A DNA stretch of 64,000 nucleotides from Sphingomonas bisphenolicum (GTDB lineage: Bacteria; Pseudomonadota; Alphaproteobacteria; Sphingomonadales; Sphingomonadaceae). Each line of letters begins with the position of its first letter. Position 1 is the stretch's first letter. The stretch lies in NCBI RefSeq assembly GCF_024349785.1, contig NZ_AP018817.1:3627501-3691500 (forward strand), given 5' to 3'. The position numbers were made by a program, and so were the translations under genes. Positions 1 to 64,000 of this stretch are shown here, piece by piece. Under the pieces are notes generated by a model, which was not told the origin of the DNA, made no database searches, and worked only from the letters and a program-made list of their open reading frames with translations.

Positions 1-202
1 CCAGCAGCATCCGGGCGGCCTCCCGACTGCTCGACACCGCCATCTTGCGCCGCGCATCGCGCAGCCTCTCGTTGATCGTATGGACCGACAGGCCCAGGCT
101 CCGCGCGATCGACTTCGCATCATGGCCGCGGACGATCAGGCGCAGCGTCTGCTTCTCCTTTTCGGTCAGCGACCAGCCCATATCCGTCATCTGCATGCTC
201 AT
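1..202 (-). CDS. LuxR-type HTH regulator, N-terminal part (cut by window start)
   Basis: Reading leftward from the ATG at 202 gives 67 residues that begin MSMQMTDMGWSLTEKEKQTL and continue as a LuxR/GerE helix-turn-helix: the L-T-x-x-E-K start, then a recognition helix with the S-V-H-T-I-N-x-R-L-x-x-A-R-x-K-M pattern. The HTH lies at the very N-terminus, so this is not a NarL-type receiver protein; regulators of this layout in sphingomonads are usually a short HTH followed by a poorly conserved or membrane C-terminal part. The stop codon is outside the window. A ten-base palindrome (gacctaggtc, about 210-219) lies just upstream of the start and could be an operator or chance. Family assignment is firm; target genes are unknown. 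Confidence 0.8.
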   Translation of the reverse strand, partial: MSMQMTDMGWSLTEKEKQTLRLIVRGHDAKSIARSLGLSVHTINERLRDARRKMAVSSSREAARMLL

Positions 203-237
203 AATATCCAAGACCTAGGTCAGGCCCAGGATGGCAG

Positions 238-1146
238 CTACCCCGAAAAATTTGTATTCAAGTCGGGGGATCGGTTGCTACTCATCCCAACCACCTCGCC
301 CACCGTCGGCGCATCCGTCACCTCCCGCGACGCCCATGTCTCACCGTCATGCCGATATTCCACATGGCTCGCGCGCCGGAACGCCGTGCCGTCCCACACG
401 ATCACCTGCAACTCCATCTCGTTGTTGCGGCGGACATGCAGCCAGTTGAAGCTTTGCGGCTCATCGTTGCGCAGTCGGGTGGACGTGGCGGTGCCGGCCT
501 GGATCACCAGCGCGCCACCGCTATGCTCCACCATCTTGCGAGCAGCCTCCGCATAGGTGCGGTGGAAATGGCCGGCCAGCGCCAGATGCACGCCGGCCTC
601 GCAAGCCGCCTTCACCGCATCGTCATGCTGGCCGACCGCCTCGCTCAACTCCCCGCCCCGGCCGATCGGCATGGAAAACAGCGGATGGTGTGTCACTAAA
701 ATGCGGGTCTTGGCCGGCGCCACCTTGGCGAAGCGATCGCGCAGCATGTCCATCTGGTCATGGTTGATCCGCCCATCCTTGATCGTCAGCGACCGGGCGG
801 TGTTGAGACCCAGAATCGCGACCTCGCCATCTTCGTAGAAGGGGCACAGATCGTTGCTGACATAGCGTTTATAGCGATCCAGCGGCGCGGCAAACCGTCG
901 CACCACATCGTAAAGCGGCACGTCATGATTGCCCGGAATGACCAGCGTCTTCAGCCCTGCGGCCTTGAGCCGCCCCAGCCAGGCCGCCGCCTGTTTGAAC
1001 TGCTCCACCCGTGCGCGCTGGGTGAAGTCGCCACTGATGACCACAAGGTCGGGACGGCGTGCCTCCAGCCAGGCGGTGGCGGCGTCGACGATCCTCTGAT
1101 CGTTGGCGCCGAAATGAATATCGGAAAGATGCGCGATGCGAGCCAT
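238..1146 (-). CDS. Calcineurin-like metallophosphoesterase
   Basis: A 302-residue cytoplasmic metallophosphoesterase. The dinuclear-metal motifs appear in order: DIHFG near residue 9, GDF near 38, GNHD near 69, THH near 147 and GHFH near 190. This is the layout of class III cyclic-nucleotide phosphodiesterase-like enzymes, but the substrate cannot be read from sequence. The open frame continues upstream to 1356, but the ATG at 1146 is chosen because MARIAHLSDIHFG is the normal start of this family and the longer frame runs into the divergent lipid-kinase gene. The genes are head to head with about 80 bp between starts. The last ~30 residues lack family similarity. Confidence 0.88.
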   Translation of the reverse strand: MARIAHLSDIHFGANDQRIVDAATAWLEARRPDLVVISGDFTQRARVEQFKQAAAWLGRLKAAGLKTLVIPGNHDVPLYDVVRRFAAPLDRYKRYVSNDLCPFYEDGEVAILGLNTARSLTIKDGRINHDQMDMLRDRFAKVAPAKTRILVTHHPLFSMPIGRGGELSEAVGQHDDAVKAACEAGVHLALAGHFHRTYAEAARKMVEHSGGALVIQAGTATSTRLRNDEPQSFNWLHVRRNNEMELQVIVWDGTAFRRASHVEYRHDGETWASREVTDAPTVGEVVGMSSNRSPDLNTNFSG

Positions 1147-1227
1147 GCCAGGGTAACGAATCCATGGCCTAGGGTTTCCCGATGCTTTTCGATGCACCCG
1201 AAATCGATCGGACGGAGTTATTGCGGC

Positions 1228-2124
1228 ATGGAAACGAAACCCCTTCCCAAGGACGCCATATTGGTCGTCAATGCCCATAGCCGACGCGGGCAGGATAATT
1301 TCGCACAGGCGAAGGAGAAGCTGGAGGCCGCTGGCGTCCGCCTGATCGCCGCCCATGCGGTGGAAGAGCCGGAGAAGATGGCGCAGATCGTGCGCGAGGC
1401 GGTGGACAGCGGCGCGCCGATGGTTATCGTGGGGGGCGGCGACGGCTCCATGTCCGGCACGGTGGACGAGTTTGTCGGCAAGGACTGCGTCTTCGGCATA
1501 TTGCCGCTCGGCACCGCGAACAGCTTTGCGCGGACATTGGGCCTGCCGCTGGACCTGGACGGCGCAGTGCAGGCGATCGCCGGGGGCAAACGTCGCCGCG
1601 TGGACCTGGGCATGATCGATCAGGATTATTTCGTCAACGCGGCCTCACTGGGCCTCTCGCCGATGATCGGCCGGACCGTGCCGCACAAGTTGAAGCGCTA
1701 TCTGGGACGGATCGGCTATCTGATGTGGGCGGTCAAATGTTCGGTCGGCTTCCGTGCCTTCCGCCTGACGATCGACGATGGCGAAAATCAACACCGCCTG
1801 TGGTCGACCGAGGTGCGCATCCTTAACGGCCCCTATCATGGCGGGGTCGAACTGTCCGACCATGCCGATGTCGATACCGGCGAAATCGTGATTCAGGCGG
1901 TGGTCGGGCGCAGCAAGCCGCGTCTTGCCTGGGACTGGTACGCCAAATTCTTCAAGCTGCGCGATCGCGATGCCCATACAGAGGAATTTCACGGGAAGTC
2001 GTTCAGGATCGAGACCAAGCCGCGCCAGCGCATCTCGATCGACGGCGAAGTGCTGGCGAAGACGCCGGTGACCGTGAAGATCGCGCCGGGCGCTGTCGAG
2101 GTGGCCGTGCCGGCGGACGGATAA
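1228..2124 (+). CDS. Diacylglycerol kinase-family lipid kinase
   Basis: A 298-residue protein of the DagK catalytic-domain family (YegS/BmrU/LCB5 type), which phosphorylates diacylglycerol or other lipids with ATP at the membrane face. The N-terminus has the NAHSRRG nucleotide-binding turn, then VVGGGDGS near residue 70, GTANSFAR near 100 and a C-terminal beta-sandwich ending in IDGEVLAKTPV, all typical. Length is normal. The ATG at 1228 is preceded by a cggag element. It faces the metallophosphoesterase gene and converges on rpsI, with a strong hairpin between. The exact lipid substrate is unknown. Confidence 0.88.
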   Translation: METKPLPKDAILVVNAHSRRGQDNFAQAKEKLEAAGVRLIAAHAVEEPEKMAQIVREAVDSGAPMVIVGGGDGSMSGTVDEFVGKDCVFGILPLGTANSFARTLGLPLDLDGAVQAIAGGKRRRVDLGMIDQDYFVNAASLGLSPMIGRTVPHKLKRYLGRIGYLMWAVKCSVGFRAFRLTIDDGENQHRLWSTEVRILNGPYHGGVELSDHADVDTGEIVIQAVVGRSKPRLAWDWYAKFFKLRDRDAHTEEFHGKSFRIETKPRQRISIDGEVLAKTPVTVKIAPGAVEVAVPADG

Positions 2125-2143
2125 CCCATCTGTTACGCACAAC

Positions 2144-2176
2144 AAAAAAGGGACCGGAAACCGGCCCCTTTCCTGT
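2144..2176. terminator. Bidirectional rho-independent terminator
   Basis: A run of six A (2144-2149), then an 8-bp stem with one mismatch (arms 2150-2157 and 2161-2168, loop AAA), then CCTTTCCTGTTTT. It lies between the convergent lipid kinase and rpsI genes, so it can stop transcription from both sides. Confidence 0.75.
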
Positions 2177-2194
2177 TTTGATGTTCGAAAAAGC

Positions 2195-2755
2195 TTAGCG
2201 CTTCGAGAACTGGAAGCTGCGGCGGGCCTTCGCCTTGCCGTACTTCTTACGCTCGACGACGCGGCTGTCGCGGGTCAGGAAGCCTTCGGCCTTGACCGCG
2301 CTGCGCAGCGCAGGCTCATATTTGGTCAGCGCCTGGGCGATGCCATGCTTGACCGCGCCGGCCTGGCCCGACAGGCCGCCGCCCTTGACGGTGGCGATCA
2401 CGTCATACTGACCGTTGCGATCGGTCACGCCGAACGGCTGGTTGATCACCAGACGCAGGGTCGGACGGGCGAAATAGACTTCCTGATCGCGGCCATTGAC
2501 CGTGATCTTGCCGGTGCCGGGCTTCACCCACACACGGGCGACGGCATCCTTACGACGGCCGGTCGCATAGGCGCGGCCGAGGCTGTCGATTTCCTGCTCG
2601 CGCAGCGGCATGGTCGAAACCGGGGGCGCGATCGGCGCAGCGGCTTCTTCACCTTCCACGACAGCGGCAGGCGCAGCAGCAGCGGCGACCGGAGCGGCAG
2701 CGGCTTCGGCGGCGATCGCCGCGAGGTCGGACAGGGACTGGCGGTTATCGGACAT
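2195..2755 (-). CDS. rpsI: 30S ribosomal protein S9
   Basis: A 186-residue S9. The C-terminal ~130 residues are the conserved S9 fold: [35 protein letters not shown] and the terminal [11 protein letters not shown] tail that reaches the P-site tRNA. The first ~50 residues are an Ala/Pro/Glu-rich extension common in alphaproteobacterial S9 and absent in E. coli. The start codon overlaps the rplM stop by one base (TAATG), giving the usual rplM-rpsI two-gene operon with translational coupling. Confidence 0.98.
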
Positions 2756-3234
2756 TATGCACCCACCTTGTTCTTGCGGTTGCGCGACGCGAAATCGAGC
2801 ACTTCGGGGTTCTGGGCTTCGTGGGGATGCTCGGTGCCGGCGAAGACGCGCAGGTTGCGCATCTGCTGGCGGCCCAGCGGGCCACGGGGGATCATGCGCT
2901 CGATGGCCTTTTCAAGCACGCGCTCGGGGAAACGGCCTTCCAGGATCTTGGCAGGCGTGGTTTCCTTGATGCCGCCGGCATAGCCGGTGTGCTTGTAATA
3001 GACCTTGTCCGTCAGCTTCTTGCCGGTGAACTTGACCTTGCCCGCGTTGATGATGATGACATTGTCACCGCAATCGACATGGGGCGTGAAGCTGGTCTTG
3101 TGCTTGCCACGCAGGATATTCGCCACGGTCGAAGCGAGACGGCCCACGACGAGGCCGTCGGCGTCGATCAGGACCCACTTCTTTTCGACCGTTGCCGGGG
3201 TCGCCGGCTTGGTGGTCTTCATCAGCGCCTTCAT
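2755..3234 (-). CDS. rplM: 50S ribosomal protein L13
   Basis: A 159-residue L13, a primary 23S rRNA-binding protein. Diagnostic segments are [42 protein letters not shown] and [12 protein letters not shown]. The first ATG (3234) gives [10 protein letters not shown]; a second ATG at 3222 would also be possible. It is first in the rplM-rpsI operon. Its leader holds a GC stem followed by T residues immediately before the ribosome binding site, listed separately as a possible attenuator. Confidence 0.98.
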
Positions 3235-3250
3235 GGTGCCAATACTCCAG

Positions 3251-3287
3251 AATAAAAATGAAACCGGGCGCCGTCGCCGACACCCGG
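3251..3287 (-). promoter_or_regulatory. Terminator-like hairpin in the rplM leader
   Basis: Read on the minus strand, a 9-bp GC-rich stem (arms 3279-3287 and 3264-3272, six-base loop, two G-T wobbles) is followed by TTTCATTTTTATT and then the CTGGAG ribosome binding site of rplM. It lies downstream of the best promoter candidate (3298-3326), so it should be in the rplM transcript. It could be an attenuator or L13-responsive leader, or the terminator of the ctaA operon upstream. Confidence 0.5.
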
Positions 3288-3297
3288 AAGTGGGGCG

Positions 3298-3326
3298 CTA
3301 ATGACGGGTGAGGCCCGACAAGTCAA
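3298..3326 (-). promoter_or_regulatory. Predicted sigma-70 promoter of rplM-rpsI
   Basis: Minus-strand TTGACT (3326-3321) and CATTAG (3303-3298) separated by exactly 17 bases, about 65 bp before the rplM start. The -35 matches consensus well; the -10 is partial. Confidence 0.45.
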
Positions 3327-3368
3327 GAGATTCGGCCCCTTTGCTGACGGGTAAAATAATACCTCTCC

Positions 3369-4157
3369 CTAATTGGCAGGCATCAGCGTGCGGCTTTCGG
3401 TCAGGGCGAGCGTGCCCACGGCCAGGCTGCGCTGCTGCGTTTCCACCAGTCCACTGGTCCGCGACAGGCGATAATGGATATCGACCTGCACGCCCGCGCC
3501 CGCCAGCTTCTCCTCCAGGTCCAGCGCATCGGCCGGCTGCCCGACGACGCGCAGCGTGCCTTCGACCGGCACCGGCCGGCCCAGCGGCGATCCTGCCACG
3601 GTGCGCAACCCGCGCCCTTCGCCGCCTTCCACAGTGCTGCCCGCGAACAGGAATATCGGCTGGACTTCGCCGGCCAGCAGCGCGAGCCGACCGTCGGGCG
3701 ACAGGCTGGCGAACAGCGCCTGGACATTGGCCGCCGCCTTGTGCCGCGGCGTATCGGGCGCGAACGTGGCCAGCATGGCGTCGATTCCCGCTTGCACCGC
3801 GCCCCAGGCGGCGTCGACATTGTCGAGGCCGACGATCCGCCCCTGCCCGTCCAACCGGAACCGCAGCACCACGCCGATCAGCGGGGTCAGCGCAGCGCGA
3901 TAGGGCTCCGCCCCGGCGGCCGGCGCATCGCTGTCGATGGCGCGCAGCGTCGCCTGCAAGATATAGCCTTGGTCCGCCCGCTCGAACTTCAGGTCGCGGA
4001 TCGCGCTGAACCGGCGGGTCGCGCCTTCGACCGGCCGATGTTGCTCGATCCGATAGACCAACGCCCTGTCCGTGGGCGGCGCGAAGGGGACGGCGATGCC
4101 CTGCGCCGTCGCCGGCTGGCTGAGGACGATCAGCGCGGCGGCGAGCAGCCGCCTCAA
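3369..4157 (-). CDS. Secreted protein of unknown function, coupled to ctaA
   Basis: A 262-residue exported protein. The TTG at 4157 is chosen as start because it overlaps the ctaA stop as TTGA, a normal coupling arrangement, and gives a compact signal peptide (MRRLLAAALIVLSQPATA, cleavage before QG). The frame has no ATG near this point, so an automatic caller could merge it with antisense-like sequence of ctaA or shorten it. The mature part alternates charged and hydrophobic residues with no recognised catalytic motif; the ending SRTLMPAN is not diagnostic. Because it is translated with heme A synthase, a role in envelope or oxidase biogenesis is possible but only inferred. Confidence 0.7.
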   Translation of the reverse strand: MRRLLAAALIVLSQPATAQGIAVPFAPPTDRALVYRIEQHRPVEGATRRFSAIRDLKFERADQGYILQATLRAIDSDAPAAGAEPYRAALTPLIGVVLRFRLDGQGRIVGLDNVDAAWGAVQAGIDAMLATFAPDTPRHKAAANVQALFASLSPDGRLALLAGEVQPIFLFAGSTVEGGEGRGLRTVAGSPLGRPVPVEGTLRVVGQPADALDLEEKLAGAGVQVDIHYRLSRTSGLVETQQRSLAVGTLALTESRTLMPAN

Positions 4158-5197
4158 CGGCGCACGCCCACGGCATGGGCGCCCCAGGCGGCGGCGACCA
4201 CGACCAGCGCCCCGACCGCCTGATGCAGTACGGCGAGCGGCAGCGCGATGCCGCTGATGACGGTGGCGATGCCCAGCAGGATTTGTGTGCCGACCGCCGC
4301 GTTGATCGCAATCGATGCGCCCCGCTGCCCGGCCTGCTTCGCGCCCCGCGCCAGCACGACCAGCGCCACCGCCGCCACCCAGGCCCACCAGCGATGCAGG
4401 AAATGGACGAGATAGGGATCGCTCGACACCGTGGCCCAGAGCGACCCCAGCCACTGGATGCCTTCGGGCACGACATGGTCGTTCATCAGCGGCCAGGTGT
4501 TCGACACATAGCCCGCGTCCAGGCCGGCGGTGAAGGCCCCCAGCATCAACTGGACCAGCAGCACCAGCAGCACCAGCAGCGCGAAGGGACGCAGCGCAGC
4601 AGGCCGCGCCCGCGGCGATCGCGCCAGCGCGCGCAGGTCGAGCGCGGTCCACACCAGCCCGCCGATGATGAACAGCGCCGTCAGCAGATGCACCGCCAGC
4701 CGGTAATGGCTGACGTCGGTGCGCACCGACAGGCCCGACTTCACCATCCACCAGCCGATCGCCCCCTGCAATCCGCCCAGCGCCAGCAAGGCAACCAGCC
4801 GTCCGCCATAGCCCGCCGGGATCGCCCGCCGCGCCGCAAACCAGACCAGCGGCAGGGCGAAGGCGACGCCGATCAGGCGGCCGAGCAGCCGGTGCAGCCA
4901 TTCCCAGAAGAAGATGAACTGGAAATCCGACAGGGTCATGCCCTGGCGTAACTGCTGATATTCGGGAATCTGCTGATAGAGGCGAAACGCCTCCATCCAC
5001 TGGTCGTGGGTCAACGGCGGGATAGCGCCTGTGATCGGCTTCCACTGCGTAATCGACAGGCCGGATTCGGTCAGCCGCGTGATGCCGCCCACGACCACCA
5101 TGCAGAAGACCAGCAGGGCGACGACCAGCAACCAGCGGGCGATGGCGGCGGGACGCGAAACGGACGGAGCGGCGCGGGTGAAGGGAGACACTGTCAT
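4154..5197 (-). CDS. ctaA: Heme A synthase (COX15/CtaA)
   Basis: A 347-residue polytopic inner-membrane protein that oxidises the C8 methyl of heme O to make heme A for aa3-type cytochrome oxidase. Typical segments are GGITRLTESGLSITQWKP, FIFFWEWLHRLLGR, GGLQGAIGWWMVKSGL, HYRLAVHLL and the C-terminal FLHRWWAW and LHQAVGA; the paired histidines in these helices bind heme. About eight membrane spans are visible, as expected for the alphaproteobacterial COX15 type. It is first of a two-gene unit, overlapping the downstream secreted protein gene. Confidence 0.95.
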   Translation of the reverse strand: MTVSPFTRAAPSVSRPAAIARWLLVVALLVFCMVVVGGITRLTESGLSITQWKPITGAIPPLTHDQWMEAFRLYQQIPEYQQLRQGMTLSDFQFIFFWEWLHRLLGRLIGVAFALPLVWFAARRAIPAGYGGRLVALLALGGLQGAIGWWMVKSGLSVRTDVSHYRLAVHLLTALFIIGGLVWTALDLRALARSPRARPAALRPFALLVLLVLLVQLMLGAFTAGLDAGYVSNTWPLMNDHVVPEGIQWLGSLWATVSSDPYLVHFLHRWWAWVAAVALVVLARGAKQAGQRGASIAINAAVGTQILLGIATVISGIALPLAVLHQAVGALVVVAAAWGAHAVGVRR

Positions 5198-5347
5198 GCC
5201 GGGTCCATGCGCTCATGCCCTGCCCTTTTCAAGCCGTCCTGCACGACATAGGCATGGACAAATCAGCCCAGGCGCTGGCAGTGGAGGGGGGAAACAAAAC
5301 GCCCCGCAGGCGTATCCTTCCAACGTGATTTTCTACAGGGGTTTTCG

Positions 5348-7390
5348 ATGACCGCCGCATCGCCGGGAACAGCCGCGATGATCGCCGCACAGGGGCCGAT
5401 CGGCGCCCTCACCGCCCGGCTCGACGCGTCCTCCCCGCTCGGCCCGGTCGACGGCTGGTCGCCCACCCTCGTCTCGACCGTGCGCCTGATGCTGTCGTCC
5501 AGGGCGGAGATCGTGCTGTTCTGGGGGCCGGACTTCTGCGCCCTCTACAATGAAAGCTATGTCCCGACGATCGGCGACAAACATCCACGCGCCTTGGGCC
5601 GCCCCGCGCGCGAAGGCTGGAGCGAATTGTGGGCCGATCTCGGCCCGCTGCTCCGGTCCGTCCTCGACACCGGCGAAACCGTCCATGCCAAGGATCGCCC
5701 CTTCTATATCGAGCGCGACGGCGGGCGCGGCGAGGACGTCTATTTCGACATCAGCTATTCCCCCGTGTTCGAAGCCGACGGATCGATCGGCGGCGTCCTG
5801 TGCATCGTCAGCGAGACGACCCAGCGCGTCCTGGCGGAACGGGCGATGCTGGCCGACCGCAACCGCATCTGGGCGCTGGCGCGCGACCCGTTCCTGATCG
5901 CCGACACGACCGGCGTCTGGCTCGCGGCCAGTCCGGCCTGGACCGATATATTGGGCTGGACCGAGGCGGAACTGATCGGCCGCACCGCCGAATGGATGGA
6001 GCATCCCGACGACATCCAGCCCACCCGCGATCAGATTGACGGCCTGGCGCATGGCCAGCCGGTGCTGCGATTCGACAATCGATTCCGCACGCGCGACGGC
6101 GATTATCGCACCTTCAGCTGGACCGCCGCGCCCGACGGCGACATCATCTATGCCGTTGCCCGCGACGTCACCGAACAGCGCGCCCATGCCCGCGCGCTGG
6201 CCGATGCCGAAGCTGCGCTGCGCCAGGCGCAGAAGATGGAGACGCTGGGCCAGTTGACCGGCGGGGTCGCGCATGACTTCAACAATCTGCTCCAGATCGT
6301 CACCGGCAACCTCGAACTGCTGCAACGCGCGCTGCCCGCCGACGACGCCCGGCTTCAGCGCATGGTGGCGCGCGCGGCGGCGGGCGCAGACAAGGCGGCC
6401 GTGCTGACGCAGCGGCTGCTCGCCTTCTCCCGCCGCCAGCCGCTCGATCCGCGCCCGACCGATCCCAACCGGCTGGTTGCGGGCATGTCCGACATGCTGC
6501 ACCGGACGCTCGGCGAAACCATCAGCGTGACGACGATGGAGGCGCCCCAACCCTGGCCCATCGCCGTCGACGTCAACCAGATGGAAAATGCGCTGCTGAA
6601 CCTTGCGGTCAACGCACGCGACGCCATGCCCGATGGCGGCAAGCTGACGATCGAGGTGAGCAACAGCCATATCGATGCGCAGCAGGCCGCGCGCGAAACC
6701 GACCTGGCGCCCGGCCCTTATGTCATGATCGGCGTGTCGGACACCGGCGAAGGCATGGACGACGCGACGCTGGCGCGGGCGATCGAACCCTTTTTCACCA
6801 CCAAGGATGTCGGGCGTGGCACCGGCCTTGGCCTGTCGATGGTCTATGGCTTTATCAAACAGTCCGGCGGCCATATGCGGGTCTATTCGGAGCCGGGCCA
6901 GGGCACCAGCGTCATGCTCTATCTGCCGCGCCATCATGGCTGCACGACCATGGAGGACGCGCCGGAAACGCCTGCGTTCGCGGCGACGGGCGGACAGGAA
7001 ACCATCTTGCTATGCGAGGATGACGATAATGTCCGCGCCTATTCCTTCGAAGTGCTGCGCGACCTTGGCTATCATGTCGTCCCGGCCGCCGATGGCGCGG
7101 CCGCGCTGGAGGCGCTGGAGGCGGCCGAGGGACCGGTCGACCTGCTCTTCACCGATGTCGTCCTGCCCGGCGGCATGACCGGCGCCGATCTGGCGGCCAC
7201 GGCCAAGCTGCGCTGGCCCGCCCTCAAAATCCTGTTCACCACCGGCTATGCCCGCAACGCCATCGTCCATCACGGCCGGCTGGACGAAGGCGTCGACCTG
7301 CTGACCAAGCCCTTCAGCTATGCCGATCTCGCCGCCAAGGTTCGGGATGTGCTGGACAGACCTGCGGACGTGCCGGAAACGGTCGCCTGA
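5348..7390 (+). CDS. Hybrid sensor histidine kinase with C-terminal receiver
   Basis: A 680-residue soluble hybrid kinase. The first ~165 residues form a PAS/GAF-like sensor domain (VLFWGPDFCALYNESY), followed by a PAS domain at about 175-285, a dimerisation helix with GVAHDFNNLL (His near 309), and an HATPase domain with NLAVNARDAMPDGG, DTGEGM and GTGLGLSMV. The receiver is at about 550-670, with the acceptor Asp in FTDVVLPGG near 603 and the conserved Lys in LTKPFS. No membrane spans are seen. There is no cognate regulator next to it. It closely resembles the later kinase at 30.9-32.9 kb in its catalytic core. The signal is unknown. Confidence 0.9.
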   Translation: MTAASPGTAAMIAAQGPIGALTARLDASSPLGPVDGWSPTLVSTVRLMLSSRAEIVLFWGPDFCALYNESYVPTIGDKHPRALGRPAREGWSELWADLGPLLRSVLDTGETVHAKDRPFYIERDGGRGEDVYFDISYSPVFEADGSIGGVLCIVSETTQRVLAERAMLADRNRIWALARDPFLIADTTGVWLAASPAWTDILGWTEAELIGRTAEWMEHPDDIQPTRDQIDGLAHGQPVLRFDNRFRTRDGDYRTFSWTAAPDGDIIYAVARDVTEQRAHARALADAEAALRQAQKMETLGQLTGGVAHDFNNLLQIVTGNLELLQRALPADDARLQRMVARAAAGADKAAVLTQRLLAFSRRQPLDPRPTDPNRLVAGMSDMLHRTLGETISVTTMEAPQPWPIAVDVNQMENALLNLAVNARDAMPDGGKLTIEVSNSHIDAQQAARETDLAPGPYVMIGVSDTGEGMDDATLARAIEPFFTTKDVGRGTGLGLSMVYGFIKQSGGHMRVYSEPGQGTSVMLYLPRHHGCTTMEDAPETPAFAATGGQETILLCEDDDNVRAYSFEVLRDLGYHVVPAADGAAALEALEAAEGPVDLLFTDVVLPGGMTGADLAATAKLRWPALKILFTTGYARNAIVHHGRLDEGVDLLTKPFSYADLAAKVRDVLDRPADVPETVA

Positions 7391-7393
7391 CTG

Positions 7394-8026
7394 TCAGCGC
7401 AGCGTCGCCTGCCACGCCGCGACCAGATCGCGGCCGCGCTGGCCGACCGTCGCCGCGTCGTCGCCCGGCTTGTAGAGCGCGCCGCCCACGCCGATGCCTT
7501 CGCAGCCGCCCGCCAGCCATTCGCCGATCGTGTCCGCGCCGGTGCCGCCCACGGCCCACACGCCCACCTCGCGCGGCAGCACGTCCTTGACCGCCTTCAC
7601 ATAGGCCGCGCCCAGACGGGCCGCCGGGAACAGCTTGATCCGCTTCGCCCCTGCCGCGATGGCGGCGAAGGCTTCGCTGGGCGTCATGAAGCCGGGCAGC
7701 AGGTCCAGCCCCAATGCCGCGCCACGCGCGATCACCGCCGGATTGGTGTTGGGTGTGACCATGATGCGCCCGCCCGCGTCGTGCAGCGCCTCGACTGCCT
7801 CGACGCTCAGCACGGTGCCGGCGCCGATCAGCGCCCGGTCGCCAAATTCGGCCTGCATCGCCGCGATACTGACCAGCGGATCTGGCGAATTGAACGGCAC
7901 TTCCAGGATGCGGATGCCCGCATCGACCAAAGCGGCGCTCACGTCGATCGCTTCGTCGGGCCGGATGCCGCGCAGGATCGCGCAGACGGGCGGCGCGCCA
8001 TCAGCCAGCAGGTCGTCCAGGGTCAT
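7394..8026 (-). CDS. dgoA: 2-dehydro-3-deoxy-6-phosphogalactonate aldolase
   Basis: A 210-residue class I aldolase of the KDPG/KDPGal family, cleaving KDPGal to pyruvate and glyceraldehyde 3-phosphate. Motifs are AILRGIRPDE (family glutamate region), GAGTVLS, VTPNTNP, GFMTPSEAF and the Schiff-base lysine in RIKLFPA, then GVWAVGG for phosphate binding. It lies downstream of the KDGal kinase with only a few bases between, so the last two steps of the De Ley-Doudoroff route form one transcript. KDPGal rather than KDPG specificity is inferred from the kinase partner. Confidence 0.88.
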   Translation of the reverse strand: MTLDDLLADGAPPVCAILRGIRPDEAIDVSAALVDAGIRILEVPFNSPDPLVSIAAMQAEFGDRALIGAGTVLSVEAVEALHDAGGRIMVTPNTNPAVIARGAALGLDLLPGFMTPSEAFAAIAAGAKRIKLFPAARLGAAYVKAVKDVLPREVGVWAVGGTGADTIGEWLAGGCEGIGVGGALYKPGDDAATVGQRGRDLVAAWQATLR

Positions 8027-8030
8027 GCTA

Positions 8031-8927
8031 TCAAATCTCCGTCAGGCCAAGGCCGGCGAGCGCGCAGGCGTCGCCGTCCAGCATGTGTGTCGTCACGCCC
8101 TGCCTGTCCAGCGCCTGCGCATAGCGGGCGGACAGGCGGGCGTCACCGATCAGGGTGACGCTGTCCGTCGCACCCAGCATGCCGCGCATCTCCGCGACCT
8201 CGCACCCGATCAGCAGGCCCGACAGATAGCCCAGCGCCCAGTCGGGCGAGCGGCCCTGGCGCAGCCGCATGGCGCGCGCCGCGAACAACGACTGCAACAG
8301 CTTCCCGTCGTTGGCGCGGTCCAGCCCCTCGGCAAAGCCGGCGGCTTCCTCGACCGGACTGGTGACATCGACCTTCGGCCCCAGAGTCGACCGGTCGCGC
8401 AGCAGCGCGAACAATTCGCCGGTGGGCATGGTGCGGAAGGCGGTGATGCGGCCATCCTCGACCAGCGACCATTTATTGTGAGTGCCGGGCAGGACGATCA
8501 TATGCCGCCCGGCGCCGAGCGCAGCATCGCGGGCAATCGCCCCGAAAATCTGGGTTTCCTCGCCGCGCATGACATCGGCGATGCCGTCCGCCCCCTCGCA
8601 GGCCAGCCCCGCCATGATGGCGACCGGCGCGCCGCGCCAGTCGAAACGCATCGCCGCCTGCCGCCATAGCGCCGCATCGGCCGGGCAGTCCGCATAGGGC
8701 GCCTCGACCCAACCGTCGCGCGCGCCGGCCATGCCGCACAGGGTGATCGATTCGGGCGGGCCGTCGGCCAGCCAGGGGGCGATCGTGTCGGCGAAGGCCG
8801 CCTCCGCCGCGCCGCCCACCGCGCCGATCCCCGGCCCATCGCGCCGCGCCGCCAGCACGGCCTTTTCGACCCGGAACAGCCGCAGACGGCTCGTCCCCCA
8901 GTCCCCGACGACGGAATAACCACTCAC
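8031..8927 (-). CDS. dgoK: 2-dehydro-3-deoxygalactonokinase
   Basis: A 298-residue sugar-acid kinase of the DgoK family, phosphorylating 2-keto-3-deoxygalactonate at C6 with ATP. It begins GDWGTSRLRLF, an ASKHA-type phosphate-binding strand, and contains GMAGARDGWVEAPY, RGEETQIFGA and LPGTHNKWSLVEDGRI, characteristic of DgoK. Both start choices are GTG (8933 or 8927); 8927 has better spacing to GGAG. It is divergent from the dehydratase gene, sharing a ~150-bp control region. Confidence 0.9.
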   Translation of the reverse strand: MSGYSVVGDWGTSRLRLFRVEKAVLAARRDGPGIGAVGGAAEAAFADTIAPWLADGPPESITLCGMAGARDGWVEAPYADCPADAALWRQAAMRFDWRGAPVAIMAGLACEGADGIADVMRGEETQIFGAIARDAALGAGRHMIVLPGTHNKWSLVEDGRITAFRTMPTGELFALLRDRSTLGPKVDVTSPVEEAAGFAEGLDRANDGKLLQSLFAARAMRLRQGRSPDWALGYLSGLLIGCEVAEMRGMLGATDSVTLIGDARLSARYAQALDRQGVTTHMLDGDACALAGLGLTEI

Positions 8928-8952
8928 CAGCACGCTCTCCGGCCTTTATTTA

Positions 8953-8966
8953 TGGTAGCGCTCACA
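8953..8966. promoter_or_regulatory. LacI/GalR-type operator-like palindrome
   Basis: The 14-mer TGGTAGCGCTCACA has the AGCGCT core and TGGT flank of LacI-family operators, with two mismatches in the right half. It sits between the divergent dgoK and dehydratase genes. No LacI-family gene is in the window, so the regulator would be elsewhere. Confidence 0.35.
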
Positions 8967-9000
8967 TTTCCCCGCTTGGGGTGCTTGAATTTCTATTTGT

Positions 9001-9013
9001 CTGAGTATATCAG
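9001..9013. promoter_or_regulatory. Short palindrome, candidate GntR/FCD operator
   Basis: CTGAGTATATCAG is a 4-bp inverted repeat around a five-base AT-rich centre, about 70 bp upstream of the dehydratase. The GntR/FCD gene at the end of this operon is the natural candidate to bind it. Short palindromes of this size also occur by chance. Confidence 0.25.
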
Positions 9014-9081
9014 GAGGCGGAGCGCGTCAACGCGCCATGCCCAATTTTTGCGTCAGCCATTTCTTGAATCAGGATGCCCCG

Positions 9082-10884
9082 ATGAGCGATTCGCCCAAGA
9101 CCTTCCCGAAGCTGCGCAGCCGCGCCTGGTTCGACAACCCAGACAATATCGACATGACCTCGCTCTATCTGGAGCGCTATCTGAACTTCGGCCTGAGCCT
9201 GGACGAATTGCGCAGCGGCAAGCCGATCATCGGCATCGCCCAGACCGGCAGCGACCTGTCGCCCTGCAACCGCCACCATATCGTGCTGGCCGAGCGGATG
9301 CGCGAGGGCATTCGCGAAATGGGCGGCATCGCGCTCGAATTTCCGGTTCATCCGATCCAGGAAACCGGCAAGCGCCCGACCGCGGGCCTCGACCGCAACC
9401 TCGCCTATCTGGGCCTGGTCGAAGCCATGTATGGCTATCCGCTGGACGGCGTGATCCTGACTACCGGCTGCGACAAGACCACCCCGGCGCTGCTGATGGC
9501 CGCCGCCACCGTCAACATCCCCGCCATCGCTTTGTCGGTCGGCCCGATGCTGAACGGCTGGTTCAAGGGCGAGCGCACCGGGTCCGGCACGATCGTCTGG
9601 AAGGGTCGCCAGCTGCTGGCGGCGGGCAAGATCGATGACGAAGGCTTCATCAAGCTCGTCGCCTCGTCCGCGCCGTCGACCGGCTATTGCAACACGATGG
9701 GCACGGCATCGACCATGAACAGCCTGGCCGAAGCATTGGGCATGATGCTGCCGGGTTCCGCCGCCATCCCCGCCCCCTATCGCGATCGCCAGGAAGTCGC
9801 CTATCTCACCGGCAAGCGCATCGTCGAAATGGTCGCCGAAGACCTCAAGCCGTCGGACATCATGACGCTGGACGCCTTCCACAACGCCATCGTCGTCAAT
9901 TCGGCGATCGGCGGATCGACCAACGCACCGATCCACCTGTCCGCCATCGCCCGCCATATGGGCGTCGACTTGCCGCTCAAGGATTGGGAGACGGTCGGGC
10001 ATAAGGTGCCTCTGCTGGTCAACCTCCAGCCCGCCGGCGAGTATCTGGGCGAGGATTATTATCGCGCCGGCGGCGTTCCCGCCGTGGTCAGCCAGTTGAT
10101 CGACCAGGGCCTGATCCGCGAAGGCGCGATGACCGTCAATGGCAAGACCATGGGCGAAAATTGCAAGGGCGTGGAGATCGAGGATGAGAAGGTCATCCGT
10201 CCGTTCGGCCAGCCGCTGGTCACGGACGCCGGCTTCCTCGTCCTGTCGGGCAATCTGTTCGACGCCGCCGTCATGAAGACCAGCGTCATCAGCGCCGAGT
10301 TCCGCGATCGTTATCTGTCCAACCCCGACGATCCCGAAGCCTTCGAAGGCCCGGCGGTCGTGTTCGACGGGCCGGAGGATTATCATCACAGGATCGACGA
10401 TCCGGCCACCGGCATCACCGCCAACTCGCTGCTGTTTATGCGCGGCGCCGGGCCGATCGGCTATCCGGGCGCGGCGGAAGTCGTGAACATGCGGCCGCCC
10501 GCCTATCTCATCACCGAAGGCGTTTCGGCCCTGCCCTGCATCGGCGATGGTCGCCAGTCGGGCACGTCAGGCAGCCCGTCCATCCTCAACGCCTCGCCCG
10601 AAGCGGCGGCAATGGGCGGCCTGGCGCTGCTGGAAACCGGCGACCGGGTCCGCATGGACCTGAAAGCCGGCACGGTGAACGTCCTGATTTCGGACGAGGA
10701 ACTGGCCGAGCGCCGGGCGAAGCTGGAGGCCGCTGGCGGCTTCCAATATCCCGCCTCGCAAACCCCCTGGCAGGAAATCCAGCGGTCGGTCGTCGGCCAG
10801 TTGAACACCGGCGCCATATTGGAAGGCGCGGAGAAATATCAGCGCATCGCCCAGACCATGGGCCTGCCGCGCGACAACCACTGA
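9082..10884 (+). CDS. IlvD/Edd-family sugar-acid dehydratase (galactonate/arabonate/xylonate type)
   Basis: A 600-residue Fe-S dehydratase that removes water from an aldonic acid to give a 2-keto-3-deoxy acid. Cluster-binding cysteines are in [18 protein letters not shown] and TGYCNTMGT. The segments [13 protein letters not shown] and [20 protein letters not shown] mark the pentonate/hexonate dehydratase branch (L-arabonate or D-xylonate dehydratases) rather than biosynthetic IlvD, which is present separately at 28.9 kb. The ATG at 9082 is chosen because of the upstream AGGA; 9037 is less well supported. The neighbours favour galactonate as at least one substrate. Members of this branch often accept several sugar acids. 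Confidence 0.88.
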
Positions 10885-10891
10885 TCCTTGT

Positions 10892-10930
10892 AAAAAAGGG
10901 GGCGGCTATCCATCTGAGGCCGCCCCCTTC
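10892..10930 (+). terminator. Rho-independent terminator after the dehydratase gene
   Basis: TAAAAAA, then a perfect 9-bp GC stem (10898-10906 with 10919-10927, 12-base loop) and a short TT. It separates the dehydratase from the aldehyde dehydrogenase group, so the latter is read through weakly or has its own promoter. Confidence 0.75.
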
Positions 10931-11021
10931 CCTGTCATTTCAGCCTGATATGTGCCGCAAACGGGTCCGATCCCGGCGGCATGATCGACCCGCTATTCCA
11001 CCCCCCATTCAGGAGAACATC

Positions 11022-12599
11022 ATGTTCAACGGAGCCATCCTCATCGGCGCGAGCGAGCGCACCGGCGGCGCGCCTTTCTACGCCATCGACCCGTCCACCG
11101 GCGCCAGGGGCGACATCGCCTTCTCCAACGCCTCGGTCGCCGATGTCGCCGACGCGACTGCGCTGGCCGACGCCGCGTTCGAAGCCTTCTCCACCCTGAC
11201 CCCCGACGCGCGCGCCACCTTCCTGGAAAGCGTCGCCGACCAGATCGTCGCCATCGGCGACCTGCTCATCACCACCGCGATGAGCGAATCCGGCCTGCCC
11301 CGCGGCCGGCTGGAGGGCGAACGCGGCCGCACCGTCGGCCAGTTGCGCCTGTTCGCCTCCTATGTCCGCCAAGGCGACTGGCTGGACGCCACGATCGACA
11401 AGGCGCTGCCCGACCGCGCGCCCCTGCCCCGCAGCGACCTGCGCCGCGTCAATCAGGCGCTCGGCCCCGTCGCCGTGTTCGGCGCATCCAACTTCCCGCT
11501 GGCCTTCTCGGTCGCGGGCGGTGACACCGCGTCGGCCTTCGCCGCGGGTTGCCCGGTCGTGGTGAAGGGCCATCCCGCCCATCCCGGCACCGGCGAACTG
11601 GTCGCCCGCGCGATCATCGCGGCGGTCGCAGCCTGCGGCCTGCCCGAAGGCGTCTTCTCCTACCTGCCCGGCACCACCAATGATCTGGGCGGCGCGCTGG
11701 TCGCCGATCCGCGCATCAAGGCGGTGGGCTTCACCGGGTCGCGCGGCGGCGGCATTGCGCTGATGCAGATCGCGGCCAAGCGCGAAGAGCCGATCCCGGT
11801 CTATTCGGAAATGTCCTCGATCAACCCGGTCGTCCTGCTGCCCGGTGCGCTCGCTGCGCGCGCCGAAGCGCTGGGCACCGCATTCGTCGGTTCCATGTCG
11901 CTGTTCGCCGGCCAGTTCTGCACCAATCCCGGCATGGTGATCGCGCTCGACAGCCCCGATCTCGACAGCTTCGTTGCGTCGGCCGCCAATGCCCTGTCGG
12001 CCAACGCGGCGCAGGTCATGCTGACGCCCGGCATCCACGCCGCCTATGAAAAGGGCGTCGAGGCGCTGGCCAGCGCGGACGGCGTCACTACCGTCGCGCG
12101 CGGCACCGAAGCGGACGGCGTCAATCGTGGCCAGTCGGCCTTCTTCGCGACCGCCGCCGACCAGTTCCGCGCCAACCCGGCGCTGGCGCATGAAGTGTTC
12201 GGCGCGTCCTCGATCCTGGTGAAGTGCGCCACGATCGATGACGTGATCGCCACCATCGCCGATCTGGAAGGCCAACTGACCGCGACGCTTCAGATGGAAG
12301 CCAGCGATGCGGACAATGCCGCCAAGCTGTTGCCCACGCTGTCGCGCAAGGTCGGCCGCGTCCTTGCCAATGGCTGGCCCACCGGCGTCGAAGTGACCCA
12401 TGCCATGGTCCATGGCGGCCCCTTCCCCTCGACCTCGGACGGCCGTTCGACCTCGGTCGGCACCTTGGCGATGATGCGCTTCCTGCGCCCCGTCTGCTAT
12501 CAGGACCTGCCCGACGCGCTGTTGCCGCCCGCATTGCAGGCCGCCAACCCCTGGGGTCTGACGCGCCGTAACGAAGGCAAGCTGGACGTCACCGCATGA
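11022..12599 (+). CDS. 2,5-dioxovalerate (alpha-ketoglutarate semialdehyde) dehydrogenase
   Basis: A 525-residue NAD(P)-dependent aldehyde dehydrogenase of the KGSADH branch, oxidising 2-oxoglutarate semialdehyde to 2-oxoglutarate. Seen: FGASNFPLAFSVAGGDTASA, VVKGHPAHPGT, GFTGSRGGG cofactor region, catalytic Glu in YSEMSSINP and catalytic Cys in GQFCTNPG. The HPAHP and FCTNPG signatures and the length are those of the pentose/hydroxyproline/glucarate KGSADH group. AGGAGA precedes the ATG at 11022. The stop overlaps the next gene as ATGA. Its presence links this cluster to a pentose-type route, although no KDA dehydratase is seen here. Confidence 0.88.
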   Translation: MFNGAILIGASERTGGAPFYAIDPSTGARGDIAFSNASVADVADATALADAAFEAFSTLTPDARATFLESVADQIVAIGDLLITTAMSESGLPRGRLEGERGRTVGQLRLFASYVRQGDWLDATIDKALPDRAPLPRSDLRRVNQALGPVAVFGASNFPLAFSVAGGDTASAFAAGCPVVVKGHPAHPGTGELVARAIIAAVAACGLPEGVFSYLPGTTNDLGGALVADPRIKAVGFTGSRGGGIALMQIAAKREEPIPVYSEMSSINPVVLLPGALAARAEALGTAFVGSMSLFAGQFCTNPGMVIALDSPDLDSFVASAANALSANAAQVMLTPGIHAAYEKGVEALASADGVTTVARGTEADGVNRGQSAFFATAADQFRANPALAHEVFGASSILVKCATIDDVIATIADLEGQLTATLQMEASDADNAAKLLPTLSRKVGRVLANGWPTGVEVTHAMVHGGPFPSTSDGRSTSVGTLAMMRFLRPVCYQDLPDALLPPALQAANPWGLTRRNEGKLDVTA

Positions 12600-13519
12600 C
12601 GATCCGGGCAGGTCTGGTAGGGCTCGGCAAGATCGCGCGCGATCAGCACCTGCCCGCCATTGCGAAAATCGACGGCATCGATCTGGTCGCCGTCGCCAGC
12701 CGCAACGCGCAGGGGGAAGGGGTGAACAACTACCCCGACCTCGGCGCGATGCTGGCGGGCGAACCGGACCTCGACGCCGTCATCCTCTGCCAGCCGCCGC
12801 AGGTCCGCTATCAGGCGGCCCGGCAGGCGCTGCTGGCGGGCAAGCATGTGTTTCTGGAAAAGCCGCCGGGCGCGACCGTGTCCGAAGTGGAGGCACTGAC
12901 TGCGCTGGCCAAGGCGGAGGGCGTCACGCTCTACGCAAGCTGGCACAGCCGCTATGCCGCCGCCGTGGCGCAGGCCAAGGCATGGATTGCAGAGCGGAAG
13001 GTCGAGCGGATCGACATACAGTGGCGCGAGGATGTCCGTCACTGGCATCCGGGCCAGCCCTGGATCTGGGAAGCGGGCGGCTTTGGCGTGTTCGATCCGG
13101 GCATCAACGCCCTGTCGATCCTGACCGAAATCGTCGGCGAGCCGATCACGGTGCTGTCGGCCGAACTGGAAGTGCCGTCCAACAAGCAGGCGCCGATCGG
13201 CGCCACGCTGGCCATGGCGACGGCATCCGGAGCCGCGATCGACACCGTGTTCGACTGGCGCCAGACCGGGCCGCAAACCTGGGACATCGCGGTCGAGACG
13301 GACAAGGGCAGCCTGCTCCTGTCCGAAGGCGGCAATACCCTCCGCCTCGACGGCGAAGTGCAGATGAAGGCGCCGGACGAGGAATATCCCACCATGTATC
13401 GCCGTTTCGTCGGCCTGGTGGCGGACAAGGCGGTCGACGCCGACACCGCGCCGCTGCGTCTGGTGGCGGACGCCTTTCTTTGCGGACGGCATTGCCCTAC
13501 GGCAGCATTTGAGGACTAG
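12596..13519 (+). CDS. D-galactose 1-dehydrogenase (Gfo/Idh/MocA family)
   Basis: A 307-residue NAD(P)-dependent sugar dehydrogenase. The Rossmann start is GLVGLGKIARDQHLPAI; the EKPPGAT motif holds the catalytic lysine, and HPGQPWIWEAGGFGVFDPGINAL holds the substrate-site histidine/aspartate region. The pattern fits bacterial galactose 1-dehydrogenases, which oxidise D-galactose and often L-arabinose at C1. It is translationally coupled to the KGSADH gene (ATGA). The pairing supports dual galactose/L-arabinose use, which is inferred. Confidence 0.85.
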   Translation: MTIRAGLVGLGKIARDQHLPAIAKIDGIDLVAVASRNAQGEGVNNYPDLGAMLAGEPDLDAVILCQPPQVRYQAARQALLAGKHVFLEKPPGATVSEVEALTALAKAEGVTLYASWHSRYAAAVAQAKAWIAERKVERIDIQWREDVRHWHPGQPWIWEAGGFGVFDPGINALSILTEIVGEPITVLSAELEVPSNKQAPIGATLAMATASGAAIDTVFDWRQTGPQTWDIAVETDKGSLLLSEGGNTLRLDGEVQMKAPDEEYPTMYRRFVGLVADKAVDADTAPLRLVADAFLCGRHCPTAAFED

Positions 13520-13536
13520 ACTATAGGAGCGGGGAT

Positions 13537-14271
13537 TTGGGTAGCGGGCGCAAGATCGGATCCGAGGAGGGCGTACTGCGCATCCATCAGACGATCGCCC
13601 GCGACCTGGGCACCGCCATCCTTACGGGCAAGCACAAGCCGGGCGAATTGTTCGAGGGTGAAATCGAGGCGTCCGAGCGCCTCGGCGTCTCCCGCACCGC
13701 CTATCGCGAGGCGGTGCGCATCCTGATCGCCAAGGGGATGCTGGAAAGCCGCCCCAAGGCCGGCACTCGCGTCCTGCCGCGCAGCCGCTGGAACGTGCTC
13801 GACCCCGAAATGCTCGCCTGGATGTTCGCGGGCGAGCCGGACGCCAATTTCATCCGCGACCTGTTCGAACTGCGCGGCGTGATCGAACCGGCCGCCGCCG
13901 AATTCGCCGCCCGCCGCCGCACCGACGAGCAACTGGCGACGATGGAGGCCGCGCTGGCGGAAATGGGCCGCTTCGGCCTGTCGACGCCCGACGGCCGCGC
14001 CGCGGACCAGCGTTTCCACCATGCCATCCTGGCCGCCACCCATAATGACGCGCTGGAGGCGCTGGCCAGTTCGGTCGGCGCGGCGGTCAGTTGGACCACG
14101 ACCTTCAAGCATCGCAAGAAGCTGCTGCCGCGCGATCCCCTGCCCGACCATCGCGCCGTGTTCCAGGCGATCGCCGCCCGCGACACCGCCGCCGCGCGCG
14201 CGACCATGGCGGAACTGCTGCGCCTGGCGCTGGCCGACATGGACATCGCGCTGGCCGAGCCTGGCGGATAA
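13537..14271 (+). CDS. GntR-family regulator, FCD/FadR subfamily
   Basis: A 244-residue repressor-type protein. A winged helix lies at about residues 12-80 (EIEASERLGVSRTAYREAVRIL), followed by an all-helical FCD ligand domain from ~105 (LFELRGVIEPAAAEFAA) with the metal-binding D/H residues in FHHAIL and PDHRAVF. The start is a TTG at 13537 with AGGAG about seven bases before it; no ATG fits. It is the last gene of the sugar-acid operon and very likely regulates it, with a sugar acid or keto-deoxy acid as ligand. Confidence 0.85.
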   Translation: MGSGRKIGSEEGVLRIHQTIARDLGTAILTGKHKPGELFEGEIEASERLGVSRTAYREAVRILIAKGMLESRPKAGTRVLPRSRWNVLDPEMLAWMFAGEPDANFIRDLFELRGVIEPAAAEFAARRRTDEQLATMEAALAEMGRFGLSTPDGRAADQRFHHAILAATHNDALEALASSVGAAVSWTTTFKHRKKLLPRDPLPDHRAVFQAIAARDTAAARATMAELLRLALADMDIALAEPGG

Positions 14272-14283
14272 GGCAGCCCCCAT

Positions 14284-14352
14284 CCGTTCGCCCTGAGCGA
14301 AGCGACCTTCCTGCGGTCGGTCGAACCCTTCGACTTCGCTCAGGGCCAACGG
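14284..14352. repeat. Dispersed inverted repeat (REP-like)
   Basis: Arms 14284-14302 and 14334-14352 are inverted copies with one mismatch in 19, built around GCCCTGAGCGAAG. Elements of this type are scattered between sphingomonad genes. It lies between convergent genes and can also act as a transcription stop. Confidence 0.7.
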
Positions 14353-14362
14353 ATATCGGATA

Positions 14363-15052
14363 TCAACCCAATATAAATTCCACCCCCGCCTTGGCGTGGA
14401 TGCCGGTGCAATCATAGATCGGCAGGACATTGGCCTTTACGTCCACGATCAGCTCCAGCTCGGTGCAGGCCAGCACCACCGCCTGCACGTCCTCCTTGGC
14501 GATGTCGGTCAGTTCCGACTTCATATAGCGTTCGGATTCCTTGCTGACCTTGCCCACGGTCAGTTCGTCATAGACGATGCGGTCGATCCGGTCGGCCAGT
14601 TCCATGTCGGCGGGCAGCAGCGAAATGCCGTGCGCGACCAGTCGCTGGCGATAGAATTTTTCGGTCATCACGTTGCGCGTGCCGATCAGTGCAGCCTTTT
14701 CGATGCCGTCCGCCTTCATCTTCTTGCCGACGATATCGGCGATATGCAGGATCGGGATGCCGACCGCCGCCTGCACCCGGTCATAGACGCGATGCATCGA
14801 ATTGGCGCAGATCAGCAGCGCGCCTGCGCCGCCCTGCTCCAGCCGCTGGGCCGCGCCGATCAGCTGGCCTGCCGCGCAGTCCCAGTCATTTTCCGTGGCG
14901 CAGCGCGCGACTTCGGCGAAATCCAGGCTCTCGATCAGCAACGGCGCACTATGCTGCCCGCCCAGCGCGCGGTGGACCGCCTGGTTGATGATGGCATAAT
15001 AGCGCGCGGTGGAGGTCCAGCTAAGGCCGCCGATCAGGCCGAGTTTGTGCAT
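14363..15052 (-). CDS. Aspartate/glutamate racemase-family protein
   Basis: A 229-residue cofactor-independent amino acid racemase of the Asp/Glu/hydantoin racemase family. The two catalytic cysteines are in ICANSMH (near residue 84) and LACTELEL (near 197), and the N-terminus LGLIGGLSWTSTARYY is the typical phosphate/carboxylate loop. The first motif is ANS rather than the usual NTA, as in many aspartate racemase-like proteins. It might make D-aspartate or act on another amino acid. It stands alone between the sugar cluster and the transhydrogenase-like genes. Confidence 0.85.
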   Translation of the reverse strand: MHKLGLIGGLSWTSTARYYAIINQAVHRALGGQHSAPLLIESLDFAEVARCATENDWDCAAGQLIGAAQRLEQGGAGALLICANSMHRVYDRVQAAVGIPILHIADIVGKKMKADGIEKAALIGTRNVMTEKFYRQRLVAHGISLLPADMELADRIDRIVYDELTVGKVSKESERYMKSELTDIAKEDVQAVVLACTELELIVDVKANVLPIYDCTGIHAKAGVEFILG

Positions 15053-15088
15053 ATACGTCTCCGCTGCGGGAATGATTGGCTGGTAGCG

Positions 15089-15763
15089 TTAGGGTAAGCC
15101 CGCCCCGCTGGGCAAGGCTCTTGATGCAATCCTGCGCGCGCGCCACGCCAGGCGCAGCCCCGCGACGCCCGCCATGCCGCCCGCCACGACCATCGCGCCG
15201 TTGCCGATCGCAAAGCCCAGCGCCGCCGCCGCCCAGCCCGCGCCGCTGGTCAGCAAGGGAAGTCCGCCCAGCCTGCGCCCGAACGCCAGGACGAGCGCGC
15301 CCGCCAGCGTCGCCACGCCCAGGCCGAACCCCGCCACCAGCATCCCGCCCCCAAATGGAAGCACCGCGCCATCGTCGCCCAGCAGGCCGAACGCGCCGGG
15401 ATTGCGCCACAGGGTCGCGGCCATGGCCATCGCCGCCACGCCCAGCAGGCCATGACCCGCGACGGCCAGCCAAAGCAGGGCCGCCACCGCACTGCGCCGC
15501 GCCAGCAACAGCGCGATGCTGCCGCCGATCACGACCGCGCTGACCATTTCCGGCAGGTTGACGACATCATGGCTGTAGACCGCCGCCGCCGCGCCGGTCG
15601 CGATGCCCGCCATCGCCCAGCGATGGCTATGGCGGCTGTTGCGCAGCCACAATCCCACGAGCAGCAGCAACCCGGACAGGAGATAGGCACCCGCCACCAC
15701 GGGCGACGGATCGATGCCGTCCAGTTGCGCGCCCAGCCATGCCGGACCGACCGGGGGCATCAT
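15089..15763 (-). CDS. PntB-like membrane protein lacking the NADP(H)-binding domain
   Basis: A 224-residue hydrophobic protein. Read against the membrane part of proton-translocating transhydrogenase subunit beta (as recalled), it shows AVVIGGSIALLLARR, GHGLLGVAA (the position of the key proton-pathway histidine), LAFGRRLGG and SGAGWAAAALGF in the right order. It differs in three ways: about 75 residues with two or three helices between GRRLGG and SGAGW are missing, the asparagine before S-G-W-A-A-A is threonine here, and there is no C-terminal NADP-binding domain. The start overlaps the previous gene as ATGA. It cannot be a working transhydrogenase on its own. It may be a relic, or a membrane protein with a new role. 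Confidence 0.6.
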   Translation of the reverse strand: MMPPVGPAWLGAQLDGIDPSPVVAGAYLLSGLLLLVGLWLRNSRHSHRWAMAGIATGAAAAVYSHDVVNLPEMVSAVVIGGSIALLLARRSAVAALLWLAVAGHGLLGVAAMAMAATLWRNPGAFGLLGDDGAVLPFGGGMLVAGFGLGVATLAGALVLAFGRRLGGLPLLTSGAGWAAAALGFAIGNGAMVVAGGMAGVAGLRLAWRARRIASRALPSGAGLP

Positions 15764-16062
15764 GCGTCCGTGTCCTCATCGCCTGCGCCGTCATCACTCG
15801 GCGACACGCGGCGTTCCGGAACGCCCAGCAGGAGGACGCTCGCGGCGCTGGCGCATAGCAGGGCGATCAGGGCGAGATAGCGCGCGGTCGCGCTGCCCGC
15901 TTCCGCGGCGGCGATCAGCGCCCCGACGAGGAGGATGGCGGCCACGCCGCCAATGCCCGACTGCCAGTGCGGCCGTTCGGGATCAGGCCCCGGCCGGGCG
16001 GCGACATAGCCGCCCGCACAGGCCAGCAGGAACAGGGGGATCAACGCCGGCGCGCCCGTCAT
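15760..16062 (-). CDS. PntAb-like small membrane protein
   Basis: A 100-residue protein with three hydrophobic stretches. The order FLLACAGGYVAAR, then SGIGGVAAILLVGALIAA, then ARYLALIALLCASAASVLLLG matches the layout of the PntAb (alpha-2) proton-channel subunit of transhydrogenase, including the VGALIAA core. A hydrophilic acidic tail (SPSDDGAGDEDTDA) is added in place of the usual short C-terminus. AGGAGG precedes the ATG at 16062. The gene lies between a cytochrome oxidase subunit IV gene and the PntB-like gene, mirroring the usual sphingomonad order coxIV-pntAa-pntAb-pntB, but pntAa is absent. Confidence 0.6.
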   Translation of the reverse strand: MTGAPALIPLFLLACAGGYVAARPGPDPERPHWQSGIGGVAAILLVGALIAAAEAGSATARYLALIALLCASAASVLLLGVPERRVSPSDDGAGDEDTDA

Positions 16063-16099
16063 GCGCGCGCGCCTCCTGTGTCGCCCTGCGGCAAGTCGA

Positions 16100-16225
16100 T
16101 CAGCTTGAAATCAGCAGCACCACCAGCGCGGCGAGCGCGACGCTGACGATCGTGCCCCATTTGACGAAGCCGACGAAGCTTCCATAGGTTGCATTCGCAG
16201 CCTTCATATTGCCGTCCGACGCCAT
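16100..16225 (-). CDS. Aa3-type cytochrome c oxidase subunit IV (41 residues)
   Basis: A very short gene: ATG at 16225, stop at 16100, preceded by AGGAT. The product MASDGNMKAANATYGSFVGF continues with VKWGTI and one C-terminal membrane helix ending LISS. This is the pattern of the small alphaproteobacterial aa3 oxidase subunit IV family (COX4_pro_2), a single-span polypeptide of the oxidase complex whose role is not settled. It is commonly found upstream of the transhydrogenase genes in sphingomonads, which supports the reading of its downstream neighbours as pnt-related. Confidence 0.75.
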   Translation of the reverse strand: MASDGNMKAANATYGSFVGFVKWGTIVSVALAALVVLLISS

Positions 16226-16379
16226 ATCCTGTCCCCTTGTCCCAAGCGATTGTCGCCCACCTCTTATCGCCAAGGGTCTTCGCCCTCAACCCGCCGCCTT
16301 CAAGAAAATTCTTCGCGGTTAAGCACGCCTTTACCCCCTGCGCTTACCATCGGCTCCGGGTTGCATATGAGGGGTTTTG

Positions 16380-17822
16380 ATGGCGCGCGACGGCGTACCG
16401 ATGCTGATGCTGATCGACGACGAACCGGCGCAGCGACGCCTGGTGTCGGCGCTGGGGGCGCGTGCGGGATGGCGCACCATCTTCGCCGCCGACGGCGAAA
16501 CCGCCATTGCGACGCTAGGCACGCAGGACGGGATGCAGCTCGACGCCATCATCCTGGACCAATGGAGCCCGGACTATGAGCCATCGGGCCTGATCCGCGA
16601 GATTCGCAGCCGTCGTCCGGCGCTGCCGATCCTGATCCTGACCGCGCATAACAATGTCGCCATCGCCGTGGAGGCGATGCGCGCCGGCGCCACCGACTAT
16701 CTGTCCAAGCCGATCGCGCCCGAACGGCTGCTGGCCGCCTTGAATGCGACGCTGGCCGAAGGCGCGGCGGCGGGCGAGTTGCGCCCGCTCACCGAAAAGA
16801 TCACCGCCCCCCTCTCCTTCGAGGATGTAGTCGGCTCCGCCCCGCAATTCCGTGCTGCGCTGGCCATCGCCGCCAAGGCCGCCCGCGCCCGCGTGCCGGT
16901 GTTGATCGAGGGCGAAAGCGGCGTGGGCAAGGATGTCATCGCCCGTGCCATCCATGCCGCTTCCCCCCGCCACAAACAGGCGATGGTCACGGTCAATTGC
17001 GGCGCCATCCCCGCCAACCTCGTCGAATCGGAGCTGTTCGGCCATGAACGCGGCGCCTTCACCGGCGCGTTCGACCGCCATGTCGGCAAGTTCGCCAGCG
17101 CGGACATGGGCACGCTCTTCCTCGATGAAGTCAGCGAAATGCCATTGGAGGCGCAGGTCAAGCTGCTGCGCGTGCTGCAGGATGGCGAAGTCCAGCCGAT
17201 CGGCGCGCGCCGCCCGGTCCATGTCGATGTCCGTGTCATCGCCGCGACCAACAAGCGGCTGATCGAGGAGGTCGAGGCCGGCAATTTCCGCGAGGATCTT
17301 TATTACCGCCTCAACGTCGTCCAACTGACCGTCCCGCCCTTGCGCGAGCGCATGGGCGACATTCCCGCGCTTTGCCGCCATCTGCTCGCCCGCATCGCCA
17401 CCCAGCCTGGGCTGCGCGGCCTGGGCGTCACCGACGATGCGCTCGCGCTGCTGATGCAACATGGCTGGCCGGGCAATGTCCGCCAGCTCCAGAACGCCCT
17501 CTTCCGCGCCGCCGTGCTGTGCGAGGGCGATGCGCTGACGCCGCAGGATTTCCCGCAGATCGCCTCGCAGATCCAGGCCGGGGCCAGCATATTGTCGTTG
17601 CGCCCGCGCGCCGCCAGCCAGCCGCATCGCGACGGCGCGGGCATCACCCTGTTCGAAGGCGACGGCCATGTCCGGCAACTGGCCGAGATCGAGGCCGACG
17701 TCATCCGTCTCGCCATCGGCCATTATCGCGGCCGTATGACGGAAGTCGCCCGGCGGCTGGGCATCGGCCGCTCGACCCTCTATCGCAAGCTCGCCGAACT
17801 GGGCATCGACAGCGCGGCCTGA
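16380..17822 (+). CDS. NtrC-family sigma-54-dependent response regulator
   Basis: A 480-residue regulator with receiver, AAA+ and Fis-type HTH domains. The receiver (1-125) has the acceptor Asp in IILDQWS near residue 59 and the Lys in LSKPI. The AAA+ domain has Walker A GESGVGKD near 178, the sigma-54 contact loop GAFTGA near 226, Walker B GTLFLDEV and the R-finger region LYYRLNV. The C-terminus VARRLGIGRSTLYRKLAELG is the HTH. The ATG at 16380 follows GAGGGG; a TTG three bases earlier is less likely. No histidine kinase is adjacent, so the pathway controlled is unknown. Confidence 0.92.
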   Translation: MARDGVPMLMLIDDEPAQRRLVSALGARAGWRTIFAADGETAIATLGTQDGMQLDAIILDQWSPDYEPSGLIREIRSRRPALPILILTAHNNVAIAVEAMRAGATDYLSKPIAPERLLAALNATLAEGAAAGELRPLTEKITAPLSFEDVVGSAPQFRAALAIAAKAARARVPVLIEGESGVGKDVIARAIHAASPRHKQAMVTVNCGAIPANLVESELFGHERGAFTGAFDRHVGKFASADMGTLFLDEVSEMPLEAQVKLLRVLQDGEVQPIGARRPVHVDVRVIAATNKRLIEEVEAGNFREDLYYRLNVVQLTVPPLRERMGDIPALCRHLLARIATQPGLRGLGVTDDALALLMQHGWPGNVRQLQNALFRAAVLCEGDALTPQDFPQIASQIQAGASILSLRPRAASQPHRDGAGITLFEGDGHVRQLAEIEADVIRLAIGHYRGRMTEVARRLGIGRSTLYRKLAELGIDSAA

Positions 17823-17901
17823 ACGGCCGCAATGAACAGATGATCGGGACCAGCAGCCTGCGGCGTTGAATTATCCGCGCGCCTATGCTTTGGATCGTCC
17901 C

Positions 17902-18525
17902 ATGAAACATGCCGCTCTCGTTGCCTGCCTCCCCGTTCTCCTGCTCGCCGCCTGCGGCCGGTCCGAACCCGTGTCCGACATGCCGACGCAGGAGGAACTG
18001 GCCGCCGCCGCCAACGCCGCCGCGGCCAATGCGCTCGCCAATGCCGCCGCAGAGGACACCGACAATCGCAATTATGTGAACCAGGCGCGCGGCTTTTCCA
18101 TCACCTTCCCTGAAGGCTGGACCGTCGACAAGGCCGCCAGCACGGCCGACGGCGCAGTCTATCAGGACCCCGGCGCCGGCGCGGACGTGCGCGTCTTCTG
18201 GCAGAAGAACGACAATGACCAGACGCTGCAGCAGATCGTAGAGGCGGTGAACGACAGCGCCGAAGGCGTGGACGGCGATTTCGTCGGCGAGAATGAATAT
18301 CGCGGCACCGCCAATGACGGCGAAGGCAATAATGTCGCCATCCGCCTGCTCAAGCAACCCGACGGATCGATCGTGACCGCCACCTTCGTCTATCCCGAAA
18401 TGCTGAGCGAACAATATCAGGGCATCGCCGAGCAGACGCTGTCCAGCCTGCGCAGCTTCGCGCCCAAAAGCGGGACGACGCCTGCGCCCGCGGCCGTCCC
18501 CGCACCGGCGAGCAACGCCAACTGA
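17902..18525 (+). CDS. Lipoprotein with DcrB/PsbP-like domain
   Basis: A 207-residue predicted outer- or inner-membrane lipoprotein: signal MKHAALVACLPVLLLAAC with a clear lipobox (LAAC). After an Ala/Asn-rich linker (to ~60) comes one globular domain with FSITFPEGWTVDK, DVRVFWQKND and a terminal helix LSEQYQGIAEQTLSSLRSF. This layout, a short domain starting from F-x-x-x-x-P-x-G-W, is that of the DcrB/LpqN/PsbP-like fold, and the exact family is not certain. The ATG at 17902 is chosen because the upstream extension has no signal character. Confidence 0.75.
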   Translation: MKHAALVACLPVLLLAACGRSEPVSDMPTQEELAAAANAAAANALANAAAEDTDNRNYVNQARGFSITFPEGWTVDKAASTADGAVYQDPGAGADVRVFWQKNDNDQTLQQIVEAVNDSAEGVDGDFVGENEYRGTANDGEGNNVAIRLLKQPDGSIVTATFVYPEMLSEQYQGIAEQTLSSLRSFAPKSGTTPAPAAVPAPASNAN

Positions 18526-18538
18526 TCCTGCGCGCGTC

Positions 18539-19042
18539 ATGATCGGTCCCTTCGCCCCCGCCGACCAGCAGGGCGTGCTGGACCTGATCCTGTCGATCCA
18601 GCGCGACGAATATGGCATCGCCATCACCGCGGCCGACCAGCCCGACCTCACCGACATTCCCGCCTTTTACGGGCCGGGCGCAGGCGGTTTCTGGGTCGCG
18701 CGGCAGGATAGCCGGCCGGTCGGCACGGTCGCGCTCAAGGATATCGGATCGGGTGCCGTCGCCCTGCGCAAGATGTTCGTCGCCGCCAGCCATCGCGGCC
18801 GCGCGGCGGGCGTGGCGCAGGCGCTGCTCGACACCGCGCTGGCGGCCGCCCGCGACCGGGGCGTGACCCAAATCTGGCTCGGCACCACCGACCGCTTCGT
18901 CGCCGCGCACCGCTTCTACGAGAAGAACGGCTTTGCGCTGGTGGAGGCCGAAACCCTCCCGCCCGGCTTTCCACGTATGGCGGTCGACAACAGATTCTAT
19001 GCGCGCGCGGTGGATGAATCCGGTCGATGTGCCTCCGCCTAA
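18539..19042 (+). CDS. GNAT-family N-acetyltransferase
   Basis: A 167-residue GNAT enzyme transferring an acetyl group from acetyl-CoA. The acetyl-CoA loop is in MFVAASHRGRAAGVAQALLDTAL (about 80-102, an R-G-x-x-x-G-like motif), followed by IWLGTTDRFVAAHRFYEKNGF, the usual motif B. It begins 13 bases after the lipoprotein gene and may share its transcript. Its end overlaps the convergent folP stop by four bases. The substrate is unknown. Confidence 0.82.
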   Translation: MIGPFAPADQQGVLDLILSIQRDEYGIAITAADQPDLTDIPAFYGPGAGGFWVARQDSRPVGTVALKDIGSGAVALRKMFVAASHRGRAAGVAQALLDTALAAARDRGVTQIWLGTTDRFVAAHRFYEKNGFALVEAETLPPGFPRMAVDNRFYARAVDESGRCASA

Positions 19043-20160
19043 ACCGCGCCTAGCCCCGCATCCGCCAGCCCGCGCCACAGGTGCAATGCCTGCACGCTTT
19101 CGCGGACATCATGCACCCGCACCATCTGCGCGCCCAGTTGCGCCGCGCGGAAGGCGAGCGCGATCGATCCGCCCAGCCGATCCGCCGCCGGCGCCTCGTT
19201 CGACAGCGCCCCGATCAACCGCTTGCGGCTCCCTGCGAACAGCAGCGGCACGCCCAGCGCCTGGAAAGTCGCCAGGCCGTTCACCAGCGCCAGATTGTCG
19301 GCCAGGCTCTTGCCGAAGCCCAGCCCCGGATCGACCATGATCCGGTCGCGCGCGATCCCCGCGCCCTCGCACGCGGCGATCCGCGCCTCCAGATGGTCGA
19401 ACACGTCGGCGACGACATCGCCATAACCGCCCGGATTGTCATGCGGATCGTCGCCAGCGGATGGCGCGTGCATCAGGATCACCGGGCATCCCGCGCGCGC
19501 GACCACTTCCAGGCTGCGCGGATCATGCGCCAGCGCGCTGACGTCATTGACGATGCCGGCGCCCGCCGCCAGCGCCGCCTCCATCACGCCTGCCTTGCGC
19601 GTATCGACCGACACCGGCACGCCCGCCGCCGCCAGCCGCTCGATCACCGGGGCGATGCGGGCGATCTCATCGCCCTCCCAGACCTTAGGCGCGCGCGGCC
19701 GGGTCGATTCGCCGCCCACGTCGATCAGCGCCGCCCCCGCCGCCGCCATCGCGAAGCCGGCATCCGCCGCTGCCTGGGGATCGCCGACATGCTTGCCGCC
19801 GTCGGAGAAGCTGTCGGGCGTGACGTTCAATATCGCCATCACCTGGGGCGCGTCGAAGCGGATCGTGCGGTCGCCCAGCACCAGCGGCGCGCGAAGCGCG
19901 GAGATATGCGCCGCCAGTCGCTGCGCCCGCACTGCCAGCGCATCGGGCAGTCCCGCAATGGCCGCATCGAAATCCGCCACCGGCACCACGATCCGCGCGA
20001 TCCGTCGCGCGCCGTCGAAGGCGCTCAGTTCATAGCCCTGGAACCAGATCAGCCCATTGCCCATCCGCGCCGTCGACCCGTCGGGCAAGCCGATCGGCGT
20101 CGGCACGAACCATGTGGGCTTCAGGTAGAGGCGGGCGTGAGGAGGGATGGTAGGAAGCAT
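19039..20160 (-). CDS. folP: Dihydropteroate synthase
   Basis: A 373-residue folate-pathway enzyme joining p-aminobenzoate to dihydropterin pyrophosphate. The TIM-barrel core starts near residue 108 with VMAILNVTPDSFSDGG and shows DVGGESTRPRA, SVDTRKA, NDVSAL, VILMHAP, DPGLGFGKS and a C-terminal VRVHDV. The first ~105 residues (WFVPTPIG, GNGLIWFQGYE) are an extension commonly seen in sphingomonad FolP and absent in E. coli. Sulfonamide-target loops look normal. It converges with the GNAT gene with a four-base overlap of the ends. Confidence 0.94.
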   Translation of the reverse strand: MLPTIPPHARLYLKPTWFVPTPIGLPDGSTARMGNGLIWFQGYELSAFDGARRIARIVVPVADFDAAIAGLPDALAVRAQRLAAHISALRAPLVLGDRTIRFDAPQVMAILNVTPDSFSDGGKHVGDPQAAADAGFAMAAAGAALIDVGGESTRPRAPKVWEGDEIARIAPVIERLAAAGVPVSVDTRKAGVMEAALAAGAGIVNDVSALAHDPRSLEVVARAGCPVILMHAPSAGDDPHDNPGGYGDVVADVFDHLEARIAACEGAGIARDRIMVDPGLGFGKSLADNLALVNGLATFQALGVPLLFAGSRKRLIGALSNEAPAADRLGGSIALAFRAAQLGAQMVRVHDVRESVQALHLWRGLADAGLGAV

Positions 20161-20205
20161 CGACTATCCTTCGGGCAGATGTGGCGCACATCCCCTTAAC
20201 GCGAC

Positions 20206-20296
20206 CCCATGCTCCTGCGAAGGCAGGAGCCCCGCTCAGACCGTGCGGGGTCGAACGGGCGGCAGGACTGGGCTCCCGCCTGCGCGGGAGCACCCC
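20206..20296. repeat. Dispersed inverted repeat between folP and ccrM
   Basis: Arms 20210-20231 and 20271-20292 are inverted 22-mers agreeing at 19 positions, with CTCC/GGAG ends and an inner GC hairpin (CCCCGC/GCGGGG). It is of the sphingomonad intergenic palindrome type, distinct in sequence from the 14.3-kb copy. Confidence 0.7.
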
Positions 20297-20302
20297 ATCA
20301 TC

Positions 20303-21636
<1,334 letters not shown>

Positions 21637-21737
21637 TATCCCCCGCCCCACCGAACTTTTTTTGGTTAACGCCGGTGCGGGGCGGTTTCACACCGCGAAA
21701 CTTGACCAATTCATAACCCAATGATTATGGGTTAACC

Positions 21738-22076
21738 ATGACAAGTGATTCACGAAGCGCAGATCGCGACGCCGCCGCCGATGCCCTGTTCAAGGCACTG
21801 TCCGACGGCACCCGCCGCGCTTTGCTGGAAGCGCTGGTGCGCGAGGGCGAGCAGAATGTGCAGGCGCTGACCCAGCAATCGGGCGTATCGCAGCCGATGG
21901 TGTCGCGCCATATGGCCAAGCTGAAACGTGCCGGCCTCGTGACCGCCCGCCGCACCGGCCGCGAAACCTGGTACGCCGCGCGGGTGAAGGGCCTGGCGCC
22001 GGTAATCGGATGGATGGCCGTCCACGGCGCGCTCTGGTCGCAGCGCTTTTCCGCGCTGGAGGGGTTGGGCGAGTGA
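21738..22076 (+). CDS. ArsR-family winged-helix regulator
   Basis: A 112-residue DNA-binding protein. The N-terminal LFKALSDGTRRALLEALV helix and the VQALTQQSGVSQPMVSRHMAKLKRAGLV HTH are those of the ArsR family; no cysteine metal-binding motif (CxC) is present, so it is of the non-metal (SdpR/autorepressor) kind. It is divergent from ccrM with 290 bp between. A TTAACCAT motif overlaps its start codon, so it may be under the same cell-cycle control as ccrM. Confidence 0.85.
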   Translation: MTSDSRSADRDAAADALFKALSDGTRRALLEALVREGEQNVQALTQQSGVSQPMVSRHMAKLKRAGLVTARRTGRETWYAARVKGLAPVIGWMAVHGALWSQRFSALEGLGE

Positions 22077-22173
22077 GTGAAAGGCTGTCAGCCGTCCACT
22101 GCCGTTTTATCTCCGCGAAAGGCTGAGCAAGACCGCTGGTCCACGGATCATCATCTACTGCCGCCAGCCCAGC

Positions 22174-22632
22174 CTATCGGCAATAGCCCTCCTGCCCCGC
22201 GATCACGACCAGGCAGTCCTGCTTGCCCGCCAGATATTTGAACCCCGTCTCGTCGCCATTGCCCGGCCGGATCGCCAGATCCTTGCCATCGCGCACGAAG
22301 CGGATCGTGGTGCCTTCGGCCACACCGCTATAATCGCCCTGCCGGTCGAGATTATCCTTGTTGGTCAACGCATAATGGCCCGGCTTGCCGTCGGGCGAGG
22401 GCTGGATGTCGAGGAACAGCCCCTCCGGCCCGGTCCACCGCCCGACCCAGTCGTCGGTCGGCAGCCGCGCGTCAGTCGCCTGCGCGTTGGCCGGCACCGA
22501 GTCCATATCCTCGATCGTCTCGACCGCGGCGGCGTTGGTGGCATTGTTCGCGACCGCCATAGTGTCGTCGCTCTTGGCGCAGCCCGCCAGCAGCAGGGGC
22601 AGGATCAGCAGGGGGGAAAGGGCGCGCATCAT
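22174..22632 (-). CDS. Small lipoprotein, unknown function
   Basis: A 152-residue lipoprotein: signal MMRALSPLLILPLLLAGC with lipobox LAGC, an Ala/Asn-rich linker, then a compact domain starting DDWVGRWTGPEGLFLDI and including HYALTNKD, YSGVAEGTTIRFVRDG and QDCLVVIAGQEGYCR with two cysteines that may pair. The pattern G-R-W-T-G-P-E-G resembles small periplasmic beta-barrel domains, but no family is named here. It is isolated between convergent and divergent neighbours. Confidence 0.72.
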   Translation of the reverse strand: MMRALSPLLILPLLLAGCAKSDDTMAVANNATNAAAVETIEDMDSVPANAQATDARLPTDDWVGRWTGPEGLFLDIQPSPDGKPGHYALTNKDNLDRQGDYSGVAEGTTIRFVRDGKDLAIRPGNGDETGFKYLAGKQDCLVVIAGQEGYCR

Positions 22633-22776
22633 CCGTCAATCTCCTTCATGTCCCGGGAAGAACCAACCGGGCCGCCGGTTCGATCCCTTGCTTGAGACGC
22701 CATCTTGCCAGCCGCACCGTCAGCGCGCAAAGGATGTAGCGGGGGAATGACTGTGAACGACAATAAGGACGATAGC

Positions 22777-23394
22777 ATGGGCAAGGCGCGACCCAGGGCG
22801 CGATTTGTCCGGGAAACGGCGGATGTACGACGCCAGGCGCTGATCGAGGCGACGGCCCGATGCCTTGCCGAGAAGGGCGTGGGCGGCACGTCGGTCCGGG
22901 CGATCTGCGCTCATGCCGGGGTATCGTCGGGCCTGCTGACCCATTATTTCGATGGCGTCGATGCGCTGATCCTGGCCACCTATGCCGATGTCGGCGCGAA
23001 AGTCTCCGCCGCGCTCGACGCCGCGGTGGAGGCCGCGGGCGACGATCCGCGCGACCGGCTGCGCGCCTGCCTCCAGGCCAATTTCCTCTCGCCGATACTC
23101 GATCCCGACCTGCTCGCCACCTGGATCGCCTTCTGGAGCCTGGTCAAGTCCGACCCGAAGATCGCCGCGGTCCATGCCGAAGTCTATGGCGGCGCGCGGG
23201 CGCAACTGGAAACGCTGCTGCGCGCCGCCGCCCCGGCGATGAGCGACGCGCGCGTCCGGGTCGCCGCGATCAGCCTGACCGCGCTGGTCGATGGCCTGTG
23301 GCTCGAACTCTGTCTCGACCGGTCGACCTTTTCGCCCGAAGAGGCGCAGGCCATGGTCGAAGACGCTATGCTACAGGTGCTGGCAGGCATTTGA
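22777..23394 (+). CDS. TetR-family regulator, BetI-like
   Basis: A 205-residue regulator. The HTH is at about 15-60 (RRQALIEATARCLAEKG, then TSVRAICAHAGVSSGLLTHYF), and the C-terminal domain includes FWSLVKSDPKIAAVHAEVY and ISLTALVDGLWLELCL, which is characteristic of the BetI C-terminal family. Starts at 22747 and 22777 are both possible; 22777 has AAGGA at proper spacing. No betaine-choline genes are nearby, so the target is open. Confidence 0.83.
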   Translation: MGKARPRARFVRETADVRRQALIEATARCLAEKGVGGTSVRAICAHAGVSSGLLTHYFDGVDALILATYADVGAKVSAALDAAVEAAGDDPRDRLRACLQANFLSPILDPDLLATWIAFWSLVKSDPKIAAVHAEVYGGARAQLETLLRAAAPAMSDARVRVAAISLTALVDGLWLELCLDRSTFSPEEAQAMVEDAMLQVLAGI

Positions 23395-23540
23395 GGACAG
23401 GCGAAGCGATCGATCAGTCCGACAGGCTGTGATCGTTTTTCTCACTCAGACCATCTCAGAAAACCAATTTCCCCCGAATCGACCGCATCCCTACATGGGT
23501 GTTCGCAACTGCAACATCATATCGAGGATCTGGACAGCCT

Positions 23541-24104
23541 ATGGCTCTCATCAACACCACCATCAAGCCGTTCTCCGCCACTGCCTATAAGGAAGGCAAG
23601 TTCGTCGACGTGACCGACGCTGACGTGAAGGGCAAGTGGGCGGTCTTCTTCTTCTACCCGGCCGATTTCACCTTTGTCTGCCCGACCGAGCTGGAAGATC
23701 TGGCGGATATCTACCCGACCCTGCAGAAGATGGGCGTGGAAGTCTATTCGGTGTCCACCGACACCCATTTCAGCCACAAGGCTTGGCACGACACCTCGCC
23801 GGCGATCGGCAAGATCAACTATTATATGCTGGGCGACCAGTCGGGCCAGATAACGAACAATTTCGAAGTGATGCGTCCGGGCGTGGGCCTGGCCGACCGC
23901 GCGACCTTCCTGGTCGATCCCGAAGGCGTGATCCAGTTCATGGAAATCACCTCGGAAGGCGTCGGCCGCAACGCGACCGAACTGCTGCGCAAGGTCAAGG
24001 CTGCACAATATGTTGCCGCCAACCCCGGTGAAGTCTGCCCCGCCAAGTGGGAAGAAGGCGAAGCCACCCTGGCGCCGTCGCTCGACCTGGTCGGCAAGAT
24101 CTAA
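23541..24104 (+). CDS. ahpC: Alkyl hydroperoxide reductase subunit C (peroxiredoxin)
   Basis: A 187-residue typical 2-Cys peroxiredoxin that reduces H2O2 and organic peroxides. The peroxidatic Cys is in FTFVCPTE (near 47), the resolving Cys in GEVCPAKW near the C-terminus, and the conserved Arg is in [11 protein letters not shown]. Start ATG at 23541. It is followed by ahpF after 131 bp that include a strong hairpin, so AhpC can be made in excess over AhpF. No oxyR is in the window. Confidence 0.97.
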
Positions 24105-24132
24105 ACAACCCGTCCCCTAACGGGTCGCAAAG

Positions 24133-24175
24133 TGGCCCGGAGTGGAACCTCTCCTCCGCTCCGGGCCATGTTTGT
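24133..24175 (+). terminator. Hairpin between ahpC and ahpF (partial terminator)
   Basis: Perfect 10-bp stem (24133-24142 with 24159-24168) followed by TGTTTGT. Expected to reduce but not block transcription into ahpF, giving the usual ahpC excess. Confidence 0.65.
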
Positions 24176-24235
24176 ATCTAGAGTTTTCGATTCTGTCGCG
24201 GTTTCCGCCGGAAACCGCTTTGAGGAGTTTCCCCC

Positions 24236-25816
24236 ATGCTCGACGCAACCCTGACGCAACAGCTCAAGGCCTATCTGGTCAACATCCGCGAGCCGATCGA
24301 ACTGGTCGCCGCGCTGGGCGACGACGCCAAATCGAAGGAACTGGGCGACCTGCTGAACGAAATCGCCGCCCTGTCGGACAAGGTGTCCGTGGTGGACGGC
24401 GCCGATCCGCGCACGCCGAGCTTCCTGATCCGCCGCGTCGGCACGGACATCGGCGTGCGCTTCGCGGGCCTGCCGATGGGCCATGAATTCACCTCTCTGG
24501 TGCTTGCCCTGCTCCAGGTCGGCGGCCATCCGTCGAAGGCGGCGCAGGACCTGATCCAGCAGATCAGGGATATCGACGGCGACTTCGCCTTCGAAACCTA
24601 TTTCTCGCTCTCGTGCCAGAACTGCCCCGACGTGGTGCAGGCGCTGAACCTGATGAGCGTCCTCAATCCCCGGATCAGCCATGTCGCCATCGACGGCGCG
24701 CTGTTCAAGGAAGAGGTGGACGGCCGCAAGGTGATGGCGGTCCCCACCATCTTCCTGAACGGCGAACCCTTCGCCAGCGGCCGCATGGAACTGGAGCAGA
24801 TCGTTGCGAAGATCGACAGCGGCGCGGCCATCCGCGCGGCCGAGAAGATCAGGAAGCAAGACCCGTTCGAAGTGCTGATCGTGGGCGGCGGCCCCGCCGG
24901 CGCGGCATCGGCCATCTACGCGGCGCGCAAGGGCATCCGCACCGGCGTCGCGGCGGAACGCTTCGGCGGCCAGGTGCTCGACACGATGGATATCGAGAAT
25001 TTCATCTCGGTATCGCGCACCGAAGGGCCGAAGCTGGCGAGCGCGCTGGAAGCTCATGTAAAGGATTATGACGTCGAGATCATGAACCTGCAAAAGGCGG
25101 CCAAGCTGATCCCGGCCAAGGCCGAAGGCGGCTATCATGAGGTCGTGCTGGAAAATGGCGCATCATTGAAGGGCCGCACCCTGATCCTGTCCACCGGCGC
25201 GCGCTGGCGGCAGATGGGCGTGCCGGGCGAGGACGACTATCGCAACAAGGGCGTCGCCTATTGCCCGCATTGCGACGGTCCGCTGTTCAAAGGCAAGCGC
25301 GTGGCGGTGATCGGCGGCGGCAATAGCGGCGTCGAAGCGGCGATCGACCTGGCCGGGATCGTCGCCCATGTGACGCTGATCGAATATGACAGCCAGTTGC
25401 GCGCCGACGCGGTGTTGCAGCGCAAACTCGCCAGCCTGCCCAACGTCAGGATCATCACGTCGGGCCTGACGACCAAAGTGGACGGCAATGGCGAACGGGT
25501 GACGGCCCTGTCCTACAAGGACCGCAACCATGGCACGGAACATGATGTCGAGCTGGAGGGCATTTTCGTCCAGATCGGCCTGGTGCCCAACACCGAATGG
25601 TTGAAGGACGCGATCGCCCTCTCGCCGCGTGGCGAGATCGAGATCGATGCGCGCGGCGAAACCAGCCAGCCGGGCATCTTCGCGGCCGGCGACTGCACCA
25701 CGGTGCCGTACAAGCAGATCGTGATCGCGATGGGCGCCGGATCGACGGCGGCGCTGTCCGCCTTCGATTACCTCATCCGCCTGCCCGCCAGCGAGGAGGC
25801 CGCGCAACCCGCATAA
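24236..25816 (+). CDS. ahpF: Alkyl hydroperoxide reductase subunit F (NADH-dependent)
   Basis: A 526-residue flavoprotein that passes electrons from NADH to AhpC. The N-terminal tandem thioredoxin-like fold (1-200) has the active CxxC in SLSCQNCPD near residue 128. The C-terminal thioredoxin-reductase part has FAD-binding [18 protein letters not shown], the second disulfide in [11 protein letters not shown], the NADH fold [14 protein letters not shown] and the FAD end [15 protein letters not shown]. Length normal. ATG at 24236 with GAGGAG upstream. Confidence 0.97.
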
Positions 25817-25835
25817 GCACAACCCCGAGCCGGGT

Positions 25836-27158
25836 TTACGCGAAAGGCCGAGCCGGCGACGGGTCGGCCTTTTTGCGTATCCGCGGCGCGGTTTCGGGCA
25901 GCGTCAGCAGAACGGGCAGCACGCACAAGGCCACCAGCGCAATCATCGCGCCCGGCGCCGGCGCCCAGCCGCTGCGTTCGATCAGCCAGTGCGCCAGCCA
26001 CGGCGTCAATCCACCGAACAAAGCTGTCGCGCTGGTCGCGCCGAAGGCCAGGCCGCTCAGCCGCCCCTCGCCGGGAAACTGCTCCGCCGTAGCCACCGCG
26101 CCGACTGCGCTGACTGCGCCGCCCAGACAGGCCAGCACCACCGCGCCGGCCAGCGCCACGCCAAACCCGCCCTGCATCAGCAGGAACATCGCCATCGGCA
26201 AGACCATGCCCGCCAGCGCCAGCGCCACCAGCACAGGCCGCCGCCCGACCCGGTCGGTCAACCATCCGACCAGCGGCGTGACCATGATCACCGCCAGCGC
26301 GGCCAGCGTCGACAGCCACAGCGCGTCCGACTCCCCCGTCGTGCCCATGGCGGCCAGGAAACTCGGCACATAGGTGATGCCGACATAATAGGTGATCGAC
26401 CCCAGCGCCGAGATCGCAAAGCCCCGGCCGATCGCTGCCCTGTGGTGGCGCAGGCTATGGGCCAGCGGATTGGCGGGCGTGGTTGCCTGCGCCTGTTGCC
26501 GCAGAAAGTCGGGCGATTCCGCCATCGTGGACCGCGCCACCAGGATGACCCCCGCCAGCGCGGCGCCCACCAGAAACGGTATCCGCCACCCCCAGTCGGT
26601 CAGGCTCTGCGCACTCAGCGAGGCGACGGTGATCGCCGACACGCCCGCCGCCAGCAGCGCACCCACCTCGCTCGCCGCCGACGCCAGCGACGTCACGAAC
26701 CCGCGCCGCCCGGCCCGCGCGCCCTCCAGCAGATAGGCCACCACGCCGGTATATTCGCCACCGACGGAGAAGGCCATGACACAGCGCAACCCGATCATCA
26801 GCCACCCCGCCAGCGGCCCGACCTGCGCATGGGTCGGCAGCATCGCGGTCGCCAGCATCGCCGCGGTCATCATCCCCATCGACAGCAGCATCGTCACCCG
26901 CCGACCATAGCGATCGCCGATATGGCCGAACACGATCGCGCCGACCGGCCGCATCAGATAGGCCAGCGCAAAGCCCGCCAGCGCATCGCCCAGCCCTACC
27001 GCACCCCCGCCGAAGAAGGTCCGCGACAATACCGTGGCGAAATAGAGATAGAGGGTAAAATCATACCATTCGACGATGGTGGAGAGCCCCGCGACCGCCA
27101 GCGATCGGGTGGGCAGCGATCGAGGGGATATGGGGTCTGCCAAGCGATCCACCTGCAT
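25836..27158 (-). CDS. MFS transporter, metabolite:H+ symporter (MHS) type
   Basis: A 440-residue 12-span inner-membrane carrier. MHS signatures are STIVEWYDFTLYLYFA at the first helix, HIGDRYGRRVTMLLSMG between helices 2 and 3, and SVGGEYTGVVAYLLEGA. These carriers import small organic acids such as 2-oxoglutarate, shikimate, proline/betaine or citrate with protons. The substrate cannot be told here. It is monocistronic, and its 3-prime end overlaps the ahpF terminator. Confidence 0.88.
   Translation of the reverse strand: MQVDRLADPISPRSLPTRSLAVAGLSTIVEWYDFTLYLYFATVLSRTFFGGGAVGLGDALAGFALAYLMRPVGAIVFGHIGDRYGRRVTMLLSMGMMTAAMLATAMLPTHAQVGPLAGWLMIGLRCVMAFSVGGEYTGVVAYLLEGARAGRRGFVTSLASAASEVGALLAAGVSAITVASLSAQSLTDWGWRIPFLVGAALAGVILVARSTMAESPDFLRQQAQATTPANPLAHSLRHHRAAIGRGFAISALGSITYYVGITYVPSFLAAMGTTGESDALWLSTLAALAVIMVTPLVGWLTDRVGRRPVLVALALAGMVLPMAMFLLMQGGFGVALAGAVVLACLGGAVSAVGAVATAEQFPGEGRLSGLAFGATSATALFGGLTPWLAHWLIERSGWAPAPGAMIALVALCVLPVLLTLPETAPRIRKKADPSPARPFA
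25843..25875. terminator. Terminator shared by ahpF and the transporter gene
   Basis: AAAGGCCGA and TCGGCCTTTTT form a stem with T run just after ahpF. The hairpin lies inside the last codons of the convergent transporter gene. Confidence 0.7.
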
Positions 27159-27304
27159 TGATGCGCCTTCCTTGCTACCGAACGATCATAACTGCCCCGG
27201 TCCTTTCCGCATGGGAAGAGCCCGCAGGGACAGGGCCGGTACAGCGTGAACGCCCAGTCCGATAATCCGTCCCGTCGGTGGAAAAGGATAGGGCGAGGAG
27301 GGTG

Positions 27305-27325
27305 GTTAGGCGACTGTCGCCTAAC
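27305..27325. repeat. Perfect 9-bp hairpin beside the immunity-like gene
   Basis: GTTAGGCGA and TCGCCTAAC flank a CTG loop. No T run follows on either strand. The arms contain integron-core-like heptamers but in the wrong order for an attC site. Function unknown. Confidence 0.5.
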
Positions 27326-27349
27326 GAGCGACATTGTGGAAAGCGGACA

Positions 27350-27700
27350 TCAATCTCGCTTTGTTTCGTCTCTTATCCCTTCGATCAAACGATCATGGAT
27401 GCCGTCCATGAGGTGTCGGGCGTCAGTTGGGTTCCTGAAACGCACAGCAATCGGAAAGCATCTTTTCAACTCTGGCTGGAGGTCAGTTGCCGCACCTACG
27501 GACGAGTTCCAGTCTCGCCATTCCTTTAGTATTGCTCGCCGATGATCCAATGATCCATCCTTAGCCGAAGCGGCAACAGCCCCATCAAGGGAGCCGTAGA
27601 GAAGATCGAAATCCTCGTTAAAATAACAAGCCATAAGGTTTGAAAGCAGCGGCCAGCGTTGCTCTGCGAAGTCTCGTTGCTGCTGTTTTCCTCTCTTCAT
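27350..27700 (-). CDS. CdiI-like contact-dependent inhibition immunity protein (orphan)
   Basis: A 116-residue acidic/mixed protein. RWPLLSNLMACYFNEDFDLLYGSLDGAVAA, with the F-x-x-Y/F-F-x-x-D-x-D/W start, and the helical remainder resemble the CdiI_2 immunity family, small proteins that block the toxin tip of a CdiA contact-dependent inhibition effector. No cdiA/cdiB or toxin fragment is nearby. The stretch 27.3-27.75 kb is clearly lower in GC than its neighbours, as expected for an acquired orphan immunity gene. The family call is by pattern only. Confidence 0.55.
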   Translation of the reverse strand: MKRGKQQQRDFAEQRWPLLSNLMACYFNEDFDLLYGSLDGAVAASAKDGSLDHRRAILKEWRDWNSSVGAATDLQPELKRCFPIAVRFRNPTDARHLMDGIHDRLIEGIRDETKRD

Positions 27701-27860
27701 GACGCGATATTGTCATCAGCGTTAGACGTCCGCAATAGAAGCAGCCTGCGGCCGGTGGGAACATCTGCCATTGGTCGCGTCCCGCCATTACACCTAGCCT
27801 CAGACCAAATTCTACGCGGCAGTCCGCCTGTTCAAACGCCCGCGACAGGCACGGTACGCC

Positions 27861-28547
27861 CTACCCCCGCACCATCCCGAAAATCGCCGGATCGACTTCC
27901 AGCCTCGGCACACCGCCCGCATCGTCACGCGCTGGCGGAGGCAGCATCATCCGCTCGCTCCGCGCCGGCCCGAACGTCACCACTTGGCTCCCCGGATCGC
28001 CCAGCACCAGCGCATCATATTGCAGCGCCGCAGTCAGCCGCGCCTGCGTCACCTCCACCAGCGTCCCCATCTTTGTCAGCGCGAAAAGGTCGCGGGCAAA
28101 GGCATAGGGCAGGCGGATGCAGCCGTGGCTGGCGGGATAGCCCGGATTATGCCCGGCATGGAGCGCGATCCCATCCCAGGTCAGCCGCTGCATATAGGGC
28201 ATGGGCGCATTGCTGTAGAGGTTGGAGCGGTGCCATTGCCGCTTTTGCAGGATCGGATAGTCGCCGGTCGGGGTGCGATGCCCCTTCATTCCCGTCGATA
28301 CGCTGGCGAGCCCGATCAACTGGTCGCCGCTATAGACATGGATCATCTGTTTTTCGATGCTGATGACCATGTAGATCGGGCCGTCCCACGGCCCCTGCCC
28401 CAGCCAGCGATAGCCGCCCGGCGCCAACTGCTGCGCGCCGCCCTGCGACTGGGCGGGCGCTGCGGCGGGCATCGCCAGCGCCATTGCGCCGGCCAGGGCG
28501 AGGGGGCGCAGCATGGACAGGCGAAGACGAACGGCGGGCATAAGCAT
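27861..28547 (-). CDS. L,D-transpeptidase (YkuD/ErfK family)
   Basis: A 228-residue exported enzyme. After a signal sequence (LSMLRPLALAGAMALAMPAAAPAQ) comes the YkuD domain from ~55 (IYMVISIEKQMIHVYSGDQLIGLASVSTG), with the catalytic motif HAGHNPGYPASHGCIRLP near residues 132-149, where His and Cys are both present. Such enzymes form 3-3 peptidoglycan cross-links or anchor envelope proteins. Length is typical of the short single-domain kind. Confidence 0.9.
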   Translation of the reverse strand: MLMPAVRLRLSMLRPLALAGAMALAMPAAAPAQSQGGAQQLAPGGYRWLGQGPWDGPIYMVISIEKQMIHVYSGDQLIGLASVSTGMKGHRTPTGDYPILQKRQWHRSNLYSNAPMPYMQRLTWDGIALHAGHNPGYPASHGCIRLPYAFARDLFALTKMGTLVEVTQARLTAALQYDALVLGDPGSQVVTFGPARSERMMLPPPARDDAGGVPRLEVDPAIFGMVRG

Positions 28548-28908
28548 TTCTTAACCATGATATTCGCCAGCGCCAGCATGCAGTTTGGCGGGCACGCGCT
28601 GTGATCCCATCATGGGACATCGGCCACCGCGCGCGACACCGCTGTCCTACAGTCCCGCAAGCTGATAGAGGAAAGGTAGCAAGCCATTGAAAGGCATGAA
28701 TTTTATGGAAAAACACTCACAGGCGACATGCATCATCTTCGTGAAGTTCCGGTCCAGCCGCGCACCCCGCCGCCCGCAACAAAATGACGCGGCCATAGCC
28801 GCCAACATGCGCAAAGCCTGACATGGGCGGCCAAAGGGAATAATATGTTTCGCTGACCGCCCCCAGCCTGTAAGGGGTCCGCTTCCACCGCCTTGAAGGA
28901 CCGTTGCA
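28548..28908. other. Intergenic region between L,D-transpeptidase and ilvD
   Basis: Divergent control region of 361 bp. A 41-codon frame (28696-28821, MNFMEKHSQATC...) is present but has poor ribosome-binding spacing and no branched-chain amino acid codon run, so it is not called a leader peptide. No hairpin of terminator type was seen. Confidence 0.5.
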
Positions 28909-30759
28909 ATGCCCGCCTACCGCTCCCGCACCACCACCCACGGCCGCAACATGGCGGGCGCGCGCGGGCTTTGGCGCGCGACGGGCATGAAGGACGAGGA
29001 TTTCGGCAAGCCGATCATCGCCATTGCCAATTCATTCACCCAGTTCGTGCCGGGCCATGTCCATCTGAAGGATCTGGGCCAGCTTGTCGCGCGGGAGATC
29101 GAGGCCGCGGGCGGCGTCGCCAAGGAATTCAACACCATCGCCGTCGATGACGGCATCGCCATGGGCCATGGCGGGATGCTCTATTCGCTGCCCAGTCGCG
29201 ACCTCATCGCCGACAGCGTCGAATATATGGTCAACGCCCATTGCGCCGACGCGATCGTCTGCATCTCCAACTGCGACAAGATCACGCCCGGCATGTTGAT
29301 GGCCGCCATGCGCCTCAATATCCCCGTCGTCTTCGTGTCGGGCGGGCCGATGGAAGCGGGCAAGGCCACCGTGCGCGGCAAGAAGGTCGCGCTCGACCTG
29401 GTCGACGCGATGGTCGTCGCCGCCGACGAAAATTACACTGACGAAGAAGTGCAGACGATCGAGCGTTCCGCCTGCCCGACCTGCGGCAGTTGTTCGGGCA
29501 TGTTCACCGCCAATTCGATGAACTGCCTGACCGAAGCCCTGGGCCTCTCGCTGCCGGGCAACGGTTCCACGCTGGCCACCCATGCGGACCGCGAACGGCT
29601 GTTCCGCGAAGCCGGTCATGTCATCGTCGACATCACCAAGCGCTATTATGAACAGGACGACGAGAGCGTCCTGCCGCGCAGCATCGCCAATTTCGCCGCG
29701 TTCGAAAACGCCATGAGCCTCGACATCGCCATGGGCGGGTCGTCCAACACCGTGCTGCACCTGCTCGCTGCCGCCTATGAAGGCGGGATCGACTTCACCA
29801 TGGCCGACATCGACCGTCTGTCGCGCCGCGTGCCGTGCCTGTGCAAGGTCGCGCCCGCCAAGAACGACGTCCATATGGAGGACGTCCATCGCGCCGGCGG
29901 CATCATGGCGATCCTGGGCGAACTGGAGCGCGCCGGCCTGATCGACGCCAGCCTGCCGACCGTCCATGCGCCGACCATGGCCGCCGCGCTCGCGCGCTGG
30001 GACATCGGTCGCACCAATAGCGAGGACGTGCGCAACTTCTACCGCGCCGCGCCCGGCGGCGTGCCGACCCAAACCGCATTCAGCCAGTCGAAGCGCTGGG
30101 AAGAGCTGGACACCGACCGCGAAAAGGGCGTGATCCGCTCGGCCGACCATGCCTTCTCCAAGGATGGCGGCCTGGCCGTGCTGTTCGGCAACCTCGCGCC
30201 CGAAGGCTGCATCGTCAAGACAGCGGGCGTGGACGAGAGCATCCTCGTCTTCCACGGCACCGCGCGCGTCTATGAAAGCCAGGACGCGGCGGTCGCGGGC
30301 ATCCTGGGCAACGAAGTCAAGGAAAAGGACGTCGTCGTCATCCGCTATGAAGGGCCAAAGGGCGGTCCCGGCATGCAGGAAATGCTCTACCCGACCAGCT
30401 ATCTGAAGTCGAAGGGACTGGGCAAGGCCTGCGCGCTCATCACCGACGGCCGCTTTTCCGGCGGCACGTCGGGCCTGTCGATCGGCCATGTCTCGCCGGA
30501 AGCGGCCGAAGGCGGCCTGATCGCACTGGTCCAGACCGGCGATCCGATCGTGATCGACATCCCGGCCCGCGTCATCAAGGTCGACCTGGACGACGCCCTG
30601 CTGGCCGAGCGCCGCGCGGAAATGGAATCGCGGGGGGCGAAGGCCTGGAAGCCCTTCGGCCGCAAGCGCGAAGTCTCGCCTGCCCTGCGCGCCTATGCCG
30701 CAATGACCACCAACGCCGCCAAAGGCGCGGTCCGCGACGTCAGCCAGATCGAGCGCTGA
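28909..30759 (+). CDS. ilvD: Dihydroxy-acid dehydratase
   Basis: A 616-residue Fe-S enzyme of valine/isoleucine biosynthesis. Cluster and active-site segments are [43 protein letters not shown] and the C-terminal [16 protein letters not shown]. Length and the N-terminus [23 protein letters not shown] match the biosynthetic IlvD branch, unlike the sugar-acid dehydratase at 9.1 kb. It is monocistronic here. A GAAGGA element precedes the ATG at 28909. Confidence 0.97.
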
Positions 30760-30852
30760 TCCGATCACCAGGTCCGTCGCGGTCGACAGGCGCGGCGGAC
30801 CTGGGCGCTCGGCCGGGTAGGGACCGGCAAATTGCGGATGCAACCCATGTCC

Positions 30853-32865
30853 TCATAACTGGGCCAGGCAATTGGCGAGATCGCTTTGCTTGAACGGCTT
30901 GGTCAGGCGCGGCAAATCGGGCGAGATGCCCTTTCCTTCCGCATAGCCCGACACGACGAGCACACGCATACCGGGCCGCAACTCCCGCAGCTTCGTGGCA
31001 AGATCGGTACCCGTTATGCCCGGCATCAGATGATCGGTAACAAGCAGGTCTATCTCGTCGGACCCATGCATCAACCTGAGCGCTTCCTCGCCTGAATGCG
31101 CTTCCACGACCGTATATCCCAATTCGCTGAGCATGTGCGCCGTACTGGCGCGCACCAGATCCTCGTCATCCACCACCAGCGCGATCCCGCAATCGCGATG
31201 GCTGTCGTCGATCTCCAGCGGCGCCGACGCCTGTTCGGGGCGCGCATCCGTTGCCGGCAGCCACAGGTCGATGCGCGTACCCCGCCCCACCAGGCTGTCG
31301 ATGGACAGGCCGCCGCCCAGTTGCGCGGCGAGGCCGTGGACCATGGAAAGGCCAAGGCCGGTCCCCTGCCCGACGCCCTTGGTCGTGAAAAACGGCTCCA
31401 CAGCTTTAGCGATCGTGTCCGCATCCATCCCGGACCCGGTGTCGGTCACGCTCAGCCGCACATAGGCGCCCGGCCGCAATCGCGCCGCATTGCCGGGCTT
31501 GATCTGGTCCGGTGCCGCACCGATCGTCAGGGTTCCGCCATCGGGCATCGCATCGCGCGCGTTCACCGCCAGATTGAGGAGCGCCATCTCGATCTGGTTC
31601 GCGTCCGCCTTGGCCGGCGGCAGCGGATCGGCGATGTCTATCGCTACCCTGATCCGCGGCCCACAGGTGCTGGCGACCAGATCGAACAGATTTCCCACCA
31701 GATTGCCGATGTCGATCGCGGTCGCCTGCAACGGCTGGCGCCGGGCGAAGGCCAGCAACCGCTGCACCAGCGTGCGTGCGCGATCGGCCGACTGGACCGC
31801 CCCTTCGATCAACTTGCGTTCCCGTTCGGTGCCAACCCCGCGCCGCAGCAACAGGTCGAGGCTGCCCACGATCGGCGTGAGGAGGTTGTTGAAGTCGTGC
31901 GCAACACCACCCGTCAATTGCCCCATCGATTCCAGCTTCTGCGACTGGCGGAGCGCTTCCTGTGTACGTTCGAGCGCCTCGGTGCGCTCTACGACGCGCT
32001 CCTCCAGCGTTTCGTTGAGGCCCCTCAGCCGCTCCTCGCTCTCGCGCAGCGCCAGCTCCATCTGCCGCCGTTCGGAAATATCGTTGAACAGGACCGCGAC
32101 CCGTCCGGCGTCCGGATCGCCGACCCGAAATGCATAGACATCGTACCAGATATTTCCCAGCGCCTCGGCATGCTGCTCGAAACGCACGCGCTCGCCAGTC
32201 CTGGCAACGGCGCCATAGACGTCGAACCAGTGCTGCTCATGACCGGACACCATGGACCGCATCGTCCGACCCACGGCCCCCTGCAACCCGGTCTGGCGCT
32301 CGAAGGCGGGATTGGCCTCCACGAACATATAATCGATCGGGCGTCCGTCCGCGTCGAAGACCATGTCGATGATGCAGAAGCCTGCATCGATCGATTCGAA
32401 CAGCGATCGATATTTATCCGCGCCGCGATGCAGTTCCTCCAGCCGCGAACGTGCCTCATATTGACGCCGCCGGCCCCGCAGCGCCGACTGGGCGAGACTG
32501 ACCATGGTCGTGGGGTGGAAGGGCCGCTCCAGAAAGGTGACGTTGCCGAGCATGTCCAAAAACCGCTTGGCCGCCGGGTTGCGTTCGAGGCCGCCGCCCT
32601 TCTGGGTCAGCAGCACGAACGGAAAATCGGACCATTCCGGCTGCGCTTCCAGCCAGAGCGCGAGCGGATTGAGATTGGCCGTCCGCAGGCCTTCTTCGGT
32701 AAGGAGCGCGAAACCCGCTCCCCGTTCCAGCTCGCCGACAAGATCTCGCAATGCGTTGACGACCGTCGACCCCAACCCCGCATCGGTCAGGATCGACGCC
32801 GCAATAGCAGCGTCGCGCCCATGGGGCGCCAGGATGATCGCGCGTTCGGAGAAATGTGGGCTCAC
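30853..32865 (-). CDS. Hybrid histidine kinase paired with KaiC-like protein
   Basis: A 670-residue hybrid kinase. Residues 1-125 form a receiver-like fold without the acceptor Asp (pseudo-receiver), followed by a PAS domain (~150-265), a coiled helix, the H-box GVAHDFNNLL with His 323, HATPase motifs (NLAVNARDAMPDGG, DTGSGM, GTGLGLSMV) and a C-terminal receiver (acceptor in LVTDHLMPG near 600, LTKPF). Start is GTG, overlapping the KaiC-like stop as GTGA, so the two are translated together. It probably reads the state of the KaiC-like ATPase; this is inferred from linkage. Confidence 0.9.
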   Translation of the reverse strand: MSPHFSERAIILAPHGRDAAIAASILTDAGLGSTVVNALRDLVGELERGAGFALLTEEGLRTANLNPLALWLEAQPEWSDFPFVLLTQKGGGLERNPAAKRFLDMLGNVTFLERPFHPTTMVSLAQSALRGRRRQYEARSRLEELHRGADKYRSLFESIDAGFCIIDMVFDADGRPIDYMFVEANPAFERQTGLQGAVGRTMRSMVSGHEQHWFDVYGAVARTGERVRFEQHAEALGNIWYDVYAFRVGDPDAGRVAVLFNDISERRQMELALRESEERLRGLNETLEERVVERTEALERTQEALRQSQKLESMGQLTGGVAHDFNNLLTPIVGSLDLLLRRGVGTERERKLIEGAVQSADRARTLVQRLLAFARRQPLQATAIDIGNLVGNLFDLVASTCGPRIRVAIDIADPLPPAKADANQIEMALLNLAVNARDAMPDGGTLTIGAAPDQIKPGNAARLRPGAYVRLSVTDTGSGMDADTIAKAVEPFFTTKGVGQGTGLGLSMVHGLAAQLGGGLSIDSLVGRGTRIDLWLPATDARPEQASAPLEIDDSHRDCGIALVVDDEDLVRASTAHMLSELGYTVVEAHSGEEALRLMHGSDEIDLLVTDHLMPGITGTDLATKLRELRPGMRVLVVSGYAEGKGISPDLPRLTKPFKQSDLANCLAQL

Positions 32866-34358
32866 CGAGCCTCGTCTTCCAGCAAGGGAGTCGCGCCCTG
32901 TCCGCCGACGAAATTGGGCACGCCCCGCAACACGCCCTGAAAGCCGATCAATGGTTCGCCCAGACGAATGCCATAGCTGCCGATGCGGAACTCACGGATC
33001 GTATCCTCATGCGCACCTGTGCGCTTCTTGATGATCGAAATGGCGCGCCGCACGCGCCCGGAAGCCTCGAAATAACGTAGCAGCACTACGGTGTCGGCCA
33101 GATAGGTCACGTCGACAGGCGCTTTCATGTCACCGACCAGGCCGTGCTGCGCCACTGTCAGGAAGGTCGTCGCCCCCTGTCGGTTCAGATATTGCAGCAA
33201 TTCGTGCATGTGCAGGACCAAAGCATTCTCTTCCGGCATCGCCGCCTGATACCCGTTCAGGCTGTCGATGATGATCGTACGGACCTTGTGCTGTTCGACA
33301 CAGGTACGCACGCGTTGGGAGAACTCCCCAGGGGACAATTCGGCCGCATCCACCTGTTCGATGAAGAGATTGCCGCTATCGACCATGGCCTGCATGTCGA
33401 TGCCCAGCCCGATCGCGCGGTTGAACAACAGGCCGATTTCTTCGTCGAACACGAACATCGCCGCCCGTTCGCCGCGCGCAATCGCCGCCGCGACGAAGAT
33501 GAGGGCAAGCAACGACTTGCCGGTCCCGGCCGGACCCAGGACCAGGACGCTCGATCCCCGTTCAATCCCCCCGCCCAGCAGCGCGTCCAGTGCGGGCGAA
33601 TCGCTCCGCAACACGTCGCGCACGAACTCCGTCTTATGTTCAGCCGACACCAGCCTGGGAAAGACCCGTACGCCGCCGGTATCGATGATGAAATCGTGGA
33701 AACCGCCGCGGAACCGGCGCCCTCTATATTTGATGACGCGCAGCCGCCGCCGCTCGGGCCCATATTCTGGGGACAATTCTTCCAGGCGGATCACGCCATG
33801 CGCGACGCTATGGACCGTCTTGTCGGCAACGTCGGCGGTCAGGTCGTCCAGCATCAGCACCGTAGCGTTCTGCGTCGAGAAGAAATGCTTGAGCGCGAGG
33901 ATCTGACGGCGGTAGCGCAGCGAACTCTGCGCGAGCAGGCGAATTTCCGACAGGCTGTCCAGCACGACCCGGTCGGGCTTCACCCTCTCGAACATTTCGA
34001 AGATACGCCGCGTGGTCTCCCCCAATTCCAGGTCGGACGAATAGAGCAGGCTTTGTTGCTGGTCCTCGTCCAGCAGACTTTCGGGCGGGACCAGTTCGAA
34101 AAGGTCGATACCGGTGAGATCCCAGCCGTGCGACTGTGCGCTGTCGCGCATTTCGTCTTCCGTCTCAGACAGCGTGACATAGAGGCATTTTTCGCCACGC
34201 ATCGCGCCTTCCATCAGGAACTGGGTGGCGATCGTCGTCTTGCCGGTCCCCGGGCTGCCTTCCAGCAGGAAGACCCGGCCGCGCGTCAATCCACCCGCCA
34301 GGATATCGTCCAGGCCCCCAACACCGATGAGAGCAGGTACGGTGGCAGCGTGGGTCAT
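32862..34358 (-). CDS. KaiC-like double RecA ATPase
   Basis: A 498-residue protein with two RecA/KaiC domains: CI with Walker A GSPGTGKTT near 34 and VVLDSLSE as Walker B, CII with GPAGTGKS near 277 and TIIIDSLNGY. KaiC proteins switch phosphorylation state in circadian or timing systems. In CI the usual Glu-Glu pair is Ser-Glu (TLSETED); in CII a DEE is kept. The C-terminus (FQGVLRGVP) is shortened compared with cyanobacterial KaiC and lacks the known Ser/Thr phosphosite pair as far as can be seen. No kaiA or kaiB is present. It overlaps the hybrid kinase gene, suggesting a KaiC-kinase signalling pair. Confidence 0.88.
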   Translation of the reverse strand: MTHAATVPALIGVGGLDDILAGGLTRGRVFLLEGSPGTGKTTIATQFLMEGAMRGEKCLYVTLSETEDEMRDSAQSHGWDLTGIDLFELVPPESLLDEDQQQSLLYSSDLELGETTRRIFEMFERVKPDRVVLDSLSEIRLLAQSSLRYRRQILALKHFFSTQNATVLMLDDLTADVADKTVHSVAHGVIRLEELSPEYGPERRRLRVIKYRGRRFRGGFHDFIIDTGGVRVFPRLVSAEHKTEFVRDVLRSDSPALDALLGGGIERGSSVLVLGPAGTGKSLLALIFVAAAIARGERAAMFVFDEEIGLLFNRAIGLGIDMQAMVDSGNLFIEQVDAAELSPGEFSQRVRTCVEQHKVRTIIIDSLNGYQAAMPEENALVLHMHELLQYLNRQGATTFLTVAQHGLVGDMKAPVDVTYLADTVVLLRYFEASGRVRRAISIIKKRTGAHEDTIREFRIGSYGIRLGEPLIGFQGVLRGVPNFVGGQGATPLLEDEAR

Positions 34359-34606
34359 GCTCTTGTTCCTTGTAGTTCCACAGGCTCATCGAGCTAACAC
34401 AGCCGCCTTGCCGGCAAAATCGATCTCAGCCTGATCCATATCAAGAACAACGCAAACCCCGTTTATTTCCTGCGGAGCCCGGCCCATTTCAACAACGCCC
34501 CTCTCTCCACTCCGGTGACCCCGACAATCAGGCAATCCGCCGTGCCGCCATTGTATCGCGACCCGAGCGCCCCATAGCGGCCCGACTGCCATTCCCTGAG
34601 GATTAG

Positions 34607-35644
<1,038 letters not shown>

Positions 35645-35689
35645 GCGGACCTCTCGCCCCTTACCCGCCGCGCTACCGCAGCGATCCTG

Positions 35690-36595
35690 TCAATTGCCTG
35701 GGAACGACTTCCCGTCGCTTCCCGTGGATGCTCGCCATCGAAGTTCGGCCAGCTCGACCGGTGGAAGGCCGACGCGCTGCGCCGATTGATTGGCATATTG
35801 CAGGAATCGCTTGGCCCGTTTCGGGACACCGACACGCAGCCATGCCAACGCCACGATCGGGCGCCATGCCGCAAGCCTTTCCGGCGGCACGTCACCTATG
35901 CCCCGATAGGCTCGCTGACATGCTCTTGTTGCCCAATCACGCCATATGCCAACGACCAGCCCCGTCGGTCCGACACCAAAGCGCATGAGCATGTCCATGC
36001 GCACCAGATCGGCGGCCGGATCCCCCCTAGCCGCCTTCGACCAATCGACCAGTATCAGCGCCTCATCCGCCAGCATGACATTGCCGATGTGCAAATCCCC
36101 ATGGAGCAGGCGATCCCCGTCGGGCAGGGACTCAAGATATTCAATAGCGGGCAACTTCACACGGTCCGGCAGGGGGCCGTGCAGCATGTCGGTGCGGCAT
36201 ACGTCCTTGAAACTTCGCAAACCGTCCGGGACAACCATATGCATCTGCCGGCATAGCATCATCCAGCGTCGCAAAAGGCGTTCGCCCCGCAATGGGCGCC
36301 GACGCAATTCATCGGCCATGCTGACGCCATGGACGCGCGGATACAAAATGGCCCGCGCGCCGTCATATCGTACAAAATCGAGTGCAGCAGGCACCGGCAG
36401 CCCGGCCCGCGCCGCCAATCGCGACGCGAAAGCCTCACGCTCTATCATCGAATCGGCCGCCTGATCGTCGAACAGCTTCAATACATGATCCGTACCCAGT
36501 GCGAGCAACTGCCCACTCGCGCCCCGCGCGATCGTGGCAAGCGATGGATCGCCGACCGGGTCCAGACCGATGTCCGCCAATCTATGGAACTGCAT
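35690..36595 (-). CDS. Aminoglycoside phosphotransferase-like small-molecule kinase
   Basis: A 301-residue protein kinase-like-fold enzyme of the APH/choline kinase superfamily. The nucleotide-binding lobe has ASGQLLALGTDHVLKLF, the catalytic loop is LLHGDLHIGNVM (near residue 166) and the metal-binding motif is LILVDWSKA. The N-lobe is short and there is no resistance-type signature, so it probably phosphorylates a cell metabolite or lipid-linked head group. ATG at 36595. It is convergent with mreB and divergent from the first glycosyltransferase. Confidence 0.8.
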   Translation of the reverse strand: MQFHRLADIGLDPVGDPSLATIARGASGQLLALGTDHVLKLFDDQAADSMIEREAFASRLAARAGLPVPAALDFVRYDGARAILYPRVHGVSMADELRRRPLRGERLLRRWMMLCRQMHMVVPDGLRSFKDVCRTDMLHGPLPDRVKLPAIEYLESLPDGDRLLHGDLHIGNVMLADEALILVDWSKAARGDPAADLVRMDMLMRFGVGPTGLVVGIWRDWATRACQRAYRGIGDVPPERLAAWRPIVALAWLRVGVPKRAKRFLQYANQSAQRVGLPPVELAELRWRASTGSDGKSFPGN

Positions 36596-36921
36596 CAAAT
36601 GCGCTTAAGAGCCAAATGTTCGCACGACGTCGCAATCCCGATTTCACTGCCGCGCGCTCCAATCCAGCCCGGTCGATCGAACTCAAACCATAGGCGATCG
36701 GTTCGCAACCGCATCATAGCGCGCATATACTTCATCACCTCATCCATGCTCCTGCGGCAAGCGGATTGCGGAAAAGTCCCGATCTGCCTAAAGTCATGGG
36801 CGACACCGACCGGATAACCCATATGCCACGCATCTGCGATGCTCAATCGTCGGATCAAACAATCTCATAAGCGAGAAGTCATGCATTTCATTTGTGCGGC
36901 GGCCTTCCGGCCGATTTTAGC
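36596..36921. other. Intergenic region at the left edge of the capsule locus
   Basis: About 326 bp between divergent genes. It should hold promoters for both. No clear -35/-10 pair, repeat, RNA gene or hairpin was recognised. Confidence 0.45.
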
Positions 36922-38130
36922 ATGAGGCTTCTGGTCGATGGTTTCAATATGGCGCTCCGCAAAGGAACCGGCATAGCGTCCTATGGCCGCAGTTTCCTGC
37001 AAGCGGCCCATGATCTGGGCCACAGAACCGAATTGCTGTTGGGAGAAAGCCTGACGGACGCGCCAACGCCGACCGCCCGGAAAATCATCGACTATCTCAT
37101 GTCGCCTCTCGGCCATCGACCTCGCTCGATATCGCGCGACGACCTGTCGATTGGGTTGCAGGCTCTTTCCCCGGCCGTCGACGCTTACTGGAACAAAGCG
37201 CGCCTTTTCCGGGCCGCTCGCGGCGCCTTCCGACGGACTGGCCTGTTCACCCCGGTAAGAATGCCGGGTGTGGACGTCGCGCATTGGACCTACCCCCTGC
37301 CTCTGTTCGTTCCGGGCGCGCGAAACATCTATACCATTCATGATATCGTCCCGATCAAATTTCCCGCAATGTCCTCCGGCAGCGAGGATTATCTGCGCAC
37401 CTGCCACGCCATCACAAAGCGGGCAGACCATATTTTGACCGTGTCCGAGGCGTCTCGCACCGACCTCATCGAACATTTCGCCCTCGATCCGGAACGCATT
37501 TCCAACAGCTATCAGGCGCTGAGTGCCTGGCATGGGATTGCGACGGAAGAGAACGAAACCATCGACCGGCTGCTGGGCCGCTGGCAGTTGACGGATCGAG
37601 GCTATTTCCTGTTCTTCGGCGCCATAGAGCCGAAAAAGAATGTCGCACGCCTGCTTGAGGCATTCGTGACGTCAGAAAGCGAAGCCCCTTTGGTCCTCGT
37701 TTCAGGCGGGGGGTGGGACAATGCAACGGAACGGGCGATGCTGGAGCGATTGATGGTGGCAGGCGCGCATCCGCGCATCATCCTCATCGACTATCTGCCG
37801 CGCAGCGAGCTTGCGCACATCATCCGACATGCACGCGCTACGATTTTCCCCAGTCTCTACGAAGGCTTCGGGCTTCCCGCCCTCGAATCCATGGCGATGG
37901 GAACCCCGGTCATCACATCCGATCGGGGGGCGCTGCCGGAAATCGTCGGGGATGCGGCACTGCTCATCGACCCGCTGTCCGTAGGATCGATCAGCGACGC
38001 CATACGGCGTATCAATAACGATGCAGTGCTGAGGGATAGTTTGAAATACAAGGGCGTACAGCGCGCCCAGCTTTTCTCGATGGATGCCTATCGTGTGCGG
38101 ATAGGAAAGCTTTTCGAGCGATGGAGCTGA
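36922..38130 (+). CDS. Group 1 (GT4) glycosyltransferase
   Basis: A 402-residue GT-B retaining glycosyltransferase. The start MRLLVDGFNMALRKGTGIASYGRSF is the usual N-domain opening; the C-domain has FFGAIEPKKNVARLLEAF (nucleotide-sugar binding) and the EGFGLPALESMAMGTPVI motif (E-x7-E), then LPEIVGDAAL. Likely uses GDP-mannose or a similar donor at the cytoplasmic face of the inner membrane. An upstream TTG (36892) is in frame but the ATG at 36922 is the family start. First gene of the capsule locus on this strand. Confidence 0.85.
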   Translation: MRLLVDGFNMALRKGTGIASYGRSFLQAAHDLGHRTELLLGESLTDAPTPTARKIIDYLMSPLGHRPRSISRDDLSIGLQALSPAVDAYWNKARLFRAARGAFRRTGLFTPVRMPGVDVAHWTYPLPLFVPGARNIYTIHDIVPIKFPAMSSGSEDYLRTCHAITKRADHILTVSEASRTDLIEHFALDPERISNSYQALSAWHGIATEENETIDRLLGRWQLTDRGYFLFFGAIEPKKNVARLLEAFVTSESEAPLVLVSGGGWDNATERAMLERLMVAGAHPRIILIDYLPRSELAHIIRHARATIFPSLYEGFGLPALESMAMGTPVITSDRGALPEIVGDAALLIDPLSVGSISDAIRRINNDAVLRDSLKYKGVQRAQLFSMDAYRVRIGKLFERWS

Positions 38131-38218
38131 TACGATTTGGCCTTTCACCCGAACCGAGGAGCGCGTAACTAGGGAGCGGCCAATTTGCTTTGGACATATT
38201 CATATTGGGGATCCCGTT

Positions 38219-39475
38219 TTGATCATCTACCCTACCGGCATAGCGACCTGCGCGCGCCTGCCCCTGATTATGGCGCTTACCCTATCGACTTTCGCGACGA
38301 CGGGCTGCAGTTCCTTCAGCGCCATGGGACCATCGAGCCGCGATGTCGTCCATGCGGCACAGGCGCCGGATGGAGCGCAGGTCTATCTGATCGATCTTAC
38401 GAAGGACAATGTGAATTCGGCGCAGAACGCCATGAATGGTGCAGGCTTTGCCGACACGATGGGCGGCGCCCTGCCCGTTGGAACCATCATTCATGCCGGC
38501 GATGTACTGAGCATAGCAATCTGGGAAGCTCCGCCCGCCGTTCTTTTCAACGCCACCCCATCCTCAACCCGCAGCATCGGGGAAGGATCGGCGCTGGCGC
38601 AAGGCAATGGCAGCAGCACGGCCCGCCAGTCCAGCTTTCCCGATCAGGTCGTCATTTCCGACGGCACGATCTCCGTGCCATTCGCCGGCCAGATTCCGGT
38701 GGAAGGACGAACCACACGACAGGTTGCGAATGAAATTGCCCGTCGCCTCCGGGGGAAAGCGCATATGCCCCAGGTGGAAGTCGCATTTTCGCGCAACGCG
38801 TCTGCCACCGCAACAATGGTGGGGGAATTCGAGAATAACGGCGTCATCCCGCTGACCGCAAAGGGTGAGCGGGTGCTGGACGCCATCGCCCTGAGCGGCG
38901 GCACCAAGCAGCCCATAAACAAGACCACCATCCAGATCACACGAGCCGGGGTCGCCAGATCTCTACCGCTGGAAACGATCATTCGCGACCCCCGCCAGAA
39001 TGTCGTCCTCGCGCCCGGCGATATCATGTCTGCCTATTTCCAGCCGCTCAGCTTCACCGCCTTGGGCGCAATCGGTCAGAGCAGGGAGGTATCGTTCGAA
39101 TCCACCGGCCTCAGTCTGATCGAGGCATTGGGTCGTGTGGGCGGCCTTCACGAAGATAAGGCCAATCCTGCTGGCGCTTTCCTGTTCCGCTTCGAAGACG
39201 CGCGTGCTCTCGGTTTAGACCCTGCCAATCCAGTCCGCCAAACGGAAAAAGGTCCGGTGCGGGTTGCTGTGGATGCGCAAGGACGAGTGGGCGTCATCTA
39301 TCGCGTGAATTTACGTGATCCGGCAACATTCTTTGCCGCGCAGAACTTCGCGATGCGCGACAAGGACATCCTGTATGTGTCCAATGCGCCGATCGTCGAT
39401 GTACAAAAATTCGTCGGCATTATCTCTTCGACGATCTTCCCGATCATTTCCCTCAATAACGCCATCACCAGATAA
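38219..39475 (+). CDS. Outer-membrane polysaccharide export (OPX) lipoprotein
   Basis: A 418-residue Wza/KpsD/CtrA-class exporter that forms the outer-membrane channel for capsule. After a signal sequence with lipobox-like FATTGC comes the Poly_export domain (AGDVLSIAIWEAP; VISDGTISVPFAGQIPVEG; ARRLRGKAHMPQVEV), then SLBB domains (VVLAPGDIMSAYF, LSLIEALGRVGGL, DKDILYVSNAP) and a C-terminal hydrophobic helix (IISSTIFPIISLNN). The TTG at 38219 is preferred because an internal ATG at 38270 would truncate the signal. It fits the ABC-type exporter at the end of the window. Confidence 0.88.
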   Translation: MIIYPTGIATCARLPLIMALTLSTFATTGCSSFSAMGPSSRDVVHAAQAPDGAQVYLIDLTKDNVNSAQNAMNGAGFADTMGGALPVGTIIHAGDVLSIAIWEAPPAVLFNATPSSTRSIGEGSALAQGNGSSTARQSSFPDQVVISDGTISVPFAGQIPVEGRTTRQVANEIARRLRGKAHMPQVEVAFSRNASATATMVGEFENNGVIPLTAKGERVLDAIALSGGTKQPINKTTIQITRAGVARSLPLETIIRDPRQNVVLAPGDIMSAYFQPLSFTALGAIGQSREVSFESTGLSLIEALGRVGGLHEDKANPAGAFLFRFEDARALGLDPANPVRQTEKGPVRVAVDAQGRVGVIYRVNLRDPATFFAAQNFAMRDKDILYVSNAPIVDVQKFVGIISSTIFPIISLNNAITR

Positions 39476-39499
39476 CGCCGGCAACGGCATTGTCGAAAC

Positions 39500-39543
39500 A
39501 GAAGGAGCGGGACCGGCATAGACATGCCAGTCCCGTTCCTTCT
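39500..39543. terminator. Long hairpin between convergent capsule genes
   Basis: A 20-bp stem with two mismatches (39500-39519 with 39524-39543) around AGAC. Probable bidirectional terminator between the OPX gene and the large glycosyltransferase gene; the T run is imperfect. Confidence 0.65.
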
Positions 39544-39607
39544 GTCTCATTCTTGCGCTTCACTCGAGAGCGCAGCGGGGGCGTCGAATCGGCCCTTGCG
39601 CCGCCCG

Positions 39608-42517
39608 TTACAAGATATTCTGCAGCACCCGTTCCCAACTACATGCCTTCGCCAGTCGCCGCGCTTCCTCCGCCATGGCGTTCAGCCCGCCATCATCCTT
39701 CGCCACCAGCATCGCCGCCAGCGCCTTTTCCAATTCGGCTGCGCTACCGTCATAGACAATACCGGCATCTCCCCCGCCCATGACTTCCCGGATCATGCCG
39801 GCTTCGGTAATCACCGTCGGCACGCCAAAGGTGAGCGCCAGCATCAGCGATCCACTCGTCAAAACGTTGCGATAGGGATAGACGGCGAAATCCGCCGCTT
39901 TCAGAAAAACCTGAAGTTCCGCATCGTCTATATACCGATCGACGATATGGATACGCGTTCTTTCGAACGCGCTCAGCGGCGTAGCTAAATTTTCGATCGG
40001 GCTTTCCGGCGCCGCGCCGGCGATCAGCAACAACGCGTTGGGGCGTTGCGCCAGCACCTTGCGAAACGCCTCAACCAACGTGCCGATGCCTTTATATTTA
40101 CGCACCTGGCCATTGAACAGAATGACGTCATCGGCAGGCGCAAGGCCGAGGTAGGAACGGGCCGCATCTTGCGATACCAAATCGGCATATGCCCCGACAT
40201 AATGACCATGCCTGGCAATCAGCACCTTGTGTCGCGGAATGGGGAACAGGGCCTCGACCTCAGCGATCGAATATTCGCTGTGCAAATGCAATGCATCGGC
40301 CAGTTCCGTCAGCTTTTTGGACAGGTTTACTTCAACTTCGCGATGTTCTGCATCGTGCGATATGACATTGTGAATAGTCCACACGACCTTGCCGCCCAGC
40401 GTCTTGAATTTTTCCAGCTTGGCGAGGAATTCATTCGCGCTGGCGGCAGCTTCCTGCTCGCTCATTCCTGCCTTGAACAGGAAATTGAGCCAATGGAGAT
40501 GGAATATATGCTCTGCCGGGCGTTCGGATATCGTGATCATCTGCAACGCAGCGTCGATCGTCCCGGCGCAGAATTCGGCATCATTGGCATGGGGGGCATA
40601 GAGGAGGCGCTGATAAGGATTGGCCCGGTAATAGGGCCAGAACATAACGAGCGGCCGTCCCTCTGCCCGCTGATACGTAACCCGCCGCGGTTCCTTGGGA
40701 TCAGCGATATGGATATCCCAGAAATGAGCCAAGCCGGATCGCGTCAGTGCTTCGCGCTGCACGCGGTAGGTGTTGGTCGTTTGGAATCCTTCATTGACGT
40801 TGGACGTGTTTTCGCCATGCCAACGACGCTGGTACAAAATCTCGTCGATGTGATGGAATTTACCGACTTCCGACAATTTCAAGAAAATATCATAGTCGAC
40901 CGCGTTGACGATATCCTCGCGAAATTTTTCCGTCCGCTCCCACGCCAGTTTGCGAAACATGCGAAAATGGTGCGCGATGGACGTGATCATCATCTTCTCT
41001 CGCGAGAAGACGGGCCAACTATATTCGTTCTTGAGGAAATTTTCGTCCGCGTCGATGCGTTCGCAAGAGCCATAGCAACAGGCGACGTCCGTATTCTCGT
41101 CCAGGAAATCGGCCAGTCTGCGGACGGCGCCCGGCTTTAGACGATCGTCAGAATCGAGCTGGCCGATATAGATGCCCCGCGCCATGGCGATAGCGCGGTT
41201 GGACGCAAAGCCGATGCCGCCATTTGCTCCGGTTGTCCAGCGCACCCGTGGTTCGTCGCCATAATGGCGTTCCAAAACCCCCAGCGTGTCGTCAGGCGAT
41301 CCGTCATCGGCGATGCAGACTTCCAAATCCTGCATGTCCTGTTCGAGCACGCTGTCGATCGCCCGGCGGATATATTTACCGGCTTTGTAGGCCGGAATGT
41401 AGATGCTGACCTTGGGCACCTCATGCGCGCCATCCGTCTTGCGATCCCAATGGTTGGGGCAAAGCTGAACATAGAGCTTTGCGTCGGCAGCCCCTTGGCC
41501 TTTCTTGGCCGAGAAATCCCGAATGTTTCGGGTGGCGATAGGCTGAAAATAGCAGCCCCTATTATAGAGACGGAAACAAAATTCGCGCCCCGCATGGTAG
41601 GCGCCACCGAACCGAGGCTCGAACAACCCGCCAACATTGCGGAACAAGGTGCTGGTGACAGCAAAATTTAGCCCCAGAACATCGCGAAACGGATAGCGCC
41701 TGTTAACGATGTTCTTGTGGGCGCTGGTGCAAAATGGGGTAGCCCCGGAATCAGCCAGCGGCGGGATCAAAGTCTGCACCACCTGATCCGATATCTGGCC
41801 CATGTGCGCGATCCGCAAAAATGTCATGGGATCAAGATCGATTACGCCACTGGTGAATAGCAGCAGTCGCGTATCGCCGCTGATCCGCCACAACAGCGCG
41901 TTGGCTTCTTCGCTGGGAAACGCAATCGCGTGGAATGTCACATCAAGCCCACGGGGCTTTTTCCACCCTGACGGCTTCTCGCCTAAAATATGAAGCCTTA
42001 TTCGACCGGCATAGCTCTGGGCGGCGATTGAGGCGAGCAGCGAGGGGATGCCTTCTCCCTTCTCATCGACATGAATGATATCGATCGGCAAAGCCGCTCC
42101 AGCGCTGCTGCGCCAATTGGCATATTCTTCGATGTACCGGAAATCGTTACAATTTCCAACCATGTCCGGAAGCGCCAACCCAGATGGATAAGGCTTTGGA
42201 AAGCTTGCGCCGTCCTTGATGGATCGGAAAGGAGGATGGAGTGGTCCGCCGATACCCCGATTATAGTCGGAGGGAATATTGATTTTCCGAACATCATCAT
42301 TGGTCGCGACTCCGTTGATGAGTGTTTCGAAGAACAGGAACAGGTCGCTTTCGATATTATCGTTATATCGGATCGTATCGAGAATCCGATTGGCTTTATA
42401 GCCCTGTCCCAGCTCACGGAGATCAATCGCGGCCAGCGCGCGCGCCCAATGATTTCTTGGGTTGGCGGATATCTGGGTCACCGACCCGGCGATATGAGAC
42501 ATTCTGATCTCCGTCAT
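39608..42517 (-). CDS. Multidomain glycosyltransferase: degenerate GT2, chondroitin-synthase-like GT2, GT4
   Basis: A 969-residue protein with three glycosyltransferase-like parts. Residues ~130-365 look like a worn GT-A domain (ends FCFRLYNRGCYFQPI). Residues ~370-600 are a complete GT2 domain: VSIYIPAYKAGKYI, LEVCIADDGSPDDTL, GQLDSDDRL near 454, EYSWPVFSREKMM, AHHFRMFRKLAW, NAVDYDIFLKLSEVGKFHHI. These match, in order and wording, the second domain of Pasteurella hyaluronan/chondroitin synthases as recalled. Residues ~625-969 are a GT4 domain (HLHWLNFLF, GQVRKYKGIGTLVEAF, GVPTVITEAG). It could therefore add two different sugars in turn. Donors are unknown, but glucuronate is plausible for the middle domain. 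Confidence 0.85.
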   Translation of the reverse strand: MTEIRMSHIAGSVTQISANPRNHWARALAAIDLRELGQGYKANRILDTIRYNDNIESDLFLFFETLINGVATNDDVRKINIPSDYNRGIGGPLHPPFRSIKDGASFPKPYPSGLALPDMVGNCNDFRYIEEYANWRSSAGAALPIDIIHVDEKGEGIPSLLASIAAQSYAGRIRLHILGEKPSGWKKPRGLDVTFHAIAFPSEEANALLWRISGDTRLLLFTSGVIDLDPMTFLRIAHMGQISDQVVQTLIPPLADSGATPFCTSAHKNIVNRRYPFRDVLGLNFAVTSTLFRNVGGLFEPRFGGAYHAGREFCFRLYNRGCYFQPIATRNIRDFSAKKGQGAADAKLYVQLCPNHWDRKTDGAHEVPKVSIYIPAYKAGKYIRRAIDSVLEQDMQDLEVCIADDGSPDDTLGVLERHYGDEPRVRWTTGANGGIGFASNRAIAMARGIYIGQLDSDDRLKPGAVRRLADFLDENTDVACCYGSCERIDADENFLKNEYSWPVFSREKMMITSIAHHFRMFRKLAWERTEKFREDIVNAVDYDIFLKLSEVGKFHHIDEILYQRRWHGENTSNVNEGFQTTNTYRVQREALTRSGLAHFWDIHIADPKEPRRVTYQRAEGRPLVMFWPYYRANPYQRLLYAPHANDAEFCAGTIDAALQMITISERPAEHIFHLHWLNFLFKAGMSEQEAAASANEFLAKLEKFKTLGGKVVWTIHNVISHDAEHREVEVNLSKKLTELADALHLHSEYSIAEVEALFPIPRHKVLIARHGHYVGAYADLVSQDAARSYLGLAPADDVILFNGQVRKYKGIGTLVEAFRKVLAQRPNALLLIAGAAPESPIENLATPLSAFERTRIHIVDRYIDDAELQVFLKAADFAVYPYRNVLTSGSLMLALTFGVPTVITEAGMIREVMGGGDAGIVYDGSAAELEKALAAMLVAKDDGGLNAMAEEARRLAKACSWERVLQNIL

Positions 42518-42551
42518 TCAAGTCCGTGAAGGAACAGTATTTTGAAAGATT

Positions 42552-43202
42552 TTATTTTAAAATGGGCAAATCAGGGACATGATCATAGTCCACCTTATCC
42601 GAACTAAATGTAGCGTGCGTACATAGTTCGAGCAAAAGGTCTGTCGTCCATTCAGGCCATTCCTGCGGCTCAATATGAAAGACCGCCATACGCCCTATTA
42701 TGTCCGAAGGCTTCAAAAGCGCTTCGACAGCATGATATGCTTTACGATCGGCATAATCGTCAAAGAGAACGGTCATCGGTTGCTTGGCACGAAGACAAGC
42801 GTTGACCAGACAGGCCGCCCGGAAACGGCCATCGATTAACACGACTTCGGGATGCCGGAAAAAATTTTCTGTCCAGATGGACGTCGGGTACCGATAGAAT
42901 TTACGCCAGGAACTGTCGTCCTTGGCGCGTCCCCATGCGCCCGTTTCGCCGATATCGACATGATAGATGATGACCGGCGACGGCAGGTCGGCCTCGTCGA
43001 AGCGGCGCTGCAGTGACAGTGCCCATTGACGGTCCGTCTCGACGCTGAAAATGAGCTTCCCCGCCGCGCTGCCCCCCAGCACGGTGGAACCACCCGATCC
43101 ATATTCGAGGATGACGCGCGCCTTATCATAGGTCTCCCGCAAGAATTCCGCTTCCATGGACGGAAGCGTCAATGCGGGCCAGCCTCCCTCTATCGCGGTC
43201 AT
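42552..43202 (-). CDS. SAM-methyltransferase-like Rossmann protein
   Basis: A 216-residue protein. A motif-I-like loop (LEYGSGGST), an acidic strand end (FSVETD) and VLIDGRF suggest a class I AdoMet-dependent Rossmann fold, although it could use another nucleotide ligand. The ATG at 43202 overlaps the stop of the large coiled-coil gene as TGATG, so the two are coupled. The frame extends upstream to 43277 within the other gene, which is not used. It may modify the polysaccharide or its lipid end. Confidence 0.65.
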   Translation of the reverse strand: MTAIEGGWPALTLPSMEAEFLRETYDKARVILEYGSGGSTVLGGSAAGKLIFSVETDRQWALSLQRRFDEADLPSPVIIYHVDIGETGAWGRAKDDSSWRKFYRYPTSIWTENFFRHPEVVLIDGRFRAACLVNACLRAKQPMTVLFDDYADRKAYHAVEALLKPSDIIGRMAVFHIEPQEWPEWTTDLLLELCTHATFSSDKVDYDHVPDLPILK

Positions 43203-46200
43203 CAGGAAGCACCCTGCGCAAGCGCAGCGTTCCAGAGAGTAAGCCGTGAAGCGCGCTGATATCTTGGGCTTTCCCAATTGGAATTGGCAGGCTCCTGAGT
43301 CAGATCGACGGTTGACCGCTGCTGAAAATAATCAATTTCCGCGTTCAACGCTTGGGTAATGGTATCGAACTGGATCAGGGCTTCGCGCAACGCTTCCGTC
43401 TCCTGAATCTGCAGCGCCAACTCGCCCTGGATCGTGGCAACCATGCTGTCGCGTGTGCTCAATGCGTCGTGGAGGGCCAACTCAAGAGCTTCCAGTTCAC
43501 GATAGTCGCTGCCGGTTGCGGCTGGCCGATGGGCATCTATTTCCGCCTGCGCCTCTTCAGCAGCGACGAGCTTGTCCTGAACGAAGCGCAACTCCATCGA
43601 AAGCGCCTGGATAACATTTTCGCTTTGCTCCATCGCCTGCAGGAGCGCCCTCGTCCCTTCGAGATGCCTCGCCAGTTCCTCGCGCGTCGCGGCCTCTTGG
43701 GCATCCCGCTCCGCGAGCATATCATCAAATTCGGCAATCCTGGCCTGATAGGCTTGCACCTCCGCATTCATTTGCTGAGCCGCCGCCAATTGGTCTTTAA
43801 GCTCGCCAAACTCGACCTTCAAAGACAAGAGGAGGTTCTCGCTATGCGCAAGGTCTTCCAAAAGAATCTTTGTCCCCTTAAGCTGACGCGAAAATTCCTC
43901 GCGTGCGGCGAGCTCTTGCGACTGCATATCCTCGGCGGCCTTGGTCAATTCCGCCTGCAGCCTGGCATTGTCGTCTCGGTGCTTTGCCAGATCGGCTTCG
44001 AAACCGCCGATCGAGTCCGCATATTGCATGGACGCCGCCTGGAAAGATGCCTGCCCTTCTTCCATCGCCTGGGCGTGCGCGGCTCTTTCAACGTCCCGCT
44101 GCTCGCTCAAAATCGTGCAGCGCTGCTGAGCCTCGGCCAGTTCCCCGGACAGGCGCACCAACTCTCCTTCATGGGTCGCAATCAGCGTTCTCAACTGGGA
44201 AACCGTGGATATCGCCGACTGTTGCGCCTCTTCAAGCTGGGCATATGCCATCTCGCGACCCGCACGGTCGGCCTGGAGCGTCGCCGACTCTTGCGACAGA
44301 CGCTCTACATCCGCGCCCCGCTCGTCAAACGCCGCCTTGAGGTCAGCCAATGCAGAGCGATCGGTCTCGCGTGCGGCCTCCAGCGCCTGGAGCGCCTCCG
44401 CATCGGCCTGCTTGCTCTCCAGCAGTTCGTCCCGCTCGGAGCGCAGGGTGTTCGACTCTTGCGACAGGCGCTCGACCTCCGCGATCCTATCATCAAACGC
44501 CGCCTTGAGATCGGACAATGCAGAGCGATCGGTCTCGCGCGCAGCCTCCAGCGCCTGGAGCGCCGTCGCGTCGGCCTGTTTGCTCTCCAGCAATTCGTCC
44601 CGCTCGGCACGCAGCGTCTTCGACTCTTGCGACAGGCGCTCGATATCCGCGCCCCGCCCATCAAACGCCCCCTTGAGCTCGGCCAAGGCAGAGCGATCGG
44701 TTTCGCGCGCAGCTTCCAGCGCCTGGAGCGCCGTCGCGTCGGCCTGCTGACGTTCCAGCAGGTCGTCCCGCTCGGCACGAAGCGTTTTCGACTCTTGCGA
44801 CAGGCGCTCGACATCCGCGCTCCGGTCATCAAACGCCGCCTTGAGGTCGACCGACGCAGAACGATCGGCCTCGCGCGCGGCCTCCAGCGCCTGTAGCGCC
44901 TTCGCGTCGGCCTGTTGACGTTCCAGCAGGTCGTCCCGCTCGGCGTTCAACAGCGTCAAATTCTGTTTGAGCTGCGCAATCTGTCCACCGCGCTCGGCAA
45001 ACAGCTTCTCCAGCTCCAGCAATTTGGACTGGTCGGCCTGGCGTGATTGGTGCGCTTCCCGGGCCTTGGCTTCCTCCGCCTTTCGATGACTTTCCAGATC
45101 ATCGCGCTCAGTCCGTAAAGCCGTCAACTCCTCCGACAGGCGGTCAATTTGCCCCTTGCGCCTTACCGCCACCGTCTTGAGTTCGGTAAATTCTGATTGC
45201 GCCTTTTCATACTCATTCTGCAACTGCAGGATCGAGGCGGCGCCCTCATCCAGTTGCACTTGCAGCCGGCCGGTTTCGTCGCGCGCTTTTTTGAGACGAT
45301 ATTTCAGACGGTCCGCCTCGATTCTCCGCATTTCCTCGGCGATTTGAAGATCGAAGGACTTGGCCTGTAAATTGGCGATCTGCCGGTGACGCCCCTCATA
45401 TTGGGCGCGGCTGTCTTTCAGTTGCTCCGCAAGCTTTTCATATTCTGCCTTCAGCTCTTCGAAATGGCGACCGGCCGAGGAAGCCCGCTCTTCCTGCGAC
45501 TGGCTGGACATTTCGTAATAATTCGCTGCGCCCAAACGGGTGAACATCTCTATGAATGCCTGGCGCGCCTGATGCTCCGGATGATCCTCGGTCAGCGATA
45601 CCAGGTCGCCTAGCTGTTCAATCACATTCTTCCCGTAGAGCAGGACGGTCATCCCCTCCCCGCCCGGAAGTTGAATAGTGGGCATACGCGCCGACATTCC
45701 GTCGATGAAAGCGGCCACATCCCCCTCTGCCTGCGCCGTTCCGTGGACGAGAATGATGCTTTCATTGGACAGCTTGCCCAGCCATTTTTCCTGGATCGTT
45801 TCGATGACTGTAGCCGCGGTCAAGCCCGCCCGGGCAGTCGCGACCATGTCGATCAAAAGAAAATCGATGGAAGCGGCGGCGAAATGCCTGTCGCCTCGCC
45901 CGATGCCATCGGTCAGGATGCGGGAAAAATGACCGTATAAATCCGTATTACGGGAAACCAGCTTTGCTGGCGCGTCGACGACATCGCCCTCCCCGGCCCA
46001 GGTTCCCACAGCGTCGCAGCGGGCGTCGGGCTGCACCCGGTGAAGGCATTGACATGCGGCCATATAGGCAACGCCCTCGCCCACGCCGATTTCGACATAT
46101 TGGCGCGGACGCGAAAGCTCCAACACCCAGAACAGAAAGGGGATATGCCACAATATGACATCATTTCTGGCATATTGCGGCTGCCAAAAAAGCGCTTGGA

Positions 46201-46372
46201 CGCGACTGGATCGCGGCATGACGGCGTTAAGGGGGGCCGACAGCAGGCCCTCTTCAGTTGTTACCTTCCTCATCATCACCCCAGCGCCCGAATCAGCTTG
46301 CCAAGAATAGCCACCATTCCTCCACCGCTTGTCAATATTATCGGCCCAATCTGGCCGTCTCGCTTCCGTCAA
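43202..46372 (-). CDS. Methyltransferase-like domain fused to a very long coiled coil with tandem repeats
   Basis: A 1056-residue protein. Residues ~70-265 resemble a class I methyltransferase of the Methyltransf_24 type (YVEIGVGEGVAYMAA, IDFLLIDM, SIILVHGT). From ~300 to ~1035 it is one heptad-rich coiled coil, very rich in E, A, L, R and Q, with four tandem 56-residue units at residues 491-714 (LQALEAARETDRSAL ... LRAERDELL). Eight heptads per unit keep the coil in phase. The start is a TTG at 46372 with AAGG upstream. No membrane span is seen. It may be a scaffold or chain-length ruler for polymer synthesis. Confidence 0.8.
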   Translation of the reverse strand: MTEARRPDWADNIDKRWRNGGYSWQADSGAGVMMRKVTTEEGLLSAPLNAVMPRSSRVQALFWQPQYARNDVILWHIPFLFWVLELSRPRQYVEIGVGEGVAYMAACQCLHRVQPDARCDAVGTWAGEGDVVDAPAKLVSRNTDLYGHFSRILTDGIGRGDRHFAAASIDFLLIDMVATARAGLTAATVIETIQEKWLGKLSNESIILVHGTAQAEGDVAAFIDGMSARMPTIQLPGGEGMTVLLYGKNVIEQLGDLVSLTEDHPEHQARQAFIEMFTRLGAANYYEMSSQSQEERASSAGRHFEELKAEYEKLAEQLKDSRAQYEGRHRQIANLQAKSFDLQIAEEMRRIEADRLKYRLKKARDETGRLQVQLDEGAASILQLQNEYEKAQSEFTELKTVAVRRKGQIDRLSEELTALRTERDDLESHRKAEEAKAREAHQSRQADQSKLLELEKLFAERGGQIAQLKQNLTLLNAERDDLLERQQADAKALQALEAAREADRSASVDLKAAFDDRSADVERLSQESKTLRAERDDLLERQQADATALQALEAARETDRSALAELKGAFDGRGADIERLSQESKTLRAERDELLESKQADATALQALEAARETDRSALSDLKAAFDDRIAEVERLSQESNTLRSERDELLESKQADAEALQALEAARETDRSALADLKAAFDERGADVERLSQESATLQADRAGREMAYAQLEEAQQSAISTVSQLRTLIATHEGELVRLSGELAEAQQRCTILSEQRDVERAAHAQAMEEGQASFQAASMQYADSIGGFEADLAKHRDDNARLQAELTKAAEDMQSQELAAREEFSRQLKGTKILLEDLAHSENLLLSLKVEFGELKDQLAAAQQMNAEVQAYQARIAEFDDMLAERDAQEAATREELARHLEGTRALLQAMEQSENVIQALSMELRFVQDKLVAAEEAQAEIDAHRPAATGSDYRELEALELALHDALSTRDSMVATIQGELALQIQETEALREALIQFDTITQALNAEIDYFQQRSTVDLTQEPANSNWESPRYQRASRLTLWNAALAQGAS
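44231..44902. repeat. Four tandem 168-bp repeats inside the coiled-coil gene
   Basis: Unit boundaries at 44902, 44734, 44566, 44398 (minus strand). Each 168-bp unit encodes 56 residues, eight heptads. The units are closely similar; the last is the most divergent at its end. Confidence 0.8.
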
Positions 46373-46387
46373 GAAGCGCCTTCCAGG

Positions 46388-47335
46388 CTATACCGGAACC
46401 GCTTCGATCAGACCAAGGTCGACCAAATCCGCCGTCCCCCTGTAACGCCGACTATCAGGATACATGAAGCTGAATCCTGAGAAACGTCTAATCGCCTCAT
46501 CATAGACGCGATATTCGTAACTGCCTTGCCAATATTGCCCTCGCGCAATCGCATCCGAAATATGCGCAAGCGCATCGCCATCGAACTTGAAATGCAACAG
46601 CGCGATCCAGCATGGGTCGTCCCCCAGAAGCGGCGGATCGACATAATGCGGGCTGACAAGAGTTTCATCTGCCGTCAAGCGAAACAGCGGATATTTCGTC
46701 ATTTCCGGCATGAAATCAGGCTTGATGCGCGACAAGGTCCGCTGCCTGGGACCGCCCATTCGGCTGGTCAGCAGTTCCAGCCGGTTATCGCGATACCCTT
46801 CCGGATCGAAAAAGGGATAGGCCTGCAAAAAGGATTGGTCGGACCGACGATGGTCGATCGCCAATGGCTTGTCGCTATACATGTCCAGCAAAAATCCCCG
46901 CACCCGCCGCAGGCCCGATCGTTCCGCAGCGGCAGCCAGTGATTGCAGATTCTTTGTCCCGTGAAAGACGGCATGCTCGTCCGCATCCGCGAGCATGTAC
47001 CAGCGGTCGCCATATTCTTCCACGAGGCGCATGATCCACCCGTGCTTCGCCTTAGCACTGAAAGGATCCAGCATCTCGAACAGATCGACATCGGCCTGGC
47101 TCGCCAGGAATTCACGCGAGCCATCGGTCGATCCGTTATCGACGAACAGGAAATGTGCCGCGCCCAGCCGCCGATAATGGGCCAGAAAATAGGGGAGTCG
47201 TCGAAGTTCGTTGCGGACAATGCAAATGACGATGGGTTGCCCGGGCCGATCTGCGGCCAGCCTGGAAACGCCGACGCGAGTCAATCTGGCCGATCGAGCC
47301 AAGGCGCGAATTTCGTCCGCTTCCGTCGTCATCAT
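46388..47335 (-). CDS. GT2-like glycosyltransferase (Glyco_tranf_2_4 type)
   Basis: A 315-residue protein. IVICIVRNELRRLPYFLAHYRRLGAAHFLFVDNGSTDGS is the diagnostic start of the Glyco_tranf_2_4/GT92-like group, followed by MLADADEHAVF as the metal-binding DxD equivalent and, further on, ALLHFKFDGDAL. This group transfers galactose, glucose or similar sugars to cell-surface glycans, with the donor uncertain. ATG at 47335 or 47332. It is followed after 15 bp by the long coiled-coil gene, with which it probably forms a transcript. Confidence 0.8.
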   Translation of the reverse strand: MMTTEADEIRALARSARLTRVGVSRLAADRPGQPIVICIVRNELRRLPYFLAHYRRLGAAHFLFVDNGSTDGSREFLASQADVDLFEMLDPFSAKAKHGWIMRLVEEYGDRWYMLADADEHAVFHGTKNLQSLAAAAERSGLRRVRGFLLDMYSDKPLAIDHRRSDQSFLQAYPFFDPEGYRDNRLELLTSRMGGPRQRTLSRIKPDFMPEMTKYPLFRLTADETLVSPHYVDPPLLGDDPCWIALLHFKFDGDALAHISDAIARGQYWQGSYEYRVYDEAIRRFSGFSFMYPDSRRYRGTADLVDLGLIEAVPV

Positions 47336-47394
47336 GATCCGGTCGAGGCGTAGCGCAGCCCAGCGATCAAACCAGCCTCCTTAGCGCGCCGATT

Positions 47395-47423
47395 GAAAGG
47401 CGTGCGCGTTCAACGCGCACGCC
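47395..47423 (-). terminator. Terminator after the pyruvyltransferase-family gene
   Basis: Perfect 11-bp stem (47413-47423 with 47399-47409) with a three-base loop, followed by TTT on the minus strand. Confidence 0.65.
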
Positions 47424-47450
47424 CATCCCAATTAACAATATCGTGCGACC

Positions 47451-48518
47451 TTAGTAACCGATCGCGCGATGCAAGCCCTGTCGCAAACTAACCATGACAT
47501 CGGTTGCCCGGCTTCTCAGCATTTCCAGCGCAACGGGATCGTGCGGCGCCGGTTCGGGATCGAAACGGCTACACAGGGTAGGATCGTCAAACTTGGACAG
47601 CAGGTCGTCGCGACCGATCCTCTTCATAAAATTGCGGTTCTTGTTGGTGGGGATCAAGACGGTCGAAGGAACGCCGTACATCGTTGCCACAACGGTGCCG
47701 TGGAACTTCATGCTGACCAACGCCGTACAGCCGCCGATTGCTTCGGTCAGTTCGGTCAATGACTCGGTGTAGATCAGCTCCTTGTCGCCGCGGATATCGT
47801 CCGCATCCGCCCTGTCGCGGACGCCGACAATGCCTGTTCCCAGGATGATATGACGGACACGCCACCCTCTGGCGCGCTGCTGATCGGCAAGAGCGTTAAT
47901 CTGCGAATAGTCATCTTCCAGATCAGGTCGCTGGCGGGTTACGATGCCCAGGATTTTCTGGTCCGCCGATTTCGCGACGGGAGGCAGATTCAAAGAGCAT
48001 ACCAAGTCCGGAGATTCAATGACTTCGACGGCCGGCTCGGCTTTGCTCATGATCCATTTGCACGACTGCTCGTCACGGGCATGAATCATCTTGACCGAGG
48101 GATGTTGCAGAAAATTCTTGTACTTCTGAACGATCCAGTCCTTTTCGGCATTCCCCTTATTCGTGTTTGCCCGAATGGGAACGCCTACGCCAACCACGAA
48201 CACCGGCTTTTTCAAAAACTCCTTGCTGAAATAGCGCGCGTCGAGATTCCAGGGCTGAATAATGTCCCCGCCCCCGATGACGATAGCATCCACTTCCGCC
48301 ACCATATCCTGCGGAGGCCTGGAATAATAGGGCTGCTCCAGCTTGTCGGCAAGAAAACGCAAGTCAAAGTCGTCTTGCAGAAATTGCTTGTAAACACTGA
48401 CGAACAATTCGTCGCCGTAATTGCCATAACCAAAAAAGCCAGCCAGTCCCACAACTGGCTTCCTGCCGGTTTCAAGGCGAAGTTTTTCAACCAAAAAGTC
48501 TCTCCCTATGCGTGCCAA
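47451..48518 (-). CDS. Polysaccharide pyruvyl transferase-family protein
   Basis: A 355-residue member of the family that ketal-links pyruvate from phosphoenolpyruvate to sugar residues. GFFGYGNYGDELFVSVY is the N-terminal motif, then AIVIGGGDII, the C-terminal VSMKFHGTVVATMYGVPSTVLIP with the conserved His, and a second Rossmann half. Start is a TTG at 48518 with weak AGG spacing. Pyruvylation would add negative charge to the polymer. The family also contains CsaB, which acts on cell-wall polymers. Independent transcript ending at the hairpin downstream. Confidence 0.82.
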   Translation of the reverse strand: MARIGRDFLVEKLRLETGRKPVVGLAGFFGYGNYGDELFVSVYKQFLQDDFDLRFLADKLEQPYYSRPPQDMVAEVDAIVIGGGDIIQPWNLDARYFSKEFLKKPVFVVGVGVPIRANTNKGNAEKDWIVQKYKNFLQHPSVKMIHARDEQSCKWIMSKAEPAVEVIESPDLVCSLNLPPVAKSADQKILGIVTRQRPDLEDDYSQINALADQQRARGWRVRHIILGTGIVGVRDRADADDIRGDKELIYTESLTELTEAIGGCTALVSMKFHGTVVATMYGVPSTVLIPTNKNRNFMKRIGRDDLLSKFDDPTLCSRFDPEPAPHDPVALEMLRSRATDVMVSLRQGLHRAIGY

Positions 48519-49140
48519 TACGCCTGGAATGATGGAGCGTCATGAAGACATAAAAGAAGCTGTATCACGGAAACTTTTCGGACCGTCCCACCTCCGCTCA
48601 CTCTTTCGACATGCCAGATTTCCTCGCAAAACCCAATGGCAGACGATCATCACAGCGGCTAGCCACCCTACCGAATGTCATGTTTCTAGTATGACTTATC
48701 AAATCGACAAGCCGTAAAATAAGAAGTTTAGGCGATGGAGATTCCGCTCCATATGGGCTTTTTATACTGACGCCCGTCCAAATTTGCGGTCACCTCACAC
48801 CCATATGACCCTTTCAAAACACCCGGTTGGACGATCCAATCATCGCAGGATGGACCAATTAAACGGCGAATATCAAGCCCAATTCGCCGCTCCAAAGACA
48901 TTGTGGCCAGCACGCGCCCCTGCCCGACGGTTCACACGAGGAGTGGCGCCGCACATCGCAATCGCCCTTCGGCGATTGCGCGCCATGGAGGCGCAGTCCA
49001 GCCCTGAAAAACCTGGCAAACGGAACGCGCAGACGGCGGAAACAACCGGGCCCGACAGCGGCGCCGGCGACCAATACGCACTTGCCGCTCGCCCCATTGG
49101 TCTGCTACCGACCACGTCTATTACTTAACGGGGATAGCCA
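48519..49140. other. Intergenic region in the capsule locus
   Basis: About 620 bp between divergent genes. A 114-codon frame (48784-49128) has no recognisable family, an odd composition (rich in R, A, P) and many overlapping frames, so it is not called. No repeat or RNA gene recognised. Presumed promoter region for both sides. Confidence 0.5.
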
Positions 49141-49554
49141 GTGAACTCTTACCTCCGAACCAATGCACGCCAACTGCCGACGGTTGTGGGCGGGATTTCT
49201 GACGATGGCTTCCGCATTTCGACCGGAGAAGCAGGAATAGTTTGCTACGGGCCTTATATCTCGCTTGAGCCCGGCAGGTATGTCGCTGGATTCTACATTC
49301 GCCGGATGGGTCCAGCCCAGATGAATAACGTCATTATCGATGTCAATGAGGATGGACAGCCTCTGCTCGCGGAAAGGGCCATCGCACAACAGGATCTGTT
49401 CGACGATCTCGCTTCGTTCATCTACATGCCCTTCACCGTCACGGAGCAGACCCGGCAGACCGAAGTGCGCGTTCATGTGGAGCAGGATGTTCTGGTCGAA
49501 ATTCGCGACCTCGTCATCTTCAAGGCCGATCCGCGCGTTTGGAGCAATATATGA
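49141..49554 (+). CDS. Beta-rich module protein, unknown
   Basis: A 137-residue protein starting with GTG after GGGGA. The central core, GIVCYGPYISLEPGRYVAGFYIRR, followed by beta-type alternation to the end, closely resembles the C-terminal part of the glycosyltransferase at 53.2-54.3 kb. It has no signal peptide and no catalytic motif. It may bind a glycan or help dock a partner. The stop overlaps the next gene as ATGA, so it is coupled to the coiled-coil protein downstream. Confidence 0.65.
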   Translation: MNSYLRTNARQLPTVVGGISDDGFRISTGEAGIVCYGPYISLEPGRYVAGFYIRRMGPAQMNNVIIDVNEDGQPLLAERAIAQQDLFDDLASFIYMPFTVTEQTRQTEVRVHVEQDVLVEIRDLVIFKADPRVWSNI

Positions 49555-50270
49555 GCGAGGGCGGCGGTCTCTTTTCATGGCTGAAGAACGCGTTCGCCGA
49601 CCGCGTCGATGCACGCATTGATCAAGCTCTGCAGGGATTTGCGGAACAGGCCGATGCCCGCAACCACCGCGCGCTCGAGGAAGCTGTGCGCAGGCTGGAA
49701 GGCAAGCTGGCCGAACTGACGCATCTTTCACAGCGGATCGAGGCAAATAGTCAGGCGGCAGCCCGGGAAACCGAGACTGCCGGCCGGGAAACCGTCGCGC
49801 AGGCGCAGCGGGATATGACGCAAGCCATGGCTTACGGTTTTGAAGTCCATTCGCAACTGGCCGCGATGAACGCCCGGAGTCACGCCGCGCATGACGCGGA
49901 GGCGAAGGCCCAAATGGCTGGCCTGGAAGCCAAAGCTTATGCCGACGCCGGCATCGCGGATATATCCAGCTCCATCGCCGCAACCGGAAAGTCGATAGGC
50001 CAAGCCTCGAAGCGGATCGGCGCGCTGGAACAGACGATGATCGAGATCCGATTGCGCCTGGATCGCATAGAGGTGAAGTCGCGAACCAGGACGCAGGCTC
50101 AGCCAACCCAGAAGGCCGCACCCAGCCTGCCGCGCACATCAACCGACGTCAAAACCGAAGTGGCGGATGCCGTGGCGAAAACCTTGCGTCAGATCGATGA
50201 TGTTATCGGACAGCAGAAGCGGCGGCGCGCAGATCAGGATGCCTCCGTAAAGAAGCCAATGACTAAATAA
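49551..50270 (+). CDS. Coiled-coil protein, unknown, capsule locus
   Basis: A 239-residue hydrophilic protein with heptad patterns over residues ~25-180 (ALEEAVRRLEGKLAELTHL; SKRIGALEQTMIEIRLRLDRIE) and a basic, disordered tail (KSRTRTQ... KKRRR-like). No membrane span or signal. The ATG at 49551 overlaps the preceding stop. Together with the beta-module protein upstream it may be a scaffold for the glycosyltransferases; this is inferred from linkage only. Confidence 0.65.
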   Translation: MSEGGGLFSWLKNAFADRVDARIDQALQGFAEQADARNHRALEEAVRRLEGKLAELTHLSQRIEANSQAAARETETAGRETVAQAQRDMTQAMAYGFEVHSQLAAMNARSHAAHDAEAKAQMAGLEAKAYADAGIADISSSIAATGKSIGQASKRIGALEQTMIEIRLRLDRIEVKSRTRTQAQPTQKAAPSLPRTSTDVKTEVADAVAKTLRQIDDVIGQQKRRRADQDASVKKPMTK

Positions 50271-50413
50271 CCTCCCGTCGAAAGACGCGCCTTTCTCCCA
50301 ATGGCCTCATCATCAGCCAAAGATGCCTGGCCATGTCCACCATCGCGCCCATCCCGCGCGCCATAAACTATCCCACCGGGTCGCGCCATGTCCGCCCCAC
50401 TCGCGGGCCAACC

Positions 50414-51568
50414 TCACATGTCCATCGCCTTGTCGATAGCCACGCCCTGTCCGTGCGCCCATAAGCTGCGCTGGCTCCACGGCATGGCAGCATCGCTCCA
50501 AAAAGGCGCTTCGCTGGGCAAACCAAGAGGCAGGAAGGCTGTTGAGCATAGATACAGGCTTCCGGTCGAGATATAGCCTTCCGCCATGTTGGGTTGCGAT
50601 CCATTAAGGCCCAACCGCAGCCAGCCTTCTTGATCAAAGTTTTCCGGCGCATCGAGGGTCCGTCGAATAACCGCTTCAAGCGCACAACGAACCTGCGCCG
50701 GCGGCAATGCAGCCGGCAACTCGCCGTGCAGCGCCAGTTGCGCCAGCGGCTGGAAGGCAGCGCAACGATAGGCAAGCGATCGCCCAATGGGCGGGAAGGA
50801 CCCATCAGGCCCTATCAGTCGTTCCAAAACCACGGCATATCGCGCCATGCGGCTGGAATGCGCGACGCGCATCGACTGCCAATGCGGATTGACAGCACCG
50901 ACGGCTGAAAGAATATCGCTCAGCATGGGCTGAATGACATATCCATTATAATAATCCCACCGCAGATGGGGGCCATCCTTGTAGATTCCATCTCCGGCAT
51001 ACCAAAGCTCATGTTGACGCAGCGCATAGTCGATGCGAACCGGATCCCAGGGTTCGCCGATTTTCGCCAGCATGGCCTCGATTGTCGCGGAAAACAAAAG
51101 CCAGTTATTGTAATAGGGTTCAATCTTTCTCGCCTGATGCAATGCGTCCACCAGATTGCGCTGGATATCCGGCGACAGGCTTGTCCACAGCGCATGGGGC
51201 GCCCGCAACACGGCCTGAGCGAGAAATGCAGCGTCCACCAATGGCTGCAATCCGTCTGAAAAGTTCAGTTTATGCGGGCCATCGGGGTCGACGCTGGCTC
51301 CAATCAGGTTGTGGACATCCGAGATATCTATCGCCCCGACGGCCCCGTCCAGCATCTCTCGTTCGAGCAGGGCGGACAGTCCGCACAGAAGCCGCCCCAC
51401 CGCCTCCAGGGCACTAAATTGCCTTCTATCTTTTTTGCCTGGCGCAACCTCAACTGGCATTTGAGCAGCCAGTCCGCCCCTTTTGGCGGCGACCAAAACC
51501 GGCGCCGAGATTTTTACAATCAAAGCTTTCATTCGATGGTGGCTTTCGCCCCGAGCTTCTTCGATCAC
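50414..51568 (-). CDS. DUF2264-domain protein
   Basis: A 384-residue protein with an all-helical fold of the DUF2264 family. Diagnostic segments are FSALEAVGRLLCGLS, QPLVDAAFLAQAVL, YYNNWLLFSATIEAML and DGIYKDGPHLRWDYYNGYVIQPML, then GRSLAYRCAAFQPLAQLAL and LNMAEGYISTGSLYLCSTAFLPLGLP-like endings. These proteins are thought to act on uronate-containing glycans, but no activity is established. The start is a GTG at 51568, with GGAGGG six bases upstream and a GTGA overlap with the preceding frame; the frame could also begin at 51616. Confidence 0.82.
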   Translation of the reverse strand: MIEEARGESHHRMKALIVKISAPVLVAAKRGGLAAQMPVEVAPGKKDRRQFSALEAVGRLLCGLSALLEREMLDGAVGAIDISDVHNLIGASVDPDGPHKLNFSDGLQPLVDAAFLAQAVLRAPHALWTSLSPDIQRNLVDALHQARKIEPYYNNWLLFSATIEAMLAKIGEPWDPVRIDYALRQHELWYAGDGIYKDGPHLRWDYYNGYVIQPMLSDILSAVGAVNPHWQSMRVAHSSRMARYAVVLERLIGPDGSFPPIGRSLAYRCAAFQPLAQLALHGELPAALPPAQVRCALEAVIRRTLDAPENFDQEGWLRLGLNGSQPNMAEGYISTGSLYLCSTAFLPLGLPSEAPFWSDAAMPWSQRSLWAHGQGVAIDKAMDM

Positions 51569-52020
51569 GTCATGCCCTCCATTCGATGAGGAAAGTCGGA
51601 CGAGTTTGGCCGGCACCCGTTCAAGCAGACACCGAAAGGAGGGCGCGCGCCCTTCGACGCAAGCCGCTCCTGTCGATCTTGAATTGAACCAAGCGAATAG
51701 CCAGCGCCCGAACCCGACATTCTGTCAGGTCGCTTCAGCTTGGCGGCTTCCTCACGCCAGTCTTCCGTAAGACCGTATCTATTACAGCACAACGCCACAA
51801 AAACGCGATCTTCCGGAGAAGAGAATATTATCCCCAACCTACTCGCGAGAAACCCTTCCCGCCTTCGGCAGTCTCTCGTGATCCGCAAGCGCCGAGCCTG
51901 CGCCATACTGGCGATGGCCGGACGTCGATGCGGGTCATGCGCGTCGGCGACCTGATGATGACAGCCTGCGATCGCGCCATCGGAGGCCGACGCCGCGGCC
52001 GGGCCCGTCTCTGCAGCCAT
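51565..52020 (-). CDS. Hypothetical 151-residue protein in an overlapping gene chain
   Basis: The frame begins at an ATG overlapping the upstream hydrolase stop (TGATG) and ends overlapping the GTG of the DUF2264 gene (GTGA). These two exact couplings are the only support. The sequence has no recognised family, is rich in R, S, G and A, and has no signal or membrane span. It could instead be an untranslated spacer or a decayed gene. Confidence 0.35.
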   Translation of the reverse strand: MAAETGPAAASASDGAIAGCHHQVADAHDPHRRPAIASMAQARRLRITRDCRRREGFLASRLGIIFSSPEDRVFVALCCNRYGLTEDWREEAAKLKRPDRMSGSGAGYSLGSIQDRQERLASKGARPPFGVCLNGCRPNSSDFPHRMEGMT

Positions 52021-52676
52021 CAGGCGTAGATATTGATGAGGTTCCGGACGAGCAGATATAATCGGCTATCCTGGTGCAGACGCACGGTCACTGCATGGGC
52101 ATGGTAGGGATGGTCAATGATCGTCACATAGGGACTAGCCGCCAGTCGCTTTATGTGGCGCCAGTCGTCCCAAAAGAACTCGTCCTCATGCTCCGCCTCA
52201 GATCGTGACACATTTATGACAATATGGGGACGTGGCGTATCCAAATGAAGTTTTGCCACATCGACTATTGGGACATGGGGAATCATCGTACACTGTCCGC
52301 TGAACATATTGCTCGTTTGCGGCGCGAACGGAATACATAAATCAGCATCACAATGCCATGAGTACAGCAAAGCCGCATATCCCCCACTACTCTGTCCGCA
52401 AAATATCTTCTTTTTATAATCGGCGAGAATAGTATCGAGAAATTCCACGCCCTCCTCGATCGACGAATGCTCTGGCAGGACGCCTGTAGAATACCAGTCA
52501 TTCCCGCAGTCTCTCAACAAAACAATATCTTTATCCTGAGAATTGGCGAAATTCTCGCTCATAAATGGTTCATTTATCCCACCAAACCACACAATAACGG
52601 TATCATTACCTGATAAGTATGTGACATAATCCACTATATCGTTTGAGATATATTCTTTTTTTTCTTTTTGTGGCAT
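52020..52676 (-). CDS. Alpha/beta-hydrolase-fold protein, low GC
   Basis: A 218-residue protein. The nucleophile elbow FCGQSSGGYAALLY (Ser) and a C-terminal His (IIDHPYHAHAV) suggest a serine hydrolase or acetylesterase-like enzyme. The ATG at 52676 follows GGAGAG with good spacing; a start at 52724 is also open. The gene is visibly AT-rich (runs of T near 52650-52670), unlike its neighbours, so it was probably acquired separately. It could remove or move acyl groups on the polysaccharide; this is speculative. Confidence 0.7.
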   Translation of the reverse strand: MPQKEKKEYISNDIVDYVTYLSGNDTVIVWFGGINEPFMSENFANSQDKDIVLLRDCGNDWYSTGVLPEHSSIEEGVEFLDTILADYKKKIFCGQSSGGYAALLYSWHCDADLCIPFAPQTSNMFSGQCTMIPHVPIVDVAKLHLDTPRPHIVINVSRSEAEHEDEFFWDDWRHIKRLAASPYVTIIDHPYHAHAVTVRLHQDSRLYLLVRNLINIYA

Positions 52677-53155
52677 ATACTCTCCGAAATCCCAAGACGC
52701 GCATGGCCTCTTTGAATGCAGCATTCTTCCTTTATGTACATTGCCGATCGGATGGGCAAGCGCCGATCAAACCTTTACGCCACAGGTGACTGCACGGCCG
52801 CAGCCGCCCTCTTCGCCTCAAGTGCCTGTCAACATGAGGATGATCGACCTTATACGGTGATGGCTTCGGACGGGAATGTCGGCCGCAACACACCCCCGCG
52901 TGCGCCCAGGCATCCCGCCCGGGCCTAGACGCCAGTCGATCGCCTGACTTCAGGCCCGGCACTCTTTGCGTCAAGTTCGATCCGTCAGGATGGCAGGCCT
53001 TGGCGCAAGAAATGCCAGCGCCATCGCGCGATGCTCTGGCAATCTTACCACTCGCCTAGACCTTCCGCGTCACGCGATCATGGTCGCATCCTGCAATGGA
53101 TCAGATTCTCGCTCGCCCGAGAATCTCTGATGCACGCCTGCTTCGCGAAAAATGC
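52677..53155. other. Intergenic region between hydrolase and glycosyltransferase
   Basis: About 480 bp. It contains a weak inverted repeat (GGGCCT / AGGCCC near 52920-52960) with no T run. Short frames here have no family support. Presumed promoter for the hydrolase chain. Confidence 0.45.
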
Positions 53156-54250
53156 CTACTCCCGCACGGGCAGGAACTGCAGCGCATGAAGATCCAAACC
53201 GGCGGGGTCGAGCATGTTCAATCGGAATTCCAGCGCGTCCGCCCGCTCACTGAGTTGAAAAGGCAAAGACATCAATATGCCGTAACCTTCCTGCTCCAGT
53301 CTATTTTCTCCTTCGGCGAGGACATTCCGCCCGTGGTCGCAAACGACATCGCCCTGAATATGCAAACGCCCGCCTCGCGGCAGCGACCTGACCCGACCGA
53401 ATGCACGCGCCAAATATGTCCCCGGCGCCAAAGCAATATAGGGACCAAAACACAAAGTGCCGACCTGCCCATCGACAGAGAGGCCGCAGTCTGTTTTCCT
53501 GGCTATTTGCGATCGAATGACTTCATGCTTTGCGGGAATATAGATTCCGGGCGCTGACAGTGCCGGATACCCGACACCCGACAGCACCTTTTCCACTTCA
53601 TCCTCGATATATGCGCATCGGGATTCAAAATCTCCGATATGCGATCGCAGGATTTGCTTTATGAATGGGCCATTGTTGACATGACTTTGATCCGGAAGCT
53701 GGAACATGAAATGAGGTTCCAGGTGACGCTCCTCGACATAATCCTTGAGAATCAGATGAAGCATCAACTGATCTTCCGGGATATCCTCACCCCATATCAA
53801 AGATCGGCTGAACTCCCCTTTTCCGATACGTTCAAGAGATAGAAAATAGTCCGTAACCAGTTGACGGGCTATTGGATGAGCGAAATTCAACGCAAACCCG
53901 CCGGAATTTATCGTATAGCTCACATCTGGAGAGTGATACCCCGCAAAAATCCCGGCAAAATGCGCTTTGTCCGCAAGGAAATTACGCAGATCAAAGCCAA
54001 GATCGGCTATATAGGCATCGGCATCAAGGTAGAAAACCCATCCATCATAGCCTCTGGAAAGAATTTCCTTGAGTTGCGCGATCCTGTTATAGGCCGCATG
54101 CCACGGCATACCACCAAATTTAATGCCCGTGTAACTTTCATATTCGAAATTGTTACTGCGGCAATACGCTATTACAGTCTTCGAGGTCGCATCCATCATT
54201 CTCTTGTAAAAGAGATGATCTGAAGTCTGCACGAATTTTACTTTTGTCAT
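53156..54250 (-). CDS. GT34-like glycosyltransferase with C-terminal beta-module
   Basis: A 364-residue protein. Residues 1-225 resemble the GMA12/MNN10 galactosyl/xylosyltransferase group: VKFVQTSDHLFYKRMM, GMPWHAAYNRIAQLKEIL, VFYLDADAYIADL (DxD metal site) and INSGGFALNF, EDQLMLHLIL. Residues ~255-364 form a separate beta-rich module (GTLCFGPYIALAPGTYLARAFGRV) like the small protein at 49.1 kb. The ATG at 54250 follows GGGG; a longer frame to 54286 is less likely. Such eukaryote-like donors-to-glycan enzymes are uncommon in bacteria. Confidence 0.75.
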   Translation of the reverse strand: MTKVKFVQTSDHLFYKRMMDATSKTVIAYCRSNNFEYESYTGIKFGGMPWHAAYNRIAQLKEILSRGYDGWVFYLDADAYIADLGFDLRNFLADKAHFAGIFAGYHSPDVSYTINSGGFALNFAHPIARQLVTDYFLSLERIGKGEFSRSLIWGEDIPEDQLMLHLILKDYVEERHLEPHFMFQLPDQSHVNNGPFIKQILRSHIGDFESRCAYIEDEVEKVLSGVGYPALSAPGIYIPAKHEVIRSQIARKTDCGLSVDGQVGTLCFGPYIALAPGTYLARAFGRVRSLPRGGRLHIQGDVVCDHGRNVLAEGENRLEQEGYGILMSLPFQLSERADALEFRLNMLDPAGLDLHALQFLPVRE

Positions 54251-54331
54251 ATCGGCCCCACTAACATGCCTGCACGCGCATGGCAAAATGGCTCCCGCCG
54301 CGACTTTGGCGATGCCTGGAGCTGCAATCGA

Positions 54332-55132
54332 TCAACAATGAGCGATGAGAATATCCGAAGCGATGTCGGCGGAGATGGATGCCCCGCCCTCTACCAGCCA
54401 ACAATCCCCCTCCTCCCATGGGAACTCGCCGAAATGGCCTTTCCCGCGCAACGCCATCACCCAATATTGCGGGCCTGCAAGGTCGAGCGTGTCGCGCGCT
54501 GCCATATGGCGCAAAAGAACCTTGAACGGCCCTTCATCGAGCAAGGCAGCCGTCTCGCCGATCGGATGGCGCACGGGTTCGCGCAAATAAGGGGCCGCCT
54601 TGCTGACGGCCACCCCATCGTCCAGATGCAATTCCCGTGGACGTCCATAATCGTAGAGGCGATAGGTGATATCGACGTTTTGCTGCACCTCGACCAGCGA
54701 AATTCCGGCCCCGATGGCGTGTACGGTCCCGGCAGGAATGAAGTAGAAGTCGCCCGGCGCCACCGGCTTCCAATCCATCATCTGCTCCAGCTCGCCGTTC
54801 AGCGCGCTGTGGCGCAGCGCCTCGGCATCCATCGGGACGATCGTGCCGATACCCAAGGTCGCGCCTGGCTCGACGTCCAATATGTACCAGCATTCTTCCT
54901 TGCCGCCCGCGACGCCATGGCTACGCCCATATGCGTCGTCCGGATGAACCTGGATAGACAATTTCTCGCGCGTATATATGGTTTTGATGAGCAACGGCAA
55001 AGGCGCTGCGGCTGCCCCCTCGTACCAAATCTCACCGATGTGCCTGCCGTCGAGCGAAGCTGGCAAATTCGCGATATCCGACCTTCCCCAGATCTTTTCG
55101 ACATAATGCGCCTTCAACTTCGTAGCGGTCAT
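54332..55132 (-). CDS. manA: Phosphomannose isomerase (type I)
   Basis: A 266-residue enzyme interconverting fructose 6-phosphate and mannose 6-phosphate, the entry to GDP-mannose and GDP-fucose. The zinc-binding residues are in SIQVHPDDAYGR (Gln, His) and EECWYILD (Glu); the C-terminal PAGTVHAIGAGISLVEVQQNVDITYRLYDYGR region is also typical of the family. The ATG at 55132 gives the usual start TKLKAHYVEKIWGR. Its position inside the locus suggests the polymer contains mannose or a mannose-derived sugar. Confidence 0.9.
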   Translation of the reverse strand: MTATKLKAHYVEKIWGRSDIANLPASLDGRHIGEIWYEGAAAAPLPLLIKTIYTREKLSIQVHPDDAYGRSHGVAGGKEECWYILDVEPGATLGIGTIVPMDAEALRHSALNGELEQMMDWKPVAPGDFYFIPAGTVHAIGAGISLVEVQQNVDITYRLYDYGRPRELHLDDGVAVSKAAPYLREPVRHPIGETAALLDEGPFKVLLRHMAARDTLDLAGPQYWVMALRGKGHFGEFPWEEGDCWLVEGGASISADIASDILIAHC

Positions 55133-55350
55133 GCGAATAGGGATCCAACAAATATCTATGGCCCGCGAGCTATAGGCAGGCTTTGACGCCCGGACAATAT
55201 GCATTCGATCTACTGCTGCGCGATCACGTCGATATGAAGGCGATAGGAAAGATTTTCTGCCGCGTACAAGTGTCGGCCTTTCCTCTCCGGTTGCGCCGCG
55301 CCGATCTCCATGACATCAGGTTAGCGCGTGAATGAGGCAGGGAGGCAGAG

Positions 55351-56043
55351 TTGAAGCAGAACGATCGCGGTGACGCGATTCCCAAAGCGATGAAGCGAGA
55401 CATCCCCGGTACGCCGGAAAGGGTGGGCCGCAAACGCCCCGAAGCGGATGCAGCGACCTCACGGTCGAAAGCACCGCCAACGACATCATCGGAACAATCG
55501 CCACGGCCACAGGCCGACGCGGCGCAGGACGAGCAGGTGGCGCCATCCGCCGGTGCGCGATGGTGGATGGAGCGCGCGAAAGCCATGGAAGGCAAGATAG
55601 CGGAGCTTGAAACCAAATTATCCGCAGCCGACGAACAGGTCATGCGATTGTCCGCCAGCGCGGCCGCTGCGGAAAGCAACTTGTTGTCGCGCGCCGAATC
55701 CGATCGCATGGCCGCGCGTACCGCCGAAGCGCGCGCCCAGTCCGAGATCATCAAAGTGATGACGCGGTTGCAAGACGCCAATCAGGAAGCGAAGCGCTAT
55801 GCGCACGAAGCCGAATGGCTGCGTACCGTCTATGTCCTCATGCACGACCGGCCGCGCTGGTGGTTTTTGATGTCGGACGCCTGGCGCTCGATAAAAATTC
55901 GACGGCGCCTCCGCCGTCGTGGCCTGTTCGATGCCGAAGCTTATCTCACTTTATATCCCGATGTCGCCGGCGCCGGCATCGACCCGCTGATCCACTATAT
56001 ATCGCACGGCTTGGCGGAAGGACGCAGTAACGGGATAGATTGA
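55351..56043 (+). CDS. Coiled-coil protein with C-terminal FDxxxYLxxYPDV domain
   Basis: A 230-residue protein. A disordered basic/acidic N-terminus (1-70) precedes a coiled coil (~75-160), then a basic patch (KIRRRLRRRG) and a short C-terminal domain FDAEAYLTLYPDVAGAGIDPLIHYISHGLAEGRS, which occurs in many proteins of polysaccharide loci and next to glycosyltransferases. TTG start at 55351 after GGAGG. It may anchor an enzyme complex; function unknown. Confidence 0.7.
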   Translation: MKQNDRGDAIPKAMKRDIPGTPERVGRKRPEADAATSRSKAPPTTSSEQSPRPQADAAQDEQVAPSAGARWWMERAKAMEGKIAELETKLSAADEQVMRLSASAAAAESNLLSRAESDRMAARTAEARAQSEIIKVMTRLQDANQEAKRYAHEAEWLRTVYVLMHDRPRWWFLMSDAWRSIKIRRRLRRRGLFDAEAYLTLYPDVAGAGIDPLIHYISHGLAEGRSNGID

Positions 56044-56048
56044 AACCT

Positions 56049-56082
56049 GACTGCCGCCACTGTTGGCCTGGCGGCGGCAGTC
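56049..56082. terminator. Hairpin after the FDxxxYL-domain gene
   Basis: GACTGCCGCC (56049-56058) pairs with GGCGGCAGTC (56073-56082). No T run follows, so it may be weak. Confidence 0.45.
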
Positions 56083-56313
56083 ATGTCACGGGATAACGGG
56101 AATGGGTGCGAGCCCCGACAAGCCTGTCCTGTGGCCCTGAATAGCTGCGCCCCCTTTTTGGCGCCCGCCTGATCGTGGGGCGCTGCATGAAAGGCGGAAC
56201 GGCAAGAAACAGCAAGTGAGTCACACGCCAATCGACGGGAATGAGGTGCGGCAATGCAGGCGATGCATCCGCCTCGTTCGAATGCTGAGTTAACATTGCG
56301 GAAGCAGCAGAAA

Positions 56314-59300
56314 ATGCATATTTGGATAGACGGTCAGTGCCTTCAAACGGCCAGCAATGTTCGCGGCATCGGACGCTATGTCAGTGAACTGCTGCGTGCG
56401 CTGCACCTGCGGACCGACGTTCAGCTTACTGTGTCGTTCAATGCGAATTTGAAGCATCAGGCTGTCGCGGCCCGAACCTATCTGGCCGACACGCTGCCGA
56501 ACGTTCGCATAGAAACATGGTATGGGACGGCCTCGGCGGGCGAGATTGCGCATGGCTACACGCCACAGCGCATCGCCGATGACCGCATCTTGGCGGCGCA
56601 TATCAATGCCATTGCGCCGGATGTGGCGCTATGCCCCAGTTCCTTCGAGGGTTTTGAGGACAACAGTTCCCCCCTCGTCACCCTTGACGATGTCGAATGT
56701 CCCACCGCCTGTATATTTCATGATGCGATCCCGCACCGCTTCCCGGAACGCTATTTCCATCACCCCAATATCGCACCGGCCTATTATCGCCGATTTTATT
56801 CTCTGCCGAAATATGACTTCGTCTTGTGCAATTCCGATTTTACGCAGGACGAATATCGGGAACTGTTCGACAAGGATAATTGCGTTACGATCGGCGCCGG
56901 TCTGCCCGCAGATTTCGAGGAACTGCTCGCGGCCGACCTGACGAACGTCAAGCTGCCAAAGGCGCTGACGGCCTATATTCTCTATGTCGGCGGTTTGGAC
57001 TGGCGCAAGAATGTCGGCATGCTCGTCAAAGCGCTGGCCCGTATCCCGGATGTTCAAAGCGGCATGATGCAATTCGTGCTCGCGGGCGATCACAGCGAAC
57101 CGGAACTTGCGCCACTCCGCAACCTGTGGGCGGCCAATGGCCTGCCTGATGACGGCCTGGTCGTCACCGGATGGGTATCCGATGCCCAACTCGTCAAACT
57201 GTATCGAAACGCCAGCATAGCCGTTCAGCCCTCGCTGATGGAAGGCTTCGGCTTGGCCGCGCTGGAAGCCATGGCCTCCGGCTGCCCCTTCATTGCTGCG
57301 CGCGGCGGTGCGGTCGGCGAAGTGGTTGCCAGGGAAGATCTGCTGTTCGATGGCCAGACGCCGGACGAACTCGCCAAGCTGCTGAGCCACATCCTGAAGG
57401 ATACGTCCTTTCGGCAGGATGCCGTCGCCTTCGGCAAGCAACGCACGAAGGAGTTCAGCTGGGAAAAATCCGCGGAGATCACGGTATCGGCGTTGCGCGC
57501 CATGCTGGAAGAAAAGCTGGTATCAGCGCCTTCCCGCGCGCCGGCGATAGAGGCTCGCCCCGCGAACGCGGCGCCACCTCGACTGATCATGGACGTGACC
57601 TCGACGGCGCAAAGCACTTTGCTTTCCGGTATTCAGCGGGTCATCCATCGTCTCACGACGGCGTTGGTCAACAGCGATACGCCTTCAGTATCGGAGACTG
57701 TTCTCAGCTATGCCGATGATTCATCGGGATGGTATCGCATGAAGAACCTCAGCAATGCAGCGATCACAAGAAACCCGCTCGATAGCCTGCCATACTCGGC
57801 CGACGACAGCTATTTCCTGATCGACAGTTCCTGGGGATATCCGGAAATTCAGGGGCCGCGCCTGCTGAATGCCATGGCGATGGGCCAAACCGTGGTCCAC
57901 GGCATTCACGATATCGGGCCGCTGACCAAACCGGGCATGACGATCGAAAGTATGCCGGCTGTCTTCAGACGATGGTTCGAATTCATATTGGGCCACTCCA
58001 CCGGAATTATCTGCGTTTCGCGGGCCGTCGCGGACGAGGTTTACGCCTTGCTGGAAGCGATCGAGCTGCCGCGACCGATGAACGTGGGATATATCCGTCT
58101 GGGCGCCGATTTCAGTGCCGCGCCCGCGGATCCGGAATGGCTGGACTTTCTGGGCGACCGACCGACTTTCATGATGGTCGGGACGATCGAACCGCGCAAG
58201 GGGCACAGTATCGTCCTCGACGCATTTGAACGACTGTGGTCCCGCGGCGTCGATGTCAACCTGATGCTGATCGGCAAGCCGGGCTGGAACACCCGGATTC
58301 TGTACGAGCGCATCAAGGTCCATCCGGAGGCGGAACGCCGCCTTTTCCTGCGAGAAGAGGTCCGCGACGGGCAGTTGCGCGCTGCCTATAGCGCTGTCAA
58401 CGCCTTGATCATGGCATCCTATCTGGAAGGATTTGGCTTGCCCGTGGTCGAAGCAGGGCATTTCGGTTGCCCGGTGATCCTCAGCGACATCCCGGTCTTT
58501 CGAGAGGTGGGGCAAGGGGCGCCGGTCGCCCAATATTTCGAGATGGGCAATGCAGGCGCCCTGGCGCAGGTCGTCGAGGAGATGGCAGGACAGGACCGCC
58601 TGGCCTATCCCCAGGACGGAACAGCTTGGCCCACTTGGGAAGGAACCGCGCAGGAGGTGCGGGACATCATATTGGGCGACAACTGGTATCGCCGTTATCG
58701 CCCACGCAATCTCTCGCCCAATGCGGTGCCGGCGCTGATCGGCAACATCCGCATGCGTCAGCCGCTGGATCTGCCTGACCGCAAGCACAGCTTCCGGTAT
58801 GTAGAAGGACCGATGGTGTCCGACGATGGCCGCCGGCTGCAGTTCATCATTGCCTTGCGTAACGAGAGTTCGAAATTGTGGTCGAGCAATGGCCTGCCGG
58901 GCAAGGGCATGGAGATCAATATCGGCTCCCACATCGTTGCCGAAGATGGAGCGATGCTGGACTATGAAAATCCGCGCACGCCCATACCATTCGTGCTGCC
59001 GCCGGGCGATGAACTCTATCTCCCCATTTACGTCAATGCGGACTGGCTCGCGCGGGGGGCACGCTACGTCGATGTGGAGGTCGTGCAGGAAGCGGTGGAT
59101 TGGTTCGGCACCACATTCCGCCTCGATCTGACGCAGCCGCCCGTCAGCCCCGGCAAAGACCGGGACGGTTCGATTGCGGACTTAAGGCCGATGCTGTTGC
59201 GCGAACCTTTTTCGGTTCCCGGCCAATCGGGCAAATTTCTCCTGCTAGGCTTGATGAACGCAACCCATCACGGCATCGACATGTCGGATCATGCATCCGG

Positions 59301-59562
59301 CGACGTCCTTCGTATCGCCATGCTGGACGACTCATCACGCTCGATCGGCGATTGCAAAATCGTCTCGAGCTTTTCCCGACTGGACCCTGCCGGCTATGGG
59401 CTCCTTACCGTGCAATGTCCGGCACGCGCTTTCGTCCAGGCGGATAGTTTGGCGATCCTGCTGGGCAACCAGGATCAGGTCGAATGGAGACTTAAGCTGG
59501 TGTCCGGGAAGATCAGCCGCGTATCGCAGGTAGAGCCCATTCCCGCCGATCAGCCAGCCTGA
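56314..59562 (+). CDS. Tandem GT4 glycosyltransferase with C-terminal beta domains
   Basis: A 1082-residue protein. The first GT4 domain is residues ~1-400 (WIDGQCLQTASNVRGIGRYVSELLRALH; YVGGLDWRKNVGMLVKAL; EGFGLAALEAMASGCPFIAA). The second is ~420-800 (IMDVTSTAQSTLLSGIQRVIHRL; MMVGTIEPRKGHSIVLDAF; EGFGLPVVEAGHFGCPVILSD). Both keep the E-x7-E motif. Residues ~830-1082 are two beta-rich regions, the first with VQEAVDWFGTTFRL, a pattern often seen attached to glycosyltransferases. The tandem GT4 layout is that of WbdA-like mannan polymerases. Start is ATG 56314, not 56254. Confidence 0.85.
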   Translation: MHIWIDGQCLQTASNVRGIGRYVSELLRALHLRTDVQLTVSFNANLKHQAVAARTYLADTLPNVRIETWYGTASAGEIAHGYTPQRIADDRILAAHINAIAPDVALCPSSFEGFEDNSSPLVTLDDVECPTACIFHDAIPHRFPERYFHHPNIAPAYYRRFYSLPKYDFVLCNSDFTQDEYRELFDKDNCVTIGAGLPADFEELLAADLTNVKLPKALTAYILYVGGLDWRKNVGMLVKALARIPDVQSGMMQFVLAGDHSEPELAPLRNLWAANGLPDDGLVVTGWVSDAQLVKLYRNASIAVQPSLMEGFGLAALEAMASGCPFIAARGGAVGEVVAREDLLFDGQTPDELAKLLSHILKDTSFRQDAVAFGKQRTKEFSWEKSAEITVSALRAMLEEKLVSAPSRAPAIEARPANAAPPRLIMDVTSTAQSTLLSGIQRVIHRLTTALVNSDTPSVSETVLSYADDSSGWYRMKNLSNAAITRNPLDSLPYSADDSYFLIDSSWGYPEIQGPRLLNAMAMGQTVVHGIHDIGPLTKPGMTIESMPAVFRRWFEFILGHSTGIICVSRAVADEVYALLEAIELPRPMNVGYIRLGADFSAAPADPEWLDFLGDRPTFMMVGTIEPRKGHSIVLDAFERLWSRGVDVNLMLIGKPGWNTRILYERIKVHPEAERRLFLREEVRDGQLRAAYSAVNALIMASYLEGFGLPVVEAGHFGCPVILSDIPVFREVGQGAPVAQYFEMGNAGALAQVVEEMAGQDRLAYPQDGTAWPTWEGTAQEVRDIILGDNWYRRYRPRNLSPNAVPALIGNIRMRQPLDLPDRKHSFRYVEGPMVSDDGRRLQFIIALRNESSKLWSSNGLPGKGMEINIGSHIVAEDGAMLDYENPRTPIPFVLPPGDELYLPIYVNADWLARGARYVDVEVVQEAVDWFGTTFRLDLTQPPVSPGKDRDGSIADLRPMLLREPFSVPGQSGKFLLLGLMNATHHGIDMSDHASGDVLRIAMLDDSSRSIGDCKIVSSFSRLDPAGYGLLTVQCPARAFVQADSLAILLGNQDQVEWRLKLVSGKISRVSQVEPIPADQPA

Positions 59563-59570
59563 TCGGCGGG
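59542..59570. terminator. Hairpin overlapping the tandem GT4 stop codon
   Basis: Perfect 12-bp stem (59542-59553 with 59559-59570, loop CCAGC). It lies across the stop codon region and between convergent genes. No T run. Confidence 0.55.
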
Positions 59571-59597
59571 CCGGACGGCGCAGGCCTTGCAACGCGC

Positions 59598-60587
59598 CTA
59601 GCCGGTCTTCCGGGGGCGTCCCTTGCCAATAAGGCGTCGGCGGAGTCGGCGCCAAAGCGGCTTTTTCTGCAATATCGGCTCCGGCGGCATCAATTCCGGC
59701 ACGACCTTGCCCAGCACCATGTTGGGCATCATGTCGCCGGTGGCGATGTTCAGGATATGCCGCGTATCGATCCGACCCGGCGCGGGTTCGGAATAGGCAG
59801 GCGTATAATAGGTGCAGCCTTCAAAATAATAATGCGTGACTTGGGACCAGCGTGTTCTCCGCAAATCCGTGCGGGTGCTGCCCCCGTGTAGCAGGTTGGC
59901 AAGCCAGATCAGCGCCTGCCCCTTGCGCGCATGAAAAGTTTCCCCCTCGATGCCCGCTTGCTCGATCAAGGATCGCCAGATCGGTTCATACGGCGCCTGC
60001 GGCGCATTGCGCGGCTCGTTCTCCCTCGAAATTTGCAGCATTTCATTGGAGACGATCGGCCATTTATGGCTACCGGGATAATAGATCAGAGGACCGGATT
60101 CCGGCCCGATATCTTCCATCGCAAGCCAAACGCCACACATGAACCGTTCCGGCAGGCTGGAAAAATGAATGGAATCGCTATGCATATGTTGCTGCGTTCC
60201 GACCGGGAAATTCAGCGTTTGGAAGGGGAAGGCCGGCCGGCCATAAAGCTTGCTGAGCAGATCGATCATCTGCGTGTTGCAGGCGATCGCCCGGACATCT
60301 TCATCCTGTTGCCATGCGTCTTGGATACGCAAATCTCCCTCCGGCATGACGGCATCAGGATCGTCCATGTTGATGGCGAACATGGGAGCCAGCCGATTCT
60401 TTATCCGGTCGATGCGTTCTGCAATCGTCGGATCAGGGAAATCGATCACCGCGTAGCCGCGCCGATAAAGATCTTCCGCGACGGTCCGTTCCGACTCGCT
60501 CAGATCCATGTCGGCAACGAAGCTTGGAAACAGCGGCGATTCGATCAACGGCAGGCCCGGCAACATTTGCTTTTTTGACAACATCAT
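59598..60587 (-). CDS. PhyH-family Fe(II)/2-oxoglutarate-dependent dioxygenase
   Basis: A 329-residue protein of the phytanoyl-CoA dioxygenase family. The iron-binding H-x-D is in QQHMHSDSIHF, the second His in LLHGGSTRTD, with the 2-oxoglutarate-binding Arg following (RRTRWSQVTHYYF). The N-terminus (GYAVIDFPDP) is standard. Such enzymes hydroxylate small molecules or modify sugar residues; in polysaccharide loci the substrate is unknown. A basic tail (RRLRRRLIGKGRPRK) may bind membrane or nucleic acid. Confidence 0.8.
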   Translation of the reverse strand: MMLSKKQMLPGLPLIESPLFPSFVADMDLSESERTVAEDLYRRGYAVIDFPDPTIAERIDRIKNRLAPMFAINMDDPDAVMPEGDLRIQDAWQQDEDVRAIACNTQMIDLLSKLYGRPAFPFQTLNFPVGTQQHMHSDSIHFSSLPERFMCGVWLAMEDIGPESGPLIYYPGSHKWPIVSNEMLQISRENEPRNAPQAPYEPIWRSLIEQAGIEGETFHARKGQALIWLANLLHGGSTRTDLRRTRWSQVTHYYFEGCTYYTPAYSEPAPGRIDTRHILNIATGDMMPNMVLGKVVPELMPPEPILQKKPLWRRLRRRLIGKGRPRKTG

Positions 60588-60689
60588 CCGGCTTTCCGAA
60601 AATGGCGGTTATTCTGCGACGTCCAAAGATACCGATCGCCGGCGCAGGCCTGTCGGCGGCGTGACAGGACAAGCGACATGCCCACCCTA

Positions 60690-62753
60690 TCAGGAACGGC
60701 GCGCGACACGCCAGGGTTCCGGGGATGCGCTATGCCGGACATGACGCAATATCTCTTCCAGCGGCGGGTCGCGATAGCCGTCAAAGGGATATCCGCCGGT
60801 TGCAAAATGCGGGTTGTAACCGGGATCGCGCAGGCAGGCGTCGCCCCAACCCATGTACAGCGTATGGAGTTCGCTCTGATCCCACTCGAGCATTTGCGAG
60901 GTCAGGTTCGCGCCGCGCGAAACCGACTCATAATGAGTCAAGATCAGTCTGGGATCATAGAGGATGACCCGTCCCAATTCGCGAAGCCGCAGGCACATGT
61001 CGATATCATTATAGGCTATGGCGAAATCCAGCTCATTGAAGCCGCCCACCTGCACGAACAGCTGACGAGGCATGGCGAGAAAGGCGCCGGTCACCGCAGA
61101 AGTTGTGCGCAACCGAAGCCAACGCCCATGTGGCCCGCACTCATCGGCATTCTGCCACCGCGCTTCATGCTGCGGCCCGTCTCCATCCAGGCCCAGGATA
61201 ATACCGGCATGCTGAACGCCACCGGAAGGGTAAAGCAAGCGCGCACCCACGGCGCCCACCTTATCGTCATTTTCCCAGGTTGCGATCAGCAGCGAGTCCC
61301 AATGGGATGATAGCATTTCGGTATCATCATTGAGGAACAACAATATCTCCGCATTTGTCTCCTGCGCCGCGACATTATTGGCCCGCGACCAATTGAACGG
61401 CTCATCGAAATTCAGGATGCGCGTCAACGGCCGCTTCGCCAACTGCCCAAGCAGCGCATGGGTTTCGGCATGTGCCGACCGATTGGAGACGATCAAAATC
61501 TCGATTTGCTGGGGATTATCCGCCTTGGCCAGCAAACTGGCTACGCAACGTTCCAACAAGGCCGGATTGTCGCGCGTGGGAATAACGACGGCGATCGATC
61601 GGGCGGCGGCGCCCAATCCTTCCGGCATGGCGGAAGCGACGAAAGACACCGAGCCGCCCATATTGGAGGCGAGGATACGCGGAATATGGGCCACTGTACC
61701 GCGCGCCGCGGCAGATCGCAGCACCGTCCTGCGATCGCCGCCGCCCGGCACGTCGCCAAACGTCAGGAAGGCGGCGGGGCACACCAACGCGTCGTCGAAC
61801 CAATAAGGATCATAGACCGGCTGCAGCACCGGGGCGCTATAGGATGCGCCATATTTCCAGTCCTGCGCCATATGGTCATGGTCGCAATAGGCGAGGGAAC
61901 AGCCCGTCTCTCCGGCAGTCCAGCCGAACCAGGCCAATGCGTGCGGGTTTAGCACCGTTCCCGCTTCAAGATGGAGGATATATCCGCTTTCGTCGGCCCA
62001 TGCTGCATCGATGAAATGGATGCGCGGCTCGACATGCGCCATGCTGCCGATCGGGGATTCCCGCAGATCGGACGAAGACAGGACTTCCGCTCGCCAGTTC
62101 CACCGACTTTGCACGATCAGGCTGCGCAATGTCGCACGAAGCCGCGCAGGGGCCGCTCCGCGCGCATCGATCCTTATGCTCAGGCAATCAAGGCCGGCTC
62201 CCTCACCGGGAGGCGGGCCGATAATCGACTGCTTGCGAAAGGCATCATAGTCGAGCGCGGGAAAGATTCCGGCCTGTTCGACCTCGTCCCGCCAGATATT
62301 GGCTTGGTCCAAGCTCAGGCGCAGACCAGCCAGCGCATCGGCGATGGCGGCACGACCATGGGCGGCTTCCGGCACGGCTCCGCGCGCGCCATAGCGAAGA
62401 AGCTCCTCGCGAGCCGATCTCGATAGAGGGTCGATCCGCAACGCCTGGACGAAAGCATCGATGGCCGCCGATCGCTGTCCTTGCGCCTTGAATGCAATAC
62501 CAAGGCCCGTCCAGGCGGCCGCGGTGCCCGGCTTCAACGCCAGAACGCGACGATAGGCATCCCCCGCCTCGACAGACTGGCCAGAGCGTCGCAGCGCATG
62601 GGCATATTGGAGCCATATGCGGCTGCTACGCCGCACGGTGCGGACCACCCGCCCCCAAGCGTCGGCGGCCAGCAGCCAATCGCGCACATCCTGTGTTTTC
62701 TTTGCCCTGCGGGACGCAAGGCGCGCGCTCGCGATGCCTAGAAGATTCTTCAT
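60690..62753 (-). CDS. GT2 glycosyltransferase with N-terminal TPR repeats
   Basis: A 687-residue protein. TPR repeats occupy about residues 30-130 (WLQYAHALRRSGQSVEAGDAYRRVLALKPGTAAAWTGLG, AAIDAFVQALRIDP). A GT2 domain starts near 386 (IAVVIPTRDNPALLERCVASLL) with LFLNDDTEM near 476 as the DxD equivalent and GAFLAMPRQLFVQVGGFNELDFAIAYNDIDMCLRLRELG, as in rhamnosyl-transferase-like enzymes. A second GT-A-like region (150-370) is more diverged. TPR suggests assembly with other locus proteins. It precedes kpsT without a clear terminator. Confidence 0.82.
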   Translation of the reverse strand: MKNLLGIASARLASRRAKKTQDVRDWLLAADAWGRVVRTVRRSSRIWLQYAHALRRSGQSVEAGDAYRRVLALKPGTAAAWTGLGIAFKAQGQRSAAIDAFVQALRIDPLSRSAREELLRYGARGAVPEAAHGRAAIADALAGLRLSLDQANIWRDEVEQAGIFPALDYDAFRKQSIIGPPPGEGAGLDCLSIRIDARGAAPARLRATLRSLIVQSRWNWRAEVLSSSDLRESPIGSMAHVEPRIHFIDAAWADESGYILHLEAGTVLNPHALAWFGWTAGETGCSLAYCDHDHMAQDWKYGASYSAPVLQPVYDPYWFDDALVCPAAFLTFGDVPGGGDRRTVLRSAAARGTVAHIPRILASNMGGSVSFVASAMPEGLGAAARSIAVVIPTRDNPALLERCVASLLAKADNPQQIEILIVSNRSAHAETHALLGQLAKRPLTRILNFDEPFNWSRANNVAAQETNAEILLFLNDDTEMLSSHWDSLLIATWENDDKVGAVGARLLYPSGGVQHAGIILGLDGDGPQHEARWQNADECGPHGRWLRLRTTSAVTGAFLAMPRQLFVQVGGFNELDFAIAYNDIDMCLRLRELGRVILYDPRLILTHYESVSRGANLTSQMLEWDQSELHTLYMGWGDACLRDPGYNPHFATGGYPFDGYRDPPLEEILRHVRHSASPEPWRVARRS

Positions 62754-62775
62754 CGGACAGCCGGCTCCGATACGA

Positions 62776-63435
62776 TCAATGCGTATGGGTCACTTTGTGA
62801 TAATATTCATAACCCGCTTCTACCTCGTCGAACAATTCCAAGCGACCGCCGGAAATGACGCCCATCTTGTTGCAATGGTCGCGTATGAAGGAATTATCGT
62901 GAGATACGACCAGGAACGCGCGGTCAGCGCGTTTCTCGAACAGCTCGACATGGCATTTCTCATGAAAGCGCTGATCGCCGACGGCCGTGATCTCATCGAT
63001 CAGGAAACAGTCGAACTCAATCACCATGGAGACGGCAAAGGCCAGGCGCGCCCGCATACCCGAAGAATATGTCTTGACCGGCTCCCGCAGATACCGCCCT
63101 AGCTCGGAGAAATCATCCACATAGTCGATTTTGTCACGATAATCGACGCCGTACACGCGACAGATAAACCGCAGATTATCCAGCCCCGTCAGCGAACTCT
63201 GAAACGCGCCGCCGAACGCCAATGGCCAGGATATGCTCATATCCCATTGGATTTTGCCCGATGTCGGCTGCTCGACGCCGCCCAACAAACGCACCAGTGT
63301 GGACTTGCCGGCACCGTTGCGGCCCAGAATGCCGACTTTCTCGCCTTTCTCGACACGCAGATTTATTTTGTCGAGCACCGTCACTAGCCCGGTGGAGGTG
63401 CGATAGCTTTTCGTTACGTCCCGCAACTCAATCAC
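62776..63435 (-). CDS. kpsT: Capsule/polysaccharide ABC exporter, ATP-binding subunit
   Basis: A 219-residue ATPase of the KpsT/Wzt type. Walker A GRNGAGKST near residue 42, Q-loop GAFQ, signature YSSGMRAR, Walker B CFLIDEI and H-loop VSHD. It lacks the long C-terminal carbohydrate-binding domain of Wzt O9a-type proteins, so export need not depend on a modified chain end read by the ATPase. The start is chosen as GTG at 63435 because GGAGGGG sits eight bases upstream and the overlap with the permease stop (GTGATTGA) is conventional; a GTG at 63444 is possible. Confidence 0.88.
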   Translation of the reverse strand: MIELRDVTKSYRTSTGLVTVLDKINLRVEKGEKVGILGRNGAGKSTLVRLLGGVEQPTSGKIQWDMSISWPLAFGGAFQSSLTGLDNLRFICRVYGVDYRDKIDYVDDFSELGRYLREPVKTYSSGMRARLAFAVSMVIEFDCFLIDEITAVGDQRFHEKCHVELFEKRADRAFLVVSHDNSFIRDHCNKMGVISGGRLELFDEVEAGYEYYHKVTHTH

Positions 63436-64000
63436 TGAGCACACCCCTCCGTGCGATTACTCTGATCTGCAAAAGGCCGAAGGCCGTCAAAATCAAATTG
63501 ACCAGCAGGACGTAGCCAAGATTGTGAATGGCCACGATCTTGGACCCGAAATAGCCTTCTCTGATATATTCGGTGCAATGGACCATGGGGATCCAGCCCA
63601 CGACTTTTTGGAAAGCCGGCGGCGCCGCACTCATCAAAAAGCCAGCCCCGGATAATGGGAACATCAGGTAAGAGGCCGGATGCCAGAGCTTGTCGACCAG
63701 TTCGGAATGCTCCGCAAGCGTCCCCAACGTAATCGCGAGCGCCGCACCGAACCAGGCGAGCAATGTCCATCCGATGATGATTTTGAAGACATCTTCAGGT
63801 AAATCGATCAAGCCGACATAATTGAACGCAAGAGTCAGCACCAGGAAGGACCCGGTTGCGCCCATCGCCTCCAGGATGAGCCGCGACATGAAGATATCGA
63901 TGATCCGCACGTTGCGATGATACATCAGCGATGCATTGGGCTGAATGGCGCCGATGCATCGACCAGGCATGTTACGCCAGAGAAGAACACTGGAATAGCC
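63428..64000 (-). CDS. kpsM: Capsule ABC exporter permease, C-terminal part (cut by window end)
   Basis: At least 190 residues of an ABC-2 type permease. It includes LLWRNMPGRCIGAIQPNASLMYHRNVRIIDIF, the KpsM hallmark, and several spans (LEAMGATGSFLVLTLAFNYVG, IIIGWTLLAWFGAALAITLG). The frame is open to the window edge. With kpsT it forms the inner-membrane exporter of a group 2/3-like capsule; the OPX protein at 38.2 kb is the likely outer-membrane partner. Confidence 0.88.
   Translation of the reverse strand, partial: GYSSVLLWRNMPGRCIGAIQPNASLMYHRNVRIIDIFMSRLILEAMGATGSFLVLTLAFNYVGLIDLPEDVFKIIIGWTLLAWFGAALAITLGTLAEHSELVDKLWHPASYLMFPLSGAGFLMSAAPPAFQKVVGWIPMVHCTEYIREGYFGSKIVAIHNLGYVLLVNLILTAFGLLQIRVIARRGVLSD

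Follow-up and report, generated by a model that had tools for sequence, protein, structure and literature searches.

A methyltransferase-like protein with a long, repeat-bearing coiled coil as a candidate spacer or ruler in a Kps-type capsule locus of Sphingomonas bisphenolicum

Could a coiled coil attached to a methyltransferase-like domain set the length of a capsular polysaccharide? Chain-length control in ABC-dependent capsules, by an unidentified factor, is left open in a 2025 review (PMC12220298, excerpt), and in O-antigen systems chain size is set partly by coiled-coil length (PMC11231755, excerpt). The question is raised by a protein, here called MT-coil, encoded in a 64,000-nucleotide stretch of Sphingomonas bisphenolicum DNA (the window). 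Our tentative reading, which we consider close to evenly balanced, leaning slightly towards doubt, is that it serves as spacer or ruler within the assembly complex of a Kps-type capsule. The gene and the parts of its product are as follows.

43202..46276, minus strand: MT-coil gene, 1024 amino acids; the frame is open to 46372 with a TTG start
45626..46198, minus strand: methyltransferase-like head, residues ~59–249; predicted COMT-type class I fold, motif residues lost
43298..45580, minus strand: predicted coiled-coil region, residues 265–1025, by COILS-type scan; includes a proline-free stretch
44270..44941, minus strand: four tandem units of 168 bp (56 residues) each, residues 478–701

The open reading frame 43202..46372 was confirmed on the minus strand; reading of the plus strand from 43202 is interrupted by stops. 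The ATG at 46276 is the likely start, since the near-identical protein P0002 (1024 amino acids) begins there. The anatomy of a head followed by a coil, proposed by a first-pass annotation of the window, is borne out: structure modelling gives the head a class I O-methyltransferase fold (COMT-type), and a long coil follows in a matrix-based scan. This COILS-type scan assigned coil to 89% of residues 265–949, as compared with a mean of 35% and a maximum of 52% in 10 shuffles; these 685 residues contain no proline. It was applied after a plain Fourier analysis, in which the 3.5-residue hydropathy period was weak and within the shuffle range. The full-length model is nearly all helix from residue 293; its confidence is low (pLDDT 55.6, pTM 0.26) and it was therefore used for helix content only. 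No Pfam domain was found in the MT-coil protein. The reported lack of a kinase domain also holds, as none was found and the residues after the head are coil.

The locus was then assigned from the genes that surround MT-coil.

38219..39475, plus strand: OPX / KpsD-like outer-membrane export protein (Poly_export and SLBB)
39608..42517, minus strand: GT2-GT4 two-module glycosyltransferase, 969 amino acids; 40.6% identical homologue in a Sulfitobacter locus
46388..47335, minus strand: glycosyltransferase family 2-like (Glyco_tranf_2_4) protein, directly upstream of the MT-coil gene
56254..59562, plus strand: tandem GT4 protein, 1102 amino acids
60690..62753, minus strand: TPR-GT2 protein; homologue (37.5% over 272 amino acids) in an E. 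coli kps locus
62776..63444, minus strand: KpsT-like ABC ATPase, 222 amino acids (ABC_tran), without Wzt C-terminal domain
63428..64000, minus strand: KpsM-like permease (ABC2_membrane), continuing past the window end

Just beyond the window end lie a KpsE-like gene, rml-type genes and two KpsC/KpsS-family genes, the products of the last two matching Capsule_synth. The KpsE-like protein is 27% identical over 375 amino acids to KpsE of an E. coli locus and has a weak Wzz match (19.9 bits; cut-off 25.5). OPX, KpsM, KpsT, KpsE-like and KpsC/KpsS proteins, by which we recognise a Kps-type capsule locus, are thus all present together, and judged by its genes the window locus is a Kps-type, oligo-Kdo capsule locus. 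The MT-coil gene is located ~16 kb from kpsT and not directly after kpsE. The first-pass annotation had placed the protein in an O9a/WbdD setting. As the ATPase is short and two KpsC/KpsS-family proteins are present, the locus is of the Kps capsule type and not a Wzt/CBM O-antigen locus; an O9a-like mannan O-antigen locus is ruled out by the same proteins. The Wzt-like carbohydrate domain is indeed missing from the ATPase (222 amino acids), and the tandem GT4 protein and ABC exporter stand as locus partners, while the match to phosphomannose isomerase is weak (68 bits, below the 116-bit cut-off). Capsule ABC transporters are considered to recognise the lipid end, so that export would need no termination signal (PMC12220298, excerpt); this counts against the ruler or spacer reading.

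If the protein acted as WbdD does, the head would itself methylate the chain end and so halt elongation once the length dictated by the coil is reached. The domain order is that of WbdD minus the kinase, the O8 WbdD is a methyltransferase without kinase (PMC3482155, excerpt) and a methyltransferase–coil protein of E. coli O101/O162 has been proposed as a ruler (PMC13168486, excerpt). The enterobacterial kps-type heads also keep the motifs (120/120 by regex, in the best 120 of 6,830 matches by head). Against this stand the ATPase, which has no domain to read a chain end, and the window head itself, in which motif residues are lost, as in the rest of its 14-head group. The motifs are here called HIDG, AVDTW and HD. 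The first histidine of HIDG is kept in 0/14 heads of this group and in 20/21 others, the second in 0/14 and 19/21, and the aspartates of AVDTW and of HD in 1/14 each; since the group was defined by inspecting motifs (Roseivivax joined after the tree), these counts characterise the group without testing it. Both sets include near-duplicates: the window protein and P0002 share one head and L010 and L031 are close, and the 21 comparison heads hold three E. coli rows. The motifs had been called partly degenerate, and the loss of both HIDG histidines in 14/14 heads agrees. Because its group has lost these residues, the window head is probably a pseudoenzyme that no longer methylates. WbdD-type self-termination is not supported for the window protein, and we consider it very unlikely. 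Searches for WbdD or solved methyltransferases, all weak tests, gave a chance match only with the window head, no match with an E. coli head–coil protein and coiled-coil proteins only with an alignment profile. WbdD is absent among the fold matches listed for the head model, which carries no excluding weight.

A second methyltransferase-like gene adjoins the first.

42552..43202, minus strand: MT2, stand-alone methyltransferase-like protein, 216 amino acids from the ATG at 43202; its start overlaps the MT-coil stop (TGATG)

MT2 matches PDB 3cvo (E 3e-48), a methyltransferase-like protein of unassigned function; 3cvo is a homologue of MT2 and no relative of the MT-coil protein. The overlap suggests that MT2 could be an active enzyme positioned by the dead head, the pair acting as one WbdD, an explanation that overlaps with that of a ruler or spacer. 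In Jannaschia, two Leisingera, Paracoccus fistulariae and G018, MT2 homologues (45–53%) lie close to degenerate heads, as such a pair would predict. The plasmids of Sulfitobacter S223, Leisingera NJS201 and Roseivivax (only plasmids were searched) carry degenerate heads and gave no MT2 match; conversely, MT2 occurs without any MT-coil match in genomes G660 and G810 and on a Paracoccus seriniphilus plasmid. We judge the split arrangement unlikely. MT2 as an obligate partner of the dead head is ruled out by these degenerate-head plasmids without MT2 and by MT2 without MT-coil.

Tandem 56-residue repeats had been read from the sequence, and two measures support them. Tandem Repeats Finder reports one array in the MT-coil gene (period 168, 4.0 copies, 86% matches), and the period-56 tandem score of 124 far exceeds the 5.8 reached at most by 60 shuffles preserving the composition of each heptad position. 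The dN/dS between units is 0.23–0.39; the protein sequence of the units is therefore constrained. Variation in the gene is concentrated in the array, which takes up 22% of the length and holds 15/18 differences to P0002; the window protein and P0002 have equal numbers of units. Seven tested family members showed no repeat above shuffles. The 56-residue units of Leisingera, candidate relatives of the window units, gave a local score of 80 with them (maximum 74 in 50 shuffles).

The close form of the protein looks rare in the genomes searched. Of 94 genomes searched in the genus, only the window's own has it, while a second, G018, carries distant forms; of 397 searched in the family at E 1e-20, again only the window's own has it. 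Two peptide patterns taken from alignment A1 brought up no relative in a scan of genome contigs. Such rarity, together with the degenerate head, is what would be expected if the gene were decaying or irrelevant, a passenger rich in coil that plays no part in the polymer. The frame, however, is open over 1,024 codons, the repeats are constrained and head–coil relatives occur in like loci of other orders, and we regard decay as extremely improbable.

These relatives come from kps loci of E. coli and from plasmids of Rhodobacterales (44 plasmid records; the regions of 14 were opened and head type was assigned for those 14). The window head is 30.6% identical over 232 amino acids to an E. coli group 3 kps head (E 9e-30). 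Of 17 matched E. coli genomes, the regions of all but H23, H27 and H30 were retrieved. The head–coil gene directly follows kpsDMTE in 15/15 E. coli regions read, which were selected for holding a head–coil homologue. Coil length varies in whole blocks between near-identical alleles, as had been anticipated from the repeats. In the closest-relative pair, P0003 and P0004, 897/897 aligned residues are identical and the proteins are one 56-amino-acid unit apart; this difference could reflect assembly collapse of near-identical units. In Enterobacteriaceae the blocks are of 32, 43, 53 and 77 residues and combinations of these. All 306 internal indels of at least 32 amino acids in 830 enterobacterial pairs (at least 97% identity) fall in the coil; head indels number 39, each of 3 amino acids and each involving P0063. 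As the survey comprised the best 120 of 6,830 matches ranked by head, it covers close relatives only. In-frame indels confined to the coil are compatible with both a ruler and a scaffold.

The first-pass annotation also held that the repeats keep heptad phase. This is true of the 56-residue unit (8 × 7) and not of the relatives' blocks of 32, 43 and 53, and a heptad-only rule for indels is ruled out by those sizes. All observed sizes fit 7a+11b, which carries little weight because so do 25 of all 40 sizes in the range 20–59. The 77-residue block repeats its neighbour perfectly (77/77), and the 32-residue block does so nearly (28/32). The best neighbour matches of the 53- and 43-residue blocks are poor (12/53 and 16/43), which lends no support to the idea that all blocks are tandem copies.

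The main rival to a ruler or spacer is a generic scaffold, in which the coil would tether glycosyltransferases to the export machinery, its exact length being irrelevant and its blocks recombining neutrally. Seven coil lengths coexist among 14 related E. coli loci, as such neutrality would allow; with KpsE annotated as 1203 bp in all 15 regions read, variation in length is not a general trait of these loci. An identical 912-amino-acid E. coli protein (L032, L038, L042) is found with two different downstream gene sets, and its length is therefore not tuned to polymer type there. Coil variation is also not expected to be critical according to PMC13171606 (excerpt). The constraint on unit sequence argues the other way, as do the coil-length rulers known in analogous O-antigen systems (PMC11231755, excerpt). 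A scaffold of neutral length is in our view a serious possibility, albeit a doubtful one.

In the ruler or spacer model, the coil would measure ~100 nm if fully extended (685 residues × 0.15 nm), with the methyltransferase-like head at one end. The head may bind or position either the end of the chain or another protein, for example the neighbouring MT2. By analogy, the C-terminus at the far end would dock a glycosyltransferase. In the E. coli relatives the C-terminal 95 residues tend to track the next glycosyltransferase gene, as expected if the C-terminus docks that enzyme; because the genes are ~2 bp apart, this co-inheritance may be plain linkage, and L032 and L042 have identical C-termini and next genes just 89% identical. 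Recombination between the 168-bp units would add or remove whole blocks and so alter the spacing, which would change capsule chain length if the ruler idea holds. That a dead-headed coil sets Kps chain length in repeat-recombination steps while MT2 caps in trans seems improbable to us; if true, capsule length would be under the control of a genetic switch. The ruler model can be tested with natural alleles, in which whole coil blocks are nearly the only difference.

The closest known proteins are those of E. coli group 3 kps loci, which share with the window protein a homologous head, a long coil and a Kps-type locus, and which show block-wise coil-length alleles as do P0003 and P0004, subject to the possible assembly collapse in that pair. 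Their heads keep the methyltransferase motifs whereas the window head is degenerate, they have a C-terminal region not seen in the window protein, and the 56-residue units and the adjacent MT2 are features of the window. Group 3 kps clusters are described as holding putative methyltransferases with variable coiled coils (PMC13171606, excerpt), and a putative methyltransferase is the first region-2 gene in the clusters of PMC10433991 (excerpt); from gene order and description, we infer that the E. coli proteins analysed here are the same. Group 3 coil-length variation is already published, without a ruler role (PMC13171606, excerpt).

Other likenesses are to O-antigen systems. In E. coli O101/O162, likened here by description, disruption of a methyltransferase–coiled-coil protein, the proposed ruler, alters chain length; that system differs in being an O-antigen with end methylation (PMC13168486, excerpt). 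Klebsiella O7 ORF6, again by description, combines a methyltransferase and a coil in a polysaccharide locus and differs in having a kinase-like domain and GT2 modules within one chain (PMC11231755, excerpt). Alphaproteobacterial head–coil–glycosyltransferase fusions with intact heads (L022–L026, L029) lie in loci where both ATPases scanned have Wzt_C, unlike the window ATPase. WbdD of E. coli O9a and Klebsiella O3 shares an N-terminal methyltransferase-type domain followed by a coiled coil, ABC-transporter-dependent glycan assembly and a locus that encodes a tandem GT4 protein. The window protein differs in its lack of a kinase, its lost motif residues and its capsule-type exporter without Wzt C-terminal domain, and its coil stretch is more than twice as long as the whole C-terminal domain of WbdD (residues 460–708; PMC3482155, excerpt). 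Measuring and capping are both combined in WbdD; the dead-headed group, some members of which have a separate methyltransferase-like gene, would provide a way to part them.

The methyltransferase-coil (MT-coil) gene lies in a compact minus-strand cluster, in which a GT2-like gene, the MT-coil gene, a stand-alone methyltransferase-like gene (MT2) and a GT2-GT4 gene occur in that order. The other features of the locus are as follows.

46388-47335, minus strand: GT2-like protein, in the same run as the MT-coil gene
42552-43202, minus strand: MT2, overlapping the MT-coil stop via TGATG
39608-42517, minus strand: GT2-GT4 protein, in the same run as the MT-coil gene
38219-39475: OPX, further gene of the locus
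56254-59562: tandem GT4, further gene of the locus
60690-62753: TPR-GT2, further gene of the locus
KpsT (222 aa) and KpsM: further genes of the locus

Past the window end, the same contig encodes a KpsE-like protein (Wzz match weak; 27% identity over 375 aa with KpsE of one E. coli locus), rml-type genes and two Capsule_synth (KpsC/KpsS-family) proteins. The ATPase is short and two KpsC/KpsS-family proteins are present; this is therefore a Kps-type capsule locus. A DUF2264 protein is encoded within it (50414-51616). At 32862-34358 and 30853-32865, a KaiC-type ATPase adjoins a hybrid histidine kinase that includes a receiver domain.

The 35-row head tree shows two groups, with a branch (support 99/95) parting 13 degenerate-labelled rows and Roseivivax from the rest; for the degenerate side to be a clade, the root must fall on the other side. 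The Roseivivax head likewise lacks the methyltransferase motifs. Motif positions of the heads were compared under the names AVDTW, HIDG, HD and others. The AVDTW and HD aspartates are each found in 19 of the 21 comparison heads versus 1 of the 14 degenerate heads (a group that includes the window's); the first and second HIDG histidines, in 20/21 and 19/21, are absent from all 14. Degenerate heads retain the HIDG aspartate (8/14), the HD histidine (7/14) and the motif I glutamate (5/14), and the structural positions motif I glycine (14/14), ESW tryptophan (13/14) and KLS serine (13/14). Two comparison heads, P0129 and P0130, also lack several motif residues. From these residues, we read the window's head as a putative pseudoenzyme. 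In another genome of the window's genus (G018, locus L021), two head-coil genes stand in tandem (8182-9903 and 9994-11823). Each encodes a degenerate head, and an MT2 homologue lies at a distance of about 5 kb.

MT2 is related to 3cvo (E 3e-48). Homologues adjoin a degenerate head in Jannaschia and Paracoccus fistulariae and lie near degenerate heads in two Leisingera and G018. A search confined to three other plasmids carrying degenerate heads gave no match, and MT2 occurs without an MT-coil gene on a plasmid of Paracoccus seriniphilus and in two genomes (G660 and G810). The association of MT2 with degenerate heads is suggestive only.

In the closest-relative pair, P0003 (967 aa) and P0004 (953 aa, with its start cut off), all 897 of 897 aligned residues agree, and a single 56-residue unit sets the two coils apart. 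The window's protein and the near-identical P0002 have equal unit numbers, and the array holds 15 of their 18 differences (binomial p 5e-8, over sites that are non-independent because of conversion). The unit is 35 residues long in the Jannaschia relative and 56 in the Leisingera relative. Seven members (L021 second gene, L022, L025, L028, L030, L033 and P0133) have no repeat above shuffles, and L024 and L035 have no long proline-free stretch and hence fall outside the repeat test; repeats are thus common, not universal, among head-coil proteins.

Among 120 enterobacterial proteins, the best 120 of 6,830 matches, 830 pairs share at least 97% identity and 297 of these, which are non-independent events, contain an internal indel. 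All 306 indels of 32, 43, 53, 64, 77, 96, 106 or 149 residues fall in the coil; the 39 head indels are of 3 residues each, and all involve P0063. We count at least four basic block sizes (32, 43, 53 and 77). The 77-residue block repeats its neighbour perfectly in tandem, and the 32-residue block does so nearly; those of 43 and 53 residues are not copies of their neighbours. Some of the 120 proteins are encoded on short contigs, which makes repeat collapse possible there. The gene occurs in 17 of 5,426 complete-genome-level E. coli assemblies; matched lengths are 816 codons (three assemblies), 912 codons (nine) and 880 codons (one), and the four more distant proteins are annotated at 840, 887, 917 and 846 aa. 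Every one of the 15 E. coli regions read has KpsE annotated at 1203 bp.

In E. coli, the head is near-constant, whereas the last 95 residues tend to track the next gene. Compared with other E. coli loci, L047 has a head 94-96% identical, a C-terminus only 53-55% identical and, as next gene, a different glycosyltransferase-type protein (27-31% identity); C-terminus and next gene diverge jointly, as if swapped in one piece. L041 and L044 share a C-terminal type (96%) and have next genes 97% identical, against 80-84% in other pairs with L041, L047 excepted. L032 and L042 are an exception to the rule: their C-termini match fully and their next genes at 89% identity. Between two published clusters, substitutions are reported to concentrate in the last 263 bp of a methyltransferase gene at this position (PMC10433991). 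The pattern would fit a C-terminus docking the neighbouring transferase; linkage alone would give the same pattern. By eye, the E. coli C-terminus (e.g., P0007 residues ~720-800) has two short similar stretches, FDELWYLHRYPEVA... and FDTRWYLQTYADVA..., of a type absent from the window's protein. A SWRITAPLR-like motif, possibly (at a guess) an amphipathic membrane helix, lies at the coil end (residue 699 in P0007, 960 in P0008, 481 in P0009) and occurs in 119 of the 120 enterobacterial proteins listed and several alphaproteobacterial ones; a regex search of the window's protein gave no match.

An identical 912-aa protein is found with differing downstream genes (L032 and L038 versus L042), so that in those loci the head is not tied to a single polymer, nor is the length. 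This favours, tentatively, a spacer or ruler that would act on a shared component of the assembly line; a length-neutral scaffold follows close behind. In titles, abstract starts and passages of papers matched in the open-licence literature, which leaves most subscription journals outside, we found no proposal of capsule head-coil proteins as rulers.

Six loci (L022-L026 and L029) encode head-coil-glycosyltransferase fusions, five of them with a long ABC ATPase ORF. In the fusion loci with intact heads, this ORF is 447-520 aa in 5/5 having one (L023-L026 and L029); none was found in L022 or L027. Wzt_C, the C-terminal carbohydrate domain of O-antigen ABC ATPases, is present in both fusion-locus ATPases scanned for domains. 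The fusion loci are probable O-antigen-type counterparts; as their ATPases are long, with Wzt_C in both scanned, and that of the window is short, the same head-coil plan is found with both transporter classes.
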